64,000 nucleotides of DNA from Nitrososphaerota archaeon (GTDB lineage: Archaea; Thermoproteota; Nitrososphaeria_A; Caldarchaeales; Calditenuaceae), in the NCBI GenBank assembly GCA_009889515.1, contig WUQR01000139.1, positions 186,001 through 250,000 on the forward strand. The letters are read 5' to 3'. Positions within the stretch are counted from its first letter, which is position 1. Each line of letters begins with the position of its first letter. The notes under the pieces are model-generated. The model was not told where the DNA came from, did no database searches, and saw nothing but the letters and a program-made list of their open reading frames with translations. Below, in pieces: positions 1 through 64,000 of this stretch. A program made the position numbers and the translations under genes.

Positions 1-546
1 GTCAAGAATGTGGAGCTTCTCTCAAGCTATGTCGAGCAGGGGTACAGTATCGTCTCGATCGAGCCCACCGCGACCTACACACTGAAACACATATACCCCT
101 ACCTGCTGAAGGGTGATGAGAGGGCTGAGGCCCTTTCGAGAAACACTGTAGAGGCCCTCCAAGTCCTTAGGAGACTGGTTGGTGAGGGTGTGTTGGCGGT
201 GAAAGCCCGCTCCGAGAAGCGCTACGGCATCCATGTGCCGTGCCACCAGAGGCCTCTATCAGGCGCTGAGAATATTGTGGCCCTCATGCGCGCTGCAGGA
301 TTGGAGGCAGAGGTCATCGAGGATGGCATGTGCTGTGGTATGGCTGGGACGTTTGGAATGAAGCACGGCCCAATCGGAAGAGGGCTCTCCAAGACCATGG
401 GTGTTAGGCTCTTCGAACTCTTCGCCTCAAGAGGTGTCGAGGCCATAGTCACCGAGAGCAGTGTCTGCGCAATCCACATAGAGGATGGTGCACATATGAA
501 GGTATTTCACCCGCTTGACATATTATACTTTGAAAAACCAAGCTAA
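1..546 (+). CDS. GlpC-like CCG-domain Fe-S oxidoreductase, C-terminal part
   Basis: The reading frame is open from the first base of the window, so the true start lies upstream and only the C-terminal 181 or so residues are seen. It carries a cysteine-rich CCG motif region: VPCHQRP near the middle, then DGMCCGMAGTFG, then a late cysteine in ESSVCAIHIE. This order matches the C-terminal domain of GlpC, the membrane-anchoring Fe-S subunit of anaerobic glycerol-3-phosphate dehydrogenase, and related HdrB/LutA-type proteins. These pass electrons to quinone or a heterodisulfide-like partner. Family membership is secure; the exact substrate is not, because the partner genes lie outside the window. 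Confidence 0.75.
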   Translation, partial: VKNVELLSSYVEQGYSIVSIEPTATYTLKHIYPYLLKGDERAEALSRNTVEALQVLRRLVGEGVLAVKARSEKRYGIHVPCHQRPLSGAENIVALMRAAGLEAEVIEDGMCCGMAGTFGMKHGPIGRGLSKTMGVRLFELFASRGVEAIVTESSVCAIHIEDGAHMKVFHPLDILYFEKPS

Positions 547-574
547 AAAAAGGAGTGGTGTGCTAGTATACCTA

Positions 575-979
575 CTATGCTTTTCCAAACCACGCCTTTA
601 CATGCGGCCTAGTCAAATAGTATATTATCAAGACGTTTATTATTATGCCTACTATGCTAGCGGGGTTACCGATAATAGAGGCCAGACCAATTATTATCCC
701 GATTATCGAGAATATTATTCCAAGAATCCACGCCCAACCCTTCCCCGTCCAGAAACCATAGGCAAGCACAAACCCTATTAGGGCCAAGATTAAAAGCAGC
801 CCGCCAAAGGCGACCCCGATCACCGCGAATAAGCCGCCCAAAGGACCTGCCGCTGGGGCCACTCCTGCTAATGCTCCAATAGTAAAGAAAAACACGGCAC
901 CCAGCAGAGACAATATCGCACCTATTATCTCCAGAATCGCTAGAATTGTTACACCTGTAGGCCTAGTTCTGACTGCCAC
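575..979 (-). CDS. small four-helix membrane protein
   Basis: A 134-residue protein made almost entirely of hydrophobic segments: about four membrane helices (roughly residues 10-30, 45-70, 78-100 and 102-122) with Gly/Ile-rich stretches and short loops. The C-terminus is positively charged (RPHVKAWFGKA). It looks like the small DUF-type four-helix membrane proteins common in archaea, but I do not recognise a function. It converges with the Fe-S oxidoreductase gene and diverges from RPA. Confidence 0.6.
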   Translation of the reverse strand: MAVRTRPTGVTILAILEIIGAILSLLGAVFFFTIGALAGVAPAAGPLGGLFAVIGVAFGGLLLILALIGFVLAYGFWTGKGWAWILGIIFSIIGIIIGLASIIGNPASIVGIIINVLIIYYLTRPHVKAWFGKA

Positions 980-1076
980 GTACCTTTTTAATTGTACATG
1001 ATTATATGCTTTTCTATTCTAGGGGACCGTGCGGTCATCGATTCCTTAGCCCCTACATCGAGACATGGGTCTTCAG

Positions 1077-1086
1077 GGTATAAATG
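1077..1086 (+). promoter_or_regulatory. TATA box for the RPA gene
   Basis: The sequence ggtataaatg contains TATAAA at 1079-1084, about 27-32 bases before the ATG at 1111. In archaea this spacing puts the transcription start close to the start codon, so a leaderless mRNA is likely. It also argues against the earlier in-frame ATG at 1084, which lies inside the TATA box. Confidence 0.6.
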
Positions 1087-1110
1087 CCGGGTTCGGGACT
1101 GGTATGTGGG

Positions 1111-2436
1111 ATGAGTGATTATGAGGCGCTTTTGAGGCGTGTTCTGAGCCTCGTGGGGGAGGATAAGCGGGAGGAGATCGAGGTGGAGGTTGAGAGGAGG
1201 GTTTCTGAGGACCCGAGGCTGACTCGCCTCGGAGCCCTCTATATTGTGGCCGGCGAGCTTGGGTTGTTTGAGGGCCTTAGGCAGGGCTCTTCTACCGTTG
1301 CTTTGTCTAAGCTTGTGGGCGGGCTTGGGTCGGTGAATATTGAGGCCAGAGTGATAGGGGTGTCTAGGCCTAGGCGCGAGCCCCCAGTCGTTTACCTCAG
1401 GCTCGGAGACGACTCGGGGGTTGTAGACGCCGTTGCGTGGGGTGATGCGGTAAGTAGGCTTGAGGCTGCTAACGTGGCCATTGGTAAGAGCATCTTGGTG
1501 AGAGGAGCTTATACCCGTGAGAGGCCCGATGGCGCGGTTGAGGTACATCTCGGCGAGCATGCCGAGATATCCGAGGCTGGGCCGGGTCTTCCTCCCCTTG
1601 AGCATTTCTTCGCCGAGTTGCCCGAGGTTTTTGAGGCGCGTGGGACCGTAGACTTTAAGGCCGTTATTCTCGGGTTCTCTGAGGCGAGGAGTGTCTCTGT
1701 GAAGGGTGAGGCTGTGGGTGTTAGAGACTTGCTCATTGGATGGCGTGGCGTTAAGGCTGAACTCAGTCTGTGGAGGGATCATGTGGGCCTCCTAGACGAA
1801 TCTAGTATCGGTAAGATAGCATATGTCGCCGGGGCAAAATGGTCTCCAGGCGGAACTCTATCAACAACATCGCGCTCCAGCATATTCATACCACCTCTAC
1901 CCCCACAGGAGCCGGTGCTACTCAAAATCGAACGCAGGCTCCCACAACAGGGAATGCTACTAGGCATAACCCAAGACGGGGTTGAGAGGGTTTATTCAGA
2001 GGACATCAGCCCCGGCCAGCTCATATCTGTTAGGGAGATGCGTTACACACGGGTCGGTAAGGGCTGGGCAATCATTCCCCTAGAGTATGAGCCGGCCCAT
2101 GTTGAGGCTGAGCCTCGGCCCAAGATACAGGCAATAGGGGATTTGCGCGCAGGTATGGTTGACGCTTCCGTCCAAGGTGAGGTTTTCTCCAAGTCGCCCA
2201 CCACCCGCATGAAGACCAAGAAGGGTGAGACTGATTTCTCAAGCTTCTGGCTCAAGGATATGTCTGGATCGATATTCTGTAAGGCGTGGGGTGAGGCTGT
2301 AAAGATGTTGGAGGAGGTCCGGGAGGGGGAGCAGGTAGTTCTACACTTCGTCAGGGTTGTAAAGAATCCTTGGGGTGAGCGTGAGGTCTATATTGGGGAG
2401 GAGTCTCTCGTAGCCCCCTCAGACGAGCCTGCCTGA
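1111..2436 (+). CDS. rpa: replication protein A (OB-fold single-stranded DNA-binding protein)
   Basis: A 441-residue archaeal RPA large-subunit homologue that would coat single-stranded DNA in replication and repair. After an N-terminal helical segment there are repeated OB-fold stretches, beginning with the one containing VVYLRLGDDSGVVDAVAWGD near residues 95-115. The last has KGETDFSSFWLKDMSGSIFCKAWG, a typical RPA OB-fold signature. No Cys4 zinc finger is obvious. The start at 1111 is preferred over 1084 because of the upstream TATA box. The 3' end overlaps the convergent KaiC-like gene by 49 bases. Confidence 0.85.
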   Translation: MSDYEALLRRVLSLVGEDKREEIEVEVERRVSEDPRLTRLGALYIVAGELGLFEGLRQGSSTVALSKLVGGLGSVNIEARVIGVSRPRREPPVVYLRLGDDSGVVDAVAWGDAVSRLEAANVAIGKSILVRGAYTRERPDGAVEVHLGEHAEISEAGPGLPPLEHFFAELPEVFEARGTVDFKAVILGFSEARSVSVKGEAVGVRDLLIGWRGVKAELSLWRDHVGLLDESSIGKIAYVAGAKWSPGGTLSTTSRSSIFIPPLPPQEPVLLKIERRLPQQGMLLGITQDGVERVYSEDISPGQLISVREMRYTRVGKGWAIIPLEYEPAHVEAEPRPKIQAIGDLRAGMVDASVQGEVFSKSPTTRMKTKKGETDFSSFWLKDMSGSIFCKAWGEAVKMLEEVREGEQVVLHFVRVVKNPWGEREVYIGEESLVAPSDEPA

Positions 2437-3209
2437 ACACCTTGAGCCCTAGTGGTCGGCGAGTTGGCTGCCCCAGGCACTGCCATCCTCTGCTGAAGAG
2501 CCCTAAGCGTGGGTCCGATGATTATCCCCCGGCCCCTAACTATCTCGAAGGTGTAGATAGAGTGGTCTGCAGGAGACCAGCGCATCTTCCTCACCAGCAG
2601 GGTCCGCACCAGGCGGCCATCTAGGTTGACTAGGCCGAGGACGATTACACCCGATGAGAGGTACTCCTCGTATCCGAACCTGCTGAGCTGTGTAGAGCCT
2701 GAGGGGATGTCACACGTCAGTATGGTGGTTGCACCTATCTTCTCCTCCAAGTAGACTATGATTTCGCGGATATATTCGCGGACTGCATATTCGTCGGCTG
2801 CTCCGAAGGCCATTGCGGATATGGGGTCGAGGACTATCCGCGAGACCTCTCCTCCCCGCGTCATCTTGATTATGGTGTCGATATACGCCCTGCTATCCTT
2901 CCTGTAGCGGCCAAGGTCCTCCGAGTAGATGCGTATCTCGAATGGGAAGAACCTGCCCTCCCTGTATGGGGTCCAGAAGTCCCAGCCAAGCGTCAGGGCG
3001 CCGTCAAGCACGCCGTTAATCCTTTCATCAAGCGAGACATAGGACACCTTCTCACCCCTCCTAAGCCCCTCCATCAAAAAGTGGAGGGAGAGGATGGTCT
3101 TCCCCACGCCCGTCTCTCCTGTGACAAGGTATGTCTTGCCGGGTATCAGCCCACCTCCAGTTATCCTGTCGAGGGTTGGGATGCCTGTCGAGACGCGGGT
3201 TGAGGACAT
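2388..3209 (-). CDS. single-domain KaiC-like RecA-family ATPase
   Basis: A 273-residue KaiC-domain ATPase of the RadA/RecA superfamily. The N-terminus has the typical STGIPTLDRITGGGLIPGKT lead-in, followed by Walker A GETGVGKT near residues 30-37. A Walker B-like SRIVLDPISAM lies near residue 125. The C-terminal 35 residues are Gly/Ser/Ala-rich and probably disordered. Archaeal single-domain KaiC proteins are thought to act in signalling or regulation, but their roles are mostly unknown. A TATA-like element at 3232-3240 lies about 25 bases before the start. Tail-to-tail overlap with RPA is 49 bases. Confidence 0.8.
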   Translation of the reverse strand: MSSTRVSTGIPTLDRITGGGLIPGKTYLVTGETGVGKTILSLHFLMEGLRRGEKVSYVSLDERINGVLDGALTLGWDFWTPYREGRFFPFEIRIYSEDLGRYRKDSRAYIDTIIKMTRGGEVSRIVLDPISAMAFGAADEYAVREYIREIIVYLEEKIGATTILTCDIPSGSTQLSRFGYEEYLSSGVIVLGLVNLDGRLVRTLLVRKMRWSPADHSIYTFEIVRGRGIIIGPTLRALQQRMAVPGAANSPTTRAQGVQAGSSEGATRDSSPI

Positions 3210-3309
3210 TCACCCTTCAATGTCTCCCGCCCATATAAATATGGGTTGGGGAGGGACCCGCCCTTGGGCCCTAATTTTTATCCTGCCACTTAGGACTAGT
3301 CGAGTGAAC

Positions 3310-3537
3310 ATGTTGTTCCCCATCAGGTGTTTTAGCTGTGGAGCGCCTATAGGGCATCTATGGGAGCGGTACAACAAGCTTGTCAAGTCTGGCATGAAGC
3401 CCGCAGAAGCTCTCGATTCTCTGGGAGTCAAGAGGTACTGCTGCAGGAGGATGTTCCTTTCCCACGTGGAGGTCATAGACAGCTTCTTAGAGTTCTCCGT
3501 AGCATCTGGCGGGGGAGGAAGTGGTTGGGGCGGATAA
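3310..3537 (+). CDS. rpoN: DNA-directed RNA polymerase subunit N (Rpb10 homologue)
   Basis: A 75-residue RNA polymerase subunit that binds one zinc and helps assemble the Rpo3/Rpo11 platform. The N-terminus FPIRCFSCG and the later RYCCRRMF give the diagnostic CxxC...CC zinc motif of Rpb10. The ATG at 3310 gives the standard family N-terminus. The C-terminal tail is glycine-rich, which is slightly longer than usual. It is followed by eno and rps2, a common archaeal gene order. Its last codons overlap the proposed enolase start by 13 bases. Confidence 0.92.
   Translation: MLFPIRCFSCGAPIGHLWERYNKLVKSGMKPAEALDSLGVKRYCCRRMFLSHVEVIDSFLEFSVASGGGGSGWGG
3512..3518 (+). promoter_or_regulatory. Shine-Dalgarno that fixes the enolase TTG start
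   Basis: GGGGAGG lies six bases before the TTG at 3525. No ATG or GTG lies in frame between here and the conserved enolase N-terminal motif except inside that motif, so this site decides the start. Confidence 0.5.
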
Positions 3538-4772
3538 CAGGCCTGTCTGGTAGGGTGGTCTTCGACTCTCGAGGAGATAAGACGATAGAGGTAGAGGCGG
3601 TTGTAGACGGGGTGAAAGGACGCGCGGCGGCACCCGCAGGTAAGAGCAGGGGTAAGAGGGAGGTGGAGCCTTATCCGGTAGGAGGCCCCGAGGCTGCCGT
3701 CAAGGTATTGAGGGAGAGGGTTGCCCCGAGGCTGGTTGGACACGAATACACCGGCTTCATCGAGTTTGATAAGCTGCTGCAAGAGATTGACGGTACCCCC
3801 AACTACTCAGGCATTGGAGGGAACACAGCACTCGCGGTCTCGGTCGCAGTGCTATCTGCTTACGCAGCTCTACGAGGCGAGCCACTCTACAAACTCATCG
3901 CCCGTGAGACAGGGCAGGAGCCTGCACTTCCGCTACCACTAGGCAACGTGTTAGGAGGTGGGAAACACGCCGGCCAAGGCGCGCCAGAGATCCAAGAGTA
4001 TCTCGTCATACCGCTGAACCCGAAGACAATCCACGAGGCGGTGGAGGCCAACATCAGGGTGCATAGGAGGCTTGGAGAAATACTGTCGAAGCGGGTGAGC
4101 GGGTTCCCACTTGGGAAAGGCGATGAGGGCGGCTATGCCCCGCCTATCTCTGTAGAGGCTGCCCTTGAAGCTGTTAAGGAGGCTGCCCAGAGGGTCGGTG
4201 ACGAGATGGGTATTAGGATAGGCGTGGGCTTAGATGTTGCTGCTGGGAGCATATATGATGAGTCCTCGCGGAGATATGTCTTGAAGAGCCAGGGCCTCTA
4301 CTTGGACCGTGAAGGATTCATAAACTACATCGAAGAGTTGGCGGGAAAGGCAAACCTAGTATACATAGAGGATCCATTCTTGGAGGATGACCCAGACGCC
4401 TTCGCCGAACTGAGAAAACGCCTACCCAACACTCTAATCTGCGGCGACGACCTAGTTGTTACGCGGCGAGAACTGATCGAGGACTGCCTCAAGAAGGGAG
4501 CTATCAACGCGGCCATCATCAAGCCCAACCAGGTTGGGAGCCTATACCAGACTTGGGGCGCCGTAGAGGCCTGCCTAAAGGGTGGTGCCGTGCCTGTCGC
4601 TTCCCACAGGTCAGGCGAGACAACCGACGCCTATCTCTCGCACCTTGCGGTTGGAATGGGGTGTAAGGTGATTAAGGCTGGTGTTCTGGGAGGTGAAAGG
4701 ATTGCCAAGGCCAACGAGCTGGTCAGGATCAGCGAAGAAGTTGGGGCCTCAAGGGTCAGGAGGATTGCCTAA
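3525..4772 (+). CDS. eno: enolase (phosphopyruvate hydratase)
   Basis: Interconverts 2-phosphoglycerate and phosphoenolpyruvate in glycolysis and gluconeogenesis. The N-terminus has RVVFDSRGDKTIEVE, the enolase entry motif; metal and catalytic regions include YIEDPFLEDD, ICGDDLVVT, AAIIKPNQVGS and the late signature SHRSGETTDAYLSHLAVG. With the TTG start at 3525 the protein has 415 residues, slightly short for an archaeal enolase, and no N-terminal domain elements are missing. It sits between rpoN and rps2 in one transcription direction. Confidence 0.93.
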   Translation: MGRITGLSGRVVFDSRGDKTIEVEAVVDGVKGRAAAPAGKSRGKREVEPYPVGGPEAAVKVLRERVAPRLVGHEYTGFIEFDKLLQEIDGTPNYSGIGGNTALAVSVAVLSAYAALRGEPLYKLIARETGQEPALPLPLGNVLGGGKHAGQGAPEIQEYLVIPLNPKTIHEAVEANIRVHRRLGEILSKRVSGFPLGKGDEGGYAPPISVEAALEAVKEAAQRVGDEMGIRIGVGLDVAAGSIYDESSRRYVLKSQGLYLDREGFINYIEELAGKANLVYIEDPFLEDDPDAFAELRKRLPNTLICGDDLVVTRRELIEDCLKKGAINAAIIKPNQVGSLYQTWGAVEACLKGGAVPVASHRSGETTDAYLSHLAVGMGCKVIKAGVLGGERIAKANELVRISEEVGASRVRRIA

Positions 4773-4878
4773 ACCCTTCTCGATGCGTGTGGGGAGGGCT
4801 CTGTAAAGGTATATGAATACAGAATTGTCCATATCTTGTGCGAGGTAGGCTTGAGGGTGGCTATCCCGGTGATGATGC

Positions 4879-5523
4879 TTGGAGGCTAGGGACTATCTCT
4901 CACCTGACGTGGAGCTTCAGGAGCTCCTCGTTAAGAGTGGAGTGCATCTTGGAGCCAAGGTAAAGGTTGCCCACATGGAGCGCTTCATATATAGGATGAG
5001 GCCGGACGGGGTATACCTATTCGAGGCTAGGAAGCTCCTAGAGCGGCTGAACATAGCGGCCCGGTTCATGGCCCTGTTCGAACCCTCAAAAATCTTGGTC
5101 GTCTCAACACACGTCTATGGGATAAGGGCTGTTCAGAGGTTCTGCGAGGTTACTGGCTGCATCCCCGTCGCCGGCAAGATACCGGCCGGAATCCTGACAA
5201 ATAGGACACTAAAATACTATGTCGAGCCAGAGGTCGTGCTGGTTTCCGACCCTCGCTACGACTTGCAGGCAGTGGTTGAGGCCTCGATCGCTAGGAAGCC
5301 GGTAATAGCTATGTGCAGCACCGACAACGTTTGCAACAATATAGACCTCATAATCCCCATGAATAATAGGGGCAGAACCTCCCTCCCATTCGCCTTCTGG
5401 TATCTCGCGCGAAGATACCTGATTGAGCGGGGAGAGGCCACCCCTGAACTCCTATCATCCCTGACCATCGAGCAATTCACCGCCCAGCCCGTCCCAGGCG
5501 AGGAATATCAGCAGATAGTTTAG
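4879..5523 (+). CDS. rps2: 30S ribosomal protein S2 (uS2)
   Basis: A 214-residue archaeal uS2 of the small ribosomal subunit. Typical motifs are ELLVKSGVHLGAKVK at the N-terminus, GRIPAGILTN-like GKIPAGILTNRTLKYY, and NNRGRTSLPFAFWYLARRYL near the C-terminus. A stop codon in frame at 4873 means the TTG at 4879 is the only sensible start. It completes the rpoN-eno-rps2 run. Confidence 0.93.
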   Translation: MEARDYLSPDVELQELLVKSGVHLGAKVKVAHMERFIYRMRPDGVYLFEARKLLERLNIAARFMALFEPSKILVVSTHVYGIRAVQRFCEVTGCIPVAGKIPAGILTNRTLKYYVEPEVVLVSDPRYDLQAVVEASIARKPVIAMCSTDNVCNNIDLIIPMNNRGRTSLPFAFWYLARRYLIERGEATPELLSSLTIEQFTAQPVPGEEYQQIV

Positions 5524-5529
5524 CAGGGT

Positions 5530-6663
5530 TTACTGCTCTGCTTTTATTATATGGGCGGCTATCGAGCCGAGCATTATCCTCCTCTCCCCCGTCACGGTCC
5601 AGCCCACATCTTCTAGGGCCCGGGCAACAACTACAGGCTTACTCGCAATAAGTGTGAGACTCGCGCCCGGCGAGGCACGTCTCATAGATGAGAATGCCTT
5701 GGTGTAGAAGCTGTAGGGGTCGCGGAGCCCCATCCTCACTCCGAATGGAGGGTTGCAGACGATCTTGCTGAAGGGCTTCTTGATGAACTTCTCGAGATTC
5801 AGAGCGTCTCCCAATGATAGATTTACACACCCCTTTAAGCCGGCCATCTCTAGATTCGTCTCCGCGTCTGCGAGAGCTTTTGGTGATGCATCTATCCCAG
5901 CTATATCCAGAGGCTTGGGAGACTCCTCCTCACTCATCAGCCTCTCCTTAAGCTGGCGAAGCATAGCGGGGCTGAAGATCCTAAGCCTCGTCATCGCGAG
6001 GTTTTCCATCCTTATTCCCGGGTGGATGTTGAGGGCATGTATTGCCGCCTCTATCGGGATTGTTCCTGAGCCGCAGAACGGGTCTAGCAAGGATTCGCTT
6101 GGCTGCCAGCCAGCAATCATCAACATCGAGTACGCGACGGTTGGGGAGAGGCCGGCCCTATGGTGTCGGACCCTGTAGTATCTGTGGTGGAGTGATAGGC
6201 CGGTAGTGTTGAGACCTAGGATAAAGTCGCTATCCCTCAGGATGGCTAGAAACTCGACATCAGGGTCGTTGAGGTCAACCCTCAACCTAACGCCGGTCGC
6301 ACTCTTGTATGACTCTATTATAGCCTCCCCCACAGCCGCCGCTATGTCCAAGCTGGTGAAGTCATGCTCACCATGCCTCTCCGCTCTCACCGCAAAACTC
6401 TGCCCCCTATCGATAAGCTCAACTAGGCTCGGCGCAGCCGCGAGTCCTTCTATCTCGGCTAGACCCGTAGCCTCACCCCGCGCCACAAGCAGATAGACCT
6501 TGTTCACACTCTTGGCCGAGTAGTTGAGGAGGGCACACCCCTCAGGCGACGCATCGAAGAAGACCTTCGAGACATCGGTAACCACATCTACGCCAAGAAG
6601 CCTCGAGATCTCCGCAGCCGCTACATCCTCAAGCCCAGTCACAGTGGTTGCGAAGAACCTCAA
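5530..6663 (-). CDS. THUMP-domain RNA N2-guanosine methyltransferase (Trm14/RlmL-like)
   Basis: A 377-residue SAM-dependent methyltransferase with an N-terminal THUMP RNA-binding region and a C-terminal Rossmann-fold domain. Motif I is LLDPFCGSGTIPIEA near residue 195, and the catalytic motif IV is CNPPFGVRMG near residue 305. NPPF is the signature of enzymes that methylate an exocyclic amino group of guanine. Archaeal relatives make m2G6 in tRNA, which is the most likely role here. The start is TTG. It converges with rps2, six bases away. Confidence 0.85.
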   Translation of the reverse strand: MRFFATTVTGLEDVAAAEISRLLGVDVVTDVSKVFFDASPEGCALLNYSAKSVNKVYLLVARGEATGLAEIEGLAAAPSLVELIDRGQSFAVRAERHGEHDFTSLDIAAAVGEAIIESYKSATGVRLRVDLNDPDVEFLAILRDSDFILGLNTTGLSLHHRYYRVRHHRAGLSPTVAYSMLMIAGWQPSESLLDPFCGSGTIPIEAAIHALNIHPGIRMENLAMTRLRIFSPAMLRQLKERLMSEEESPKPLDIAGIDASPKALADAETNLEMAGLKGCVNLSLGDALNLEKFIKKPFSKIVCNPPFGVRMGLRDPYSFYTKAFSSMRRASPGASLTLIASKPVVVARALEDVGWTVTGERRIMLGSIAAHIIKAEQ

Positions 6664-6970
6664 TGGCCCCTAAACCCCTCCCCACAAAAGCCTACGGACT
6701 ACCCCAACAATAAATCCTGAGGGTGCCTCTATTAAAGAACTTTAACACTCAAAGCGGAATACGCGACGGTCCTAACAACCCATCAAATCTCCCTAGGCGC
6801 TCTTAGAACCTTTATCAGGGCGAGGCAGTGACTGTCAAGTTGTACTAGGTCGTATGCAAGAGTAAATGTTGGTAAAAAAGATGGCGGATAACTTTTGAGC
6901 CGGCCAAATATACTAGCGTATGCTCGGTGTTACAGGGCTAAAGTGAGGTCAATATATTGACTTCATTATT
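6664..6970. other. 307-base gap with no gene seen
   Basis: The interval between the methyltransferase start and the 3' end of the SnoaL-like gene has no convincing open frame. It holds only AT-rich patches, including ggtaaaaaag near 6871-6880. I see no tRNA, repeat or clear inverted repeat. Confidence 0.5.
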
Positions 6971-7444
6971 CTATTCTTTGACTAGGCCCAACTGTCGAAA
7001 TACACCAAGCTCGTCAAAGTTTTCCCACTCTTCCACAACCTTACCATCCTTAAACCGCATTATTCCAATCGTCCTGACCGAGAAAGTTCTGCCTGTAGCA
7101 GGTATTCCCATCAATTCTCCTTTATGCGTGCCCTTTGCAGTCATGCGGTATACCACTTTGTCGCCCTCTGCGACGAGGTCTTGGATCTCAAATTTCATGT
7201 CGGGGAAAGCTGCAAAATAGATGCTGAAAAACTCTTTCATACCATTCTTATCAAGTGTCTCGCCTGTGCCAGTGCCATGGTAAACCATTTCATCATTATA
7301 GAATTTTCTTAGTATGTTGTCTATGTTACTAATGCTGTGGTCGCGATTCACCTCTTCAATTATTTTTCTGACGACAGTCTTGTTCTGTTCAGCTGTCATG
7401 ACCACACTCATAGGAGATGACCTTAATAAGTCTATGTGAGACAA
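6971..7444 (-). CDS. SnoaL-like (NTF2-fold) protein
   Basis: A 157-residue protein of the SnoaL/ester-cyclase family (NTF2-like fold). It shows the usual layout: helical N-terminus NKTVVRKIIEEVN, then MVYHGTGTGE, FFSIYFAAFPDMKFEIQDLV, the strand pair KVVYRMTAKGTHKGELMGIP and the end FKDGKVVEEWENFDELG. Family members isomerise, cyclise or merely bind small molecules, so the substrate is unknown. Start is uncertain: TTG 7444 sits about 27 bases after a TATA-like taatataaaa (7471-7480), but ATG 7411 would also give the whole domain. Divergent from the cupredoxin gene. Confidence 0.75.
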   Translation of the reverse strand: MSHIDLLRSSPMSVVMTAEQNKTVVRKIIEEVNRDHSISNIDNILRKFYNDEMVYHGTGTGETLDKNGMKEFFSIYFAAFPDMKFEIQDLVAEGDKVVYRMTAKGTHKGELMGIPATGRTFSVRTIGIMRFKDGKVVEEWENFDELGVFRQLGLVKE

Positions 7445-7485
7445 CCAGAACTATGTTATTCACATAACTATTTTATATTACCCTC

Positions 7486-8310
7486 ATGGAAAATATCATG
7501 TCAGAAGAGCATTCTAAGACTATGCACAGGTGGTCGATAAACAAAATATCGATGTCGGTTATTCTGGCACTCGGCTCAGTATATTTCGCCTATTTCCTTA
7601 TCGCTTTCGGCGGCTTTGGATTTCCGTTTCCAGCAATACCCTTCATCGTCTTCATACTAGCCTACATAGCCTCGCTCATAGCGGTACTGCGTGGTAGGTT
7701 GTGGGGCTTTCTAGCGGGGTCAGCAAGCCTGATGGTCACGCTAGCACTCTTTGTGACAGAGATATTGGGAATACTTTCACGGCCTAGCAGCCAGCCAGAC
7801 TCATTCATAATTGCGCTTACATTTCTTTTAGGCGCGCCCCTCTCAGTCGTCTTTGCTATACAGGGCTTCCGAGAAATTAGGGGCAGGATACCTATCACAC
7901 CACTTAAAGTCTCCAAGCTTAACGCAGTTTCTCTGATAGTCTTCGGCGTGATGGTGGGATCACTCTTCACTGCCTACCTATCATCAGCCTCACCAGGCGG
8001 CTCGGGCTGGCCCCTAGCTAGTGGTTCACCCGGCGCGACGCTGTACATCGAGGAGGAGAGCGTTAACTACAAAACTACTAAAGAGTTCACCGTCGACAGG
8101 GGAGATAACATTGTACTAGTGGTGAAGAACTTTGACAACCAACTGCACGACATCACAATAGACGAGCTTGGCTTCAAGCTAAACAATCCTCAGCGGTCCA
8201 CATCCTTGGGAGTGCTTACATTCGATCAGGTAGGCACCTATACGTTCTACTGCTCCATCCCTGGGCACCGCGAGCAAGGTATGGAAGGAAGGATAATCGT
8301 CGGAGATTAA
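7486..8310 (+). CDS. membrane protein fused to a C-terminal cupredoxin domain
   Basis: A 274-residue protein with four or five membrane helices in residues 20-175, then a plastocyanin/cupredoxin domain from about residue 190. Blue-copper ligands can be assigned: His in NQLHDITID, then Cys, His and Met in FYCSIPGHREQGMEG at the end. It should hold a copper centre on the outer face of the membrane and carry one electron to or from a respiratory partner. No oxidase genes are adjacent. The first ATG (7486) or the one at 7498 could be the start. Confidence 0.8.
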   Translation: MENIMSEEHSKTMHRWSINKISMSVILALGSVYFAYFLIAFGGFGFPFPAIPFIVFILAYIASLIAVLRGRLWGFLAGSASLMVTLALFVTEILGILSRPSSQPDSFIIALTFLLGAPLSVVFAIQGFREIRGRIPITPLKVSKLNAVSLIVFGVMVGSLFTAYLSSASPGGSGWPLASGSPGATLYIEEESVNYKTTKEFTVDRGDNIVLVVKNFDNQLHDITIDELGFKLNNPQRSTSLGVLTFDQVGTYTFYCSIPGHREQGMEGRIIVGD

Positions 8311-8381
8311 ACACGGGTTCTAAGTTGTCAGCCTCTCCATACCAGTAAATACGTCGGCTGACTAGCGGGAGTCCTAGCACA

Positions 8382-10736
8382 TTATTGAATCTTTCCTAGC
8401 GCTCTCAAAATCTTCTCGGGTGTGAGTGGAATGTCTATGTGTCTGACCCCGAGGTGTGTGAGGGCGTCTAGAACAGCATTGGCTACTGCCGATGTGGAGG
8501 CTATGGTTCCGGCCTCACCTACACCCTTAACGCCCAGTGGATTGTGGGGGGAGGGAGTGACTGTGAAATCTGTGATGATGTCAGGTGCTTCTACGGTCGT
8601 TGGCACCAAGTAGTCGGCGAGCGTTGAGGTCAGCAGGTTGCCGCTCTCATCATAAACCGCCTCCTCGTAGAGCGCCTGAGCAAGCCCTTGCAACACTCCT
8701 CCATGAATCTGTCCCTCAACAATCATCGGGTTTATCTGGTTTCCACAATCATCTACAGCCACGTATTTCAGAATCTTGACTTGGCCGGTCTCCGGGTCGA
8801 CCTCGACTACGCAGACGTGTGTGCCGAATGGGAACGTGAAGTTTGATGGGTCGTAGAAGGCCGTGGCCTCTAGGCTTGGCTCTACTCCTTGTGGGAGTTC
8901 GTTGACGCCGGCTGCGTAGGCTGCGCGGGCCACCTCCTGTATACTCTTCTGCCTCTCGGGTAGCTCCTTCACGTAGTATCTGCCCGCCTCAAATGCAACG
9001 TCCTCCTCACGCACCTCTAGCAAGTGGGCCGCGATCTTCCTTCCCTTCTCGATTATTCTGTCACATGCTAGTGCTATGGCTCCGCCTCCGACCGTTGCTG
9101 TCCTGCTACCGTACGTGCCCAGCCCAAACGGGGTGAGTTCCGTATCCCCGTGGACGACATCAACATCCTCGATAGACACTCCCAGCTTATCGGCAACTAT
9201 TTGGGCGAAGGTGGTCTCCTCACCCTGCCCATGCGGATGACCACCGGTGAAGACTGTAACCTTTCCAGTCGGGTGAACCCTCACAACTGCGCTCTCCCAG
9301 AATCCCAAGCTTAACCCCACAGCCCTCATAGCCGCCGACGGCCCCAGCCCACTGAGCTCCACGAAGCTCGAGATACCGACTCCGATCAGCCGCCCTGCAG
9401 CCCTGCCGCGCTCTTGCTCTTCGCGCCAGCGCCAATACTCTGCAAGTTCGAGAGCCTTTCTGAAAGCCTTCTCATAGTCACCGCTATCATAGGTAAGCCC
9501 CATGGGTGTGCGGTATGGGAATGCATCTCTAGGAATAAAGTTGCGCGCCCTAACATCTGCAGGGTCCATGTTGAGTTCCTTAGCAATCAAGTCAATCAAG
9601 CGTTCGAGAACATATGTGCCCTCAGGCATGCCAGCCCCCCTGTACGCATCAACCGGTGCTGTATTGGTCAAAGCCCCAACTACTTCGACCGAGACGGCTT
9701 GGATGTTGTAGGGGCCCGGGAACGTGCCCCCAAACACTAAGGAAGCTATGCCGGGGGCAAATGTAGAGAGATAGGCGCCCAAGTTGGCGTAACACTTCAC
9801 CCGAAGACCCAGAACCCTGCAGTCCCTAGCCGCCGCAGCCTCTGCATATACGACACGTTCCCTCGCATGGATAGTCGACTTAAAGTTCTCCTCCCTCGTC
9901 TCAATCCACTTGATTGGAATTCCCAGCCTCATAGCCAAATACAGGACCACTGCCTCTGTTCCGTAACAGTGACCCTTTGAACCGAATCCCCCTCCCACGT
10001 CGTAGGAGACCACGCGGAGCCGGTGTTCGGGTATGCCTGTAATCTCCGATAGAAGAAGCCTGTGGACGTGTGGAAACTGGCTGGTTATATAGACGGTGGC
10101 CTTCTCGGCATACCTGTCATAGACGGCTAAAACGCCCCTAGTCTCTATCGGCGTAGGCTGAAGTCTATTAATAAACATCTTCTGCTTGACTATAACATCT
10201 GCGCGTGAAAACACTTCATCAACATCTCCGCCAGAGGCCCTCCAGACAAGCGCAGTATTATTTGGGACATCGTCATAGAGCTGTGGCGCACCGGGCTGGA
10301 CCGCCCTCTCAGGATTGGTTACTGAAGGAAGGGGTTCAAACTCAGCCTTGACACGCTCAGCAGCATCGACCGCTATGTAGGGCGAACTGGCTACAACCAC
10401 AGCATAAGGGTCTCCAACATACCTTACCCGGTCCACCGCCAACGGCATATACCTAGGCACTTTGAGCTCGGCTCCGGGTAGCAGCCAAGCAGTAGGCACT
10501 GCCCCTAACGCATCTTTAATATCCTGACCTGTCAAGGCAGCTATCACGCCCTCCATTCTAAGCGCATCCGAGACGTCAACAGATTTGATCCGGGCATGGG
10601 CGCGCATGCTTCTAACAAAAACGGCATAGCAAGTCCCGGGAAGATGTATGTCGGCCGTAAATTTTCCACGGCCGGTCAAGAGCCGTGGGTCCTCTTTACG
10701 CCGAACCTTAGCGCCGAACAGCTTAGTTAACGTCAT
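8382..10736 (-). CDS. molybdopterin oxidoreductase large subunit, CoxL/xanthine dehydrogenase family
   Basis: A 784-residue molybdenum hydroxylase large subunit. The N-terminus [16 protein letters not shown] is typical, and [14 protein letters not shown] holds the catalytic glutamate. The active-site loop reads [10 protein letters not shown], which is the form II (AYRGAGR-like) type, not AYRCSFR of true form I aerobic CO dehydrogenase. The substrate could therefore be CO, an aldehyde or a purine-like compound. The medium FAD subunit and the small [2Fe-2S] subunit that normally join it are missing from the window, so it is an orphan here. Confidence 0.85.
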
Positions 10737-10767
10737 TGCTTCTTAACGGAAATGAACAGGTTAATAT

Positions 10768-10780
10768 GCTTTTTATATAG
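10768..10780 (-). promoter_or_regulatory. TATA-like element for the molybdenum hydroxylase gene
   Basis: Read on the minus strand, ctatataaaaag lies about 35 bases before the ATG at 10736. The gene-free interval 10737-10948 otherwise shows no open frame or repeat. Confidence 0.45.
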
Positions 10781-10948
10781 ATTAACGCATAAAAGAATAG
10801 GTCGCGTATATGACAGGGCTGCGCAGGGTAAACAAGTCTCACCTCCAGCTAGAAGTAGCTATCTCAACACCTATGCTTTTTAGCGTAGCGTCGAGTATCA
10901 CAGAAAAAGGATAGAGGATTGCTACCGCGATACCGATTACAAAATTCT

Positions 10949-11797
10949 CTATGCTTTTATCTTCTCCGGCTTTAGTAGTTCTGCAGCCTCTTGCGGTGTC
11001 ATGTTTTCGTGGATTATTCCCCGTAGCGCCTTGATCATGCCTATTGGGTTGGGGTTCTGGAAGACGTTGCGGCCGAAGTCTATGCCCGCCGCGCCCTCTG
11101 ATACAGCGTTGTATGCGAGCTGTAAGACATCTAGGTCCGACTCTAGTTTAGGCCCGCCCGCAATCACGAGCGGTACAGGGACAGAGTCCACAACCCTGTG
11201 GAAGTCCTCTGTATAGTATGTCTTGATGAAGTGCGCTCCCAGCTCAGCTGCGACCCTGCATGCGAGCCCGATGTATTTTGCAGTCCTCTTCTCCAGCTCA
11301 CGCCCCACAGCCGTGACCGCTAGAATAGGTATCCCATACCTCTCACCAGCGTCCACAAGCCTAGCTAGCGACTTGAGTGTCTGATGCTCGAACTGTGTAC
11401 CTACGTATATTGAGAATGCGAGGGCGGAGGCGTTAAGCCTGATAGCATCCTCCATCGACGTTACAATCTCCTCATCACCAAGTGCGGGGCCATCAATCGT
11501 ATTCCCTCCTGAAACCCTCAAGACCACGGGAACATCATACTCCGGGTCTATCGAGGTTCTTAGAACACCGCGCGTAAGCATCACCGCATCCACGTATGGA
11601 AGGAGTGGTGTTATCGTCCTCCTTGGGTTCTCGAGGCCGCGGATAGGGCCCAGAAAATATCCGTGGTCTACAGCAAGCATAAGTGTCCTGCCATCCTTCG
11701 GCTTAATTATCCTCGAGAGCCTGTTCCTCAACCCCCAAGACGTGTTCTGCCCGGCCGGGACCATCGAGAAAAACAGCGCATCGCCGATATATGTCAT
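10949..11797 (-). CDS. DhnA/LsrF-family class I aldolase
   Basis: A 282-residue TIM-barrel aldolase. It has LMLAVDHGYFLGP near residue 40, VMLTRGVLR, the probable Schiff-base lysine in HFIKTYYTEDF and the phosphate-binding end GIDFGRNVFQNPNP. Much of the sequence runs parallel to bacterial LsrF, which cleaves the phosphorylated autoinducer-2 product. The same fold also covers archaeal class I fructose-bisphosphate aldolase and the early aromatic-pathway enzyme ADH synthase. The reaction is therefore not certain; a sugar-phosphate aldol or thiolase reaction is likely. It lies back to back with the PqqD-like gene. Confidence 0.75.
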   Translation of the reverse strand: MTYIGDALFFSMVPAGQNTSWGLRNRLSRIIKPKDGRTLMLAVDHGYFLGPIRGLENPRRTITPLLPYVDAVMLTRGVLRTSIDPEYDVPVVLRVSGGNTIDGPALGDEEIVTSMEDAIRLNASALAFSIYVGTQFEHQTLKSLARLVDAGERYGIPILAVTAVGRELEKRTAKYIGLACRVAAELGAHFIKTYYTEDFHRVVDSVPVPLVIAGGPKLESDLDVLQLAYNAVSEGAAGIDFGRNVFQNPNPIGMIKALRGIIHENMTPQEAAELLKPEKIKA

Positions 11798-11884
11798 TAA
11801 TGCCCCTCGTTGCCAGTTTTTATTTCGAGTTCGCTTGAAATAGTCAGTAAAGGGTTATAAGGCGCGGTCCAGTCTATAGCTGAA

Positions 11885-12142
11885 TTGGCTGAGGAAAAGC
11901 GTCTAAACAAGAAGGGATATCTCACGCAGACCGGGGAGGGTGAGCTCCTCCTAGTCAACGAGAAAGGAGTTGCGTATCTTGTGAACGAGTCGATTGTAGC
12001 CATCTGGGATAGGTTTGAGGAGAAGACTGTTGAGGAGGTAATACAGGAGGTTGCAGACATATCAGAGATAAACCCAGATGAGCTTCGAGAGCCTATAAAA
12101 GAGCTTGTAGATGCGTTGGTTAAGGCTGAACTCTTGGCTTAA
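11885..12142 (+). CDS. PqqD-like (RRE-fold) small protein
   Basis: An 85-residue protein with the PqqD layout: a short beta-hairpin region (GYLTQTGEGELLLVNEKGVAYLVNES) followed by a winged-helix-like helical part (VEEVIQEVADISEINPDELREPIKELVDALVKAELL). In RiPP pathways this fold binds a leader peptide and hands it to a radical SAM enzyme. No radical SAM gene or short precursor is seen beside it. Start is TTG; ttataag near 11853 lies about 30 bases upstream, fitting a leaderless mRNA. Confidence 0.7.
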   Translation: MAEEKRLNKKGYLTQTGEGELLLVNEKGVAYLVNESIVAIWDRFEEKTVEEVIQEVADISEINPDELREPIKELVDALVKAELLA

Positions 12143-12179
12143 AAGAGTTTAAGAGAGATAGTCTCCTAAGACCCAGTAA

Positions 12180-12195
12180 TTTTTTAGTTATTTTG
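12180..12195 (+). terminator. T-rich terminator after the PqqD-like gene
   Basis: A run of six T followed by another T-rich stretch lies 38 bases after the stop codon and between two convergent genes. Archaeal termination mainly uses such U-rich tracts. Confidence 0.4.
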
Positions 12196-12210
12196 TAGGT
12201 AGGGCGTGTC

Positions 12211-12549
12211 TTAGCGGAGCTTGCTAATCAGCTTCATCATTTCTTCATAGTGGTGTCTGATAACTGCTGCGCCCTTCTCTCCCATCATCTTTTCAGCATT
12301 GGCCTTACAGGCCTCTATCGCCATCAAGAGCCCCTCCTTAGTCGGCCTCTCGATGCTTACCCCACACTGTTTAAACACGCCCTCGAGGAATTGGCGGACC
12401 TGCTGCTTTAAGACCTCGTCCTGATAGGGCTGGCCGAGGATCTCCATGAACTCTTTGTTGGCGCTCTCAAAACACTTCAGTAGCTCATCTCTAACCAGCT
12501 CCGGGGTAACCTTCTCGGCTGGAAGATCGGGGGCCTTATAACGTGTCAT
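12211..12549 (-). CDS. helical hypothetical protein
   Basis: A 112-residue, mostly alpha-helical, charged protein with two isolated cysteines (LLKCFESAN, FKQCGVS) and a third in EACKANAEKMM. I do not recognise the family. A longer reading from 12648 exists, but catatatat-like TATA (12571-12580, minus strand) lies 22-31 bases before the ATG at 12549, so this start is chosen. It is cytoplasmic by appearance, with no signal or membrane segment. It diverges from the amino acid ABC transporter genes. Confidence 0.6.
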   Translation of the reverse strand: MTRYKAPDLPAEKVTPELVRDELLKCFESANKEFMEILGQPYQDEVLKQQVRQFLEGVFKQCGVSIERPTKEGLLMAIEACKANAEKMMGEKGAAVIRHHYEEMMKLISKLR

Positions 12550-12735
12550 GCTTATTCCAGCCTTTCCCCTCAATATATATCTTCTTATCGTAGAAAAATA
12601 TGAGTCGCAGATATTGTCTACAGCACCCCACTTAAAGAATTCAACCAAATGGCCTGTCTTAAGTTGTAAAAACTGCCTGTATTGCGGTGTTATAAAAAAG
12701 TCTTTAAACAGGCCACTTCCTTACTTTGACCGAAC

Positions 12736-13566
12736 ATGGCGGCTAAAAGTGTTGGTGCCGTTTGGATTGCAGTCGCATTGGTTGTAGGTGTTGTTATTGG
12801 TGCCGGTGGGTTTTATGCAGCCTCCTCACTTATGACTCCACCGGCCAAGCCGTCTCTTCTCGACACAATTAAGAGTCGAGGTGTGCTAATAGTTGGTACG
12901 AGCGCAGACTGGCCGCCCTTCGAATACATAGACGCGCAGGGCAACTTCGCTGGCATAGACATCGTGATTGCTGATAGGATTGCGCGGGAGATCGGTGTCA
13001 AACTTGAGATCCGCGACATGAAGTTTGGTGCTTTGATTCAGGCCTTGAAGGCTGGGCAGATCGACCTTATCTTGGCAGATCTCCACCACACGGCGGAGCG
13101 TGAAAGAGAGATCGACTTCTCTAAGGGATACTATGTGGCATACGACGCCGCGGTCGTGGTGCTTAAGAGTAAGGCGTCTCAAATCACCTCAGAGTCAGCG
13201 CTGGTCGGCAAAAACATAGGTGTCCAGCAGGGCACGATACAGGAGGAGTGGGCCAAGGAGAACCTGGGGGGAAAGGCTAACATAGTCTCTTATGACCGGG
13301 TCTACCCCGAGATGGTCATGACGCTAAAGAGGGGAGACCTCGACGCGATAATCGTGGGAGACATAATCGCTACCGTGCTTGCATCCCGCGACCCTGAGCT
13401 GGCTGTAGTCCTGAAGATTGGGAGTCTAAGCGGTGCTGCTATAGGAATCCCACAGGGTGAAGAGGAGCTGAAATACATCGTCAACAAGGTGATAGAAGAT
13501 CTTACGTCAAGCGGCGAGATGAGCCGGATCTTCGAGGAAGAAATTAATAAGTGGCTTGGGCAATAA
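12736..13566 (+). CDS. polar amino acid ABC transporter substrate-binding protein
   Basis: A 276-residue extracellular binding protein of the HisJ/GlnH family. It has an N-terminal membrane anchor (residues 7-33, uncleaved or cleaved) and no lipobox cysteine. The mature domain begins LDTIKSRGVLIVGTSADWPPFEY and contains the family stretches FAGIDIVIADRIAREIGVK and QIDLILADLHHTAERE. In most relatives that last motif ends MTITPER, where Arg and Thr contact the ligand. A TATA-like ctttaaac near 12702 precedes the start. First gene of a three-gene transporter operon. Confidence 0.88.
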   Translation: MAAKSVGAVWIAVALVVGVVIGAGGFYAASSLMTPPAKPSLLDTIKSRGVLIVGTSADWPPFEYIDAQGNFAGIDIVIADRIAREIGVKLEIRDMKFGALIQALKAGQIDLILADLHHTAEREREIDFSKGYYVAYDAAVVVLKSKASQITSESALVGKNIGVQQGTIQEEWAKENLGGKANIVSYDRVYPEMVMTLKRGDLDAIIVGDIIATVLASRDPELAVVLKIGSLSGAAIGIPQGEEELKYIVNKVIEDLTSSGEMSRIFEEEINKWLGQ

Positions 13567-13579
13567 ACGGTTTTAGGAG

Positions 13580-14248
13580 TTGGACATTAGTCGTTTTTTG
13601 TTCCAGATCCTCCCCTACTTGCTGGAGGGCATACCCGTAACGATGCAGCTGACACTTCTCTCCTTCGCTCTCGGCTTAGCACTGGGGGCCGTCTTAGCCG
13701 CGGCAAGAGTTTTTGGCTCTAAGCCACTTTCGATTATTTCCCGCTCGTACATCGAGTTCTTCCGCGGAACACCGCTACTCGTGCAGATATTCTTTATCTA
13801 CTTTGGTCTTCCCACGGTTGGTATTAGGCTGGACGCTTTCACAGCCTCTGTGATAGCGATCGGCCTCAATAGCGCGGCTTATCAGGCCGAGATCCTCCGC
13901 TCTGCGATTAAGGGTATTCCTGAGGAGCAGTATCTTGCCGCGGAGTCGCTTGGGATGACGACTGTCCAGACCTACCGGTTCATCATATTTCCGCAGGCAA
14001 TCCGGGTTGCCACCCCCGCGCTAGTCAACGAGTTTGTAGCCCTCATCAAGTATACGTCGCTCGCCTCGATTATTGGTGTTGCCGAGCTGTTTAGAAGGAC
14101 CGAGTATATGGTCTCCTACACGTTTATGCCCGAGATATACTTGCTGGCCGCTGCGATTTATCTCGCCATCTGTCTGCCCACGTCGCAGTTTTCTAAGATG
14201 CTGGAGACGCGATATGCTATTCCCGGTTATAAGAGGGCTCTAGTTTGA
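13580..14248 (+). CDS. polar amino acid ABC transporter permease (HisM family)
   Basis: A 222-residue inner-membrane permease with about five helices. It shows the family start ILPYLLEGIPVTMQLTLLSF, the YIEFFRGTPLLVQIFFIYFG segment, and the EAA-loop AAESLGMTTVQTYRFIIFPQA that docks on the ATPase. It would form a homodimeric channel for the amino acid delivered by the upstream binding protein. Start is TTG, 13 bases after that gene. Its stop overlaps the ATPase start by four bases. Confidence 0.9.
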   Translation: MDISRFLFQILPYLLEGIPVTMQLTLLSFALGLALGAVLAAARVFGSKPLSIISRSYIEFFRGTPLLVQIFFIYFGLPTVGIRLDAFTASVIAIGLNSAAYQAEILRSAIKGIPEEQYLAAESLGMTTVQTYRFIIFPQAIRVATPALVNEFVALIKYTSLASIIGVAELFRRTEYMVSYTFMPEIYLLAAAIYLAICLPTSQFSKMLETRYAIPGYKRALV

Positions 14249-15009
14249 GCGAGGAGCTGCTGCAAATTAACGGGTTAAGGGCTGGCTATGGGAAGGTTGA
14301 GGTCTTGAGGGGCATAGACCTGCGCGTCAAGAGGGGCGAGAAAGTCGTTATTCTCGGCCCGAGTGGCTCGGGCAAGAGCACGCTCCTGAAATGTATTCCA
14401 TACTTGGTGAGGCCTTGGAGTGGGGAGATTCGCATAGACGGGCTCACTGTGAGCCCTGACCCGGCGGTCCTCAGAAGAATAAGAGCGAATACAGGGTTTG
14501 TCTTCCAGCAATACAACCTTTTTCCCCACATGACCATTATCAGGAATGTGGCCCTTCCACTAGAGCTTAGTAAGGGGATGAGTAGACGAGAGGCAGAGGA
14601 GACGGCTAAGTCCGTTCTTGACATGCTCGGCCTCGGAGAATTAGCCGGAAAGTATCCTCTGGAGCTCTCGGGTGGCCAGCAGCAGAGAGCCGCTATAGCG
14701 AGGGCTCTAGCGATTGACCCCAAACTACTCCTACTAGATGAGCCTACCTCTGCACTGGACCCCGAGCTGAGATACGAGGTTGTCGAGACCCTATACCAAG
14801 TCGCGAAGCAGGGCAGGTCAATGCTCATCGTCACACATGAGTTGGACTTTGCCGAGGCGGCGGCAGACCGTGTCGTCTTCATAGATGAGGGTCAGATCGT
14901 TGAGGAGGGTGATGCCCGTCAAGTCCTAGAGCGGCCGAGGAGGGAGAGAACGGAGCGGTTTCTGAGACGGCTTAGGAGCAGGCTGGGAGAATCACCGTCC
15001 ACTAACTGA
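14245..15009 (+). CDS. polar amino acid ABC transporter ATPase (GlnQ family)
   Basis: A 254-residue ATPase with Walker A GPSGSGKST, Q-loop FVFQQYNLFPHM, signature LSGGQQQRAAIARAL, Walker B LLLLDEPTSALDPE and switch histidine in VTHELDFAE. All catalytic motifs are intact. It energises the importer encoded just upstream. The start is TTG in an overlap with the permease stop, which suggests translational coupling. Confidence 0.92.
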   Translation: MSEELLQINGLRAGYGKVEVLRGIDLRVKRGEKVVILGPSGSGKSTLLKCIPYLVRPWSGEIRIDGLTVSPDPAVLRRIRANTGFVFQQYNLFPHMTIIRNVALPLELSKGMSRREAEETAKSVLDMLGLGELAGKYPLELSGGQQQRAAIARALAIDPKLLLLDEPTSALDPELRYEVVETLYQVAKQGRSMLIVTHELDFAEAAADRVVFIDEGQIVEEGDARQVLERPRRERTERFLRRLRSRLGESPSTN

Positions 15010-15079
15010 GAGATTGGTGTTAAGTGGGAAACACTATAAGTAAAAACTAAGGATGGATAGGGCTTAGGGCCTAGGAGGT

Positions 15080-15496
15080 ATGACGAGCTATATTGTCTGT
15101 ATCGATGAGGGTGTGGCTTTCTCTGATAGGCGGAGCTTCATAGTCTGGGAAGCTTTAACAGAGCTGGTCTGCGAGCTAATGCCGGAGAAGAGCGGTGTCT
15201 TGAGGCTCTGGAGCGATAGGCATGTTGCGTCGAAGGAGGAGGCTTCCACTTGGCTTGAGGCATGTTACCGCGTCAGAGACTACAAGCCGCGGCCGCCCTT
15301 CGACCTATCCCAGTTTTCCACACCTATTGGATATGATTTGGATAAGGCTGCGAAGGTCTTGAAGATGAAGCAGAGAGAAGTTGCTAAGATGTTTCGGAAG
15401 TTTGAGAAAGCCCTAATGTTGGTTGCATGTAATGAGGTGGCTGCCGCTGTCAGGCATAGCTGGGAAAATCGGCACGAGATAATGTTGAAGAGATAA
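15080..15496 (+). CDS. hypothetical protein
   Basis: A 138-residue soluble protein I do not recognise. It has few motifs: an acidic N-terminus (YIVCIDEGVAFSDRR), a Trp-rich central part and a basic helical C-terminal half (KAAKVLKMKQREVAKMFRKFEKAL) that could be DNA- or RNA-binding. A GGAGGT-like site precedes the ATG (taggaggtatg). It converges with the ABCE1 gene nine bases away. Confidence 0.55.
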   Translation: MTSYIVCIDEGVAFSDRRSFIVWEALTELVCELMPEKSGVLRLWSDRHVASKEEASTWLEACYRVRDYKPRPPFDLSQFSTPIGYDLDKAAKVLKMKQREVAKMFRKFEKALMLVACNEVAAAVRHSWENRHEIMLKR

Positions 15497-15504
15497 GGAT
15501 GCCC

Positions 15505-17298
15505 CTACCCCGCCTCAACATAGTAGTACTCTCCCATCTCCTTCTGGATGCGGTCAAGCCTCGAGTCTGGCTTGTTTACGCGGGGCCTATTGCTTTTCCT
15601 GTCGCGCCTAAATGTTATGCCTAGCTCCGAGAGGAATCTGTTGAACCCCTCCCTCATACCCATCGGCGGTAGGGCATGCCCCTCTATCCCAGGCTGGCCT
15701 GTGAAAACCATCAGCCTAGTAGCGGCGAAGTCAATCAGCATCAAGTCATGCTCCACCAGGAATATGTAGGCGCCCTTCTCCCTGGCCAGCCTCTTGAGGA
15801 GCCGCGCAACAACGTATCTCTCCTCTACGTCTAGGAAGGCGCTCGGCTCGTCTAAGAGATAGATCTCGGCCTCTTTTGACAGTGCCTCAGCAATAGCTAC
15901 GCGCTGTAGCTCTCCACCACTGAGGTCCATCATGTTTCTGTCTAGGAGCCTGTCGAGGCCGAGGGGTTTCAGCAGCTCCGACCGGTAGAGCTCTGTGTCG
16001 AAGTCCTTTCCAGCCGCCCTCCTCAAGGCGTCGGCTACTATCTCGTCTCTCGGCTCCGGGTGCTGGGGCTTGTAGCTGAGCGACCTATACTCTATCCTGT
16101 TGCCAGAGTCGTCCGACTCGATTCCTGCTAGAAGCTTGATGAATGTGGATTTGCCTATGCCATTCGGCCCCACTATGCCCACCACCTCCCCCATCTTGGC
16201 GCTACCCTCCTCAACTACCAGTCTAAAAGACCCATACGTCTTCGTCATCCGATACCAGTAGATGGACGGCCCTCCGGCAGAGTCAGGTGCTGGGGGGCTA
16301 TGTGCTGAGAAGGCTATCTCATATCTCCTGAACCTAACGTTCTCAAGCGGTGCATAGCCCTCGAGATAAGTATTGACACCCTCGCTTAGACTGTAGGGGC
16401 CTGAGACTATTCCATAGACTCCTGGCTCGCCGTAAAAGATGAATATGGTGTCGGAGACATAGTCTAGGAATGAGAGGTCATGGTCTGCGACGAAGACCCG
16501 AGCCCCCTCTCCTACCAGGCTTCGAATGGCCGATGCCGCCCTCACCCTCTGCCTGACGTCTAGGAAGCTGGAGGGCTCGTCGAAAATATAGCAGTCCCCG
16601 CCCCTCAATATGGCCGCCGCGATTGCTAGACGCTGGAGCTCGCCACCACTCAGAGCGGAGACCTCCCTATCCAAGAGGTGTTCTAACTCAAGCCTCTTGA
16701 CGACATCGTCTATCGGCTTGGAGCCTGCGACTCGGGTTAGAACCTCGCGGACCCTCCCCTTCACTGCTCGGGGGATTTGAGTAATGTTCTGCGGCTTGTA
16801 GGTCACTCGGAGCATACCGGCTGACATCTTTTTGAAGTAGTCCTGAATCAGTGTTCCTCGGAACCTCTTCGCAACCTCCTCCCAACCATACCCGTCTTCA
16901 AGTTTTCCTAGGTTGGGTTTGAGCTGCCCAGCCAGAATCGATAGGGCCGTGGATTTCCCTATACCGTTTCTCCCGAGAAGCCCTGTGACCGTCCCTGGCT
17001 CGGCGTAGGGCAGCCTATAGAGCCTAAACGAGTTAACGCCATACTGGTGTATGAGGTCGCCTCCGAGCTCCGATGGCAGGTTGACTATGGCTATCGCCTC
17101 GAAGGGGCACTTAGCAACACATATGCCGCAGCCGATGCAGAGCTCCTCATTGATTATTGGAAACCCGTTCTCACCCATCTTGATGGCCTCTATCTTATTC
17201 CTGACTGGCGGGCAGAAGGCTATGCACGGTGTCCCACACTTTGTTGGCTGGCAGTGGTCAAGATCTATGACTGCAACTCGTAGCATGATGTCAGCCAC
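15505..17298 (-). CDS. ABCE1/Rli1 ribosome recycling ATPase
   Basis: A 597-residue twin-ATPase of the ABCE1 family, which splits ribosomes after termination. The N-terminus carries the two [4Fe-4S] ferredoxin-like clusters (CQPTKCGTPCIAFCPP and CIGCGICVAKCPFEAI). Two ATPase modules follow, with Walker A GRNGIGKST and GPNGIGKST, and each has LSGGELQRLAIA or LSGGELQRVAIA plus a DEPS Walker B. All key residues appear intact. Start could be GTG 17298 or ATG 17286; the second gives MLRVAVID, the commoner family start. Confidence 0.95.
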   Translation of the reverse strand: MADIMLRVAVIDLDHCQPTKCGTPCIAFCPPVRNKIEAIKMGENGFPIINEELCIGCGICVAKCPFEAIAIVNLPSELGGDLIHQYGVNSFRLYRLPYAEPGTVTGLLGRNGIGKSTALSILAGQLKPNLGKLEDGYGWEEVAKRFRGTLIQDYFKKMSAGMLRVTYKPQNITQIPRAVKGRVREVLTRVAGSKPIDDVVKRLELEHLLDREVSALSGGELQRLAIAAAILRGGDCYIFDEPSSFLDVRQRVRAASAIRSLVGEGARVFVADHDLSFLDYVSDTIFIFYGEPGVYGIVSGPYSLSEGVNTYLEGYAPLENVRFRRYEIAFSAHSPPAPDSAGGPSIYWYRMTKTYGSFRLVVEEGSAKMGEVVGIVGPNGIGKSTFIKLLAGIESDDSGNRIEYRSLSYKPQHPEPRDEIVADALRRAAGKDFDTELYRSELLKPLGLDRLLDRNMMDLSGGELQRVAIAEALSKEAEIYLLDEPSAFLDVEERYVVARLLKRLAREKGAYIFLVEHDLMLIDFAATRLMVFTGQPGIEGHALPPMGMREGFNRFLSELGITFRRDRKSNRPRVNKPDSRLDRIQKEMGEYYYVEAG

Positions 17299-17458
17299 CC
17301 CGCTGCACCGGGTCGGAGCCTCGACTCATACAGATGCCTACCCTACTACGAAAACAATCCCATAGACTTCAATATCTACCCTACAATCCAACCAACTAGA
17401 CAACGCGGCAGAGCATGTGTGCTCATCATCTCTTAAATACGGCCATAACCCGTCTGTC

Positions 17459-18151
17459 ATGGAGTCGATGGTACTTACTGCGAAGATCTTCGAGGTTAGG
17501 GAGGAGGTCTCTCTAGCCACGATAGCGGCCAAGCTGGGCGAGTTTAAGGAGAGGCAGCTGGTTAAGGAGGAGGATAGGGAGATTGAGCTCCTAACAGATG
17601 TTCGGGACATTCATGCGGGAAAGGACTACATCTCCGGGATATTCAGCAGGGATAAGCTCGTCAGAATCAAGCAGAGGGGAAAACAGCTGCCAATTGTGAA
17701 GACGATCGAGGCCTATGTGGAGTTTCGGAACAGAGGTGATAAGATACTTCTAACAATAGCCCAGGAGAAGCACTTCGCAAACTCTGCAGCAACCACACTC
17801 TCAAACGCCCTCTTCCTCAACTATAAGAGCATCGTCGAGGCCTATATCCCCCCAGAGAACATGCAGCAGATACACGAGTCCAACCCAGAGGGGACAAAGC
17901 TGATCTGGTTCGACCAGGTCGACATACCGGGTGTGGACAAGCTAGCGCTTGCCGGCCCCTCGCTCATGGACACGGCTCTATACCAAGAATACCTCAGCCA
18001 CGGGAAGATATGGTACATCGTCTACACGACGCGGACCGGTGGGAAGATCATAGGCTTGACAAGGAATGCTGTTGTAACCGCTTTCACAAAGATGCCCGAG
18101 TCCGAGTTCATCGACTACATAGTCACTAGTATTTTCCCGCTGATTAGGTGA
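17459..18151 (+). CDS. conserved hypothetical protein
   Basis: A 230-residue soluble protein without a motif I can name. It begins MESMVLTAKIFEVREEVSL and contains a KLVRIKQRGKQLPIVKTIEAYVEF beta-rich region and a C-terminal stretch with YIVYTTRTGGKIIGLTRN. It has no membrane segment. The ATG at 17459 is chosen because ttaaatac (17433-17440) lies 20-26 bases upstream, which fits a leaderless transcript. It diverges from ABCE1. Confidence 0.6.
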   Translation: MESMVLTAKIFEVREEVSLATIAAKLGEFKERQLVKEEDREIELLTDVRDIHAGKDYISGIFSRDKLVRIKQRGKQLPIVKTIEAYVEFRNRGDKILLTIAQEKHFANSAATTLSNALFLNYKSIVEAYIPPENMQQIHESNPEGTKLIWFDQVDIPGVDKLALAGPSLMDTALYQEYLSHGKIWYIVYTTRTGGKIIGLTRNAVVTAFTKMPESEFIDYIVTSIFPLIR

Positions 18152-18288
18152 GCCTGTGTGCCTGTAGATTCTTTAGAAACAGGCCATTTATTCTTAATTT
18201 TCTTTAGTTTTGGAATGGGTTTTTATTTAGGCTTATCATCATGCAGTAGCGCTGGAATGGTCGTGGCGGGGAGGGTGTAGAAAAGGGG

Positions 18289-19134
18289 ATGGAGGTTGAG
18301 CTGCTCTACGATATGCCGAGGCTTGAGGAGAAGCTGATGATAGAGAGCTTTAGGCAGAGGGGGGTAGAGGTCAAGCTAACCAACGTCAACACCATGCCAT
18401 TGCTGATAGGAGAGCTGGCCGCAGGGGTTGCTCTAGTCAGGGTTGTCTCGATGCAGAAGGCCCTCTACTCCGCCGCCATCAGGGAGGCGGCAGGCGCAAT
18501 AGCGATAAACAGCTCCACAACACTCATGCTCTGCGGCGATAAAATACTAACACTGAGCAAGCTGAAGGCTCAAGGCCTCAAGATACCTCGAAGCATGGTT
18601 GTATTGGGAGCGGAGTCTGCGGAAGTAGCGTATAGGCGTTTCCCCAAACCCTTCGTCGATAAGCCCCCCATCGGGAGCTGGGGCAGGCTCGTAACCCTCG
18701 TGAAGGATAAGAACACTTGGAGAAGCGTCCTAGAGCACAGGCAGATGATGCAGAGCCAGCAGCTGCGAACACACATCGTCCAAGAATACATAGAGAGTGG
18801 GGGGAGGGATATTAGGACAATAGTAATAGGCGGAGAGGTGATTGGCGCTGTGGTTAGGAAGAGCGTAGGGGACGAGTGGAGGACTAATGTAGCGCTCGGA
18901 GGTAAGACTGAGCCGATCAAGGTTAATGGCGAGATAGCCGAGCTAAGCATCAAGGCTGCCAAGACAGTCGGCGGCGAGTTCATATCAATTGACATCCTTG
19001 AGGATAAGAGCAGCGGGCAACTCTATCTGAATGAAGTGAATGGTGTGCCGGAGTTTAAGGGGTTCATGGAGGCGACTGGGATAAGTGTTGCTGACGAGCT
19101 CGCAAAGTATGTGGTCTCGGTGATGAAGCGATGA
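18289..19134 (+). CDS. argX: ArgX-type LysW-glutamate ligase (ATP-grasp)
   Basis: A 281-residue ATP-grasp ligase of the RimK/LysX family. It joins an amino group to the C-terminal glutamate of LysW, starting carrier-protein-based synthesis. Nucleotide-binding parts include KPPIGSWGRLVTLV and IVQEYIESGGRDIR; the metal and substrate end reads LNEVNGVPEFKGF. The EFKGF end differs from the EFKN-S/T end of Thermus LysX, so I assign it to the glutamate-specific ArgX side. That assignment is inference. A four-base overlap joins it to lysY. Confidence 0.8.
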   Translation: MEVELLYDMPRLEEKLMIESFRQRGVEVKLTNVNTMPLLIGELAAGVALVRVVSMQKALYSAAIREAAGAIAINSSTTLMLCGDKILTLSKLKAQGLKIPRSMVVLGAESAEVAYRRFPKPFVDKPPIGSWGRLVTLVKDKNTWRSVLEHRQMMQSQQLRTHIVQEYIESGGRDIRTIVIGGEVIGAVVRKSVGDEWRTNVALGGKTEPIKVNGEIAELSIKAAKTVGGEFISIDILEDKSSGQLYLNEVNGVPEFKGFMEATGISVADELAKYVVSVMKR

Positions 19135-20186
19135 CCACAAGGGTTGCGATAATAGGTGCGAGCGGCTATACTGGCGGCGAGGCCTTAAGACTCCTAGCGA
19201 CCCACCCACGCGTCGAGATCGTCGCAGCTACCTCACGCGAGTATGCCGGAAAACCTGTAGCAGCTGTTCACCTAAATCTCCGCTCAGTATTGGGCACGAT
19301 GAAGTTCTCCGAACTCAACTTGGAGAAGATAGTCTCCGAGGCCGAGCTGGTCTTCCTGAGCGTCCCTTCGGGCGTATCTCACACGATGGCTCGGCGGCTG
19401 GTTGAGGCCGGTTTAAGGGTTGTGGACTTAAGCCCAGACTTCAGGCTTAGAGACCCTCGGCTCTACGAGGAGTGGTATGGGTTTACGCACGGAGACCCTG
19501 AACTGCTGTCGGAGAGTGTTTATGGGCTGCCCGAGATTCACAGGGACGAGATAAGGAATGCGCGGGTAGTGGCTTGTCCGGGGTGTAACGCGACAGCAGC
19601 TATACTCGCTCTAGCCCCAGCGGTGAGGGAGGGGCTTATAGAAGTAGAGCACATTGCCGTGGACGTTAAAGTGGGGAGCAGCGAGGCTGGGCGGCAGCCC
19701 AGTCAAGGAACCCACCACCCCGAGAGAGCCAACGTAATCAGACCTTACGAGGCGGAAGGGCATAGGCATGTGGCGGAGGTTGAGCAGGAGCTCTCACTCC
19801 TCTGCGGCAGAAGGCTTCAGATAGCCATGGTCCCCCACGCGGTCGGCAACGTTAGGGGCGCCCTGGCAACCGCCCACGTCTGGCTCGCAGACTCTCTAGA
19901 CGAGACCACCATATGGAGGGCCTATGCAAGACACTACGGTAAGGAACCCTTCATACGTATAGTCCGCTCCGGCCCAGTAAAGTATCCGGACCCGAAATAC
20001 GTGATTGGAAGCAACTTCTGCGATGTGGGGTTCGCGGTTGAGCCTTCTAGGAGGAGGGCAGCCTTATTCGCTGCCATAGATAACCTGATGAAGGGGGCTG
20101 CAGGCCAGGCGGTCCAGTGCATGAACATTATGCTCGGGCTTGATGAGAGGGAGGGGCTGAACATGCTGCCCATAAGCCCTGTGTGA
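19131..20186 (+). CDS. lysY: LysW-aminoadipate/glutamate 6-phosphate reductase (LysY/ArgC)
   Basis: A 351-residue N-acyl-phosphate reductase. It begins TRVAIIGASGYTGGEALRLL, the NAD(P)-binding Rossmann motif, and has the catalytic cysteine in CPGCNATAAILALAP near residue 150. It would reduce the phosphorylated LysW adduct to the semialdehyde for both lysine and arginine branches. Length and motif order match the family. It is in a tight operon, overlapping argX by four bases. Confidence 0.92.
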   Translation: MTTRVAIIGASGYTGGEALRLLATHPRVEIVAATSREYAGKPVAAVHLNLRSVLGTMKFSELNLEKIVSEAELVFLSVPSGVSHTMARRLVEAGLRVVDLSPDFRLRDPRLYEEWYGFTHGDPELLSESVYGLPEIHRDEIRNARVVACPGCNATAAILALAPAVREGLIEVEHIAVDVKVGSSEAGRQPSQGTHHPERANVIRPYEAEGHRHVAEVEQELSLLCGRRLQIAMVPHAVGNVRGALATAHVWLADSLDETTIWRAYARHYGKEPFIRIVRSGPVKYPDPKYVIGSNFCDVGFAVEPSRRRAALFAAIDNLMKGAAGQAVQCMNIMLGLDEREGLNMLPISPV

Positions 20187-20209
20187 GTGGATGGGGTGAA
20201 GGGCGTGGT

Positions 20210-21007
20210 ATGGTGATTGTTGTTAAGGCAGGTGGTCGGGCTCTTCAGAGCAATATGGAGAACATCGCGAAGAGCTTGGCCCGCAGCAGTGGTGAAGGGA
20301 TAGTCTTCGTCCACGGGGGCGGAGACATAGTGACCGAATATTCTAAGAGGCTTGGAGTGACGCCCACCATAGTCACGTCACCCTCGGGAATCCGGAGCAG
20401 ATACACGGATGAGAGGGAGCTGGAGGTCTACGTGATGGCGATGGCCGGGAAGATAAACAAGGAGATAGTCTCGGCGGTTCAGCGGTATGGTGGCAGGGCG
20501 GTCGGGCTCTCGGGCGTCGACGGCGGACTACTAGTTGCTGAAAGAAAAAAGAAGATAATCATCGTGGATGAGCGGGGTAGGAAGAGGATAATTCCCGGTG
20601 GATATACTGGAAGCATAAGGTCGGTTAATGCATCCCTGATAGCCCAGATACTGCAGGCAGGGTATCTCCCAGTAATAGCCCCTCTAGCCCTCGGAACAGA
20701 GGGGGAGATTCTGAATGTCGATGGGGACCAGGCTGCCTCATGGATAGCTCGAGGGATCGGCGCCGAGATGCTTGTCTTTCTCAGCGACGTGGAGGGCGTA
20801 ATTGTGGATGGGAAGGTTGTGGAGAGGCTCTCTCCCGGCGAGGCGTCTGAGCTGGCTAAGAAGATTGGCCCCGGTATGAACAGGAAGCTTGCACTTGCCT
20901 CTGAAGCGGCACTGGGTGGCGTAAAGAGGGTGTTGATAGCTAGCGGGCTCGGCGACGACCCCATCTCAGTGGCCTTATCGGGCAGAGGGACGGTGGTCAG
21001 CACTTGA
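20210..21007 (+). CDS. lysZ: LysW-aminoadipate/glutamate kinase (LysZ/ArgB)
   Basis: An amino acid kinase of 265 residues that phosphorylates the side-chain carboxylate of the LysW adduct. N-terminal MVIVVKAGGRALQ, glycine-rich FVHGGGDIVTEY, and VDGDQAASWIARGIGAEMLVFLSDVEGV are standard for the ArgB family. An earlier in-frame GTG at 20183 would add nine residues, but ATG 20210 gives the usual family start and has ggggtgaagg upstream. It lies 23 bases after lysY. Confidence 0.9.
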   Translation: MVIVVKAGGRALQSNMENIAKSLARSSGEGIVFVHGGGDIVTEYSKRLGVTPTIVTSPSGIRSRYTDERELEVYVMAMAGKINKEIVSAVQRYGGRAVGLSGVDGGLLVAERKKKIIIVDERGRKRIIPGGYTGSIRSVNASLIAQILQAGYLPVIAPLALGTEGEILNVDGDQAASWIARGIGAEMLVFLSDVEGVIVDGKVVERLSPGEASELAKKIGPGMNRKLALASEAALGGVKRVLIASGLGDDPISVALSGRGTVVST

Positions 21008-21114
21008 CGCCGCATAGAGGATTTGAGGATACTATACCCGTAACCGGAAATACGAGTTACGGCAGTCGAGATACGTTTATCAATAAGAATTCAGGTGTCT
21101 TAGGTACGGAATAG

Positions 21115-21297
21115 GTGAGCCTATTGCCGGAACTCAAGTGTCCCGTCTGCTTCGGCGCCGTCAAAATCCCCGACGACGCCCTTGACGGCGAGCTTTTCGA
21201 GCATGAAGAGTGTGGAGCCCAACTCGAACTAGTCACAAGCAACGGTTCTAGGACTCTGAGGCTGGCCGAGGAAGTGGGGGAGGACTGGGGAGAGTAG
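21115..21297 (+). CDS. lysW: LysW amino-group carrier protein
   Basis: A 60-residue acidic carrier with the key features of LysW: a zinc-knuckle start (KCPVCFGAVKIPDDALDGE), a second Cys/His pair (FEHEECGAQLEL) and the conserved C-terminal EDWGE. The terminal glutamate carries the growing lysine or arginine/ornithine intermediate by its side-chain carboxylate. It sits between the two ligase genes, as expected. Confidence 0.95.
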   Translation: MSLLPELKCPVCFGAVKIPDDALDGELFEHEECGAQLELVTSNGSRTLRLAEEVGEDWGE

Positions 21298-21301
21298 GGT
21301 A

Positions 21302-22150
21302 GTGATAATTGGCCTAGTCTACGACCTGCTGCGGCACGAGGAGAGGATGCTTATAGAGGCTATCAGGAGCCGTGGCCTAGGACTGAGGCTAGTCTTCATA
21401 CCTGAGAAGATAGACTTCCTAGGTGCTGACAGTAAGGGCGATGACGTCGACTTCGTCTTCCAGAGGTGTGTGAGCCACTACAGGGCCCTGGCCACCACCG
21501 CGATACTCGAGTCGCGGGGGATAAGGGTCGTAAACTCTTACGAGACGATCAGGGATAGTGGGGACAAGCTCGTCACAACGGCTAGGCTTGTGAGTAGAGG
21601 CGTGAAGGTTCCGAGGACAGCGATAGCGTACAGCAGGGAGGGTGCGCTCATGGCTGCGCGCGAGATCGGCTACCCTGTCGTGGTCAAGCCAATCATGGGA
21701 AGCTGGGGGCGGATGATAGCGCGAGCCAAGAGTGAGGACGACCTCCTCGACATAATGGACTTCAGAGAAGCTATGAGCTCCCCCCACTTCAAGATACACT
21801 ACATCCAGCAGTATGTGGAGAAGCCGGGCCGCGACATCAGGGCCTTCTACGTGTGGGGCGAGGTCCCCACAGCCATCTACAGGATTAGCCAGCGCTGGAA
21901 GACAAACACAGCCCTGGGAGGCAAGGCAGCACCCGCCAACCTCACGGAGGAACAGGTAGACCTGGTTATTCGGGCGGGAGAGGCTATGGGTGGAGGGGTC
22001 CTAGGAATAGACCTCTTAGAGACTCGTGAGGGTGAGACCCTTGTCAGCGAGGTTAACGCGGTCGTCGAGTTTAGGAACACGGTGCAGGTGACCGGCTACG
22101 ACTTGGCTGGGAAGATTGTCGAGGAGACCATCCGCGTGCTGAGGAGCTAG
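21302..22150 (+). CDS. lysX: LysX-type LysW-aminoadipate ligase (ATP-grasp)
   Basis: A 282-residue ATP-grasp ligase close to Thermus LysX. It has VVKPIMGSWGRMIARAKS, YIQQYVEKPGRDIRAF, QRWKTNTALGGKA and the late segment VSEVNAVVEFRNTVQVTG. The end EFRN-T resembles EFKN-S of characterised LysX enzymes, so this copy is assigned to alpha-aminoadipate for lysine synthesis. The start is GTG, four bases after lysW. With the ArgX-type gene it makes a two-ligase, one-carrier system. Confidence 0.83.
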   Translation: MIIGLVYDLLRHEERMLIEAIRSRGLGLRLVFIPEKIDFLGADSKGDDVDFVFQRCVSHYRALATTAILESRGIRVVNSYETIRDSGDKLVTTARLVSRGVKVPRTAIAYSREGALMAAREIGYPVVVKPIMGSWGRMIARAKSEDDLLDIMDFREAMSSPHFKIHYIQQYVEKPGRDIRAFYVWGEVPTAIYRISQRWKTNTALGGKAAPANLTEEQVDLVIRAGEAMGGGVLGIDLLETREGETLVSEVNAVVEFRNTVQVTGYDLAGKIVEETIRVLRS

Positions 22151-22158
22151 AGTGCCCT

Positions 22159-23325
22159 ATGCCGGCCCTCCTGAGATTCTCTGCCCCCAGGGGCCTGAAG
22201 GTCTCTAGGGCTGAGGGGCAGTATGTATGGGATGCTTCGGGGAGGAGATACCTAGACCTCCATACTGGGCATGGAGCCGCGTTCCTAGGCCACAGAAACA
22301 GATACGTTGTCGCCAGGCTTAGAAGTCAGCTAGAGTCGATAACCTGTCTGCCCCCCATCTTTGATACTGATATACTTGAGGAGGCTTTGAAGAGTATGGG
22401 TAGGATACTGCCAAGCCATCTCGGACACTTATTCTTCATGAACAGTGGCAGCGAAGCGGTGGAGCTCGCCTTAAAGCTTGCGAGGAAGCGGAGTGGCAGG
22501 AAGGTCTACGTCTCCTTTACCGGAGCCTTCCATGGCAGGACGATGGCCGCCCTCAGCGTAACGCACAACCCGAGATACAGGCAGGGCTACGACCCATTCC
22601 CAGGCGAGACACTCTTCCTACCCTTCAACAACGTCGACGCCCTCAGGGCCATTGATGAGAGGGTTTCGGCCGTGATAGTTGAGCCTGTCCAAGGCGAGGG
22701 TGGGATACACATAGCCACGCGCGAGTTCATGAGGGCTTTGGAGGAGAGGTGTCGGGAGGTGGGCGCCTACCTCATAGTTGACGAGGTTCAGGCAGGATTC
22801 GGCAGGACTGGTCGCGTGTGGAGCCACACGGAGCACGGCGTCAGGCCCGACATCTTGGTGGCTGGGAAGTCGATTGGCGGTGGGTTTCCAGTCAGCGTTG
22901 TTGCGGTCTCGGAAGAGGTGGCGGCGAGGGTGGAGGAGGGTGAGCATGGCTCGACGCATGGGGGAAATCCATTAGCGTTGGCTGCGGTCGTCGGTGGCGT
23001 CGAGGCGCTTGAGCGTGAGAATGTTCCGGAGGCGGCTGTCAGGATGGGAGGGATTATCGCCTCACGTCTGGGAGAAGTGGCCTCTGAGTTTTCAGGCGTT
23101 GTGAGGGAGGTTAGGTGTAAGGGGTTGATGATTGGGGTCGAGCTCAAGGTGAAGGCCTCCTCCGTGATCACCGGTCTCCAGGAGGAGGGTGTCCTAGCTC
23201 TCAGGGCCGGGCTCATTGTTGTGAGATTCCTACCTCCATACCTGATAAACGAAGAAGATGTTAGTGTGGCTATCTCTGCCTTGGAAAAGGTCCTTCAGCA
23301 GTCTGCTAGGGGTGGCGCTGGTTGA
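22159..23325 (+). CDS. lysJ: LysW-aminoadipate/glutamate semialdehyde aminotransferase (LysJ/ArgD)
   Basis: A 388-residue class III PLP aminotransferase. The PLP lysine sits in LVAGKSIGGGFPVS; upstream motifs include HLFFMNSGSEAVELALKLAR, FTGAFHGRTMAALSVTHN and AYLIVDEVQAGFGRTG. It converts the LysW-bound semialdehyde to the amine in both branches. It begins nine bases after lysX and overlaps lysK by four bases. Confidence 0.93.
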   Translation: MPALLRFSAPRGLKVSRAEGQYVWDASGRRYLDLHTGHGAAFLGHRNRYVVARLRSQLESITCLPPIFDTDILEEALKSMGRILPSHLGHLFFMNSGSEAVELALKLARKRSGRKVYVSFTGAFHGRTMAALSVTHNPRYRQGYDPFPGETLFLPFNNVDALRAIDERVSAVIVEPVQGEGGIHIATREFMRALEERCREVGAYLIVDEVQAGFGRTGRVWSHTEHGVRPDILVAGKSIGGGFPVSVVAVSEEVAARVEEGEHGSTHGGNPLALAAVVGGVEALERENVPEAAVRMGGIIASRLGEVASEFSGVVREVRCKGLMIGVELKVKASSVITGLQEEGVLALRAGLIVVRFLPPYLINEEDVSVAISALEKVLQQSARGGAG

Positions 23326-24389
23326 GGGTTGAAGAGGTACTCCTAGAACTTCTCAGCAAATACACTCCGACCGGTATGGAGCGGAGGCTCGCCGAGACCA
23401 TGGATGTACTGGCCCGCAGGCTTGGCTATGACTCGCTCGAGATAGACAATGCAGGGAACTATATTTTTAGGAGGGGGAGTGGTCCGAGGTTGCTATTGCT
23501 GGCTGGCCACGTAGACACGGTTCCAGGGGAGTTGGAGTATGGTCTGAGGGGCTCGGAGGTCTATGGCAGGGGTGCTGTGGATGCTAAGGGCCCGCTTGCG
23601 GCCATGCTCGTGGGCGCGTCCAAAGCTAGGATTGACCCCGACGCCGCGACGGTGATTGTTGCGGGGCTGGTTGATGAGGAGGGTGAGGGTAGAGGGGCGC
23701 AGGAGATGCTGGGCAGAGGGTTGAGACCGGATGGCGTCATCATAGGAGAGCCTACAGGCGGCAACGGAATAGCGGTGAGCTACAGGGGCAGCCTAACCGT
23801 AAAAATCTATGCCACCGCAAGGGGCGGCCACAGCTCAGCCCCATACATGGGCGAATCGGCACTGGACAAGCTACTCGACGCGATACAAGACATCAGAATG
23901 AGCTTCGCGGGGAAAAGCTACGAAAACCCCACATCCGCCGTAACAATGATACGCGCAGGTGATTGGCCTACCAAGCTCCCCGAGGCCGCTGAGGCAGTAG
24001 TAAACGTCCGATACCCGCCTGGCGTCGAGGCCTCCGCGATACTGGAGAGAGTTGAGGCTGCCGTCACTCTTCACCGCTGCAGGATGGAGGTGCTGGACCT
24101 GACGGAGCCAGTCGAGACCCGGCTCTCCTCACCAATCGTCAGGGCGCTCACCCGCTCAATCCTAAGGCAGGGTGGAAAGCCGCGAATACTGAAGAAGACG
24201 GGTGCAAGCGACATGAACATACTATACAGGCTTACGCGAAACATAGCTGCCTACGGTCCCGGAAACTCCCTCCTAGCACACACGTCTGAGGAGGCGGTAA
24301 GCATATCGGAGCTTGAATTCGCCGCCAAAGTAATAGCTGGGGCCGTGGAAGAGTTCCTCGGTACAACCTCTAAAGGGCCTGAGCGTTAA
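23322..24389 (+). CDS. lysK: LysW-lysine/ornithine hydrolase (LysK/ArgE)
   Basis: A 355-residue M20-family metallohydrolase that releases lysine or ornithine from LysW. Metal ligands are in LLAGHVDTVPG, YGRGAVDAKGPLAAM and VDEEGEGRGAQE; the dimerisation domain has ARGGHSSAPYMGESALDK. The later TGASDMNILYR and GPGNSLLAHTSEE complete the family pattern. Start is TTG in an overlap with lysJ. Its 3' end overlaps argH by 20 bases, tail to tail. Confidence 0.92.
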   Translation: MRVEEVLLELLSKYTPTGMERRLAETMDVLARRLGYDSLEIDNAGNYIFRRGSGPRLLLLAGHVDTVPGELEYGLRGSEVYGRGAVDAKGPLAAMLVGASKARIDPDAATVIVAGLVDEEGEGRGAQEMLGRGLRPDGVIIGEPTGGNGIAVSYRGSLTVKIYATARGGHSSAPYMGESALDKLLDAIQDIRMSFAGKSYENPTSAVTMIRAGDWPTKLPEAAEAVVNVRYPPGVEASAILERVEAAVTLHRCRMEVLDLTEPVETRLSSPIVRALTRSILRQGGKPRILKKTGASDMNILYRLTRNIAAYGPGNSLLAHTSEEAVSISELEFAAKVIAGAVEEFLGTTSKGPER

Positions 24390-25809
24390 AGGTCTTCTCC
24401 ACCACAGCCTCGAGCACTCTCCTTTTCTCCGAGACCCATGTCCTAAGTTCTTCCACTCTACGCCCCATCTCCTCAACCATCCTCCTAACCTCGCTGGGGT
24501 TAGCAGACCCGAGGGTGGCGTAGTTGGATACAATCGTGCGCGGGTCAAGGATCTTGGAAACCTCCTCTAGGGTGAGCTTAGCAGGTATCCCCTCTTCTTC
24601 AAACACTCGCCATAGAGCCTCCTCTGTGAGGCTTCCCTCTGCGAGCATCCGCGCAATCCTGCCACAGACCCTGTGGGCCCGCCTAAAGCCGACGCCATAC
24701 TTCAAGGTCAAGTAGTTTGCGAGCTCCACCATCCCCGCCTCCATCCCACACCTCTTAAGAGCGGCCTCCGCGTCGACACTCAGCGTCCCCACAAGCTTGG
24801 ACAGCACCCTCATGGTGCTCTCCGCCTCCCCGAGCAGCCTCCAGATTGAGGGAGTAACCTGCTGCAGGTCGAGGACATAGCCCCCCACCCTCCTCTGAAT
24901 CATTGAAGAGACCCTGACAACCTCACCCAGCGCCTCAGACACCTTAGTTCGCGCAACCTCGAGGACAACTGGATTCCTCTTCTGGGGCATTATGCTACTG
25001 GTCGAGCAAAACTCGTCTCCCATGTCCAGCAACCCCAGCGTGAAGTCGTGTATCAGCCACTCGGCCATATCTGATACAACTACGAGGAGCTTCAGCACTG
25101 CCGAGAGAATGTCGACGGCGAAGTCGCGGCTAGAGGACGCGTCGAGTGCGTGCTCCAGAACCCGCTTAAAGCCTAGCTGCTCCGCAAGCCACCTTCTGTC
25201 TATTGGTAGGGTGGAGCCGCAGCAGGCTGCCGCGCCTTGGGGGCATTGGTCCAGCTCCTCGTAGGCCTTAGCTAGGCTTCCGAGGGCTGATAATAGCCTA
25301 GAGGCATAGTGTGTGAGTGTGAAGCCGAAGGTTGCGGGTGCTGCCGTCTGCTGGTGAGTTGTTGCCGGGTAGACTGTCTCTGCCTCGCCATACGCCCTCA
25401 CCAGAAGGGCCTCAACAAGCCCTAGCGACGACTCCATCAAAGTCAAAGCCCAAGACTTAGCCCTCATCCTAATGGCTGTTGCAACCGAGTCATTCCTGCT
25501 CTTGCCGAGGGCGAGGTTCTCGCCGGCCTCAGGTACAGTCTTGACGAGATAGTCCTCGACAACCATGTGGACATCTTCGAGGCTCGGATCCTCCATCTCC
25601 AACGGGTTGTCATAAGCCTCCCTGAGGGCTGCGAGCCCCCTTGTCAGTGCGTCGCCGCTGAGGTGGCCGAGCCTCGCCAGCAACTTGAGATGAACGGCAT
25701 TTATCACAATAACTTCGCCGTAAATCTCTCGGTCAAATTTGAGAGACGATGTGTACTCGGCGACATCCCGCGGCATCTCGCCCCTAAGCCTGCCGAGTCG
25801 GAAAGCCAT
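24370..25809 (-). CDS. argH: argininosuccinate lyase
   Basis: A 479-residue fumarase/aspartase-superfamily enzyme that splits argininosuccinate into arginine and fumarate. The family signature appears as TSSIMPQKRNPVV, with ENLALGKSRNDSVATAIRMR (substrate binding) and YPATTHQQTAAPATFG (catalytic His region) before it. Its place beside the LysW cluster supports the idea that this cluster makes arginine as well as lysine. argG is not in the window. Confidence 0.93.
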   Translation of the reverse strand: MAFRLGRLRGEMPRDVAEYTSSLKFDREIYGEVIVINAVHLKLLARLGHLSGDALTRGLAALREAYDNPLEMEDPSLEDVHMVVEDYLVKTVPEAGENLALGKSRNDSVATAIRMRAKSWALTLMESSLGLVEALLVRAYGEAETVYPATTHQQTAAPATFGFTLTHYASRLLSALGSLAKAYEELDQCPQGAAACCGSTLPIDRRWLAEQLGFKRVLEHALDASSSRDFAVDILSAVLKLLVVVSDMAEWLIHDFTLGLLDMGDEFCSTSSIMPQKRNPVVLEVARTKVSEALGEVVRVSSMIQRRVGGYVLDLQQVTPSIWRLLGEAESTMRVLSKLVGTLSVDAEAALKRCGMEAGMVELANYLTLKYGVGFRRAHRVCGRIARMLAEGSLTEEALWRVFEEEGIPAKLTLEEVSKILDPRTIVSNYATLGSANPSEVRRMVEEMGRRVEELRTWVSEKRRVLEAVVEKTFNAQAL

Positions 25810-25875
25810 ACCTCAATCACTCTCATCAGAGCAGGGAGTTCTAGAATAAATGCTAGCGCCGAAGCATCTTCTCTC

Positions 25876-26745
25876 TTACCGCATAAGCCTGACTATGTTT
25901 TCCCTGCCCTCCCTCACCCGCGTAACCCTGCCCTCAGACTCCAACATCTTGAGAATTGTGCTGACAGTGGATTTTGACAGGCCGCTCTCCCGCACAATCT
26001 GGGACTGGTAAACCACGCCACCATGCTTCTTAATGATTCTGATCACCATGTCCAGCTCGCTCTCCCTCGGCCTCCTCCTACCCCTCAACCTATAGGCCGC
26101 ATATAGTACTGGGATCGAGGCTGCTGCCCCGCCTGCCACATAGAGTAAGGTAGGCTCGCCCCATAGCAGGGTTGGGGCTGGAGGCTGAGCGGTGGTGGGC
26201 TTTATCACGAGTCGGGGCTCTCCGTCTGTGAAGACTATCTTTCCCCGCCACTCGACATAGTCGGCCCCCCGGCTATCTGGCGCTGGTCTGGCCTCAGCCA
26301 CTTCGAATGATGCAGGAATCTTGACTCTGAGGGTCTCGCCCTCGGATAGGTAGAAGCCGCCTATGAAGACGTCTCCCAGCTCAACCGCGCCTGTGGGTGT
26401 TGTTTTCCCGAAGCCCCGCCAAGTAAATTCAATCCTGATAAGCCCCATCCTACCGCTCACGGTCTCAACTGTATCCACTCCCACCCTGAAGCCTTCAATT
26501 GACATGCCACGTCCAAGAACCCGAGAGGTGTCAGCGACTATGGCTTCGATTCTCGATTCGTAGTCGGCGGTGAGGTTCTCGGGGTGGGACACCATATTCT
26601 TGAATATCTCAATCTCATCAGCCGTAGAGAGGGGGAATCTGTGCTCGATAACCCAGACGGCGGAGCCGTCGGGGAGAATGGTTATGTGATACACGGTGTA
26701 GGAGGGCAGCGCTAAGGCCATTGCAAGCGCAATAATCCACAGCAT
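25876..26745 (-). CDS. membrane-anchored winged-helix regulator with extracellular domain
   Basis: A 289-residue protein with a signal-like N-terminus (residues 1-18), a beta-rich outer domain of about 180 residues, a membrane helix near residues 197-218, and a cytoplasmic MarR/ArsR-like winged helix (GGVVYQSQIVRESGLSKSTVSTILKMLESEG). This is the layout of archaeal DUF7343/7345-type surface-sensing regulators. It could read an outside signal and act on DNA from the membrane. The secreted coiled-coil gene lies 88 bases upstream on the same strand and may be its partner. Confidence 0.75.
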   Translation of the reverse strand: MLWIIALAMALALPSYTVYHITILPDGSAVWVIEHRFPLSTADEIEIFKNMVSHPENLTADYESRIEAIVADTSRVLGRGMSIEGFRVGVDTVETVSGRMGLIRIEFTWRGFGKTTPTGAVELGDVFIGGFYLSEGETLRVKIPASFEVAEARPAPDSRGADYVEWRGKIVFTDGEPRLVIKPTTAQPPAPTLLWGEPTLLYVAGGAAASIPVLYAAYRLRGRRRPRESELDMVIRIIKKHGGVVYQSQIVRESGLSKSTVSTILKMLESEGRVTRVREGRENIVRLMR

Positions 26746-26833
26746 TCCTATCCCCTGCAGTTTGGCTGGCGATGACTATCCATCCTATCGGCATCACATA
26801 ATTGTTTCGTGCCGCCGCGTTTCTGTATTCCGA

Positions 26834-27682
26834 CTATCTTCCTCCCATCCTCTCGCTGGAGGATCGTCCCCGCCCCTCTCCTCTACCCCTACCCTCCTCT
26901 TCATCAACGTCTACGGCGGTGGTGTATGTCGAAGTTGATGCATGGCCTCTTCCCCGGTTTTCATGCCCATTACCTCTATGCTGCCCCTCGACCTCTTCTG
27001 TCTGTGTGGCTGTTGTATTAGAGGAGTGGGGGCCGCCCCTACCCCGCCCTCTATTCTCACTACTCGGGGGTTGGGGGGTTGTTGTGGTAGTTGTTGTGTT
27101 TGACTCCTCTCCTCTTCTCAGCTCATCTCTCATTCGTTTCCCTATCTCTCTCGCCTCCTCCGAGACCCTCTTCCCAAACTCCCTGTTAATCTCCCTCAGC
27201 CTCTCGACCTTCTCCTTAACAATCTCCTTCATCTCCGACGCAAATTCGTGGAGGAGTTTGCCGAGCTTCTCCGATGACTTTGCCAATGCCTTTAACTCGC
27301 TCCTCAACATGCTGAGCCTCGCCAAGTATTCCTCCCGCGTAATGTTCCCCGCCGCGTATAGCATGTTAAGCTCCCGTATGGCCTCCTTTATCTCTAAGGT
27401 CCTGTTAAACCTCGCCTCGATAAAGCTCCTGATCAGCTCTGTCTTATTCTCTATCAACTCCTCATGCTCCAGCTTGAACTCCAGTATCACGTTCTGAATT
27501 GCCTGCTTGTGCTCCTCTATTATCGTGTGTAGTGTCTCGGTTAGCTGGAGTCCGAGCGGCAGATCTTCCGTCTCCTCCTGCTCCTCCTGTGCGGCTGCCA
27601 CATGGGAAAACACCCCCGTGGCGATTAGGAGCATGAGGGTGAGGAGTGTGGCGGGAAGCTGGATCTTGTGGCTGATCATCAC
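26834..27682 (-). CDS. secreted Glu/Lys-rich coiled-coil protein with low-complexity tail
   Basis: A 282-residue protein with a hydrophobic signal segment (LPATLLTLMLLIATGVFSHV, cleavage near an AAAQ site), then about 170 residues of strongly charged heptad-like helix. The last 80 residues are low complexity, rich in Arg-Gly, Ser and Thr (ENRGRGRGG, GRGRGEGRGR). It is probably extracellular or surface-associated. No family is recognised. It is probably co-transcribed with the membrane winged-helix gene that follows. Confidence 0.65.
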   Translation of the reverse strand: MMISHKIQLPATLLTLMLLIATGVFSHVAAAQEEQEETEDLPLGLQLTETLHTIIEEHKQAIQNVILEFKLEHEELIENKTELIRSFIEARFNRTLEIKEAIRELNMLYAAGNITREEYLARLSMLRSELKALAKSSEKLGKLLHEFASEMKEIVKEKVERLREINREFGKRVSEEAREIGKRMRDELRRGEESNTTTTTTTPQPPSSENRGRGRGGPHSSNTTATQTEEVEGQHRGNGHENRGRGHASTSTYTTAVDVDEEEGRGRGEGRGRSSSERMGGR

Positions 27683-27830
27683 TGTGAACGACTGCTGTGG
27701 GGGGTAAAAGCCTTCCTAAATTAGAATCCTGCGTATCGTGGTTCATGACTGTTTCTGACCGTTTTAACAGTCTCTGGGGGTGCCGGGTAGGGGGTTGTTG
27801 GGAGTGGCTGGCTGCGGCGGGCAGGTCCTC

Positions 27831-28547
27831 CTATGTTATTTCCCTAATTGTGCCGTCTCTCATCCCTATAATGACCTTATACCCCCTGTTTGGGAAGACA
27901 CCAACCTCTACAACTCCGGGAATCATCTTCAACTCCCTCTCAAGGAGGGGCGGGTCATCCACCACGCCAACCTCAACAAGCATTAAGACGTTTCCATTAT
28001 CAGTCACGACCGGGCCGGCCTTTCCTTCGGAGATCTTGGCCCTCACACTCCACCCCTTACCTCGCAGCAGCCTCGGCAGTGTGGGTGCAGCGTATGGTAT
28101 GGTCTCAAGCGGTATCGGTGCAGAAAGCTTCTCGGCCAGCTTCTCCTCAGTCCCTATCAAGAGGACGAACCTAGCCAGCCTCATCAGCAGCTTCTCCCTG
28201 GCCAAGGCTCCACCCATCCCCTTAACTAGGTCGCCTGCGAGACTGCATTGGTCGAAACTGTCGACGTAGATGTCTAGGTCCTCGTAGTTGTAGAGGCTTC
28301 CAATCCTGAAGCCGTTCTCCGATGCCGCCGCCTCCGCCTGAAGTGAGGTCGGAATCACGGCCTCAACTGTCCGAGCCCCTCCAGATGCGGCCAGCGACTT
28401 GATGAAGGCTGCCGCTGTCCTCCCGCTTCCAAGCCCTAGGACGACTCCACGGCCAAGGCCAGTAACCCTCTCAACAGCCACCCTGACAACAGCCTCGAGA
28501 TCCCTACTACCCTCCAACATCCTCCCACAAGCCCGCTGCCTAGCCAT
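27831..28547 (-). CDS. rpiA: ribose-5-phosphate isomerase A
   Basis: A 238-residue RpiA that interconverts ribose 5-phosphate and ribulose 5-phosphate for nucleotide synthesis. Family motifs are GLGSGRTAAAFIKSL, VIPTSLQAEAAA, YVDSFDQCSLAGDLVKGMGGALAREKLL and FVLLIGTEEKLAEKL. In most relatives the region reads DGADEVD; here it is VDSFDQ, a variation seen at the catalytic Asp region. Start could be 28547 or the ATG ten codons later. Confidence 0.88.
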   Translation of the reverse strand: MARQRACGRMLEGSRDLEAVVRVAVERVTGLGRGVVLGLGSGRTAAAFIKSLAASGGARTVEAVIPTSLQAEAAASENGFRIGSLYNYEDLDIYVDSFDQCSLAGDLVKGMGGALAREKLLMRLARFVLLIGTEEKLAEKLSAPIPLETIPYAAPTLPRLLRGKGWSVRAKISEGKAGPVVTDNGNVLMLVEVGVVDDPPLLERELKMIPGVVEVGVFPNRGYKVIIGMRDGTIREIT

Positions 28548-28682
28548 CCCATAAGTGTGTTACCTAAGGCTTAGACCATCAGACTCTAGGTATTCCCTAA
28601 GGATAGCCGGGTCCCTAGGCTTCAAGCCCAGTTTTAATAGGGCTGGAGAACCATCATAACCTGCATCAGAGGCGTGGTCTCG

Positions 28683-28886
28683 ATGGTGCTGAGATGGCTT
28701 TTACGACTGCTTAGGACTGGTCGCCCCCCGAGGCGTATAGCCGTTACCCCGGAGGATCTCATGTATGCTGAGAGGATTCTTGGCGAGTTCTCGGAGGGTG
28801 ACAGGGTTTCACGATTGGAGGCTAGGCTTGATAGGGTTCGTAGGGAGATTGGCCGGCTTAGGGAGCGGCTTGGGAGTGGGTCGTAG
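28683..28886 (+). CDS. small coiled-coil hypothetical protein
   Basis: A 67-residue basic protein: a hydrophobic, arginine-rich N-terminus (MVLRWLLRLLRTGRPPRR) and a charged C-terminal helix (VSRLEARLDRVRREIGRLRERL) with heptad character. A GTG nine bases earlier is an alternative start. A TTTTAATA-like box near 28632 lies upstream. I do not recognise it. It precedes the importer operon and is possibly independent of it. Confidence 0.5.
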   Translation: MVLRWLLRLLRTGRPPRRIAVTPEDLMYAERILGEFSEGDRVSRLEARLDRVRREIGRLRERLGSGS

Positions 28887-28905
28887 GGGTATTTGAGAGG
28901 GTAGA

Positions 28906-28913
28906 TTTAAATA
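28906..28913 (+). promoter_or_regulatory. TATA box of the B12/siderophore importer operon
   Basis: TTTAAATA lies about 24-31 bases before the ATG at 28937, so transcription should begin within or just after the palindrome that follows. Confidence 0.6.
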
Positions 28914-28916
28914 CCG

Positions 28917-28937
28917 TTGGATGGAATATCCATCCAA
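28917..28937 (+). promoter_or_regulatory. palindromic operator overlapping the transcription start
   Basis: TTGGATGG, a five-base spacer (AATAT), then CCATCCAA: a perfect 8-base inverted repeat lying between the TATA box and the start codon. The last A is the A of the ATG. A repressor bound here would block initiation. The regulator is not identified; metal (DtxR-like) or cobalamin-responsive ArsR-type proteins are candidates by analogy only. Confidence 0.6.
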
Positions 28938-30199
28938 TGTCTCTGGAGCGAAGAACCATACCGATAATCACAGCCTTGCTCGTCATAGGGTTCATAGCAG
29001 GTCTAGTGGTCGCCGCCTCCACACCGATAATTCCCCCACGCACCAGCACTCTCACCATCACTCAGACCAGAACAGAGGCCTACACCACCACAGTCCCCAT
29101 AGAAAGGACGACCACGTGGACCGCAACAACTACTCTCAGGCTGACTGAAACGACTCGTCAACTACCGCGCCTCCCACTCGAGCTAGAGGTCAAGTACTCT
29201 AAGCTTTTTGAGATAAAGCTGTTTGAGGGGTATAAGGTTGTCCGGGACGCTCTGAATAGGACGCTAATACTGGTGCCCCGTGGCCGCGAGCCGCCCGCGG
29301 ACATAAGCGGTGTGGTCGTCTACACTCCTGTAGAGAGGGTTGTCCTCATGTCTGCCACGCATGTGGCACTGGTTGAGCGGCTCAGAGAGTTTGCGCCGTG
29401 GATACTTGACAAGGTTGTGGGCATCATGTGGGGTGGGCAGTATGAATGGTATTTTGAGGAGGTGGCGGAGCGGCTCTCGAGGGGCGTGATAAAGGATGTT
29501 GGGCCAGACTACTCTCCCAACTTCGAGGAGCTCATAGCCCTCAAGCCCGACCTAGTCATCATCTACACCTTCCCCGGCTCAGACCTGCCCCAGCGGCTGG
29601 ACGAGCTCAAAATACCATACGTGGTAGACAACGAATACCTAGAGACTAGCCCTCTAGGCCGCTTCGAATGGATCAAACTGATAGCAACATTCTTCGACTT
29701 AGACGAGGAGGCATACAAAGTATTCGCGGAGGCTGAGAGGGAGGTTGGTGGCGTCGTCAACGATATTCAGAGGTCTGGGCTCGGTGCCCCGCTCGTGTGC
29801 TGGCTCATGGTCTACAGGGGGACCGTGTATGTTGCAGGTGGAGAGTCCTTCCCAGCCAATGCTCTGAGGATGCTTGGTGCTAGGTATGCCTTCTCCGATA
29901 TTAGGTCGACTGGCAGCGTCACGGTCAACATCGAAGAGGTGCTGTCAAGGTGTAGGGACGCGGATGTCGTAGTCTATCCGACCAGTTTCGTCTCCTCTCT
30001 CTCAGACATCCTGTCCGAGGCGCCCGAATTAAAGGAGATCAAGGCATTCAGGGAGGGGCGAGTATACGCCTACTCTCCCACTGTATACCAGCTGGGATAC
30101 TACGACACCGAGGGCTGGGTTAGGAGCCTGGCAATCATACTCTACCCAAACCTATACCCGGGTGGTGAGGCGAGGTACTTCGTGAGGCTGGGAGGCTGA
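28937..30199 (+). CDS. cobalamin/Fe3+-siderophore ABC transporter substrate-binding protein
   Basis: A 420-residue extracellular binding protein of the BtuF/FhuD family. An N-terminal membrane helix (residues 10-32) is followed by a Thr/Ser-rich linker typical of archaeal surface proteins, then the binding domain from about residue 85 with LIALKPDLVIIYTFPGSDLPQRLDEL and VAGGESFPANALRMLGARYAF. The ligand, cobalamin or an iron chelate, cannot be told from sequence alone. First gene of the three-gene operon, downstream of a palindromic operator. Confidence 0.85.
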   Translation: MSLERRTIPIITALLVIGFIAGLVVAASTPIIPPRTSTLTITQTRTEAYTTTVPIERTTTWTATTTLRLTETTRQLPRLPLELEVKYSKLFEIKLFEGYKVVRDALNRTLILVPRGREPPADISGVVVYTPVERVVLMSATHVALVERLREFAPWILDKVVGIMWGGQYEWYFEEVAERLSRGVIKDVGPDYSPNFEELIALKPDLVIIYTFPGSDLPQRLDELKIPYVVDNEYLETSPLGRFEWIKLIATFFDLDEEAYKVFAEAEREVGGVVNDIQRSGLGAPLVCWLMVYRGTVYVAGGESFPANALRMLGARYAFSDIRSTGSVTVNIEEVLSRCRDADVVVYPTSFVSSLSDILSEAPELKEIKAFREGRVYAYSPTVYQLGYYDTEGWVRSLAIILYPNLYPGGEARYFVRLGG

Positions 30200-30201
30200 G
30201 G

Positions 30202-31269
30202 GTGGTGAGACTATTGAGCCGGAAGGTTTTGACAGAGTTGGGTGTCGCGGCCGAGTTTAAGCCCAAGCGGAGAGGGCGGGTGCTGCTTCTCCTCTGCCTC
30301 CCCCTCGCACCACTATTTATCGCCTCGATAGTTCTCGGCGGCTACGCAATCCATCCGTGGGATGCGTTGATGGCTTTGGCTGGTGGTGGCGGAGCCGAGG
30401 AGTCGCTCATAGTCCAATCCATCAGGCTTCCTAGGACTCTGGCTGCGATGCTTGGTGGAGCTTCCCTAGGAGTAGCCGGGGCCATACTTCAGGCCCTTTT
30501 CAGAAATCCGCTGGCCGACCCCTACATACTGGGTGTCTCGGCAGGCTCAAGCCTCTTTCTCGCCATCTCAATCTTCACGGGAGCGACACTCGGCCTCTGG
30601 ACGCCAACAAGTCCATACTCCCTCTACACCGCCGCCTTCATAGGAGCCCTCACAGTGGTAATAGTCATGGTCGCCCTCTCCGGAGTCGTGCGCACCACCA
30701 CGACAATACTTATTGCGGGCATAATGTTCTCATATCTCGCATACGCCATAACCAGCATCCTCCAGATCTTCGCCGACATCGAGAGACTCAGGGCCTTCAC
30801 ATACTGGATCATGGGGAGCTTCTCAGGCGCTAGGTGGAGCATCTTAAGCCCAGGCCTACCCCTCCTTCTTGTCTTCCTATTTGCGACGATATTTCTCTGC
30901 AAGCCTCTGAACGCCCTTCTCTTGGGTGAGGATTATGCGAGGAGTATGGGGATGAACCTGAATAGGGCGAGGATGTTTATAGTCGCAGCAGCAGCCCTAC
31001 CGGTCTCGATAGTCACGACCATAGCCGGCTCAGTAGGCTTCATCGGCCTCTCAGCACCCTACTTAGCCCGTCAGCTCACACGAACATCAAACCACTTCAC
31101 AATCATCCCCGCATCAGCCCTCCTCGGCTCAACCCTCGCCGCAGCCGCCGACCTACTCTCACGCCTCGCCTTCAAACCAATCGAGATACCGATAACAGCG
31201 GTAACAGCACTCTTCGGCGCGCCCTTGGTAATCTACCTCCTCCTAAAAGGACGAGGTGTACAGGTTTGA
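30202..31269 (+). CDS. BtuC/FecCD-family ABC transporter permease
   Basis: A 355-residue permease with about ten membrane helices. Family segments are RLPRTLAAMLGGASLGVAG near residue 74, LFRNPLADPYILGVSAGSS, YWIMGSFSGARW and the coupling region GSVGFIGLSAPYLARQL. It would form the membrane channel with the downstream ATPase. It starts three bases after the binding-protein gene and overlaps the ATPase by four bases. Confidence 0.92.
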   Translation: MVRLLSRKVLTELGVAAEFKPKRRGRVLLLLCLPLAPLFIASIVLGGYAIHPWDALMALAGGGGAEESLIVQSIRLPRTLAAMLGGASLGVAGAILQALFRNPLADPYILGVSAGSSLFLAISIFTGATLGLWTPTSPYSLYTAAFIGALTVVIVMVALSGVVRTTTTILIAGIMFSYLAYAITSILQIFADIERLRAFTYWIMGSFSGARWSILSPGLPLLLVFLFATIFLCKPLNALLLGEDYARSMGMNLNRARMFIVAAAALPVSIVTTIAGSVGFIGLSAPYLARQLTRTSNHFTIIPASALLGSTLAAAADLLSRLAFKPIEIPITAVTALFGAPLVIYLLLKGRGVQV

Positions 31270-32480
31270 TCGAGACTGTCAACCTGTCGGCGGGGTATGG
31301 TGGGAGGCCTGTCGTAGCCGGGGTTAACATCTCGGTTAGGGGTGGCGAGTTTGTAGCCGTGATAGGCCCTAACGCGGCTGGAAAGACTACGCTCCTGAAA
31401 ACACTTGCTCGTCTGATGAAGCCCCTAGGTGGCGTGGTGTATGTTGACGGAGCTGCTGCCGCGAGGATGAGTGCGAGGGAGATTGCCCGGCTCGTGGGGG
31501 CTGTGCTCACTGAACAATTGCGTCCGACGCAGCTCACAGTCTTCGAGGCTGTCTCGCTAGGCAGATACCCCTACACCAACTCGCTACACACTCTAACCGA
31601 TAGGGACAGGAGGGAAGTCTGGAGGGCCCTAGCCGACGCGGGCATCGAACACCTGGCGGACAGGCGGCTAAGCGAGCTCAGCGACGGGCAGAGGCAGAAG
31701 GTGATGATAGCGAGGGCCTTGGCTCAGGAGCCCAAAGTCCTCATACTCGATGAGCCAGTAACCTACCTCGACCCGAAGGCGAGGGTGGAGATACTTCTAA
31801 CGATTAAGCGGGTCGCTAGGGAGAGGGAAATAGCCGTCATAGCCTCGCTCCACGAGGTTGAGCTAGCCCTCAGGATGGCTGACCGTCTATTAATCGTGTC
31901 GGGAGGCAGAGTCGTGTTATACGACTCGCCGGAGGAGTTCGTAGCTCTTGGCGGCCCCATGCACCTCTACGGACTAGACGGGCAGCTAACCTTTTCTCCA
32001 GAGCTCATGTCAGTCGAGTTTAGGCCCGGGGCGGAGGATAAGCCGCGACTTTTCGTGGTGGCGGGTGGTGGGAGCGGGGCTCTAGTCTACAGGATGCTCG
32101 CCAGGCTAGGCTACCAGTTCTCTACAGGCGTGCTACACAAGGGAGACATAGACTACTGTGTAGCGGCCCTGCTCGGAGGGGTGATTATTGCCGAGCAGGC
32201 TTTCCAACCCATAAGCCCAGAGAACGTGCACCGAGCGCTCGAAGAGGCCCGGGACTGCGCCGCGGCAATCTACACCTCACCGCCAATAGGCCCCCTGAAC
32301 TCAGAGAACCAAATACTCGCCGAGACAATAGCCCTACAGGGCATCCCACTCATCGTACTCGGCCCAGCCGAGGTCAAGGGAGCGGCGATAAGGGTGGAGA
32401 GCCTTGCCGAACTCTCAAAATCGATAGAAATGGTCCTAGAGAATGTTCGTGCGGTTGAGCCAGCTCCGGCAAGGCGTTAA
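31266..32480 (+). CDS. BtuD-like ABC transporter ATPase with C-terminal extension
   Basis: A 404-residue ATPase. Residues 1-250 are the FecE/BtuD module: Walker A GPNAAGKTT, signature LSDGQRQKVMIARAL, Walker B VLILDEPVTYLDP and the switch His in ASLHEVELAL. Residues 255-404 are an extra Rossmann-like domain (VVAGGGSGALVYRMLARLGY). Long BtuD proteins of this kind are known in haloarchaea, where they serve cobalamin uptake, so B12 is the favoured ligand. That is inference. Confidence 0.88.
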   Translation: MIETVNLSAGYGGRPVVAGVNISVRGGEFVAVIGPNAAGKTTLLKTLARLMKPLGGVVYVDGAAAARMSAREIARLVGAVLTEQLRPTQLTVFEAVSLGRYPYTNSLHTLTDRDRREVWRALADAGIEHLADRRLSELSDGQRQKVMIARALAQEPKVLILDEPVTYLDPKARVEILLTIKRVAREREIAVIASLHEVELALRMADRLLIVSGGRVVLYDSPEEFVALGGPMHLYGLDGQLTFSPELMSVEFRPGAEDKPRLFVVAGGGSGALVYRMLARLGYQFSTGVLHKGDIDYCVAALLGGVIIAEQAFQPISPENVHRALEEARDCAAAIYTSPPIGPLNSENQILAETIALQGIPLIVLGPAEVKGAAIRVESLAELSKSIEMVLENVRAVEPAPARR

Positions 32481-32530
32481 CACACCACCCGCTGTAAATA
32501 TATCCCTCCGACACATCATCCCCACTTAGA

Positions 32531-33157
32531 TTGGTATCCCATCTAGTCGACTTCTTCAAGGGAATACAATTACTCTTGGCTGGACAGGTACATGTCACAC
32601 AGCTGGATGTTGGGAGCGTTGAGATGTTGTGTGGCCTCGACGTCTCCTACAGGGGGGAGGAGGGTGTAGCAGCTGCTGTCCTATGGTCCAAAACTGGGAG
32701 GAAGGTGGTAGAGACAGTAACGTTTCGTGGAGATGTCTTCTTCCCCTACATCCCCGGGCTGCTATATGCCCGCGAAGCCCCCTTAATGCTAGCTGCCATC
32801 AAGCGGCTGTCAACAAGGCCTCATCTACTCCTAGTTGATGGTCATGGTCTAGCCCACCCGAGGAAGGCGGGCCTCGCCAGCATCGTCGGCCTACTCGCCG
32901 ACACACCATCGGTGGGTGTTGCGAAATCGCTTCTCTACGGTGAGACTAGGGTTGAGGATGGTGTGGAGTATCTTGAGGCTGGAGGAGAGAGGGTAGGTGT
33001 AATTCTTAGAGGGAAGGGTGGTAGGAGATACTATGTGAGCGTGGGCCACATGGTTGATGTCGAGTCTGTGTTGAGGCTGGTTAACTCTGTGGGGTGCGAC
33101 CTAATTGCGCCCCTTAAGGAGGCCCACAGGATTTCTAAGATTGCTCTGAGGGGTTAG
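32531..33157 (+). CDS. nfi: endonuclease V (deoxyinosine-specific repair nuclease)
   Basis: A 208-residue EndoV that nicks DNA near deoxyinosine or RNA at inosine. Active-site motifs are visible: CGLDVSYRG with the metal Asp, FPYIPGLLYAREAPL with the catalytic Glu, and LLVDGHGLAHPRKAG with the second Asp. The later VGVAKSLLYGE is also typical. A TATA-like taaatatat near 32494 lies about 30 bases upstream. Its 3' end overlaps trxB by 23 bases, tail to tail. Confidence 0.9.
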   Translation: MVSHLVDFFKGIQLLLAGQVHVTQLDVGSVEMLCGLDVSYRGEEGVAAAVLWSKTGRKVVETVTFRGDVFFPYIPGLLYAREAPLMLAAIKRLSTRPHLLLVDGHGLAHPRKAGLASIVGLLADTPSVGVAKSLLYGETRVEDGVEYLEAGGERVGVILRGKGGRRYYVSVGHMVDVESVLRLVNSVGCDLIAPLKEAHRISKIALRG

Positions 33158-34154
33158 AGCCGGAGACCACTTCTACCCGTCCAGCACGATACTCCTTCTC
33201 AAGCCTCTCTGGATGTCCCTCCTCTATGAATCTTATCGCCTCCATCGCAGCCATGCATCCAAAACCAGCAGCCGTTATCGCCTGCCTATACCTCTTATCG
33301 TGGACATCGCCAGCCGCGAAAACACCCTTAACACTCGTCTCGAAGTTATTATACAGTTTAATGTATCCCTCCTCGTCTAGTTCCAACTTACCCCGCAGAA
33401 ACTCAGTATTAGGCGCGTGGCCTATTGCGACGAACACTGCGTTGCAAGGTATAACCTTCTCCTCACCCGTCAGCTTGTTCTTGACCTTGACCCCCTCAAC
33501 CCTCTCACTCCCCAACACATCCACTACAACGCTATTCCACACAAACTCTATTTTCGGGTTTGAGAGGGCCCTCTCCTGCATAATCTTCGAGGCCCGGAGC
33601 TTATCCCTCCTGTGGACAACCACCACCTTCTCAACTAGCTTGGATAGGAAGAGGGCATACTCCATGGCAGAGTCGCCGCCGCCAACAACGACGGCACACT
33701 TCGCCCCCCTGAATAACGGGCCGTCACATGTTGCACAACTGGATACGCCGCGCCCTAGCAAGCGCTTCTCAGACTCAAGCCCGAGCCACTTCGGCGACGC
33801 TCCAGTCGCAATTATCACGGCCTTGGCGAGGAAGGTCCGATCAGAGGTTATTATCTTCCTTGGATAGGTGCTGAAATCCACGTCCACCGCGTCGTCATAT
33901 ACGATCTCCACTCCGGCGTTCTCTGCCTGCCTCCTCATGCTCTCCATCAAGTCAGGCCCTTGGACTCCGTCAGGGAATCCGGGAAAATTCTCGACTACGC
34001 CTGTTAACATGAGCTGTCCACCCGGCGTGACTCCCGCTATTATAACCGTCTTGAGGTTTGCTCTAGCGGCGTATATACCAGCGGTGTATCCGGCGGGTCC
34101 GGACCCGATTATAACTATGTCGTATAGGCTGTCAGCGGCTTCTGGCTCCATCAC
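33135..34154 (-). CDS. trxB: thioredoxin reductase
   Basis: A 339-residue FAD/NAD(P)-dependent flavoprotein. It has the FAD motif IVIIGSGPAGYTAGIYAA, the redox-active SCATCDGPLF pair, the NAD(P) motif CAVVVGGGDSAMEYALFLS and the C-terminal FAD site GVFAAGDVHDKRYRQAITAAGFG. It would reduce a thioredoxin- or glutaredoxin-like partner. Start is GTG 34154 or ATG 34151. It is divergent from the Zn-ribbon membrane gene and shares a promoter zone with it. Confidence 0.93.
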   Translation of the reverse strand: MMEPEAADSLYDIVIIGSGPAGYTAGIYAARANLKTVIIAGVTPGGQLMLTGVVENFPGFPDGVQGPDLMESMRRQAENAGVEIVYDDAVDVDFSTYPRKIITSDRTFLAKAVIIATGASPKWLGLESEKRLLGRGVSSCATCDGPLFRGAKCAVVVGGGDSAMEYALFLSKLVEKVVVVHRRDKLRASKIMQERALSNPKIEFVWNSVVVDVLGSERVEGVKVKNKLTGEEKVIPCNAVFVAIGHAPNTEFLRGKLELDEEGYIKLYNNFETSVKGVFAAGDVHDKRYRQAITAAGFGCMAAMEAIRFIEEGHPERLEKEYRAGRVEVVSGSNPSEQS

Positions 34155-34173
34155 ACGTTAAGTTACACTGCTC

Positions 34174-34184
34174 ACATATATATC
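34174..34184. promoter_or_regulatory. shared TATA region between divergent trxB and Zn-ribbon gene
   Basis: catatatatcc is nearly symmetric and lies about 23 bases from the trxB start and 15-25 bases from the GTG at 34199. It could serve either direction. Confidence 0.4.
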
Positions 34185-34198
34185 CATGAGCGCAACAC

Positions 34199-34672
34199 GT
34201 GGATTTCGTGGGCAAGAGGCTCCGGCTCTTCAGATGCACAAACTGCGGGTATGAAGTCTATCTCCAAGCATGGAAGGCCGAGTGCCCCTCATGTAGAAGC
34301 GGATTCACCCTAGTCATGGTGGCGAGCGAGGAGAAGAGGACTAGGCCGGCGCTCTTGGGGTATATTCCTCCAATAATAGCGGTGTCCTATCTACTCCTCA
34401 TAATCCTGAATCCCAGTATAACCGTGGCGCGACTTCTCCCCTGGCCCCTAGCCGTGATTGCTACCCTCGCAGCATTGGCACTCTCCATCACATCCTCGAC
34501 CTTGGGAAACCTCTCAGCGGCGGGAATTGGCGCAGCACTTGCAATAGCACACATAGTCTTCCTAGGCCAGCAGCCGCTAGTGGAGGCCGGTATCGCAGCC
34601 CTCCCAATCGCGCTCGCAGCCTCAAGCATCATAAACGAGGCCGCCATCAGGAGGGTGGGGCTGCGGGGTTAG
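34199..34672 (+). CDS. zinc-ribbon membrane protein
   Basis: A 157-residue protein with an N-terminal rubredoxin-like zinc ribbon (FRCTNCGYEVYLQAWKAECPSC) and about four membrane helices from residue 55 onward. The ribbon would lie at the cytoplasmic face. Proteins of this build are common in archaea but have no settled function. Start is GTG. It is followed 13 bases later by another small gene on the same strand. Confidence 0.6.
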   Translation: MDFVGKRLRLFRCTNCGYEVYLQAWKAECPSCRSGFTLVMVASEEKRTRPALLGYIPPIIAVSYLLLIILNPSITVARLLPWPLAVIATLAALALSITSSTLGNLSAAGIGAALAIAHIVFLGQQPLVEAGIAALPIALAASSIINEAAIRRVGLRG

Positions 34673-34685
34673 AGGTGAAGGCTGA

Positions 34686-35012
34686 ATGGGTCTCTATGTG
34701 ATAGAATTCTTCGTCCAGGGTAGGGGCTGGGTGGGGCAGGAGGAGTTCGGACTAAGCGGCGGACTATCGACGAGAGAGGAGGCCGAGAACGTCGCGTCAT
34801 ACCTTATAGACACGATGATGAAGAGTGCCACTCACCCTTACGGCTCTAGGATCGGAGACGTTGTAGGATTCAGGATAATCGAGTCGGAGGGGGTTGAAAG
34901 AATGACTCCGCGCCCCGAGGCATCTAGGTTCAGGTTCAGCGAGGTAAAACACAGGTTCTTCAAGCGCGGCGAAGCATACATACTCTACAAGTATTGGAGC
35001 TGGCCAGACTAG
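34686..35012 (+). CDS. hypothetical soluble protein
   Basis: A 108-residue cytosolic protein I cannot assign to a family. It begins MGLYVIEFFVQGRGWVGQEE and ends with an aromatic tail (YILYKYWSWPD). It is aromatic- and charge-rich with no Cys motif, signal or membrane segment. It is probably co-transcribed with the zinc-ribbon gene 13 bases upstream. An A-rich tract follows the stop, then the convergent Hsp20 gene. Confidence 0.5.
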   Translation: MGLYVIEFFVQGRGWVGQEEFGLSGGLSTREEAENVASYLIDTMMKSATHPYGSRIGDVVGFRIIESEGVERMTPRPEASRFRFSEVKHRFFKRGEAYILYKYWSWPD

Positions 35013-35043
35013 CGTTTAAAAAAATGGATGCTCAGGAGCCCAG

Positions 35044-35610
35044 CTACTCGACCTTTATGGTCTTCGGCGGGTGACCGCCTCCCTTCTTGGGCAAAACCAC
35101 CTCGAGGACTCCGTTGTTATAAGTGGCCTTAGCCTTCTCGGGCTCAACCTCCTCAGGCAGGTCCAGCTCCTTGTAATATTTCCTAGTCTCTGTGTCAACC
35201 TTGATGATGAGTCTGGAGTCGCGCACAGTCAGGTTAATGTCCTCCTTCCTGACGCCTGGGACCTCGGCTACCACTTTTATCTGCTCATCCTCGACTATCA
35301 TGTCGACTAGCGGCTCCCTCTCCACGGTGAGGGCTGGGAGTTCTCCGCGCCTGCTCGGCCTGACGTTCCCGAACTCCCTGACGACTGGTCGCCCATCAGG
35401 GCCTATCGTTATTGAGTATCCATAGACTATCGGGCCTATCTCCCTCCGCACCCCAGTCGGGGTCCTAACCTCCCTCACCAGCTCCTTGGGCCACTCCCTC
35501 TCAAACCTTCTAAACTCCTCCTCAAACCAGCGCTCAAACTCCCTCATCATCTCATCGATGAACTCGAAGGGCCGGAAGAACCTCCTCCTACGCCACCATT
35601 CTTCACTCAT
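35044..35610 (-). CDS. Hsp20/alpha-crystallin small heat shock protein
   Basis: A 188-residue small heat shock chaperone. The alpha-crystallin domain spans about residues 95-180, with VVAEVPGVRKEDINLTVRDS, the ELDLPEEVEPEKAKATYNNG strand turn and the signature GVLEVVLPKKGG. The N-terminal arm is long and rich in Arg, Phe and Glu (FFRPFEFIDEMMREFERWF). It would hold unfolding proteins as an oligomer. A gatttaag-like TATA lies upstream on the minus strand. Confidence 0.92.
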   Translation of the reverse strand: MSEEWWRRRRFFRPFEFIDEMMREFERWFEEEFRRFEREWPKELVREVRTPTGVRREIGPIVYGYSITIGPDGRPVVREFGNVRPSRRGELPALTVEREPLVDMIVEDEQIKVVAEVPGVRKEDINLTVRDSRLIIKVDTETRKYYKELDLPEEVEPEKAKATYNNGVLEVVLPKKGGGHPPKTIKVE

Positions 35611-35887
35611 GAGGCATCTTAAATCATATCAACACAACCAGGGATTTAACTGTTAACTTCTTAGCTTGTGTGGGAATCTCTATAACCCTGTCCTCAAAGT
35701 GGACTATACCAATACTCTTCCATCAGATATAAGGATTTTAACCCCCAACAAGCTTAGGTCGTAGCACTGCTGCCTGGATCTTCCGGGTTCTCTGGTGGAG
35801 TGCCGCCCGGCCAACTTCCCCTATTTTTCCTTCTTGTCCTAATTCTCCTGTTCACTCTCTTATTATTCCCTTCATTAGTGATTTTGG
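35611..35887. other. AT-rich intergenic, no gene seen
   Basis: Between Hsp20 and the broken gene downstream the sequence is AT-rich with no convincing reading frame, RNA gene or repeat. It marks the left edge of the lower-GC island. Confidence 0.45.
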
Positions 35888-36280
35888 TTGTTTAGATCTG
35901 GGGTGTTCTGTTCTGTCGGGCCTCAACCGTTTATATCCACTACTCCCAATTCGAGCAACCGTGAGTGGTTGGAATATTCGTCTAAAGGGTATAGGCCCTG
36001 GCGGACTTATGTCAGGTTTGATGAGCCGCTATCCGAGAGAATTGCCAAGCTGAAGGAGTTTGAGCTGAGGGACGACGAGGGCGATGTTTGCACTGGAGTA
36101 TTAGAGGCCAAGGAGACTGAGGTGGGTGGATGATACATATTTCATATACTGCTGAAGAGATGAGAGAGTGTTCTATGGCGTCATCCACATCCACAATAGT
36201 GGAGGCCCTTCGACGATAAGGTCATCAAGTATGTCTACAAGGTTGTGAGGGGCTGGAACGTGAGAGCATCACCCCGCATA
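35888..36280 (+). pseudogene. decayed gene fragment
   Basis: An 81-residue reading (35888-36133, with YRPWRTYVRFDEPLSERIAKL) ends in a stop. Protein-like sequence continues just after it in shifted frames: VFYGVIHIHNSGG near 36170, then a tail PFDDKVIKYVYKVVRGWNV near 36205-36260. This suggests one gene broken by frameshift and stop. The parent family is not recognised; a possible faint likeness to the 41392 gene (TYVR.DEPL) is too short to trust. Confidence 0.35.
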
Positions 36281-36640
36281 TGAAAAAAATAATATTATAA
36301 TTGACACAACTATTATGATTGTTATTGCTATTGCCGAGAGTATTGAGCGTCTTGAGGCGTACCATCTTGGGTCCTTGAGAGCCGTCTCACGCCACGCCCA
36401 AGGCCTCTTCCTCCGTAGACCATAAGCTATAAGGAAGTTGTGGACTGCCATAGACCCGTATATCGGCGGAGCTACATATAACCAATACCAACCACGAGGC
36501 CAATATACGTCTAAGTTTAAGAGCAGAGCAAATGGACCAAGTAAAGTAGGTATTAAAAACATCAATCCCAACATTATGTGATATACTGCAATTCTCCTAG
36601 CTCTCTTCCAATCATAATCCATAGACATGGTCGCTAACAC
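36269..36640 (-). CDS. small membrane protein beside halocin-like gene (candidate immunity protein)
   Basis: A 123-residue protein with three membrane helices (near residues 18-42, 48-68 and 98-120) and a basic N-terminus (DYDWKRARRIAVYH). It starts 21 bases downstream of the cysteine-rich 36662 gene on the same strand, so the two are probably one operon. By position it could give self-protection or help export of the peptide. That is inference; no family is recognised. Confidence 0.55.
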   Translation of the reverse strand: MLATMSMDYDWKRARRIAVYHIMLGLMFLIPTLLGPFALLLNLDVYWPRGWYWLYVAPPIYGSMAVHNFLIAYGLRRKRPWAWRETALKDPRWYASRRSILSAIAITIIIVVSIIILFFSYAG

Positions 36641-36661
36641 CTATCAAAAGGGTTTGACAAC

Positions 36662-37672
36662 CTACCGACAGTACGAGTAACACCCCGTAAAACAGAATGG
36701 ACAAGATACTAGGGTGCATACGAGGCAAAGCGCAACACCTACACCCGTAGACGCATATGCGCATGCGATCCAACATGTCCAGCAAGTGAGCACCACGCAT
36801 CTGGCTAAGCAGATTCCGCAGCCTAGAGGATCATGGCTCCCATAGGTAACCTCTCTGGTTATTCCATCTTTACTCGCGAATCCGTGTTGGTGGCCATCTG
36901 GAGAAATATAAGACGCTAGAGCCACTTTTTCATCCTTCAGCGGACCCTCTATGCCTCTTATGAAGAGCAGTTGGGGGTCCCCCTCACCTCTGAATGGTAT
37001 TTGTACTTTGAGAAAGACCAGCTGTGTCTCACCAGCCTGGGCAAAAATATGCTCCACGCTAGCGTCATTGATCTGAGGCGTGAAGGAATTTCTGATTAGC
37101 CAGTGCATTGCATTTAGGAAGTCATTATCAGAGATGACACCCCCTAAGATATTCCTTTTTTCTTCACCAGCTACTCGTCTTGTCTCAATTATTCTTATAG
37201 GTCTTTCCCGCTGTTCTCCGAGAGTCTTGGGAATAAGCCAAGACCCTAGCAATGCGTAAAATGCTAATAAGACCCCGCCCCTAATTAGGAAGTTTAATGT
37301 TCGACGTTTAGCCACATTAATCGCTATAGTTCCATTATTACAGCATATGTTTGACCTCAACGACCTCCTGAGCACCCTGTGATAGTCGAGATAAGATGCA
37401 AAAAGCCTCACAGCATTCTTGAGACCCACCAGACTAGCTATTTTAAAAGCTGCCCTGATACCATAACTCACCTGTATATAGCTTCCATCTTGCTGAATTA
37501 GAAAGAAGCTGTTGGGAGGGTGTTCACCATATAGTTTATGGAGCAACTCTTTCGATTCGCCGCTGTCAAGCGGTAATGCCCTTATTAACCCATAAGAATA
37601 TTTTTTCACATCAGTGGCAAGTCTCCGACATATAGCACATTTATCGTCAAAAATGAGGGTGACGTTTTTCAA
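36662..37672 (-). CDS. DCC thiol-disulfide domain protein with halocin C8-like cysteine-rich C-terminus
   Basis: A 336-residue protein. Residues 1-105 resemble the DCC (DUF393) thiol-oxidoreductase family, with CAIC at residues 12-15. Residues 126-147 form a membrane helix. A linker domain follows. Residues 285-335 hold 12 cysteines in a hydrophobic, Gly/Trp-containing stretch (CGICLARCVVLTCWTC is its start). Halocin C8 is likewise made as a long precursor whose C-terminal peptide has many disulfides and whose N-terminal part gives immunity. This could be a related thermophilic bacteriocin precursor. Family assignment of the C-terminus is inference from cysteine pattern and layout. Confidence 0.6.
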   Translation of the reverse strand: MKNVTLIFDDKCAICRRLATDVKKYSYGLIRALPLDSGESKELLHKLYGEHPPNSFFLIQQDGSYIQVSYGIRAAFKIASLVGLKNAVRLFASYLDYHRVLRRSLRSNICCNNGTIAINVAKRRTLNFLIRGGVLLAFYALLGSWLIPKTLGEQRERPIRIIETRRVAGEEKRNILGGVISDNDFLNAMHWLIRNSFTPQINDASVEHIFAQAGETQLVFLKVQIPFRGEGDPQLLFIRGIEGPLKDEKVALASYISPDGHQHGFASKDGITREVTYGSHDPLGCGICLARCVVLTCWTCWIACAYASTGVGVALCLVCTLVSCPFCFTGCYSYCR

Positions 37673-38048
37673 ATACCGCTACCCTCCATATACTAAGCAT
37701 TACTTACCTTTCTTTTATTTTTTGGTATGTGGTGTCCAAATATAAGGGAGGTCATTTAAGGTCTGATGGAGTCTATCACAGTCCTTTTTAAGAGTCTTCA
37801 TATTTTGTATAGTTAGCATTTTAGCGACAACATCTTAAATGAGGCAGTCTTCAGTACCGTGAAAGTGGGCTGTGTCGGGACACTTGTCAATTTATTAGGC
37901 CTGATAGAGATTGGTGCCGTCTTGATAATCCTCTCCAGAATGTAAGCGCATATGAGAGAGCCCATTCGGTAACAGGCCTGTCGCGGATACAACCACCTTA
38001 AATGAGAATATGAACTAAGCTTAAGTAGAAGTTGACAATACAAGCTTA
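37673..38048. other. 376-base AT-rich divergent intergenic region
   Basis: Lies between two divergent genes of the island and should hold both promoters. It is rich in A/T (for example cttttattttttggtatg near 37708) but I see no reliable open frame. A 76-codon frame on the minus strand lacks protein-like composition and was not called. Confidence 0.45.
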
Positions 38049-38681
38049 GTGATGATAATCCATGTAGATAGGAAACTTTTATCGATCAAAGAAAGAAAAA
38101 GCATGATTATGTTGGGGTTGATTGTACTATCAGCATTAATCATTATATTATCTTCAAGTTTTCTACTATCAACAATGTGGTCACGGAGTATTCAAACACC
38201 GGGAGGATGGAGCGTGCAGCGCGATTTAAGTAATTTTATGGTTCTTCATATAGGCGGTGGTAAGTTGGCGTCTGAAGTTGTTAAAGAGCTTGAATTTAGA
38301 GGGGCTCGTATAACATCTTTAGCAGATATTCCGGGAGATGTGGCGCTGAGCGCTAACACGTTGGTCGTATTCGGAGGCGAGTGGTTCGAGAAGAGTTTGA
38401 GTGATCCTAGGCTACTTGTCTTCCTTAGAAATGCTGCTTTAAGCGGTGCGAAGCTAGTTATGATAGGTGGGGCTACCTCCAAGTTCTTCGTGGCCTTGGA
38501 AATGGCTGGATTGGATAAGATTACTACAGAGACAGGGGTCGTAAGAAACCCCGCTTACTTCGACCCGCCTCAGGTAGGCTTTAAGATGGAGCGCGAAGGA
38601 GATCATTCACATCCCTCCATCCTCATCAGCAACAGCAGTAACGTTAGTTCACTAGTGGAGGCCCTTCTAGGATGGTTGTAG
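38049..38681 (+). CDS. membrane-anchored Rossmann-like hypothetical protein
   Basis: A 210-residue protein with one N-terminal membrane helix (residues 19-44) and an outer or inner domain of alternating strands and helices: FMVLHIGGGKLASEVVKELEFRG, NTLVVFGGEWFEKSL and SGAKLVMIGGATSKFF. The pattern resembles flavodoxin- or glutamine-amidotransferase-like folds without their catalytic residues. It is divergent from the halocin-like gene and shares the low-GC island, so a joint role is possible. Function unknown. Confidence 0.6.
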   Translation: MMIIHVDRKLLSIKERKSMIMLGLIVLSALIIILSSSFLLSTMWSRSIQTPGGWSVQRDLSNFMVLHIGGGKLASEVVKELEFRGARITSLADIPGDVALSANTLVVFGGEWFEKSLSDPRLLVFLRNAALSGAKLVMIGGATSKFFVALEMAGLDKITTETGVVRNPAYFDPPQVGFKMEREGDHSHPSILISNSSNVSSLVEALLGWL

Positions 38682-39044
38682 GTGTTGTATTATGGCTAAG
38701 TCTGGGATGCACCTTAATATAAGATAGTTCTTGCCAAGCGTAGCCTCAATCCTGAGCAAAGGAGACCAATCATGCTTCTTAGAGAACCAGTGGTCATGTT
38801 TCTGACCCCATGACAAAAACTCGCTGACGGTGCTATTATCACGCTCTATCTCTCCGTTCTTAGTAAATGCCTGGAATCCCATGTGATAGGTTTATTTTGT
38901 TACACTATTTTCGCCGTGATGTCTATTTGTTTAAATGTATGTGCTGGTTTTTCTGGTTTTGGATAGTGCAAGCCTCTTAGATGGGGGTTTGCCCGACTGG
39001 CCAGGCGTTCTACGAGGCAGGAGGTTAGCCGAGATACCCCTCTA
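38682..39044. other. 363-base gap, possible remnant only
   Basis: No firm gene. A 71-codon minus-strand frame (38667-38882) has Trp- and His-containing protein-like text but no family I know, and it overlaps the end of the gene before it. The interval forms the right edge of the AT-rich island. Confidence 0.4.
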
Positions 39045-39626
39045 ATGGTGGTGAGAGATGTTTTTGTCCCTGCGCGCACCTTTACTAGCCGGATGACCAG
39101 GCCATTCAACTTGATAGCGACAACCCTTAGAGGGCAGGAGGTCCTGGGTGTAGCAACACTATCAAGCCTCCTGGGCGAGATGGGTGACGAGAACCCCCAG
39201 GTGGAGATAACCAAGATTCAGGGCGTCTTAACGGCCTACACTCGGCTAGACCCATTCCAGGTCGTCGAGAGGGCTAGAGAGATTGCAGCCAAGGAGCCCA
39301 TCAAGGTGGAGGGCATCATGAGGCTGATACCTGTAGAGCTTGTGGCCCAAAGCAAGATTGAGGAGATAGCCGCGACTGTAGACCGGCTGAAGGACAAGAT
39401 ACCGCCTGATGCGACGTATAAGGTGGTCGTGGAGAAGCGGCACACGCAGCTCTCGAGCCGCGAGGTGATAGAGGCGGTAGCGGCCAGGGTGGACCGCAAA
39501 GTGAACCTCGAGAACCCCGACTGGATAGTGCTAATAGAGGTCCTCGGAGGTGTCACTGGAGTATCGGTACTCAGGCCCTCACAGATCCTTAGTCTTGGAA
39601 AAACCGAGCCACGTCCAAGCGGTTAA
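39045..39626 (+). CDS. THUMP-domain RNA-binding protein (Tan1-like)
   Basis: A 193-residue protein of the archaeal THUMP family related to yeast Tan1. It has FNLIATTLRGQEVLGVATLSSLL near the N-terminus and the THUMP core TYKVVVEKRHTQLSSREVIEAVAARV...VNLENPDWIVLIEVLGG. Tan1 helps an acetyltransferase make N4-acetylcytidine in tRNA; a similar RNA-binding adaptor role is likely. No acetyltransferase gene is in the window. The ATG at 39045 is chosen but a small upstream extension cannot be ruled out. Confidence 0.82.
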   Translation: MVVRDVFVPARTFTSRMTRPFNLIATTLRGQEVLGVATLSSLLGEMGDENPQVEITKIQGVLTAYTRLDPFQVVERAREIAAKEPIKVEGIMRLIPVELVAQSKIEEIAATVDRLKDKIPPDATYKVVVEKRHTQLSSREVIEAVAARVDRKVNLENPDWIVLIEVLGGVTGVSVLRPSQILSLGKTEPRPSG

Positions 39627-39658
39627 AGGATTTATTGTATCTGGGCCCATCTTATGCT

Positions 39659-40129
39659 ATGCAGCACGGAGAAAAGAATAGAGAGTATGAGGTGGAGGTT
39701 GAGCTTCAGTTATCGCCGATGCTGAAGCTTAGGGTTCGGGGCTCGGTTGAGGCGTCGGGGCTGGGGGAGGCCGTGGCGCTCGCCCAGCAGTCGGTGGGGC
39801 ATCTCGCACAAGAACACGCACCTTCGGCCCAGCAGGCAGCCAAGAGGTTTCCGCAGGACCTCCTACAACACCTCGAATCACTCACGTATAGGGAGCTTGT
39901 CGAGCTGCTACTCTACTATGAGGGGCCCATGAGTAGGGAGCAGATAAACCAGAGGACGCGGGAGCTGGGGAAGGAGGTGCCGAAGAGCTGGCTTGACACC
40001 GAGTTCTTCAGAAAGCCCTACAAGGACCACTTCGTGGCCGACACCGACCAGTCGGGAGTGAAGATCTACAGGCTCTCCGAGAAGGGTAAGCTCGAGGCTG
40101 AGGAGATAATAAAGCGGCTGAAAGGGTAG
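39659..40129 (+). CDS. hypothetical protein with possible winged helix
   Basis: A 156-residue protein. After a beta-strand start (YEVEVELQLSPMLKLRVRG) it has helices and a C-terminal part that looks like a winged-helix domain (LTYRELVELLLYYEGPMSREQINQRT, ending VKIYRLSEKGKLEAEEIIKRL). I do not know the family. The start at 39659 is favoured because tttattg at 39631-39637 is likely the TATA box. It is downstream of the Tan1-like gene on the same strand. Confidence 0.55.
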   Translation: MQHGEKNREYEVEVELQLSPMLKLRVRGSVEASGLGEAVALAQQSVGHLAQEHAPSAQQAAKRFPQDLLQHLESLTYRELVELLLYYEGPMSREQINQRTRELGKEVPKSWLDTEFFRKPYKDHFVADTDQSGVKIYRLSEKGKLEAEEIIKRLKG

Positions 40130-40138
40130 GTGGGCTGC

Positions 40139-40576
40139 CTACCTCTTAGCGGATAGCGCTTTAACAAACTCTAATACTTCAGACCGCAGAGGGTTGTTTG
40201 GGGATGAGCTCTTAAGCCACTGATGTAGGTGGTTGACGAAAGAGTCGAGGAAGCCTTCGGGGTCAGATACTACGCCTGACAGGGCATTGACAGGGATATT
40301 GTCCACCGAGATCACCCTCATCCGCGAATCCATGAAGGGGCCGAACTCACCCCTCGATACGCTCAGGACCACTATCCTGCCTCCCTCAGCGATGTATGAG
40401 ATTCCCGCCACCCTGGCCAGCTCGAAGCCCCACTCGATTCCCGGCGGGCATAGGTCCTTGATCTGATTTATCAGCTCGTAGGCCTTTTCATAACCCCCCT
40501 TCTCCTTGAGCTCCCTGACTGCTGCCATCACCTTCTCCGCTCTCTCTGCTGGACTGGGCATCGACACCCTCCACAC
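40139..40576 (-). CDS. hypothetical protein overlapping xpf
   Basis: A 145-residue soluble protein with helical N-terminus (AERAEKVMAAVRELKEKGGYEKAYELINQIKDLCPPG) and a mixed alpha/beta end. No family is recognised. Its 5' end overlaps the 3' end of the XPF gene by 89 bases on the same strand, in another frame, so the two are translated from one transcript. The overlap suggests the real start may be the internal codon at about 40561. Confidence 0.5.
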   Translation of the reverse strand: MWRVSMPSPAERAEKVMAAVRELKEKGGYEKAYELINQIKDLCPPGIEWGFELARVAGISYIAEGGRIVVLSVSRGEFGPFMDSRMRVISVDNIPVNALSGVVSDPEGFLDSFVNHLHQWLKSSSPNNPLRSEVLEFVKALSAKR

Positions 40577-41267
40577 CAGCTTGGCTGGGCTCCGTATAAA
40601 CCGTGTTTACGGCTACATGCATCTTCTTTATCGTGGTTGAAGGTATTCTGCGCCCCCCAACCTTTACATCCCTGAGCGCCTTCTCGACTTCAAGTATCGG
40701 GCGGTTGTGGAAGATGGCTATAACGTTTCCCAGCGTCTTGAACTGGGCTAGGAGGGCCTTGGCTGTCTTGTGTCCGCAGAGGCCCTCAAGCGTGTAGAGC
40801 GCCTGCTCTTGGGGTGTCATCTCCCTACCACTGACCCTCAAAGGATACTCTCTAAGCCTCTCCTCCTCGCCCAGCCTCTTATGCTTCCACACCAGATAAG
40901 TGAGCGTGGCCCTTACGTCGGGCGTGGGTATAATCGGTATCCCCCACTCCAGCACGATCCGGTCGATCAGCCCGAGAACCGCTGTCTCATTCCACTTACT
41001 CTTCCTATAAAGCCCCAGGTAGCCCTCAAGAATAAGCAGCTTCTCACCCTCGAAGCTCTTGAGGGCGGTAAGCTGGTCCCACAGCCTACCCTTCAAGCTG
41101 TTTAGAAAGTCGAAGATCCTCTTCCTCTCTATGAGCGCCTGTCCCCTCGAGCCGAGTATCAGGTAGTCTCCCGCCTCCAAGGGCTTGACGGCGACTTCCA
41201 CCACTTTTTTAAGAGCCTCAACCATCTTAGAGTTCTCAGAGGCCTCATTAGCGTCTACGACTATCAT
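40488..41267 (-). CDS. xpf: XPF/ERCC4-family structure-specific endonuclease
   Basis: A 259-residue short archaeal XPF that cuts branched DNA such as flaps and forks. The nuclease domain starts IVVDANEASENSKMVEAL and has the signature LIERKRIFDFLNSLKGRLWDQL (ERK triad). A helix-hairpin-helix region follows (TLEGLCGHKTAKALLAQFKTLGNV). It lacks the helicase domain of euryarchaeal Hef, which is the crenarchaeal/TACK pattern. The last 35 residues are Gly/Ser/Glu-rich and disordered; such tails often carry a PCNA-binding site. Confidence 0.87.
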   Translation of the reverse strand: MIVVDANEASENSKMVEALKKVVEVAVKPLEAGDYLILGSRGQALIERKRIFDFLNSLKGRLWDQLTALKSFEGEKLLILEGYLGLYRKSKWNETAVLGLIDRIVLEWGIPIIPTPDVRATLTYLVWKHKRLGEEERLREYPLRVSGREMTPQEQALYTLEGLCGHKTAKALLAQFKTLGNVIAIFHNRPILEVEKALRDVKVGGRRIPSTTIKKMHVAVNTVYTEPSQAGVEGVDAQSSRESGEGDGSSQGAQGEGGL

Positions 41268-41391
41268 TTTGACCCTCTCTCATAACTGAGTTAAGGTTAT
41301 TTAAACCGCTATGTAGTAAGATTTAGCGTCCGTTTGGCGGAGAATGATTGGCTCGCGGGTCGTGGCCGAGCTGCTTGGCGAGTGATGAGGA

Positions 41392-41919
41392 ATGAATCTT
41401 AGCCTCAGGGAGAGGATAGAGTTGATGAGGCAGGGGATTATTCAGAGGGCAATTTTACCGCTCCTTGAGATGCGCGGGTTCTTTCCATCTGCTTGGAAGC
41501 GCCCAATCTCCCTGGAGGATATGGAGCTCCGGGAGGATGGCTGGGTCCCATTCTACACGCGGTACACGACTTGGGAGACCTATGTGAGGGATGAGCCGCT
41601 CAACCTCTACTTCAACACCTTCTACGGGGATGTCCATGAGAAAGCGTACAGATTCTGCTTTGTCGAATACATCCTGCCGTGGCCTAACTACGACTTGGAC
41701 AGAAGGCTTGTGGGTGTGTTCACTAGGCTGAATCTTAAGGGCGGTGGGTATGTCTGGAAATGTAAAAGAATGGTGGACATAACCTCCCCCGACAGCGCCC
41801 TAGTGGATATTGAGAAGAACTATGACGAACTCCTACTCGCCCTGATGGACGCCAACGTCGTGGATGCGGCGGTGAACCAGGCCAAGGGTGAGGGAAAGCA
41901 CAGGCGACACCGCCCTTAA
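41392..41919 (+). CDS. hypothetical protein
   Basis: A 175-residue soluble protein rich in Trp, Tyr and Phe (DGWVPFYTRYTTWETYVRDEPLNLYF, FCFVEYILPWPNYDLDRRLVGVF). No known motif. The C-terminus is basic (GKHRRHRP). It could be a nucleic-acid- or lipid-associated protein, but I see no evidence for either. A run of six T follows the stop at 41930-41935. Confidence 0.5.
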   Translation: MNLSLRERIELMRQGIIQRAILPLLEMRGFFPSAWKRPISLEDMELREDGWVPFYTRYTTWETYVRDEPLNLYFNTFYGDVHEKAYRFCFVEYILPWPNYDLDRRLVGVFTRLNLKGGGYVWKCKRMVDITSPDSALVDIEKNYDELLLALMDANVVDAAVNQAKGEGKHRRHRP

Positions 41920-41925
41920 AAAAGG

Positions 41926-41937
41926 CACATTTTTTGA
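41926..41937 (+). terminator. T-run after the 41392 gene
   Basis: Six T in a row 11-16 bases after the stop codon, in an A-rich then T-rich setting, fits an archaeal U-tract terminator. Confidence 0.4.
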
Positions 41938-41975
41938 GATGGTAGGAAGGTGTAAGTCTACGGAGGTGGCTACAC

Positions 41976-42485
41976 ATGTATCAGATACTTGTTGTGGGCT
42001 ATAACGAGGATTCCTGTACCGACGTAGCTAGGGCTTTAGCCTATGAGGTGGGTGCGGAGGTTGCGCGGCGTGGACATATTCTTCTGACGGGCGGGCTTGG
42101 TGGAGTGATGGCCTCGGCGGCGAGGGGAGCCTACGAGCACGGAGGCATCACTGTATCTATCCTGCCCCAGAAGGACACCTCGCAGGCCAACCCCTATAGC
42201 ACTGTCAAGATCGCGACGGGGCTAAGCCACATGAGGAACATGGTTAATGTCTGGTCGGCGGACGGTGTCATAGTGGTTGGCGGAGGTGCGGGAACCCTCA
42301 TAGAGGTCGCGGCGGCCTACTTGGAGGAGAAACCCGTCGTCGCCTTAGTGGGCTCAGGGGGCGTAGCGGATGAATACGCTGGCAAGTATTTAGACGATAG
42401 GCACAAGACTCTCATACACACTGCACAGACTCCCAAGGAGGCTGTCGAGAAGGTCATCCGGCTAATTGAGGGGTCACGACCCTGA
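41976..42485 (+). CDS. LOG-family (TIGR00725-like) nucleotide-binding protein
   Basis: A 169-residue Rossmann-like protein of the lysine-decarboxylase-like (LOG) superfamily. It shows ILLTGGLGGVMASAARGAYEHGG and a glycine-rich nucleotide/phosphoribosyl site DGVIVVGGGAGTLIEVAAAYLEEKPVVAL. Relatives that activate cytokinins hydrolyse nucleotide monophosphates at PGGxGTxxE; the GGGAGTLIE here is a variant. It may bind or hydrolyse a nucleotide, exact substrate unknown. Convergent with the Lrp gene, overlapping by 32 bases. Confidence 0.78.
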   Translation: MYQILVVGYNEDSCTDVARALAYEVGAEVARRGHILLTGGLGGVMASAARGAYEHGGITVSILPQKDTSQANPYSTVKIATGLSHMRNMVNVWSADGVIVVGGGAGTLIEVAAAYLEEKPVVALVGSGGVADEYAGKYLDDRHKTLIHTAQTPKEAVEKVIRLIEGSRP

Positions 42486-42873
42486 GAACCATCGCCGTGT
42501 TAGTTTCCTTCACACCCTGAATCATCCTAATCTCCTCAATACACCTGTTAAGCTCTGCGATGCTATCCATAGAGATAATGACTAAGGCGTCATATTCTCC
42601 TGTGATCTCGTAGACCTTCTCGACCCCCCGGACCTTCGCAAGCTTCTCGGCGACGACGGGGGTTGGGACAGAGGGGTCTACAGAGATCATGGATATTGCT
42701 TGGACCTGCTGGGGCTTCTCAACCTCAATTGTGAAGCGCTTTATGACTCCAGCCTCTATCAGCCTCTTCACCCTCTTCCTGACGGTCCCCTCCGAGACCC
42801 CGAGCTCTTTACCTATTGACTGATAGCTCCTCCTAGCGTCAAGCCTCATCAACTCTATGATTTTTCTATCCAT
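42454..42873 (-). CDS. Lrp/AsnC-family transcriptional regulator
   Basis: A 139-residue Lrp-type regulator. It begins MDRKIIELMRLDARRSYQSIGKELGVSEGTVRKRVKRL, the HTH, and ends in a RAM effector domain (VRGVEKVYEITGEYDALVIISM). Effectors are usually amino acids. The longer open frame upstream has no Lrp-like sequence, so the ATG at 42873 is used. Lysine- and arginine-type regulation would be plausible given the biosynthesis cluster, but the genes are not adjacent. Confidence 0.85.
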   Translation of the reverse strand: MDRKIIELMRLDARRSYQSIGKELGVSEGTVRKRVKRLIEAGVIKRFTIEVEKPQQVQAISMISVDPSVPTPVVAEKLAKVRGVEKVYEITGEYDALVIISMDSIAELNRCIEEIRMIQGVKETNTAMVLRVVTPQLAG

Positions 42874-43051
42874 CTCGTCCAGCCCAGCTCCCAAGCCCCT
42901 CAGCTCACAGCTAAACCCCCCTAACCGATAATAGAGTTTTCTCCACCCCACCTCGAGCTGCGTCCGATAATTTTCCCTATATACCCAAGAAATCCCCCAC
43001 CCGCTAGATCCTGCTCCCTTAAAATATGGGGGGTGCGGAAGGGCGGGTGGA

Positions 43052-43291
43052 ATGGAGGTAATCGAGATTATACCGCTCATAGGCCCTGCGCGGAGGTTCA
43101 AGATCGAGGTGTCTCTCAACGAGCGTGTAGAACAGCTTATAGACCGGGTTTCGAGGGAGATAGGCGTCTCTGGAGCCTTCTTTAAACTTGTGGGTAGGGG
43201 GAAGGTGATAGACGAGGCTGCTGAGGTGGGTGAGGTCATAAGGGAGGTGGGGAAGACTTTCTACTTCTACCCAGAGGTTATGGGCGGCTGA
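43052..43291 (+). CDS. ubiquitin-like beta-grasp protein ending in Gly-Gly
   Basis: A 79-residue small protein. From residue 46 it lines up without gaps with the last 34 residues of human ubiquitin: LVGRGKVIDEAAEVG against LIFAGKQLEDGRTLS, then both end in Gly-Gly with no extra tail. The N-terminal half has the beta-hairpin-helix pattern. It could be a protein modifier or a sulfur carrier (SAMP/MoaD-like); the PEVMGG end also recalls MoaD. No E1, E2 or JAMM gene is close. A ttaaaatatgg TATA lies near 43020. Its 3' end overlaps the VKOR gene by 25 bases, antisense. Confidence 0.7.
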   Translation: MEVIEIIPLIGPARRFKIEVSLNERVEQLIDRVSREIGVSGAFFKLVGRGKVIDEAAEVGEVIREVGKTFYFYPEVMGG

Positions 43292-43722
43292 GTCCAGATA
43301 TGTGCTAGGTAGGCTGCTGCAAAGATCCCTGCCCCTGCTGCGTGCGCAAAGGTGCAGAGCAGGCATATACTCCCTATCATGAATATCTCGACGAAGAGTA
43401 GGGCCAGAGCGCCGAGAACGCCTAGGACCGACCAGTATAGGAGGATGTTCCCAACCCTGAGCCCAGCCACCGCTGCCAAGGACAGGGCTAGGGCCCCTCC
43501 AAACCATAAAGCCCCAACAGCTGCAACAGGTATGCCCATGAATCTGGAGTACTCGCTGTGGATTACCGTCACGCAGGAGAATCTGCTCCCAACCTCGCAG
43601 AACTGGGGGAGCTCGCCCGGTGAGACTAGATAGATCGAGAGGGGGAGACCTGCGGCTGAGAGGATGGCTGAGGATAGGTACGCCATGCGTGGAGGCGACC
43701 AGTGGCCCAAGCCACCTATCAC
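43267..43722 (-). CDS. VKOR-family disulfide-forming membrane protein
   Basis: A 151-residue four-helix VKOR homologue, the archaeal/bacterial partner that re-oxidises a secreted thioredoxin-like protein by passing electrons to quinone. It has the loop cysteines in CEVGSRFSCVTVIHSEYSRFMGIP and the active CLLC pair in ICLLCTFAHAAG. It overlaps the TlpA-like gene by four bases and should act with it in folding exported proteins. Confidence 0.87.
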   Translation of the reverse strand: MIGGLGHWSPPRMAYLSSAILSAAGLPLSIYLVSPGELPQFCEVGSRFSCVTVIHSEYSRFMGIPVAAVGALWFGGALALSLAAVAGLRVGNILLYWSVLGVLGALALLFVEIFMIGSICLLCTFAHAAGAGIFAAAYLAHIWTQPPITSG

Positions 43723-44324
43723 CCTAGAACCGATCTCAAAATGTCGGCGAGAACCTGCCTTTGCTGCTCACCCTTCACGACCGTGACAATCTTACCCTCC
43801 CTGTTTATTATGACATAAGTGGGGGTCTCCCTTATTCCATACCGGCTGAAAACTCTCCCTCCCTCGTCCCAGAGAGCCGTCCAAGGAATTTCATGCTGGG
43901 CGACGAAGCGGGCACTATCCGAGACACTGCTCTGCATGTCATCGAGTAGCACGGTAACGAAGACGACTCCTCGACCGCTGAACTCCGAGTAGAGGTCCTT
44001 AATCACCGGCTCCATGTTGTTACAATGTGGGCACCGCCACCATGCGAAGTCTAGGAAGACCACCCTACCCCTGGCAGATGAAAGGGTGAATGTCTCATCG
44101 CTCAGGCCGTTGGGGGTGAGCTTTCTCAATACGAAGTCCGGTGCCTCCTTTCTCTCGGCTGTAGGGGATACCTGTGTGATGGGCGGCTGAGCGGCGGGCT
44201 GTGATAATAGGAACACGATAAGACCCACGAAGACAGCCGCGGGGATGAGGGCTACAAGATATGATAGCTTGTGGCGCCCTCCTCTGGGGCTCGCTCCATT
44301 CCTGCCTTTTTTAGGCATCCTCAA
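43719..44324 (-). CDS. TlpA/thioredoxin-like secreted disulfide oxidoreductase
   Basis: A 201-residue protein with a membrane anchor (residues 22-45) and a thioredoxin fold outside. The redox site is WWRCPHCNNMEPV (CPHC, DsbA-like), with the cis-proline end RETPTYVIIN. With VKOR it should form disulfides in exported proteins. Operon order TlpA-like then VKOR, overlapping by four bases. Confidence 0.87.
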   Translation of the reverse strand: MRMPKKGRNGASPRGGRHKLSYLVALIPAAVFVGLIVFLLSQPAAQPPITQVSPTAERKEAPDFVLRKLTPNGLSDETFTLSSARGRVVFLDFAWWRCPHCNNMEPVIKDLYSEFSGRGVVFVTVLLDDMQSSVSDSARFVAQHEIPWTALWDEGGRVFSRYGIRETPTYVIINREGKIVTVVKGEQQRQVLADILRSVLG

Positions 44325-44365
44325 CCAGAACTGCTAATCCCCGCTTAATAACGTATTCGAGTTTT

Positions 44366-45130
44366 TCAAGGAGTGGCGTTGGCTAGGAACCCGCCGTCAA
44401 TCACGAAGACTTGGCCGGTGATGTAGGAGGCCTCGGGGCTTGCCAAGAACGCCGCCAGCCTCCCCACCTCCTCTGGGGTTCCAAGCCTGCCAAGAGGTAT
44501 TCTCTTGAGTAATCTCTCGAGGTCGAGTGTCCCCTCCTCTATCCGCCGCTTAACCATGTCGGTTGCAATGAATCCCGGTGCTATAGCGTTGACCGTGACA
44601 CCATGCGGCGCCAACTCAAGGGCTAGGGTGCGGGTCAGACCCAGTATACCCGACTTAGAAGAGGCGTAGGCCGCTCTGCACCCGATGCCCATGAAGGAGG
44701 TCACCGAGGCTATGTTGATAATCCTACCCCACTTCCTACTTGACATGTATTTGGCGGCGCGCCTCGAGCAGATGAAGGGGGCCTTAAGGTTTACAGCCAA
44801 CACCCAGTCCCACTCGTCAAGGCCTAGCTCCGATGCGGGCTTGGCAACGTTGACCCCCGCATTATTAACGAGTATGTCGACTCTGCCCATCCTCTCGACT
44901 GTCTCGTCCACTAACCTATCACATGCCTCGGCCCGGGATAGGTCTGCTGCAAGCTCCACAAAGTCTGCACCCAGCTCGGTGAGGGTCTGAGCAGTCTCCC
45001 TCAAACCCTCTATACGGGTCGCGTGTATAGCTAGCTTCGCCCCCTCCCTAGCCATCTCTACAGCTATGCCCCTACCAATCCCCCTGCTCGAACCGGTTAC
45101 CAGAGCTACTAGCCCGTCAAGCCTGCCCAA
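44366..45130 (-). CDS. short-chain dehydrogenase/reductase (FabG-like)
   Basis: A 254-residue classical SDR. It has the NADP-binding [18 protein letters not shown], the NNAGVN strand, catalytic Ser around [11 protein letters not shown] and the YASSKSG active-site Tyr-Lys, then [15 protein letters not shown]. Substrate class is beta-ketoacyl or a sugar/alcohol; FabG is the closest general match. It precedes the MocA-like gene on the same strand in a loose run. Confidence 0.88.
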
Positions 45131-45182
45131 ACCGTCCAGCCTCCGCCAAATCCGAGCCCCATAGTGGATAAATCAATTTTAC

Positions 45183-45779
45183 CTAGCTGGGTTTCAGGAT
45201 TTTTGCCAATCTCTCCAAGTCCCCGGGCGTATCTACGTCCATAAGCATCTCCTCAGGCACTTCGAGAAGCGCCGCCTCGGATAGGTGCCGGAAAATAACG
45301 CTCTTCGCGCCCCTATCACCCTCCAATCCAATCAGCTCGTTGTAGAGGCTCTTGTGGAAGGCGGCCGGGTTTCGAGGCTCGCCTCCCACGGCGGCGCAGG
45401 ATAGAGGGTGCCCTCCCTGAAGCACTAGGTTGGCTAGGAGCGCTGGTATGGAGGGATGGACTAGGGGCTGGTCGGCAACCATTATGACCACCGCCTCCGA
45501 GTCGTGGGAGACTTCAATCACACCCCTTCTAATACTGCTTGAAACCCCCTCCTCCCACTCCTTGTTAACCACAGGCCTAACGCCTGGGGGAAGGACCTCT
45601 CTAACCCTCTCCGCCTCATGTCCAACAACCACTACCACCTCAGCACAGCCTGAGGCAAGCGCCGCCTCAACACTCCACGAAACCAGCGGCTTACCTGAGA
45701 GTGTTGTTAGAAGCTTGTTCGCCCCCATCCGCTTCGACCCACCCGCTGCTAAAACAATCACCGAGAACCTCGACAACAC
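45183..45779 (-). CDS. MocA/MobA-like molybdopterin nucleotidyltransferase
   Basis: A 198-residue NTP transferase with the characteristic start VIVLAAGGSKRMGANKLLTTL, the metal/nucleotide site VVIMVADQPLVHP and the MDVDTPGDLERL end. MocA enzymes add CMP to molybdopterin to make the cofactor used by CO dehydrogenase- and xanthine dehydrogenase-type enzymes, so this gene could serve the orphan large subunit at 8.4-10.7 kb. Start GTG or TTG. A gtttatacc TATA lies upstream. Confidence 0.8.
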   Translation of the reverse strand: MLSRFSVIVLAAGGSKRMGANKLLTTLSGKPLVSWSVEAALASGCAEVVVVVGHEAERVREVLPPGVRPVVNKEWEEGVSSSIRRGVIEVSHDSEAVVIMVADQPLVHPSIPALLANLVLQGGHPLSCAAVGGEPRNPAAFHKSLYNELIGLEGDRGAKSVIFRHLSEAALLEVPEEMLMDVDTPGDLERLAKILKPS

Positions 45780-45879
45780 ACAAACATGGTGGCTGTGGTG
45801 GTATAAACCCTTCGTGGAATAGCTGGGACAGCAAAATTCTTATATTATTGATAATCTCACTATATTTTGCGTGTGAGGT

Positions 45880-46050
45880 ATGCCGGCGCGAAAAGCTAAG
45901 GGGTCGGCAAAGGCTAAGAAGGGTGGAAAGAAGACGGCGCGCGCGAAGGGGAAGAAGGCTGCAGCCAAGAAGAAGGCTGCGGCCAAGAAGCCTGCCGCGA
46001 AGCCAGCTCCTCCAGAGGCGCCGCCTGCACAGACGCAGCAGGGCCAGTAG
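45880..46050 (+). CDS. tiny Lys/Ala-rich basic protein (chromatin-like)
   Basis: A 56-residue protein, too short for routine gene finders. It is about one third lysine and one third alanine, with repeats of the type KKAAAKKKAAAKKPAAK, then an acidic/proline and glutamine tail (PPEAPPAQTQQGQ). A cttatatta box (about 45838-45846) lies upstream and gtgaggt precedes the ATG. The composition resembles the tail of histone H1 or bacterial HupB/Hc1, so it may bind DNA. No fold is expected from this composition. Convergent with secG. Confidence 0.65.
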   Translation: MPARKAKGSAKAKKGGKKTARAKGKKAAAKKKAAAKKPAAKPAPPEAPPAQTQQGQ

Positions 46051-46082
46051 AAGAGGCCCTGCCGCTACCACATACACCTCCT

Positions 46083-46095
46083 ACATTTTTTCCTC
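46083..46095. terminator. T-rich tract between basic protein and secG
   Basis: Six T (46086-46091) after the basic-protein gene, between two convergent genes; suitable as a terminator for the plus-strand gene. Confidence 0.4.
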
Positions 46096-46127
46096 ACCAT
46101 CTTCAGGCTGGTTTTTAGGGGGACTCC

Positions 46128-46313
46128 CTATATTGGGAAGAGGACTCGAAACAGTAGTACCATTGCTATCAAGAGGCCGCCGGCCAGCAATATTATCTGG
46201 GGCTTGAGCTTAATACCTTTGGTCTCCTCCTCAAAGAATCTTAGTAGCCCTGCCCCAGTGGCTGGCAGGGGCGCCTCCCTCCTACGCCTCCGCGAGCCTG
46301 ACACGCCTCCCAA
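46128..46313 (-). CDS. secG: Sec61-beta/SecG-type preprotein translocase subunit
   Basis: A 61-residue subunit of the archaeal Sec translocon. The core RRRREAPLPATGAGLLRFFEE is the Sec61-beta signature, followed by one membrane helix near the C-terminus (ILLAGGLLIAMVLLFRVLF). The length and layout are typical. Start is TTG 46313, with ggataaatatgg TATA on the minus strand near 46325-46340. An in-frame GTG three codons later is possible. Confidence 0.92.
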   Translation of the reverse strand: MGGVSGSRRRRREAPLPATGAGLLRFFEEETKGIKLKPQIILLAGGLLIAMVLLFRVLFPI

Positions 46314-46460
46314 ATATCCGCCCCCATATTTATCCGTTCACAGCCATCAAGCATGTCGCAGGGACTCCCCGGAGATTTATCAGGTAATACGGGTTAATGG
46401 CCCCGCGACCCCCCACCTTCAGGATTTATCTATGGAGACGGGCGGCAGGGCCTCTGAACA

Positions 46461-47240
46461 ATGGCTAGGATTATTGAGTATATCAGGGCCAGGGCCCTTG
46501 GGAGGGGGCGCAGAGTAAGGGAGGCGCCAGACTCCTACAGTTCGAGACTATCATCCGCCCTCATGATGCTTAACACCCAGATTAACCGTTTGAAGAACAA
46601 GTATGCGGGGCTGGAGGCTCGTGGGAGGGAGTATTTTGAGCGGTGTATCCAAGCCCTCCAGATGGGTGATGAGGGCTACGCGGCCATTTATGCCGGTGAG
46701 ATAGCCGAGCTCCGTAGGATTGCGAGGATTGTCCTCCAGTCCCTCCTAGTCCTCGAGCAGGTTAGGGTAAGGATGGAGAGTCTTCTGGAGCTCCGGGAGA
46801 TCATAGGGCTGGCGCCCGTGCTGAAGGGGTTGTTGGAGCGTGTCAGGATGGAGATTGTGAAGGTTGTCCCGGAGGCCGCTGAGAGCCTAGACAGCCTTAG
46901 TGGCGCGATAGACAGTCTAATAGCCGGCTCTGGCATGTCGATAAGCCTCCCCTCCCAAGAGGCTGACCAAGAAGAGCTCTCCGACGAGGCCATGAGGATA
47001 CTTGACGAGGCTAGGGCCATTATTGCGCAGAAGATGGCGGAGAGCTTCCCGGAAGTCCCAACACTCACGTCCAAAGAACGCATGATCTACAACTACATCT
47101 CCTCCCTCCCTGAGGGCTCGGTACTTGAGGTTGAAACATGCTCCCGGGCCCTTGGGATACCTGAGGAGGAGGTGGAGGAGGTTCTGAGGCGGCTGGAGGA
47201 GAAGGGCCTAATAGAGGTCAGCCAGGGCGAGCTGACATAG
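46461..47240 (+). CDS. ESCRT-III (CdvB/Snf7-family) protein with winged helix
   Basis: A 259-residue ESCRT-III homologue, the membrane-remodelling filament used in TACK archaeal cell division and vesicle formation. Residues 20-170 are the helical Snf7 core with basic first helix and acidic later helices (for example LALQMGDEGYAAIYAGEIAEL-like region). The last 60 residues form a winged helix (SKERMIYNYISSLPEGSVLEV and EEVLRRLEEKGLIEV). cdvA and cdvC are not in the window, so this may be one of several paralogues. It diverges from secG. Confidence 0.85.
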   Translation: MARIIEYIRARALGRGRRVREAPDSYSSRLSSALMMLNTQINRLKNKYAGLEARGREYFERCIQALQMGDEGYAAIYAGEIAELRRIARIVLQSLLVLEQVRVRMESLLELREIIGLAPVLKGLLERVRMEIVKVVPEAAESLDSLSGAIDSLIAGSGMSISLPSQEADQEELSDEAMRILDEARAIIAQKMAESFPEVPTLTSKERMIYNYISSLPEGSVLEVETCSRALGIPEEEVEEVLRRLEEKGLIEVSQGELT

Positions 47241-47254
47241 GATACATCGCTGCC

Positions 47255-48709
47255 TCAGTAGGCCCTCGAGACGTAGAGATAAGTCCTGCCAGGTGAGCCG
47301 CAGACAATACAGGGCCTATCACTCTTCTCGTCAACATCGTAGCGATATCCACGCACCTCCGCACCCATTGCACTCTTTAGTGAGAGGGCGCACTCTTCCC
47401 TTCCACACCAGCTAACCCTACATATCTTGCCCAGATCAACACTCTTTGCACCCTCCTCTAGGCTTTTTGCATCTACTATCTGCTCCCAGAGCCTCTTCTT
47501 CGAGCGCTCAGAGAGGTTCCGGGCTATGTCCTCAAGTACCCTTGCAACCTCCTCCCTCAACTTCTCAATAGGCGCGCTAAACTTCTCACCAGTGTCCCGC
47601 CTCGCAAGCACCACGGCCCTCTTCTCAACATCCCTCGGACCCACCTCAACCCTCAGCGGCACACCCCTCCTCTCCCAATAATAGTACTTCTCACCCGGCG
47701 TGGCGTCCTCGCGGTCGTCAAGCCTCACCCTGTAGCCCGGCCTTAAAAGACTATACACCTCCCTAGCGTACTCATACACTTCAGCCTCCCTACCCTTATA
47801 CGGTATGGGGACGATTACGATCTGGATTGGCGCCACCCAGGGCGGGAAGATTGGTCCTAGGTCGTCTCCGTGCTGTGCAATGATGGCTGCGAGGACCCTA
47901 CTGTAGCCGAAGCCATAGCAGAGCTGCCAGGCATAGTCCTTACCCCCCTCCTTCTTCTCAAAGACTATGCCGAAGACCCTGGAGAAGTTTGTCCCCAGGT
48001 TGTGGACCGTCGCAACCTGGTTGACTTTCCCGTCAGGATTCCACGCATCAAACGCTATAGAGTATTCCGCGCCTGCGAACTTGTCGAAGTCAGGCCTCCG
48101 AAGGGTGAGGTAGGCAATCCCCAGCTCGTCCAACACCTTTCTATAGATCTCGACGGCCTTCCTCACCTGCGCCTCTGCCTCCTCCCTAGTGGCATGGGCT
48201 GTGTGGGCTTCATTCCACGGAATCTCTCTAACCCTGTAGAGGGCCCTAGTAGCCTTTGTCTCGTAGCGGTATACCGCGCAGCTTTGGTGGACCTTCAGTG
48301 GAAGGTCTGAGTGGTTGTTGATCCAGAGGGCGAACATCGGGTACATTATGGTCTCTGAGGTGGGCCTGAGTATGAGTGGGGCCTCCTCCTGGACTTCGCT
48401 CTCCCCAGTCCGAAGCTTACCGACCGCGAAAACCTCGCCCATGAACCCCTTGATGTGCTCAGCCTCGCGCGAGAAATTCTCCAGCGTAGCTACTAGTGGA
48501 TAATACATGGGAAGGTGTCCGTCCTCCTCGAGGAGCTCCTCAAGCCTCCTCCTAATCCTCTCAATGACGAACCACCCATTCTCAAGGTAGACGATAAACC
48601 CCTTCACAGGATACCTGTTGTCGGCTATCCGCGCCGTTAGGAGGACGTTATCAAACCACTCACTGAACCGCTCGAACTTCTCGGATTCCTTGGCAATAAA
48701 TCCTCCCAA
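47255..48709 (-). CDS. proS: prolyl-tRNA synthetase, archaeal type
   Basis: A 484-residue class II synthetase that charges tRNA-Pro. Motifs include ILRPTSETIMYPMFALWI (motif 2 region), YRYETKATRALYRVREIPWNEAHTAH, and the zinc-binding C-terminus with GREECALS and CIVCGSPG. Start is TTG 48709; tttaaata at 48729-48736 gives a leaderless-mRNA spacing. It converges with cdvB and lies 67 bases from tRNA-Ala on the same strand. Confidence 0.94.
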   Translation of the reverse strand: MGGFIAKESEKFERFSEWFDNVLLTARIADNRYPVKGFIVYLENGWFVIERIRRRLEELLEEDGHLPMYYPLVATLENFSREAEHIKGFMGEVFAVGKLRTGESEVQEEAPLILRPTSETIMYPMFALWINNHSDLPLKVHQSCAVYRYETKATRALYRVREIPWNEAHTAHATREEAEAQVRKAVEIYRKVLDELGIAYLTLRRPDFDKFAGAEYSIAFDAWNPDGKVNQVATVHNLGTNFSRVFGIVFEKKEGGKDYAWQLCYGFGYSRVLAAIIAQHGDDLGPIFPPWVAPIQIVIVPIPYKGREAEVYEYAREVYSLLRPGYRVRLDDREDATPGEKYYYWERRGVPLRVEVGPRDVEKRAVVLARRDTGEKFSAPIEKLREEVARVLEDIARNLSERSKKRLWEQIVDAKSLEEGAKSVDLGKICRVSWCGREECALSLKSAMGAEVRGYRYDVDEKSDRPCIVCGSPGRTYLYVSRAY

Positions 48710-48776
48710 TCTGACGCATCAGCCCCGATATTTAAAAATAAACCCCTCTGAGAGCGGCACAACAACTGGAAAACCT

Positions 48777-48873
48777 TGGACCGGCCGGGATTCGAACCCG
48801 GGACCTCCCGCGTTCTCGGCGGAGCGAGGCCTCCGCTTGCGAGGCGGGCGATCTACCGCTGATCTACCGGCCC
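48777..48873 (-). tRNA. tRNA-Ala(CGC) with 25-nt intron
   Basis: A full cloverleaf on the minus strand: acceptor GGGCCGG/CCGGTCC with the alanine-identity G3:U70 pair and A73, anticodon loop CTCGCAC with anticodon CGC. A 25-base intron (48813-48837 on the plus strand) interrupts the loop at the canonical 37/38 site. It forms an ideal bulge-helix-bulge: center ctcg/cgag, bulges caa and aac. Mature length 72 bases before CCA. Confidence 0.92.
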
Positions 48874-48954
48874 ACCCTCTTCAAATTCGCGTGGGGCTGG
48901 CCGTATATGTAGGTTCATGGGATTATGTGTCTAGGCTCTGCCAGGGTGGTGGGG

Positions 48955-50136
48955 CTAGACGTGTTTCTGGGGCTGGTTCCACGCTACGAGTATCTCGCTG
49001 GTGTCTTTGAGCATGTTTCCCGTGGCTATGCAGATGACCTTGTCGTCTCTGCCGAGCCAGCCCTCCTCCACAAGCCTCTTGACGCCCGCTATTGGTGCGG
49101 CTCCCGCGGGCTCGGTCGCAATTCCCTCAGTCGTTGCTAGGAGCCTCAGGGCTTGGAGGATTTCCTCGTCGCTTACCTTGACTGCCGTTCCACCTGACTC
49201 CTTTATTGCGCGGACCCCCTTTTTCCAGTTTATCGGCCTGCCTATCCTGATGGCGGTTGCTATCGTCTCAGGGTTTGGCCAGTCTGGGAGCCTGTCCAAG
49301 CCCCTGCTAAGCATCTCGACGATTGGTGCGGCTCCCGCGGCCTGCACCCCCACCAGCCTGGGTGCCGTGTTGATGAGTCCGTGGTCGAGGAGTTCTCGGA
49401 ATCCTTTCCAGTAGGCGGAGATGTTTCCAGAGTTGCCCACCGGTAGCACGACTACATAGTCTGTCTCACCACCCATCTGCTCCCAGAGTTCGAAGGCTGC
49501 AGTCTTCTGCCCCTCAATCCTCCACGGGTTCACCGAGTTTAGAATATAGGCCTCGCCGCCACTCCTCTCTATTACTAGTCTCAAGGCGTCGTCAAAGCTT
49601 CCCGAGACCTGGTGGATTCTGGCCCCAAACATCCTAGCCTGGAAGAGCTTTCCCAGAGCTATCTTTCCCTCGGGCACGTAGACTCTACACTCAAGACCTG
49701 CCCTAGCTGCGTAGGCGGCTAGGGAGGCTGAAGTGTTGCCGGTTGAGGCGCAGACCACACTCCTCGCCCCTAGCGTGCAGGCCATCGAGACGCCCACGCT
49801 CATGCCACGGTCCTTGAAGCTCCCCGTAGGGTTGAGCCCCTCCAGCTTGACATACAGCTCCCTGACACCGACCGTCTCCGCGAGCCTCTCAGCCCTCAGG
49901 AGCCTAGTATAACCCTCCCCTAGGCTAACTATCCGGGTGAAAAAGCTGGGCAGCAGCTCCCTATACCGCCAAATGCTCTGAACCCGTCCCCCAAGACTGT
50001 CCAGCCTGAAAACATCTCCACCCTCAATCCTCGCTTCTAATAGATCACCGCACCTCCGACACCTGTATACTATCTCGTTGTAGGGGTAGGTCTCGCCGCA
50101 CGTTATACATACAAGCTGATACTCCTGAGGAGGCAC
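48955..50136 (-). CDS. thrC: threonine synthase
   Basis: A 393-residue PLP enzyme that makes threonine from O-phosphohomoserine. The N-terminus has a zinc-ribbon (CITCGETYPYNEIVYRCRRCG), the PLP lysine sits in NPTGSFKDRGMSVG, and the phosphate loop is PVGNSGNISAY. All catalytic motifs appear intact. It is separate from the LysW cluster. The 95-residue membrane gene follows upstream, 17 bases away. Confidence 0.93.
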   Translation of the reverse strand: MPPQEYQLVCITCGETYPYNEIVYRCRRCGDLLEARIEGGDVFRLDSLGGRVQSIWRYRELLPSFFTRIVSLGEGYTRLLRAERLAETVGVRELYVKLEGLNPTGSFKDRGMSVGVSMACTLGARSVVCASTGNTSASLAAYAARAGLECRVYVPEGKIALGKLFQARMFGARIHQVSGSFDDALRLVIERSGGEAYILNSVNPWRIEGQKTAAFELWEQMGGETDYVVVLPVGNSGNISAYWKGFRELLDHGLINTAPRLVGVQAAGAAPIVEMLSRGLDRLPDWPNPETIATAIRIGRPINWKKGVRAIKESGGTAVKVSDEEILQALRLLATTEGIATEPAGAAPIAGVKRLVEEGWLGRDDKVICIATGNMLKDTSEILVAWNQPQKHV

Positions 50137-50152
50137 CGTCTCAACCTATGGC

Positions 50153-50440
50153 TCAGGCTAGGATTGCAAGGATGCTGGCGACCAAGAGGGCGGCAAACAC
50201 TGCGATGGCGATGTAGGGGAAGACAGTCATTGCCCCCATCTCGAGGGAGAAGAGCGCCTGCATCATCTGGACCGAGATGACTAGGCCTACTACTCCGAGC
50301 ACCTTGACAGCCAGCCTCACAAAAAGCTGCGGCCTCGGCCTAACCATTAGGAAGACACCAGCCAGCACAAATCCAGGGGGGACATTTAAATCTACGCCCA
50401 AGCCCGCCCCCACCAGCGTAGTAAACTCTCGCACAACCAT
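50153..50440 (-). CDS. small membrane protein
   Basis: A 95-residue protein with two or three membrane helices (near residues 20-38, 45-60 and 72-94). The N-terminus is short and the rest is hydrophobic, with no known motif. It lies just before thrC on the same strand and could be in the same transcript. Function unknown. Confidence 0.5.
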   Translation of the reverse strand: MVVREFTTLVGAGLGVDLNVPPGFVLAGVFLMVRPRPQLFVRLAVKVLGVVGLVISVQMMQALFSLEMGAMTVFPYIAIAVFAALLVASILAILA

Positions 50441-50551
50441 CTCCCCTGTGAGGCGTTCCCCACCATCTCAAGAAAACACTTAGCAAAAGCTGGCAACATC
50501 TTCCTCTCCAATCCTTGGAGAGAAGCGCGTCTATTCTTTCGAAATAGCAGG

Positions 50552-50559
50552 ACTTAAAT
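50552..50559 (+). promoter_or_regulatory. TATA box for glmS
   Basis: acttaaat lies 26-33 bases before the ATG at 50585, a leaderless-mRNA arrangement. Confidence 0.5.
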
Positions 50560-50584
50560 GCGGGGGGAGCCTACTCGCGGCTAA

Positions 50585-52402
50585 ATGTGCGGCATTGTGG
50601 GCTACGCAGGCGCGGAGAGCGCAGCGCCTATATTGTTGAGGGCTTTGAAGAGGCTTGAATACCGTGGGTACGACTCGGCCGGAGTGGCGACAGTCTACGC
50701 GGGTGAGGTTGTGGTTAGGAAGGATGCGGGCAGGGTTAATGAGATCAATGCGAGGCTGAAGCTGGATTCCATGCCCGGCACCCTTGGGATAGCCCACACG
50801 AGATGGGCCACCCACGGCGCCCCAACGGCACTGAACGCACACCCCCACACCGACTGCAGCGGAAGGATAGCCATAGTTCACAACGGAGTGATCGAAAACT
50901 ACCTAGCCTTGAAGAAGGAGCTCCTAGACCTCGACCACGCCCTAGCATCTAGGACGGACAGCGAGGTCATAGCTCATCTGGTCGAGGAGTATTTGAGGAG
51001 GGGTGAGGAGCTGGAGCAGGCTTTTAGGAAGGCTCTCCAGAGGCTTGAGGGGTCCTATGCAGTCGCTCTCGTCTCCTCTTTGAGCCCGGAGAAAATCCTT
51101 GCAGCTAGGAGGGAGGCTCCGCTCATCATAGGGGTTGGGAGGGGCTTTAACATGGTGGCCTCGGACATCACCGCCCTCCTAGACATGACCAAGGAGATGG
51201 TCTTCCTGCATGACGGAGACATGGTGGTCTTGACTAGCAGCGGCTACAGAATCCTACGGATAGATACGGGTGAGGCTGTTGAGAGGCCGGTCAAGATAGT
51301 GGACCTAACAGTCGAGATGGCTGAGAAGCAGGGATACCCACACTTCATGCTCAAAGAGATATTTGAACAGCCTGAGACTCTTAGGAACTCCCTCAGACTC
51401 CAGATCGAGTATGTAGACCTTCTAGCGGAGCTCCTCGACAGGGGGCGCACAGTATTTCTCCTCGGTGCGGGGACCTCGTATAACGCATGTGTTGCTGGCT
51501 CATACCTCTTCTCACAGGTTGCCCGGCTCCCCACCTTTCCCGTAATAGCCTCCGAGTTCATACCCAATTATGGAGCCTCCATAGGTGTCGACACTGTCAT
51601 CTTGGCTGTAAGCCAGTCCGGCGAGACCGCCGACGTGCTCAGTGCGCTAGAGTATGCTCGAATGAGGGCCTGCACGATACTCGGAATCACCAATACGGTC
51701 GGCTCAACTTTGACGAGGGTCTCGAGAGCCTATGTCCTCCAGAACGCCGGGCCTGAGATAGGGGTGGCGGCAACCAAGACCTTCACATCGCAAGTATTAG
51801 TGCTGGCCAAGATTGCCCTCCGCCTCGCAAGGCTTAGGGGGAAGATAGCCCAGTACGAGATTGACGAGTTCAACTCTTGGCTGGAGAGGGTTCCACAAGC
51901 TGTTTCCGAGACTTTGACGAGGGTTCATGAGCCTGTAAGGCGTCTGGCGGAGAGGATTGCTGAGAGCAGGGTAGTATTCATCCTCGGCCGCGGAGTATCC
52001 TACAGCACGGCCCTAGAGGGCCGGCTCAAACTCATGGAGCTCTCCTACATCCCCTGCATAACCTACCCGGCAGGCGAGAGTAAGCACGGCCCCATAAGCG
52101 TGGTAGAGAGCGGTGTCCCAGTCATATTCGTGGCGCCGCCAGACGAGTACCGGAAACTAAACATAGGCAGCATAATGGAGATGAAGGCCAGAGGCGCCTA
52201 CACAGTCGTCGTGGGAGACGCCTCAGACCAAGAGCTGAAACAGCTGGCCGACTACTACATAGAGATGCCGAAGATCCATCCTCTCCTCTCACCCACAACC
52301 TACACCATCCCCTTCCAGCTCCTCGCATACTACACAGCCCTCGTCAAAGGACACGACCCGGACAAGCCCCGAAACCTCGCCAAATCCATAACAGTCCCAT
52401 AG
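50585..52402 (+). CDS. glmS: glucosamine-6-phosphate synthase (glutamine amidotransferase)
   Basis: A 605-residue enzyme that makes glucosamine 6-phosphate from fructose 6-phosphate and glutamine for surface sugar synthesis. The N-terminal CGIVGYAG has the catalytic Cys2, the amidotransferase domain shows LEYRGYDSAGVAT and AHTRWATHGAP, and two SIS sugar-binding domains follow (LGAGTSYNACVAG, SQSGETADVL, LGRGVSYSTALEG). The C-terminal PRNLAKSITV is the normal end. Length matches GlmS. Confidence 0.95.
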   Translation: MCGIVGYAGAESAAPILLRALKRLEYRGYDSAGVATVYAGEVVVRKDAGRVNEINARLKLDSMPGTLGIAHTRWATHGAPTALNAHPHTDCSGRIAIVHNGVIENYLALKKELLDLDHALASRTDSEVIAHLVEEYLRRGEELEQAFRKALQRLEGSYAVALVSSLSPEKILAARREAPLIIGVGRGFNMVASDITALLDMTKEMVFLHDGDMVVLTSSGYRILRIDTGEAVERPVKIVDLTVEMAEKQGYPHFMLKEIFEQPETLRNSLRLQIEYVDLLAELLDRGRTVFLLGAGTSYNACVAGSYLFSQVARLPTFPVIASEFIPNYGASIGVDTVILAVSQSGETADVLSALEYARMRACTILGITNTVGSTLTRVSRAYVLQNAGPEIGVAATKTFTSQVLVLAKIALRLARLRGKIAQYEIDEFNSWLERVPQAVSETLTRVHEPVRRLAERIAESRVVFILGRGVSYSTALEGRLKLMELSYIPCITYPAGESKHGPISVVESGVPVIFVAPPDEYRKLNIGSIMEMKARGAYTVVVGDASDQELKQLADYYIEMPKIHPLLSPTTYTIPFQLLAYYTALVKGHDPDKPRNLAKSITVP

Positions 52403-52437
52403 CAAGGTTTTTGAAATTCGTCAAACAGCGTGTTAAT

Positions 52438-52529
52438 GGGCCCGTGGCCTAGAAGGATAAGGCGGCGGCCTCCTAAGCCGCAGAGCGTTAAAGGCGCGGA
52501 AACCGTGGGTTCGAGTCCCACCGGGCCCG
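52438..52529 (+). tRNA. tRNA-Arg(CCT) with 18-nt intron in the variable loop
   Basis: Acceptor GGGCCCG/CGGGCCC, D-arm GCCTAGAAGGATAAGGC, anticodon stem GCGGC/GCCGC with loop CTCCTAA (anticodon CCT), T-stem GTGGG/CCCAC. Between the anticodon stem and T-arm lie 23 bases rather than five. Removing 52484-52501 (18 bases) leaves AGACC, and the flanks form a bulge-helix-bulge: center ccgc/gcgg with bulges aga and aaa. That places the intron at positions 45/46. Mature length 74. Confidence 0.88.
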
Positions 52530-52572
52530 CATTTATATAATGAGACACCAGCAAGATTGGGGTGAAAAGAGA

Positions 52573-53733
52573 CTATAGGGGGTGGTCTGGTAGGCGACCC
52601 CCCAGTAGTCCTCTTCTCCTGAAATAGTTTTCCATTCGTTGTTGTTTCTTTCGAATAGAGAATCCAACAAGCTCGTAATACTTTAGCCTATATGGAGCCC
52701 TGATATTGAGATAATATACTTCTTTCTTTCTCATGTATATTCTCTGCATATCCTTATTAAAGATGGGCGTATCTTTCTTTACACCTAAGTGCGGCCCTGT
52801 TACATCGATGCATAAACGATTCAGGAGGGTCTTGACATAGTTTAGGAGTTGTTTGTCTGAGTTGTCACAGCGAATTTCCCCCTCCTTACTTACTGATCCT
52901 TCGCTATCGAAGAAGCCTTTTAGGAAACTTCTCATGCAGTCTTCACAATGCTCCGTGAAATTCTTTATCCTGTTTATGTCGATTGGTTTTCGGAGAAGTT
53001 GGTAAAGAGTTCTCGATCTTACACAAACCTGAAACTTACCTCTAACGAGTATCGGCGTTGGCGGGCTCCTATTCAGTATTCGACCGAGGCATTCTGCGAA
53101 TCTCTCGCTAAACTCTCGATCCTTAACTTGAGATCCGATAACATATTCACCGCTTCTCCCCCTTGTTTTAACAGCTGATCCATCCCCGCACACAACACCT
53201 ATGACATAAGCTAGCTCTGGGGATGGCTTCAGGTAGTCTACTGTAGGAATTCGTATTCCGCCATATGGTGTATGGATTCCTCTACACCAATCAACAATTA
53301 CCGCGGGTGCAAGCGTGATATCATATAATTCTTTAATCCTCCGCCTAATCTTCTTGTAACCTAATCCCTGCCTCCTCAGCCTCAGGACTTCCTCGTACAG
53401 CGTTATCCTCAATTCGCGTGGAAGGTATTTTCCCCTTCTCCCCAATCTCTCTGGAAAAAACTTGCGATACCAGTATTCTACGGTCCGCCTCGATACATTT
53501 ACCCCATCCTTCCTTAACATCCGCCATATTCTCACGTATCCTAGCCCTCTCAGAGCCTCCCTCTTCAGCACATCCATGAGCTTCTTCTTTTCCTCCGGTG
53601 TCATTCTCTGCCGGACTCTTCCTAATCCTTTCCCTGTTTGGTCCTCGGGCTCGTTGAGAAGACCGGGATTTAGTCCTCCTGTTCCCTGCCCTGCTACAGG
53701 CTCCGCTACGCGTGGGCAGCTCTCTCCAGACAT
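52573..53733 (-). CDS. free-standing HTH-LAGLIDADG homing-endonuclease-like protein
   Basis: A 386-residue protein. Residues 48-160 contain two helix-turn-helix-like segments (LGYVRIWRMLRKDGVNVSRRTVEYW and LGYKKIRRRIKELYDITLAPAVIVDWC). Two LAGLIDADG motifs follow, LAYVIGVVCGDG at 174-185 and SFLKGFFDSEGS at 269-280, each with its acidic metal residue. These cut DNA at long sites and can spread genes into new loci. The gene lies 43 bases past the 3' end of tRNA-Arg, on the opposite strand, and is free-standing, not inside an intron. A close paralogue sits beside tRNA-His. Confidence 0.85.
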   Translation of the reverse strand: MSGESCPRVAEPVAGQGTGGLNPGLLNEPEDQTGKGLGRVRQRMTPEEKKKLMDVLKREALRGLGYVRIWRMLRKDGVNVSRRTVEYWYRKFFPERLGRRGKYLPRELRITLYEEVLRLRRQGLGYKKIRRRIKELYDITLAPAVIVDWCRGIHTPYGGIRIPTVDYLKPSPELAYVIGVVCGDGSAVKTRGRSGEYVIGSQVKDREFSERFAECLGRILNRSPPTPILVRGKFQVCVRSRTLYQLLRKPIDINRIKNFTEHCEDCMRSFLKGFFDSEGSVSKEGEIRCDNSDKQLLNYVKTLLNRLCIDVTGPHLGVKKDTPIFNKDMQRIYMRKKEVYYLNIRAPYRLKYYELVGFSIRKKQQRMENYFRRRGLLGGRLPDHPL

Positions 53734-54045
53734 GACTAGAATAGCAAGTATGGGGGCTTTATAACTCTTAAGAGACTTCGCTGAAAGTATATTATGGTTT
53801 AAGATTGTTAAATTTCCAATAAGTCACTCACGTCCAATCTAAAGGCCTATCAGTCAAGGAGGAGGATCAGTCAATCCAGAGGCATTCACATAGGCCACAA
53901 TAGAAGCTAAATTCACAGGATATGGATACTTTAGTGATCGCTCATTCACAAATAGTCCAAGAACAAACTATGATGTCCTTGGACTGTTAGGATTGAAAAT
54001 CCGGGATAAGGGTTATGGGTTGGTTAGTGTAGTTGTTTAAGAGAT
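53734..54045. other. 312-base gap before the hydrogenase region
   Basis: No convincing reading frame. It is AT-rich, and should hold the promoters of the LAGLIDADG gene (left) and of hypA (right). I see no inverted repeat copy of the tRNA-Arg 3' end here. Confidence 0.45.
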
Positions 54046-54453
54046 ATGCATGAGTATGCGATCGCGAGGGGTGTTGTCGAGTCGGTTAGAGACTTTTCGT
54101 TAAAGTCTGGCTGTGGTGTCAGGAGCTTTAGGGTCTTGGTCGGTGAGCTGAGTATGCTCGACACAAGTGTGCTTCGTGAGGCTTTGGAGAGGCTTATCGC
54201 GGCCAGCGCGGTCAAGGGGGCAGAGTTCTCCATCGAGATTGAGCCTGCTATGATTAGCTGCGGCTCATGCGGCCACACTATGACTTTCGGCGAGGCCATC
54301 TCTGGTCTCAGCGAGGAGGAGAGGGAGATGATACATTTTCTCCCAGATCTGATAGCGTCATATGCGGCCTGCAAGTGGTGTGGAAGCCTAGACTTGAGGA
54401 TTGTCTCGGGTCGGGGTGTGAGTGTGAGAGATGTCGTATGCGTCGAGGGATAG
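54046..54453 (+). CDS. hypA: hydrogenase nickel-incorporation protein HypA
   Basis: A 135-residue HypA. It begins MHEYAIARGVVESVRDF (the nickel-binding His2-Glu3 start), and has the zinc site CGSCGHTM with later CKWCGSLD. It delivers nickel to the hydrogenase large subunit with HypB. It leads the hydrogenase block, and overlaps the next gene by 23 bases, so the two are co-translated. Confidence 0.93.
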   Translation: MHEYAIARGVVESVRDFSLKSGCGVRSFRVLVGELSMLDTSVLREALERLIAASAVKGAEFSIEIEPAMISCGSCGHTMTFGEAISGLSEEEREMIHFLPDLIASYAACKWCGSLDLRIVSGRGVSVRDVVCVEG

Positions 54454-55210
54454 TGGGGGCCGGCTCGACTACAGAGACTCCCTCATCGAGGAGAACATAG
54501 GAAAAATCTCTCAAATAATCTTGGTCACGGGCGGGAAGGGTGGTGTGGGGAAGAGCCTAATAGCCGCCACCGCCGCCCTCATGCTCTCACGGGCATCCAA
54601 TAGGACAGGGCTGCTCGACCTCGACCTGCATGGCCCCTCTTCATGCCTACTACTAGGTGTTGAGGACAATCCTGTCGAGTCGGGAGAGGGTCTGGTCCCG
54701 CCGGTGGTGGAGGGGTTGAAGGTTATGTCCATCGACCTTTTCTCGAAGGGTAGGCCCCTCCCCCTAACAGGGCAGGCCAAGGAGGAGATCGTGAAGGAGA
54801 TGCTGGCCCTAACAGCCTTCGGCAGGCTCGACTACCTGTTAGTAGACATGCCTCCGGGGACTGGGGACGAACTTCTCACGATCTCGAAATACGTTAAGAG
54901 GAGTGGCGGAGCAATCGTGATTACCACGCCGACGCACTTGGCAGTAAACGTGGCCGGAAGACTCATAGATATTCTGAGGTCGGCGTCTCTAAAAATAATC
55001 GGCCTCGTAGAGAACATGTCCACCAGCGACCCTGAGAGTCCTACGAAGGAGCTGGCGCGTGCTAAAGGCGTTGCGTTTCTAGGAGAGATTCCTTTTGACC
55101 CGTTGCTGAGTTCGCGGAGCGGCAGGCTGGGGAGGGATGAGCTTCTTTCGACGCGGTTCGCTGATGCGCTCAAACACGTTCTCAGGAATGCGGGCCTAAG
55201 TGTAGACTAG
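54431..55210 (+). CDS. hypB: MinD/Mrp-type ATPase, likely archaeal HypB
   Basis: A 259-residue ParA/MinD-family ATPase. It has the deviant Walker A VTGGKGGVGKSLIA, switch DLDLHGPSS and DYLLVDMPPGTGDE, the latter an Mrp/NBP35 hallmark. In Thermococcales a Mrp-type ATPase works with HypA in nickel delivery in place of the classical GTPase HypB. The overlap with hypA supports that role here. An Fe-S carrier role (NBP35/ApbC) is the alternative; no CxxC end motif is seen. Confidence 0.82.
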   Translation: MSYASRDSGGRLDYRDSLIEENIGKISQIILVTGGKGGVGKSLIAATAALMLSRASNRTGLLDLDLHGPSSCLLLGVEDNPVESGEGLVPPVVEGLKVMSIDLFSKGRPLPLTGQAKEEIVKEMLALTAFGRLDYLLVDMPPGTGDELLTISKYVKRSGGAIVITTPTHLAVNVAGRLIDILRSASLKIIGLVENMSTSDPESPTKELARAKGVAFLGEIPFDPLLSSRSGRLGRDELLSTRFADALKHVLRNAGLSVD

Positions 55211-55275
55211 TTCCACACCCTTATGCTTGTCTACATATCTCAATAATATTCAGCATGAAAGCATAGACCTTCAGC

Positions 55276-56460
55276 ATGAAGGCACGATATATTTATATGA
55301 TTTTCAATACTCTAAAACATGTGATGGGGGAACTTAGAGATCAAAGCGATCATTATCTTCTCGACCCCCCGCTTCTCGGCGAGCTAATCACAGCTCTTCG
55401 AGGGCTTGGATACTCTGTTATTGGGCCAGTAGTCAGGGAGGGTGCCATAGTGTACGATGAGATTGAGTCAGCCTCTCAGCTACCAGTGGGGCTGAGGGAT
55501 AGGCAGGGGCCAGGATACTACAGGCTAGAGGAGAGAGGTGATAAGGCGTTCTTCGGCTTCGTAGTAGGCCCACACTCGTGGAAGAGGTTTCTATATCCAC
55601 CCCGCGTCAAACTCTTCACAGTTTCGAGAAAAGGTGAAGTCACCCCCAACAACGTGTTGGGGAAGAAGCTGGCCTTCATAGGGGTTAGGGGGTGTGAGCT
55701 CGCCGCCATCTCGGTCCTAGACAAGGTGTTGCTGGGCGGCCCATACGTGGACCCAGTCTACTCGGCAATGAGGCGCGAGGTCTTCATAGTTGCGGTCAAC
55801 TGTACCGAGCCGGGTGAGAACTGCTTCTGCCTATCCGTCGGCACGGGGCCTGAGGCGGGGTCGGGCTACGATATAGGCCTCACTGAGGTAGTGGGCGATG
55901 GTGTACACTACTTCGTAGCTAAGGCGGGTTCGAGTGCTGGCAAGAGCCTCCTAGAGCGTATCGGTGCGCGGAGGGCGACTGACGAGGAAGTCTCAGAGGC
56001 CGCTGCGAGGATTGAGAGGGCTCGAACATTGTTTAGGAAGGGTCTGGACGTGAACGGTCTGAAGGACTTGTTGTACAAAAACCTCGAGAGCCCGGTCTAC
56101 GCAGAGGTTGCTGAGAGGTGTCTCGCATGCGCTAACTGTACACTTGTCTGCCCCACATGCTTCTGCACGACTGTTGAGGAGGTTACAACTCTTTCGGGCA
56201 ATGTTGCTGAGCGTTGGAGGAGATGGGACTCATGCTTCAATGCCGACTTCTCCTATATCCACGGAGGCCCCATCAGGTCTAGTAGGATGAGCAGGTATCG
56301 TCAGTGGTTTACACACAAGCTCGCGACGTGGATTGACCAGTTCGGCGTCATGGGCTGTGTGGGCTGTGGCAGGTGCATCACTTGGTGCCCAGTGGGGATA
56401 GATATTACGGAGGAGGCGGCGAAGATTAGGCAGAGGGTGCTGGAGGTGAGTGCGACATGA
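55276..56460 (+). CDS. hydB: group 3b [NiFe]-hydrogenase beta subunit (HydB, iron-sulfur)
   Basis: A 394-residue iron-sulfur subunit of the cytosolic NAD(P)-linked or sulfhydrogenase. The C-terminal third holds two [4Fe-4S] motifs: [23 protein letters not shown] and [18 protein letters not shown]. It links the hydrogenase module to the flavin/NAD subunit. The start at 55276 gives the longest plausible frame. It overlaps the cyclic-nucleotide-binding gene by four bases. Confidence 0.92.
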
Positions 56461-56942
56461 GTAGCCAGCAGGTCGAGCTCTTAACACTGCTGAGCGACCA
56501 CCCCTTCACCAAGGGCATGCGGGCGGAGAAGGTCAAGGAGCTCGCATCAATCGCTAGCATTGTTCGGTTCACAGCGGGGCAGCGGATATTCAGCGAGGGA
56601 GAAGTGCATAAAAAACTGTACCTGATAGTCTATGGCCTTGTAGCTCTTTACTTCAATATTCCGCCGCGGGGTGAGTTCAGGTTCGAGACCATTGGCAGCG
56701 GGGAGGTTCTGGGCTGGTCCTCACTCATAGAGCCCTTCAAGAAGACCGCCGGCGCGGTAGCCGTTGAGAACACGATGGCGATCTCGATCGACAGTGAGAA
56801 AATGTTGCGGATGATGGAGAGCGACATCGAATTCGGCTACGAGGTCTACCGGCGCATAGTGATGGTTGTCGCTGACAGGCTTAGGGCTGCTAGGCTGCGT
56901 CTCGCGGATATCTACGGTGAGCCGAGGACTGGTGCGGTGTGA
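56457..56942 (+). CDS. cyclic-nucleotide-binding-domain protein within the hydrogenase operon
   Basis: A 161-residue protein with a Crp-like cNMP-binding beta-barrel ([29 protein letters not shown] and [15 protein letters not shown]) and an end helix ([21 protein letters not shown]). There is no HTH DNA-binding domain, so it is not a normal transcription factor. It overlaps hydB and hydG by four bases each and must be co-translated with them. It may tie hydrogenase activity to a nucleotide or redox signal. The ligand is unknown. Confidence 0.85.
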
Positions 56943-57796
56943 TGACTGAGCAGAGTCTCGGAGCGGCCACCGCTCTAGAGCCGTTCAGGATTGATTGGTG
57001 CCAATTGGTTGGACGGAATAAAGAGACGCCTGACACGTACACCATTAGGCTTCGTCCGCTCAGGCGTGGCGAGATAGCTTTCAGCCCCGGCCAGTTCAAC
57101 ATGCTCTACGCCTATGGCGTGGGCGAGGTCCCCATCTCCATAAGCGGAGCCTCCTCCAACGGGCAGACACTGGAGCATACCGTGAGGGCGGTGGGGCCTG
57201 TGACCAAGGCCTTGACGACGGCGCGGATAGGTTCGAGCGTGGGGTTGAGGGGGCCCTTCGGTAGGGGGTGGCCGCTCAGAGAGGCTGAGGGTCAGGACGT
57301 AATTATTGTTGGGGGTGGAATAGGTTTAGCACCCCTAAGACCGGCAATACAACACATAATAAGAAACAGGGAGAAGTATGGGAAGCTCTATGTTCTCTAT
57401 GGGGCCCGCACGCCAGCCGACCTGCTCTATAAGAAAGAACTGCGTGTCTGGAGGAGCAGGCTGGACACCCAGCTACTCGTCACTGTAGATAGAGGGGATG
57501 AGAAGTGGCGCGGATACATAGGCGTAGTCACAACACTGTTCAGATACTTGAGGCTCGAGCCAAACAACACCTATGCATACGTCTGCGGCCCTGAGATAAT
57601 GATGAGGTTTACCGTGCAGGAGTTGAAGAATCAGGGGCTTCCAGATGAGAGGATTTTCATCTCTATGGAGAGGAATATGAAGTGTGGCGTCGGTATATGT
57701 GGGCACTGCCAGTTCGGCCCGTTCTTCGTCTGCAAGGATGGGCCTGTCTTCAGCCTCTCAGAAGTCTCAAACTTCTTCGGGCGGAGGGAGGTGTGA
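56939..57796 (+). CDS. hydG: group 3b hydrogenase gamma subunit (HydG, FAD/NAD(P) and [2Fe-2S])
   Basis: A 285-residue reductase subunit of the dihydroorotate-dehydrogenase electron-transfer type. It has an FAD domain ([21 protein letters not shown]), a NAD(P)-binding domain ([21 protein letters not shown]) and a C-terminal [2Fe-2S] site ([22 protein letters not shown]). It carries electrons between NAD(P)H and the hydrogenase. It overlaps the gene before it by four bases and hydD by one base. Confidence 0.93.
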
Positions 57797-58566
57797 TGGC
57801 GAAGAGAAGGCCAAAGATTGCAGTCTATAAATTCGCGTCATGTGATGGCTGCCAGCTAAGCATCCTCGACTTGGAGGAGGAGTTGCTAACAATTGGCGAG
57901 ACATTCGAGATCGCGTACTTCTTGGAGGCAAGCCGTGCAGTAGTTAAGGGCCCATATGACATCGGCCTAGTAGAGGGAAGCATCACAACCCCCCACGACG
58001 CCGAGCTCATCAAAGAGATCAGGAAGAACTGCAGAGTACTCATAACCATAGGCGCGTGCGCGACAGCAGGCGGGATACAGGCCCTCAGGAACTGGAGGGG
58101 CTCAGCCGAGTTTATGAAATACGTCTATCCGAAGCCAGAATACATCGAGACGCTGGACAAGTCTACCCCCATCTCAGACCACGTGCCGGTTGACTTCGAA
58201 CTCCGGGGCTGCCCAATAAACAAGTACCAGCTACTCGAGGTGATTTCGGCGTACCTCTCGGGGAGGGCGCCCAGCATTCCCAACCAGAGCGTCTGTGTCG
58301 AGTGTAAGCTGAGGGGCACGGCATGTGTAATGGTGGCTCGGGGCGTTCCATGTCTCGGGCCAGTGACTCATGCAGGCTGTGGGGCCATCTGCCCAGCCTA
58401 TGGGAGGGGATGCTATGGCTGCTACGGGCCTAAAGAGTCGCTTAACTCTAAGTCACTAATGAAGCGTTTCATAGAGCTGGGTAGGAGGCGGGAGGAAGTC
58501 GTCATGGCCTTCAGACTCTTCAACGCTTGGGCGCCTGGCTTTAGGGAGGTGGAGGCTGAGGCTTGA
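57796..58566 (+). CDS. hydD: group 3b hydrogenase small (delta) subunit HydD
   Basis: A 256-residue small [NiFe]-hydrogenase subunit. The proximal cluster ligands are in [19 protein letters not shown], later ones around ELRGCPI and the Cys-rich [32 protein letters not shown]. The start at ATG 57796 follows the hydG stop (gtgatg) and gives the family N-terminus; a longer upstream reading is in frame but matches nothing. It overlaps hydA by four bases. Confidence 0.94.
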
Positions 58567-59858
58567 CTGCTAGGGAGAAGGAATACCGTGTGGACTACCT
58601 AGCCAGGGTTGAGGGCGAGGGCGCGCTCTACATCAAGCTTAGAGGCCGCGAGGTGGTGGACGTCAAGTTCAGGATATTCGAGCCTCCGAGGCTCTTCGAA
58701 GCACTGCTAGTGGGCCGGATGTACTATGACGCCCCAGATATAACTGCTAGGATCTGCGGGATTTGCCCTGTGGCTTATCAGATGAGCTCGGTGCATGCTT
58801 TTGAAAGGCTCTTCGGCGTAACCATAGCCCCGTCGGTGAGGAGTCTGAGGAGGCTTTACTACTGTGGTGAGTGGATAGAGAGCCACATGCTCCACGCCTT
58901 CCTCCTCCACGCACCCGACTTCCTAGGATACGACGACGCAATTAAGATGGCTAAGAAACACCCCAGAGTAGTGAAGAATGCCCTCAAGGTGAAGAAGCTG
59001 GGAAATGATATAGTCTCGCTGCTGGGTGGCCGGGAGATTCACCCTGTCTCAGCATGCGTAGGTGGGTTCTACCGCGTGCCTTCTAAGCGCGAGCTAATGG
59101 AGCTGAGGGAGCGACTAGTAGAAAACATGGCGACTGTTGAAGACCTGCTGGAGTGGGTTGCGGACCTAGAGTTCCCTGCTTTTGAGCAGGACTACGAGTT
59201 CGTCTCCCTCAGACACCCAGAAGAGTATCCGATGAACGAGGGAAGGATTGTGTCGAATAAGGGATTGGACATTGATGTTGACCAGTACGAGGACTATTTT
59301 GCGGAGGAGCAGGTCCCACACTCCAATGCGCTACACTCCTACATAGTCGGCAGGGGCTCATACATGGTCGGCCCCCTCTCCAGAATCAACCTTAACTATG
59401 ACAAGCTCCACGACCGCACAAAAGGGGCCTTAAGGAGAATCGGCTTTAAGACACCTTGCAGGAACCCGTTCAAGAGCATAATCGCGCGAGTTGCTGAGAC
59501 ATACTACTCCTTTGAGGAGGCTCTCAGGATTATCGACGAATATGTTGAGCCGTCGAGTCCTAGGGTTGAGCCGCAGGTCAGAGCTGGGAGAGGTTGCGGA
59601 TGCACTGAGGCTCCGAGAGGCATACTCTACCACAGATACGACGTGGATGGCGAGGGCCGGATACTCTCAGCCAAGATAGTGCCCCCCACAGCCCAGAACC
59701 AGAAGAGGATTGAGGAGGACCTCCGGGCCCTAGCCCCCGAGATAGTGAGGCTCCCACGTAGCCAGGCAGTCTGGCGGTTCGAGCAGGCGGTAAGAAACTA
59801 CGACCCATGCATCTCCTGTGCGACACACTTCCTAAAGCTGGAGATTGAGGAAGAGTAG
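58563..59858 (+). CDS. hydA: group 3b hydrogenase large (alpha) subunit HydA
   Basis: A 431-residue catalytic subunit. The nickel ligands are visible as [13 protein letters not shown] near residue 63 and [10 protein letters not shown] near the C-terminus, each CxxC. After the final His there is a short tail (FLKLEIEEE), which the maturation protease would remove after nickel insertion. It would oxidise H2 or make it with NAD(P)H, or reduce polysulfide in sulfhydrogenase-type enzymes. Start TTG in a four-base overlap with hydD. Confidence 0.95.
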
Positions 59859-60315
59859 CCGCAGAAGACGCGTAATGGTGGCGTGTATCGGCAACACGTT
59901 TAGGGGTGATGATGGGGCTGGGCATAGGGTCGCCGACCTGCTCTCGGGAGAGGCTGGTGCAGAGGTTATCAGGCTTCAGACGCTCACCGAGCTTCTAGAC
60001 CACCTGACAGGCGACATAGACCTCTTGGTCATAGTCGATGCCATGGAGAAATTCTCTGGTGGAGGAACCATCCACAGGCTCGACTCGACGGACAAACTAT
60101 CAAAGACGGCTGCGTGGAGGTCGACACACACCATGACTTTGCCGGAGATTATCGGCTTGGCTGACTCCCTCAGGATGCTCCCAGCTAGGATACTTGTCTA
60201 CGGCATAGAGGGTGAGCGATTTGAGCAGGGCTCAGGCCTCTCTGAAAGTGTGGAGAAGGCATGCATATCGGTGGCCTCGGAGATTAAGAAGATGCTGCGA
60301 AGCAGTGAAGAATAA
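59845..60315 (+). CDS. hydrogenase maturation protease (HycI/HyaD family)
   Basis: A 156-residue nickel-dependent endopeptidase that trims the hydrogenase large subunit. It has the start [14 protein letters not shown] with the metal Asp and Glu-region, and DLLVIVDAM in the middle, with a His in STHTMTLPE. The length is normal. The start at 59845 overlaps hydA by 14 bases; ATG 59875 would also give a full domain. Last gene of the hydrogenase set seen here. Confidence 0.9.
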
Positions 60316-60332
60316 CAGTCACGGAGCATCCC

Positions 60333-60932
60333 TCATGCGCTAGGACTCAGGCCAAGCCGCGGCGAAACAACCCGCACCAGCTCGACGAAGACTGCGTCTA
60401 CCCCACCTCCGGCGTCTACCTTTACCATCAACCCAGCCTCGCACAGTCTAAGATACTCCCTCCTAACCTCCTCTAGGAAGGCCGGGTCCTCGAACCTTAT
60501 CCTCCTCTTCTTCCTCCTAAGGGCTTCTTCAACGCTGATGTCCAGCAGGACAGCGATATCTGGTGGTGGGGCCATCCTGTTAATCTCCCTGACCCAAAGG
60601 GGATGGCCGGTCATCACGCCCTGATAAGCATAGGACGAGTAAAGGTATCTGTCACAAACCACTACGCGGCCCCTCTCCAGCAATGGGTTGACAGTTTTGT
60701 TTAGATGGTAGACTCTGTCTGCTGCGAAGAGGAGGGCCAGCAGGTGGGGGTCCACTCCTCCCCGCCTCAAGTAGGACTTAATCATCTTTCCGAGGGCGGA
60801 GCTGGTCGGCTCCGAGGTATACTCTGCCGCCACGCCCTTCGACCTTAGAAATCTCACAAGCCGCTTAGCCTGGGTTGTCTTCCCAGCGCCGTCAATTCCT
60901 TCGATGGCCACAATCAACCCCCGCCCACCCAT
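60333..60932 (-). CDS. tmk: thymidylate kinase
   Basis: A 199-residue dTMP kinase. It has Walker A GIDGAGKTTQAKRL, the DR(Y/F)-type motif VVCDRYLYSSYAYQG and the LID region RRKKRRIRFEDP. The ATG at 60932 is preferred because gaggggtg lies eight bases upstream and a minor upstream extension lacks family sequence. It is divergent from csl4. Confidence 0.92.
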   Translation of the reverse strand: MGGRGLIVAIEGIDGAGKTTQAKRLVRFLRSKGVAAEYTSEPTSSALGKMIKSYLRRGGVDPHLLALLFAADRVYHLNKTVNPLLERGRVVVCDRYLYSSYAYQGVMTGHPLWVREINRMAPPPDIAVLLDISVEEALRRKKRRIRFEDPAFLEEVRREYLRLCEAGLMVKVDAGGGVDAVFVELVRVVSPRLGLSPSA

Positions 60933-60984
60933 CTCACACCCCTCATGATGGAACATCTACTTTATCTACTCCCCGTAGCAGTCT

Positions 60985-61605
60985 ATGCTCGGAGTGAGGT
61001 TTCAAGCATCAGGCAGGCTAGTCCTTCCAGGCGATAAGCTCTGCGTAGTGGAGGAGTTCATGCCGGGTGAGGGTGCAGAGGTCCTAAAAGACGGGGCCGT
61101 GGTGGCAACCGTCGCTGGGGTTGCGGAGTACGACTTGAAGAGACACTCGGTCTCTGTCAAGGCCGCAAAGCCCTCGGTAAAGATCAGGACGGGAGACCTC
61201 GTCCTCTGCCAAGTTAGAGAGGTCCAAGACAAGCTAGTTATCTGCGACATACTCGCTGCAGCCGGCCACCCGGTCAAGACCCACTGGACAGCGGCAGCCC
61301 TACAACGCCGCGAAACACCACTCTTCACCGTGGGAGACATAATTGTAGCGCGGATCCGGGAGGACTACTCTGGCATATACAGCCTCACGGTTAGGGGTCG
61401 TGGTCTTGGCGTCTTCCAGGCTTTCTGCGATATATGCGGCGCCCCCCTGACCCTGAGTGGCAGAGCCCTCTTCTGCACAAGGTGTAAGAGGAAATATACT
61501 AACAGGCCGATAGTCCCCTACTACGGGAAGGTTAATACGCTCCTTAAGATGTTTGGAGGGTTGCTTTCACCGGAGGGTGGTGGTCTGCTCTGGAGGTCAA
61601 GGTAA
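60985..61605 (+). CDS. csl4: exosome RNA-binding subunit Csl4
   Basis: A 206-residue cap subunit of the archaeal RNA exosome. It has an N-terminal domain (PGDKLCVVEEFMPGEGAEVL), an S1 RNA-binding domain (VGDIIVARIREDYSGIYSLTV) and a C-terminal zinc ribbon (FCDICGAPLTLSGRALFCTRCKRK). A ctttatcta TATA near 60960 precedes it. Its last codons overlap the start of rpoL by 16 bases, and TFS follows, giving an RNA-processing/transcription operon. Confidence 0.93.
   Translation: MLGVRFQASGRLVLPGDKLCVVEEFMPGEGAEVLKDGAVVATVAGVAEYDLKRHSVSVKAAKPSVKIRTGDLVLCQVREVQDKLVICDILAAAGHPVKTHWTAAALQRRETPLFTVGDIIVARIREDYSGIYSLTVRGRGLGVFQAFCDICGAPLTLSGRALFCTRCKRKYTNRPIVPYYGKVNTLLKMFGGLLSPEGGGLLWRSR
61572..61580 (+). 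promoter_or_regulatory. Shine-Dalgarno for rpoL
   Basis: GGAGGGTGG lies nine bases before the proposed CTG start of rpoL at 61590 and inside the end of csl4. Its strength and position support translation of rpoL from this unusual start. Confidence 0.5.
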
Positions 61606-61868
61606 TCGAGAGGGGTGAAAACGTCTTAGAGCTAGAGCTGAAAGACATAGACTTCAGCATCCTTGATTCGCTACAGGAGGTTCTCAACTCTTTCGAGGAG
61701 GTTGAATACGCCGGCGTCACCCTAACACACCCTCTAATCGGGACGTTAAGGTTCATACTTAGGACTCGCGAGGGGCATAAAGCCGCCGACGTATTGCTGA
61801 AGGGCGTACGCGAACTCTCCTCAAGGGCGAAGGGGTTGAGAGAGTCGATACAGCAGCTCCTATCATAG
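61590..61868 (+). CDS. rpoL: DNA-directed RNA polymerase subunit L (Rpb11 homologue), CTG start
   Basis: A 92-residue Rpo11 homologue that pairs with Rpo3 in the RNA polymerase assembly platform. The sequence EVKVIERGENVLELELKD, then VEYAGVTLTHPL and RFILRTREGHKAADVL, matches the RpoL order; the HTLGNLL-like loop is diverged to FSILDSLQEVL, as in other TACK homologues. No ATG, GTG or TTG lies in frame near the conserved N-terminus. The codon at the expected Met position is CTG, behind a strong GGAGGGTGG. It overlaps csl4 by 16 bases and is missed by standard start rules. Confidence 0.78.
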   Translation: MEVKVIERGENVLELELKDIDFSILDSLQEVLNSFEEVEYAGVTLTHPLIGTLRFILRTREGHKAADVLLKGVRELSSRAKGLRESIQQLLS

Positions 61869-61949
61869 GAGAGGCGGGTGGCCTTGAATAAGGTTAATCA
61901 AATAACCGTGCGGTGCTATTCTCTCGGTGTAAGAGGTGGAGGATGAGGC

Positions 61950-62270
61950 ATGGAGTTCTGCCCACGCTGCGACGCAGTCCTAATCACTGAGCGGAAGTCA
62001 AACAGCGTAGTACTGGTCTGTAGAAAGTGTGGGTATGTGAAGAAGCCTACAGGCGACATCATCACCCACAAACAGAGGAAGCCGCGGAAAACAGTGATAG
62101 TCGATGATGTTGAGAAGGAGGTGCTGCCGAAGACCGGCGACGTACAGTGCCCACAGTGTGGAAACCAGGAAGCCTACTGGTGGAGCGTCCAGACAAGATC
62201 CGCCGACGAGCCCATGACACAGTTCTTCAGATGCACTAAGTGCGGCTACACTTGGCGGGAATACGCCTAA
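61950..62270 (+). CDS. transcription cleavage factor TFS (RpoM-like)
   Basis: A 106-residue archaeal TFS, which helps stalled RNA polymerase cut the nascent RNA, as eukaryotic TFIIS does. It has an N-terminal zinc ribbon (FCPRCDAVL then VCRKCGYV) and the C-terminal catalytic ribbon (CPQCGNQEAYWWSVQTRSADEP and FRCTKCGYTWRE). The acidic pair in RSADEP is the hairpin active site and is intact. It is the last gene of the csl4-rpoL-TFS run. Confidence 0.94.
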   Translation: MEFCPRCDAVLITERKSNSVVLVCRKCGYVKKPTGDIITHKQRKPRKTVIVDDVEKEVLPKTGDVQCPQCGNQEAYWWSVQTRSADEPMTQFFRCTKCGYTWREYA

Positions 62271-62297
62271 ATCTAAGACCCGGCACCCTCAAATATA

Positions 62298-63458
62298 TTA
62301 CCTGAAATCTGCGAACTCGTAGCGGTGGCCGCGGTGGTGTAGCTGGTAACACTCCGGGCTGTGGACCCGGCGATCGTGGGTTCGAGTCCCACCCGCGGCC
62401 ATTCCGGATATTCTATATTGTGAGTGGGAGGTTGAGATGGGAGTTGAGGATAGTGTTTGGGGGGAGGTTTGGCTGGGTGGCATGTTTAGGCGTCCTAGTC
62501 TCCTCAGGTATTCTTCTAATCTTTGCTGCCTTTTCTTGATTGTGAAGCCTACTAGCTCGTAGAATTTTAGCCTGCTGCATGTCCTGATGTAGAGGCTATA
62601 GGCGTCCTTTCTTGTCCGGTAGGTCTTGCCCCTCTTCTTGCTGAAGAATGGTGTTCCTCTCTTCATCTGAAGATGTGGCCCAGTTGTTTTGATGCCTAGA
62701 TTATTTAGAAGCATCTTAACATAGTTGATGAGTCTTTCGTCAGTGTTGACGCATGTAATAGAGCCATAACTACTTACTGAGCCTTCGCTGTCGAAGAATC
62801 CTCTCAAAAAGCTCTTCATACACTCTTCACAATGCTCCACGAATGGTCTTATCACCTCTATGTCGATAGGCTTCCGAAGCAGGTCGTAGAGAGCCTTTGA
62901 TTGAACAATTACTCGGAAGAACCCGTTTCCTATTGGTGCAGGCTTCGGCGGATACCTATTAAGAACCTGTCCCAAGCATCTCGAGAATTCTTCTATGAAC
63001 TCCCTGTCTTTGACCATGCCCCCTATCCTAGCATCGCCTTTTCTTTTTCTAACAGCCCATCCGTCGCCAGAGACAACCCCTATAACGTATGCGAGTTCTG
63101 GGGTCTTCTCTAGGAAGTCTATGGACGGTATCCTACACCCATTGAATGGGTTATGTATCCCTCTCAACCACTCACTGACCTGCGACTTGCTTAGCCGGAC
63201 TCCGTACACCTCTTCTATCTCCCTTATGATCTTGTTGTACGAATGTCCCAATCCCCGCAGCCTTTTGACCTCGCCGAAAACCTTAATCCTAATAGACCTG
63301 TCGAGGCACGGCCCTCTCTTCCCCAACCTCTCAGGAAATCTCTTGTAGTAATATCTCCTGACAGTAGACCTCGATACTTCTACTCCACTACCACGCAGCA
63401 TCCTCCAGACATTATGATAGCTAAATCCGCTCCGGATCCCAATCTCCAGAGCTTCCAT
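62298..63458 (-). CDS. HTH-LAGLIDADG homing-endonuclease-like paralogue
   Basis: A 386-residue reading similar to the 52573 gene over most of its length. LAGLIDADG motifs are LAYVIGVVSGDG (122-133) and SFLRGFFDSEGS (216-227), both with Asp or Glu. The last 36 or so residues run through the tRNA-His gene in antisense, so the natural C-terminus was probably lost with its stop. Upstream of the ATG at 63458, in-frame sequence (QRLSPELKDKL) still matches the paralogue (QRMTPEEKKKL), yet no start codon is seen there. The gene may be truncated, decaying, or use a rare start. Confidence 0.7.
   Translation of the reverse strand: MEALEIGIRSGFSYHNVWRMLRGSGVEVSRSTVRRYYYKRFPERLGKRGPCLDRSIRIKVFGEVKRLRGLGHSYNKIIREIEEVYGVRLSKSQVSEWLRGIHNPFNGCRIPSIDFLEKTPELAYVIGVVSGDGWAVRKRKGDARIGGMVKDREFIEEFSRCLGQVLNRYPPKPAPIGNGFFRVIVQSKALYDLLRKPIDIEVIRPFVEHCEECMKSFLRGFFDSEGSVSSYGSITCVNTDERLINYVKMLLNNLGIKTTGPHLQMKRGTPFFSKKRGKTYRTRKDAYSLYIRTCSRLKFYELVGFTIKKRQQRLEEYLRRLGRLNMPPSQTSPQTLSSTPISTSHSQYRISGMAAGGTRTHDRRVHSPECYQLHHRGHRYEFADFR
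62327..62400 (+). tRNA. tRNA-His(GTG) with encoded G-1
   Basis: Acceptor GCCGCGG/CCGCGGC with a G at -1 opposite C73, the identity mark of tRNA-His. D-arm GTGTAGCTGGTAACAC, anticodon stem CCGGG/CCCGG with loop CTGTGGA (anticodon GTG), T-stem GTGGG/CCCAC. No intron. A TATA-like aaatatatta at 62291-62300 lies upstream, and the stop codon of the antisense LAGLIDADG frame falls inside it. Confidence 0.95.
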
Positions 63459-63860
63459 AAGCTTATCCTTCAGCTCAGGTGATAGTCGTTGATCACTTCT
63501 TCCAACCTCTCTCGACAGCCCAGCAGCCTTGCCTGGTAGGGAGTACGGAATTCCACCATCTATTATGAGCCTAGCACCATATTCCCAAGTATTTATCTGC
63601 TCTATTGTCAGCTGTTAACACCTACCACACACTAATGTAACACGCTTTATACTCTCCCACGTATAAGCTTTGAGACACCTAAACTAATGTAAGGGTCTCG
63701 AAATTATACTATGGGTGGGGGAAGGTTTAGCAGTGGTGTCTCCAGCAACCTCGTTTCCAAGAGATTCTTCGAAGCCACATTTAGCTTAGACGTGTGGGTG
63801 TTGGGGGCTCCGCGGGTATAGGGCATAGGCACATATATAGTCCGGGGGTACATGTTAGCC
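63459..63860. other. upstream region of LAGLIDADG gene and pilin-like gene promoter
   Basis: About 400 bases without a called gene. The part next to 63458 keeps an open frame that resembles the paralogue's N-terminus. The rest is AT-rich, with ataaatac near 63590 as a possible promoter and catatata at 63833-63840 as the TATA for the next gene. Confidence 0.45.
63833..63840 (+). promoter_or_regulatory. TATA box for the pilin-like gene
   Basis: catatata lies 21-28 bases before the ATG at 63861; leaderless arrangement. Confidence 0.5.
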
Positions 63861-64000
63861 ATGAGCGGCATAAGGAGGATCAAGGGTGAGATTCCTACAG
63901 TATATGCTTTGACTGTCTCAGTGGTGGCGATAGCTGCTGTCTTGGCTGCATCCCTCTACGCGATGAATATGCTAGGCAGTGCGAGTAGCGTTCCGTATAC
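63861..64000 (+). CDS. type IV pilin-like surface protein, N-terminal part
   Basis: The first 46 residues only; the gene runs off the window. A short basic start (MSGIRRIKG) is followed by EIPTVYALTVSVVAIAAVLAASLY, a long hydrophobic helix. This is the class III signal layout of archaeal pilins, with prepilin-peptidase cleavage after the Gly. It could also be a simple membrane-anchored secreted protein; the rest of the gene decides. An ATG nine bases earlier is in frame. Confidence 0.55.
   Translation, partial: MSGIRRIKGEIPTVYALTVSVVAIAAVLAASLYAMNMLGSASSVPY

Follow-up and report, generated by a model that had tools for sequence, protein, structure and literature searches.

Two adjacent genes on the reverse strand, one for a Cys-rich precursor protein and one for a small membrane protein, lie in an AT-rich island of the 64-kb window, by which we mean the whole stretch of DNA analyzed (Table 1). 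The island has a GC content of 44.5% versus 54.7% in the rest of the window, with dips to 0.39-0.48 across this region. It is flanked by an HSP20 gene (35044-35610) and a gene for a THUMP protein (from 39045), which are adjacent in both same-genus genomes. The blocks aligned by blastn on either side (22291-35610; 39036-43605) almost abut in those genomes, 77 bp apart in G002 and about 97 bp apart in G005. Because the site is empty in both, the island was either gained here or lost in both relatives, and gain is the simpler scenario, which suggests horizontal acquisition of the precursor/membrane-protein pair. The sequence-only reading of this DNA had described an AT-rich island beside a broken gene, and this description holds: the drop in GC is measured, and broken sequence lies in the left part of the island.

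Table 1. Features of the island and of the two genes, in window coordinates.
Feature	Position	Strand	Basis
AT-rich inserted island, 3.4 kb	35611-39035		blastn: absent from two same-genus genomes (G002, G005)
Small membrane protein with 3 helices (119 aa when started at the conserved ATG)	36269-36628	-	bacterial parallel; second copy 68-69% identical
Gene for the 336-aa precursor (DCC domain, Tat-like anchor, linker, Cys-rich tail)	36662-37672	-	TTG start, ORF intact
Hydrophobic Cys-rich tail, precursor residues 285-336	36665-36820	-	second copy keeps Cys; likeness to Thermomicrobium tail
Linker, precursor residues 149-284	36821-37228	-	without detectable homology
KRRTLNFLIRG twin-arginine-like motif and membrane helix, precursor residues 120-148	37229-37315	-	aligned with bacterial anchors
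DCC1-like thioredoxin-fold domain, precursor residues 1-105	37358-37672	-	Pfam, profile, AF2/Foldseek
GGAGGG Shine-Dalgarno-like motif	37682-37687	-	sequence reading; 9-nt spacing to TTG start of precursor

The precursor frame is open throughout and encodes the parts first read from it, namely a DCC-type N-terminus with CAIC (residues 12-15, within FDDKCAIC), a membrane helix, and a C-terminus with 12 Cys, all of which fall within the last 52 residues and many of which form CxxC pairs. Against Pfam PF04134 the DCC domain scores 21 bits (E 8.5e-4), under the gathering cutoff of 27.8 bits, while sequence and AF2/Foldseek together reveal two traits of PF04134-type proteins, the thioredoxin fold and a DxxCxxC close to the N-terminus. 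The structure prediction of the whole precursor that had been suggested as a check is confident for the DCC domain alone (pLDDT about 89, versus <50 for linker and tail), and the top Foldseek matches of this domain are thioredoxins, including the best PDB match (probability 0.99). The anchor aligns with bacterial (S/T)RRxFL anchors in which R122 is nearly invariant and L126 invariant; TIGR01409 has weak matches in the bacterial relatives of the precursor, and TatC is encoded in the same genome (128 bits). A thioredoxin reductase-like gene (33135-34154; pyridine nucleotide-disulphide oxidoreductase, CATC) is located about 2.5 kb from the membrane-protein gene. It stands on the conserved flank and is probably a core gene, and it could feed or drain electrons of the DCC domain.

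A decayed second copy of the tail and membrane protein is found on the same contig (C139:508066-508530; 69% DNA identity), with no DCC part, a frameshifted tail, and a truncated membrane protein. Up to the frameshift this copy keeps 8/8 Cys versus 12/30 identical non-Cys residues, and the remaining Cys turn up in the next frame. Between the two membrane proteins dS is 1.78 and dN is 0.205, the latter inflated by a few non-homologous codons at the end of the aligned stretch, for a dN/dS of about 0.12. Conserved Cys and membrane-protein dS/dN together make the observation more than chance, and since Cys are kept and dN/dS is low, selection has acted on both the Cys positions and the membrane protein. 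The second copy holds exactly these two elements, so tail and membrane protein travel together.

The second copy also bears on the start of the membrane-protein gene, which was first called as a 123-aa ORF (36269-36640, reverse strand) from an upstream GTG. Since it conserves the ATG of MSMDYDW and not the GTG, the gene probably starts at 36628. The three-helix protein previously noted 21 bases downstream of the precursor is encoded by an open, adjacent frame, with a gap that is probably 33 nt. In 369 genomes of the phylum, the search for relatives of this protein returned only weak 16-20-bit matches, most with stops, and no sequence relation to small membrane proteins of bacteria was recognized, the likeness to these being one of position and topology.

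The sequence-only reading had also counted a divergent gene as part of a three-gene unit. This 210-aa frame (38049-38681, forward strand) is open and encodes a membrane-anchored protein of no known family. Its single good homolog, in another archaeon (genome G071, L080:7383-8066; 46% over 112 aa), has neither a Cys-rich nor a small membrane-protein gene beside it, and we rejected the divergent gene as a third component. An imperfect 24-nt direct repeat (88%) occurs towards either side of the island, at 36194-36217 and 38650-38673. The right copy forms the 3' terminus of the divergent gene, and the left copy lies in the broken sequence, possibly left over from a second copy of this gene.

The first lead to relatives of the precursor came from tblastn, in which its DCC part weakly matched Streptomyces plasmids (E 0.02-0.06). 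At these loci the DCC frame continues in frame into proteins annotated as 'bacteriocin fulvocin C-related', with tails that match the curated model NF033852 at 95-102 bits. On two of the plasmids (L020, NZ_CP108530.1; L021, NZ_CP109577.1) the annotated starts omit the in-frame N-terminal DCC domain; in Streptomyces records L024 and L025 the annotation includes it. The relatives gathered comprise plasmid proteins of Thermomicrobium roseum and Rubrobacter, 17 genome loci that came from one pattern confined to the DCC region, with the tail not in the query, and 12 genomes out of 158 in the class to which a Thermomicrobium-like bin belongs. Recovered by DCC-region patterns or whole-protein queries, the layout of DCC domain, Tat/TM anchor, linker, and Cys-rich tail occurs in Chloroflexota, Rubrobacter, Streptomyces, and other actinomycetes, and most of the collected relatives have a DCC domain, RR-anchor, linker, and Cys-rich end. 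The initial reading knew of no described system with such an architecture; that none exists is wrong at the sequence level, given these many bacterial relatives. Its proposal of an antimicrobial-type precursor that is rich in Cys, carries a fused thiol-disulfide domain, and has a small membrane protein as partner is supported by them, some with curated bacteriocin tails. In the open-access literature searched, outside which Makarova et al. 2019 (mBio) falls, we found no paper describing DCC-fused Cys-rich precursors.

The tails of these relatives are of fulvocin-like, halocin-like (by eye), Thermomicrobium, and other types, and L027 pairs a different tail with a DCC part 80% like the T. roseum one. 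This variety of tails behind like DCC parts is typical of modular toxins. A small-membrane-protein ORF (70-140 aa, at least 2 predicted helices) starts within 150 nt downstream of 15 of the 21 non-fulvocin precursors that have enough downstream sequence, the archaeal one included, versus 5 of 372 control ORFs (1.3%). The contrast is strong, though only a few genomes supplied the precursors and the controls and the rows are not independent. Thermomicrobium-like genomes (L022, L044, L046, L050, L051, L062, L063) each have several Cys-rich tail genes, many with a small TM gene of their own, and some of the tails in these genomes have no DCC part. An S8 protease gene, possibly for a processing enzyme, is located upstream at L022 and L023. 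Another tail type (L027:3686-5249 and L064) is followed by ABC transporter genes, for an ATPase and/or permease, rather than by a small TM protein.

Several comparisons place the archaeal precursor with this group. A profile of 25 bacterial precursor N-termini matches its residues 7-158 with 50.9 bits (E 5.7e-15) in a search of 685 ORFs, among which stand-alone archaeal DCCs score 10-16 bits and the others are not significant. The archaeal precursor has the DCC domain and RR-anchor by which we define the N-terminus of the bacterial family, as well as the Cys-rich tail of that family and, as in its non-fulvocin branch, a small 2-3-TM protein directly downstream. By N-terminus and layout, then, the archaeal precursor classifies as a member of the DCC-fused Cys-rich precursor family. 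The tail is probably related to the bacterial tails too: against the Thermomicrobium tail it gives a BLASTP E of 2e-5 as a single comparison and a z of 6.5 relative to composition shuffles (T. roseum), and by hhalign it scores 31.4 versus 11.7 +/- 2.7 (maximum 21.1) for 60 shuffled sequences. With the bias correction of HMMER, its comparison with the profile of bacterial tails falls short of significance (7.1 bits, bias 23), a test that the Cys richness limits, and hhalign scores of the linker against bacterial linkers fall inside the shuffled range.

The closest counterparts are WP_012642562.1 of the T. roseum plasmid and its unnamed Chloroflexota relatives, which share the complete layout. 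In T. roseum a 3-TM protein is encoded 9 nt downstream and the tail can be aligned with the archaeal tail over 40 residues; in contrast, the tail is longer and has more Cys, an S8 protease and a regulator are encoded upstream, and neither linker nor membrane protein is detectably homologous. The Streptomyces NF033852 precursors share the in-frame N-terminal DCC domain, Tat-like anchor, and Cys-rich C-terminus but have a fulvocin-type linker and a less hydrophobic tail with fewer Cys, and a small TM protein downstream is not systematically seen. PF04134 DCC1-like proteins share the DxxCxxC thioredoxin-fold domain, which in other Thermoproteota stands alone and here is fused. No other family member was found, by sequence or by profile, in 398 genomes of Thermoproteota, where a profile including the archaeal precursor recovered its own gene and otherwise 23-26-bit DCC matches. 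Proteins matched by the DCC part elsewhere in the phylum stand alone, and no Cys-rich tail was seen in them. No relatives turned up when viral and genome contigs were scanned with the whole protein, nor among phages. A match to genome G003 was rejected as a chance match to SRP54. In a DCC tree the archaeal precursor forms a long branch, with stand-alone archaeal DCCs to one side and the bacterial precursors to the other, a placement that does not indicate the donor lineage.

Halocin C8 is a Cys-rich hydrophobic peptide that forms the C-terminal part of a long precursor, and the locus had at first been taken for a halocin C8 relative. A Cys-rich C-terminal end is indeed common to the precursor, to halocin C8 (TIGR04449), and to the Gram-positive C8-like immunity-bacteriocin fusions (TIGR04450), but these models have no DCC domain, and the archaeal locus has a separate membrane protein. 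Searched with TIGR04449 (cutoff 24 bits), this genome yields no match at E<=10, though the model does find members in the same phylum and so works there, and neither TIGR04450 Gpos_C8_like (HMMER filters on) nor NF033852 lists the precursor at E<=10. We accordingly rejected halocin C8 membership. The TIGR04449 halocin C8-domain ORFs of the phylum (L011-L014, L016) belong to one other Thermoproteota family, and a DCC domain is absent from the frames read at L011, L012, L014, and L016. Divergence of a genuine halocin C8 member, in which the linker of the precursor confers immunity and the membrane protein is dispensable, would account for the shared plan and for the DCC relatives L056, L059, and L067, which look halocin-like by eye and of which L059 has a weak TIGR04450 match. 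We find it unlikely in view of these empty searches and of a tail closer to the Thermomicrobium type.

Our preferred reading, to which we give roughly two chances in three, is a horizontally acquired two-gene bacteriocin (archaeocin) module made up of a self-folding, Tat-exported Cys-rich peptide and its immunity protein. The DCC domain precedes the anchor and would therefore remain in the cytosol, where it may catalyze or proof-read the disulfides of the 12-Cys peptide at the C-terminus of the same precursor; the biochemistry of DCC domains is little studied. Since Tat carries folded cargo and TatC is encoded, these disulfides would form before export through the action of the fused domain. 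The internal twin-arginine-like anchor would then carry the folded tail across the membrane, and the tail, as the putative 52-residue mature peptide, would be cut from the linker and released in a compact, disulfide-locked, hydrophobic form to act on the membranes of competitors. The producer would be protected by the 119-aa membrane protein, a candidate immunity protein in view of where it is encoded, of its pairing with the tail in both copies, and of the parallel in bacteria. The sequence-only reading had left open immunity or export for this protein, and immunity fits better because the precursor itself bears a Tat-like anchor and TatC is encoded in the genome. An archaeal toxin that is exported and has a three-TM protein encoded downstream is known from the B310/C108 pair of Sulfolobus virus SSV9 (PMC8628083), which differs in that it is virus-borne, with a toxin of 310 aa that has a signal peptide; cysteine is not mentioned in the text of that paper.

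The 12 Cys could instead bind metal or Fe-S in a metal-binding or redox-storage membrane protein whose DCC domain keeps them reduced, which would suit the numerous CxxC pairs and the ability of DCC domains to reduce as well as oxidize. We consider this improbable, as like N-termini in bacteria carry quite different Cys-rich tails, including curated bacteriocins, the gene is an island gene of one species, and no match to a metal-binding family was obtained. Equally improbable is a relic, an acquired fragment out of use, to which the broken sequence in the island, the decay of the second copy, and the lack of relatives in the genus might point, but both ORFs are intact, there is a start signal, all Cys are kept, and the membrane-protein copies retain their low dN/dS.

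What would be new in the two-gene bacteriocin module is a disulfide catalyst built into the Cys-rich precursor of a bacteriocin, and by model this precursor is none of halocin C8, TIGR04450, or fulvocin. It appears to be the sole archaeal member found of a largely undescribed family of modular precursors with putative antimicrobial activity. For the broader proposal of a cross-domain toxin family, in which a cytosolic DCC foldase and an internal Tat anchor are kept while the Cys-rich tails behind them are exchanged, disulfides are folded before export, and the archaeal member is the only one in the Thermoproteota sampled, we judge the case evenly balanced.

To our knowledge, few archaeocins of thermophiles have been characterized. 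In Sulfolobales only two toxin-associated genes (sulfolobicin) have been characterized (PMC8628083). The locus offers an intact, testable archaeocin candidate with a probable immunity gene. The built-in DCC domain would tie a little-understood family of thioredoxin-fold proteins to a concrete role, and its fusion to the tail suggests how many-cysteine peptides fold ahead of Tat export. An N-terminal DxxCxxC, an RRxFL anchor, a Cys-rich end, and a small membrane protein downstream together provide a search signature with which unannotated bacteriocins of Chloroflexota and Actinomycetota can be mined; in these phyla the annotated start sometimes drops the DCC part.

Follow-up and report, generated by a model that had tools for sequence, protein, structure and literature searches.

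The DNA described here, referred to as the window, is a stretch of 64,000 nucleotides and contains two copies of an endonuclease gene. Copy 1 (positions 52573-53733, minus strand) is an open reading frame (ORF) of 386 amino acids with the domain order HTH-HTH-LAGLIDADG, as indicated by a Pfam match and an AlphaFold model. Copy 2, counted from its first ATG, occupies positions 62298-63458 of the minus strand. The putative target gene of copy 1 is tRNA-Arg(CCT), which lies on the plus strand at 52438-52530 according to ARAGORN; Rfam (RF00005, 59.5 bits) ends it at 52529. The gap between this tRNA and copy 1 is 42 bp. The putative target gene of copy 2 is tRNA-His(GTG) at 62327-62401, plus strand, with its end at 62401 in ARAGORN and 62400 in Rfam.

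The two encoded proteins are 55% identical across residues 37-377 of copy 1. The reading frame of copy 2 has no stop ahead of tRNA-His and runs antisense through the entire tRNA gene to position 62298. Its conserved part extends from approximately 62487 to 63515 and ends 86 bp from tRNA-His. Because the conserved part begins (at about 63515) upstream of the first ATG at 63458, the start of copy 2 is either unusual or damaged.

The tRNA-Arg(CCT) gene at 52438-52530 appears to hold a non-canonical intron of about 18 nucleotides after the anticodon arm. The orthologues in three related genomes (G003, G005, and G008) are without these nucleotides, and that of a fourth (G002) has a different extra stretch at the same place.

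Both window copies match the LAGLIDADG_3 domain (PF14528) in Pfam, with values of 1.5e-13 for copy 1 and 4.3e-17 for copy 2, and their HTH matches are all sub-threshold. The AlphaFold model of copy 1, for which a 20-sequence alignment (A1) was the input, has a mean pLDDT of 81.9. It contains three-helix segments at residues 46-92 and 106-151, followed by a double LAGLIDADG domain. The closest solved fold in Foldseek is I-DmoI, with an E value of 1.4e-9 and a TM-score by target length of 0.75. The profile of A1 also matches the I-DmoI sequence (3.6e-12). LAGLIDADG motif 1 of copy 1 (residues 174-185, positions 53179-53214, minus strand) carries a catalytic-type Asp184 that pairs with Asp21 of I-DmoI, and motif 2 (residues 270-280, positions 52894-52926, minus strand) carries a catalytic-type Glu278 that pairs with Glu117. 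Both residues are invariant in the 20 aligned family members.

In the regulator WhiA, the LAGLIDADG domain comes first and the HTH is C-terminal. Identity with WhiA was rejected for the window proteins, in which the helical segments are N-terminal and the WhiA LAGLIDADG model (PF14527) scores 13.9 and 12.5 bits, below its cut-off of 23.2. No DDE domain was reported for the endonuclease protein, the matches of that kind being weak ones to transposase models or HTH domains.

The family is under purifying selection. The ratio dN/dS is 0.11-0.40 in the eight of 19 chosen pairs for which it could be computed; synonymous sites are saturated in four of the remaining pairs, and one or both frames are broken in the other seven. 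Many copies are broken, and a script test found an intact frame in 74 of 133. Together with the repeated new insertions described below, the retained active-site residues and the low dN/dS values indicate that the protein is used and the element is mobile.

The first-pass annotation of the window had described two free-standing paralogues, alike over nearly their whole length, with two HTH-like segments ahead of a double LAGLIDADG domain. The protein identity and the copy 1 model bear this out, and the inspected loci showed no intron. The same annotation had placed both genes just past the 3' end of an opposite-strand tRNA. This holds for copy 1 and for the conserved part of copy 2, but the ORF of copy 2 as a whole overlaps all of tRNA-His.

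The boundaries of the two inserts can be read from relatives in which the same site is empty. At tRNA-Arg(CCT), local alignment with L134/L110 of G003 places insert 1 at 52530-53990 (1461 bp). The insert starts with the base that follows the tRNA and ends where homology to the empty site of G003 is regained, with a one-base ambiguity. In G003 the hypA region starts directly after the tRNA, and in the window it resumes at 53991, subject to the same ambiguity. The orthologous tRNA-His site is empty in a congener (G004). There, tRNA-His is directly continued by sequence matching the window from 63778 onward (window 63778-63997 against +1 to +219 of the congener tRNA-His, 84% identity over 220 bp), which places insert 2 at 62401-63777 (1377 bp). 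The inserts at tRNA-His and tRNA-Arg(CCT) contain one gene each and nothing else, and both start at the first base past the mature tRNA. The element is taken here to be a LAGLIDADG homing endonuclease gene with its flanks, inserted where the mature tRNA ends and facing back toward it.

Three further sites of the source genome have empty counterparts in G003. At tRNA-Ile and tRNA-Arg(TCT), homology resumes 21 and 36 bp past the tRNA, respectively, so the exact junctions are unreadable. At the tRNA-Pro site, the far junction of the insert bears a second tRNA 3' end. Both an occupied and an empty form of the site are known for tRNA-His, Arg-CCT, Ile, Arg-TCT, and Pro, and also for the tRNA-Met of Thermococcus.

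Several related loci differ from these simple alleles. The tRNA-His locus of G002 (L096) seemingly holds an endonuclease of a different subfamily, which suggests that this site was occupied independently. The tRNA-Arg(CCT) locus of the same genome (L108) has approximately 510 extra bp between the tRNA and hypA, possibly an eroded insertion. In G001 (L115, upstream of position 1526), the 3' part of tRNA-Arg(CCT) is preceded by sequence of an unusual kind, and the 110 nucleotides shown contain no normal 5' half; this may be a long intron, a permutation, or a split gene.

The source genome (G000), a member of the Caldarchaeales (Aigarchaeota), is 2.11 Mb in 154 contigs and has 44 tRNAs by Rfam. 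A search of this genome with copy 1 identified five long copies and one broken copy. All five intact copies are convergent on the 3' end of an opposite-strand tRNA, which lies 45-86 bp beyond the gene. One of these (L003, at Arg-TCT) has one stop inside the matched stretch and was counted as intact since its open frame is 375 amino acids. The occupied tRNAs are Arg-CCT, Arg-TCT, His, Ile-GAT, and Pro, or five of the 44 in the genome; the isotype of the last, Pro(GGG), is a reading from sequence. The broken copy (C68:4753-5261) has no tRNA alongside. By a hand calculation from 44 tRNAs in 2.11 Mb, the chance that a gene placed at random has its end no more than 150 bp from a tRNA 3' end, in convergent orientation, is about 0.0016. 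The five tRNA-linked copies and the empty congener sites show that the tRNA neighbors are neither random nor ancient and vertically shared.

The family is present in 26 of 61 examined genomes, including the source genome, and flanks were fetched for part of the matches from this search. A scan of 84,980 species genomes identified 107 relatives, of which 79 loci were kept. The kept loci include Aigarchaeota, soil Thaumarchaeota, Bathyarchaeota, Nitrososphaerales, Thermococcus, Archaeoglobaceae, Methanocaldococcus, and one Woesearchaeon.

Adjacency to a tRNA was scored using a strict T-arm pattern requiring five pairs, which interrupted or decayed T arms escape. When the loci fetched by a tRNA-Met query (L246-L275) are left aside, 121 distinct relatives can be sorted into 63 that face a tRNA 3' end convergently at a distance of 150 bp or less, five that are co-directional (tRNA, then gene), and 53 without a tRNA by this test. 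Density was measured in 133 copies, which are those with at least 150 bp of sequence beyond the gene among the 138 distinct copies that reach the C-terminus. Convergent T arms have a density of 3.56 per kb over the 150 bp that follow the gene end, as compared with at most 0.08 per kb farther away. For co-directional T arms (tRNA, then gene), the density over an equal distance is 0.52 per kb. On the 3' side of the gene, 71 convergent tRNAs were found within 150 bp versus two in the same direction.

Some tRNAs missed by the pattern because of T-arm introns or decay were recognized by eye (L012, L031, L053, L071, L069, L078, L079, and L084). Other copies really are away from tRNAs, for example several in G004 and four in another genome, G030 (L050, L055, L061, and L081). 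These four share a common repeated flank that is not a tRNA. Four others in G030 (L084, L078, L079, and L069) have decayed or partial tRNA copies right beside the gene, possibly remnants of earlier insertions. One locus (L033) was considered as an insertion within an ABC transporter gene, and this was rejected since the other half of that gene is absent from the far flank.

Among 38 more distant scan loci, 25 have a convergent tRNA within 150 bp. These loci were chosen to represent new genomes, although inexactly: L215 and L235 belong to HR02, and the genome of L239 is possibly one already covered. A tRNA-Met is beside or near the gene in 11 of the 12 euryarchaeal loci, and the twelfth (L223) ends at a contig edge. 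This tRNA is the site of the relatives in Thermococci, Archaeoglobi, and Methanocaldococcus. The same-direction order, with the tRNA first and then the gene, characterizes one clade and some of the Thermococcus loci.

The tRNA-Met site was compared across Thermococcus in a set of 41 genomes, 39 of which gave a tRNA-Met match and 30 of which contributed a locus that was read. Of these loci, 11 contain a convergent gene (or part of one), six contain a co-directional gene, and 13 have no gene. Occupied and empty loci have the downstream gene in common. A CCA encoded after the tRNA is present in 11 of the 13 empty loci, all six co-directional loci, and two of the 11 convergent loci. The two empty loci without CCA contain apparent gene relics by eye. 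The loss of CCA from nine of the 11 convergent loci indicates that the insert mostly starts at the mature tRNA end, as it does in the window.

Copies move between tRNAs within a lineage. This follows from three patterns. The copies in G030, mostly 78-90% identical in DNA sequence, occur at no fewer than six different tRNAs, and the similarity between them reaches as far as the base following the tRNA. A tree of 47 proteins groups three copies from a further genome (G033), each at a different tRNA, in a single fully supported clade. Among the tree rows with a scored tRNA, the genome label changes 10 times and the acceptor-strand label 18 times by plain counts. The tree was a quick build with modest support, and its 47 rows exclude those with more than two stops or fewer than 200 residues.

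A second tRNA 3' fragment at the distal end of the insert was found in four loci (L004, L009, L021, and L036) of the 95 scanned, some of which are repeated. In all four, the acceptor strand of the fragment is that of the near tRNA, the near side of L021 being itself a fragment. The T stem of the distal fragment differs from that of the near tRNA in L004, L009, and L036, the three loci in which both sides have a clear T arm. The inserts at tRNA-His and tRNA-Arg carry no such distal fragment. In L004, the whole tRNA is a Pro type and the fragment is a Val type, one base off the Val tRNAs of the same genome, with both isotypes read from sequence. The G003 orthologue indicates that the Pro T stem is native to the site. 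The distal fragment of L036 is identical in sequence to the 3' end of a G000 tRNA-Ala, an isotype again read from sequence. Since these fragments combine the same acceptor with a different T stem, some moves may use a molecule that carries a tRNA 3' end. Such a molecule, bearing a foreign tRNA 3' end, may have integrated by exchange within the acceptor strand. A repeat in L011 at +2426 was rejected as a distal fragment, as it lies 1.3 kb beyond the gene. In L036, positions 1222-1499 between the endonuclease gene and the distal tRNA-Ala fragment are non-coding and contain six copies of a 34-nucleotide repeat, five of which have GGACAGCCACTTGGTTGAC.

The explanation we consider probable is that a free-standing gene for a homing endonuclease moves from one tRNA 3' end to another, and that both window copies are mobile elements with a single gene and a length of about 1.4 kb. 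Tentatively proposed by the first-pass annotation as tRNA-directed spread of a homing-endonuclease-based element, this idea gains support from both of the comparisons that the annotation had suggested. The search for more copies in the genome placed all five intact ones at five different tRNAs, and the comparison of occupied and empty sites in congeners gave a junction at tRNA +1 for two orthologous tRNAs.

A second explanation is that the endonuclease gene is a passenger with some other role, and that a tyrosine integrase of a plasmid or virus (SSV or pNOB8 type) inserts a small satellite at tRNA 3' ends. The tRNA 3' end is a classic integrase attachment site. In the excerpt of PMC6563490 used here, 39 of 68 mapped thaumarchaeal elements lie in tRNA genes, all but one at the 3' side, and that proportion favors an integrase. 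The second tRNA 3' fragment at the far end of four copies is also what duplication of an attachment site would produce. Against this, most copies lack the duplication, and neither window copy (His or Arg) has direct repeats of the integrase type. The His and Arg inserts are one gene with no integrase, and no integrase-like ORF was noticed on reading the ORF lists of the L004, L011, and L036 flanks. The query protein (P0001) had no match in 72,556 plasmid and 50,697 phage records; in IMG/VR, two distant viral loci are 25-28% identical to the endonuclease. The endonuclease gene is also the only part seen to be common over the archaeal lineages. On balance, an integrase passenger is unlikely.

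It is less likely still that insertion is untargeted and that copies landing anywhere persist only at a safe harbor such as a tRNA 3' end. A tRNA is left unbroken by an insertion after it, and some copies, mostly in G004 and G030, are indeed away from tRNAs. However, tRNA 3' ends are far scarcer than other intergenic space, the two best-resolved junctions fall at tRNA +1, and the bias of 71 convergent to two same-direction tRNAs is strong. The CCA that is present in empty Thermococcus sites and missing from most convergent insertions argues against untargeted insertion as well. The last alternative is a vertically inherited host gene beside tRNAs, such as a WhiA-type tRNA-linked regulator or a repair protein. 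It would accommodate the HTH and LAGLIDADG domains, and WhiA does turn up among the lower-ranked hits of the fold search. It is already contradicted by the empty sites, however, and is highly improbable: presence varies at one site among congeners, many copies are broken (the frame is intact in 74 of 133), the two catalytic acids are invariant in 20 of 20 members, the Pfam WhiA LAGLIDADG model stays under its cut-off, and the HTH segments are N-terminal.

Under the homing endonuclease explanation, the enzyme would bind the conserved 3' part of the tRNA gene (the T arm and acceptor strand), perhaps aided by its HTH segments, and would cut at or beside the tRNA 3' end. Repair of the break would then introduce a copy of an element already present at another tRNA. 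The tRNA would remain whole, and the element would provide it with a new downstream trailer.

Some observations count against this explanation. By the strict test, 53 of 121 relatives (about 44%) are without a tRNA, in part because of missed tRNAs, and the broken copy at C68:4753 has none. The existence of two orientations means that a single simple cut-and-copy geometry is insufficient for everything. A tRNA that is whole after insertion should also still be cuttable, unless recognition passes the tRNA end or the tRNA is changed. Introns were considered as such a protection and rejected. By eye, judging from length, three of the five occupied and about 11 of the 39 unoccupied tRNAs of G000 seem to contain an intron, a difference that shows nothing when just five tRNAs are occupied. 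The occupied tRNA-His of G000 is intronless and the intron-bearing tRNA-His of G005 has no obvious insert, so a link with introns is not strict.

A broader proposal can be made only tentatively, and we regard it as rather doubtful: that a widespread class of archaeal single-endonuclease elements homes on tRNA 3' ends generally, hops by way of shared acceptor sequences, and drives the evolution of tRNA genes. If this is true, cut or exchanged 3' parts would give rise to chimeric 3' ends and decayed tRNA copies, and perhaps to selection for T-arm or variable-region introns that spoil the site. An enzyme would then be on offer for unexplained tRNA disruption and intron movement in archaea. Should the enzyme cut tRNA genes, it would constitute a homing system whose related targets number in the dozens in each genome, rather than a single one. 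A testable agent would then also be at hand for the fragmented, chimeric, and intron-rich tRNA genes of archaea. The landing site is one that classically belongs to integrases, and here the sole gene at it is a homing endonuclease, of a family found from Aigarchaeota to Thermococcus. Among the papers listed by a search of open PMC full text, which covers few subscription papers or preprints, none deals, by title and opening of the abstract, with homing endonuclease genes located at the 3' ends of tRNAs; the phenomenon may have been described elsewhere.

The closest known enzymes are I-DmoI and the other LAGLIDADG homing endonucleases of archaeal rRNA introns. They share with the present family the double-LAGLIDADG fold, aligned catalytic acids, and mobility at a conserved RNA gene. 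The present gene differs in having HTH segments and in being outside any intron, outside the tRNA, and at many different tRNA genes. The gene is not encoded within an intron or intein, as each tRNA is complete and the endonuclease domain lies past it on the opposite strand.

Free-standing homing endonucleases include yeast HO and the phage Seg and Mob genes. Like these, the present gene has no intron or intein and lies beside its putative target. HO, Seg, and Mob act at one site or a few neighboring genes, whereas the present family occurs at paralogous tRNA genes in several archaeal lineages. The start of the insertion at the mature end of an RNA also distinguishes it from them.

The tRNA-integrating elements of the SSV and pNOB8 type, as presented in excerpts of PMC6563490 and PMC3293823, are similar in their insertion point at the tRNA 3' end and in the occasional second tRNA 3' fragment. 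Unlike them, the present element has no visible tyrosine recombinase, consists of one gene, usually shows no attachment-site duplication, and leaves the tRNA intact. Sugahara et al. 2012 (PMC3293823, in the portion consulted) describe a multicopy Caldiarchaeum insertion sequence associated with the 5' part of tRNA-Thr. It resembles the present element in being multicopy, near tRNA genes, and from the same archaeal order, and it differs in being tied to the 5' part of tRNA-Thr. Identity of the two is not supported: a 288-amino-acid ORF near tRNA-Thr(CGU) in G014, a single contig of 1,680,938 bases, is not LAGLIDADG-like by eye. This assumes that G014 is that genome and that the ORF is region b of PMC3293823. 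Finally, the mobile tRNA introns of Thermoproteales (Fujishima 2010, as cited in an excerpt of PMC10714607) spread among different tRNA genes and are in this respect similar sequences. They are located within the tRNA, and the excerpted account names no enzyme for them, whereas the present element is a protein gene outside the tRNA.
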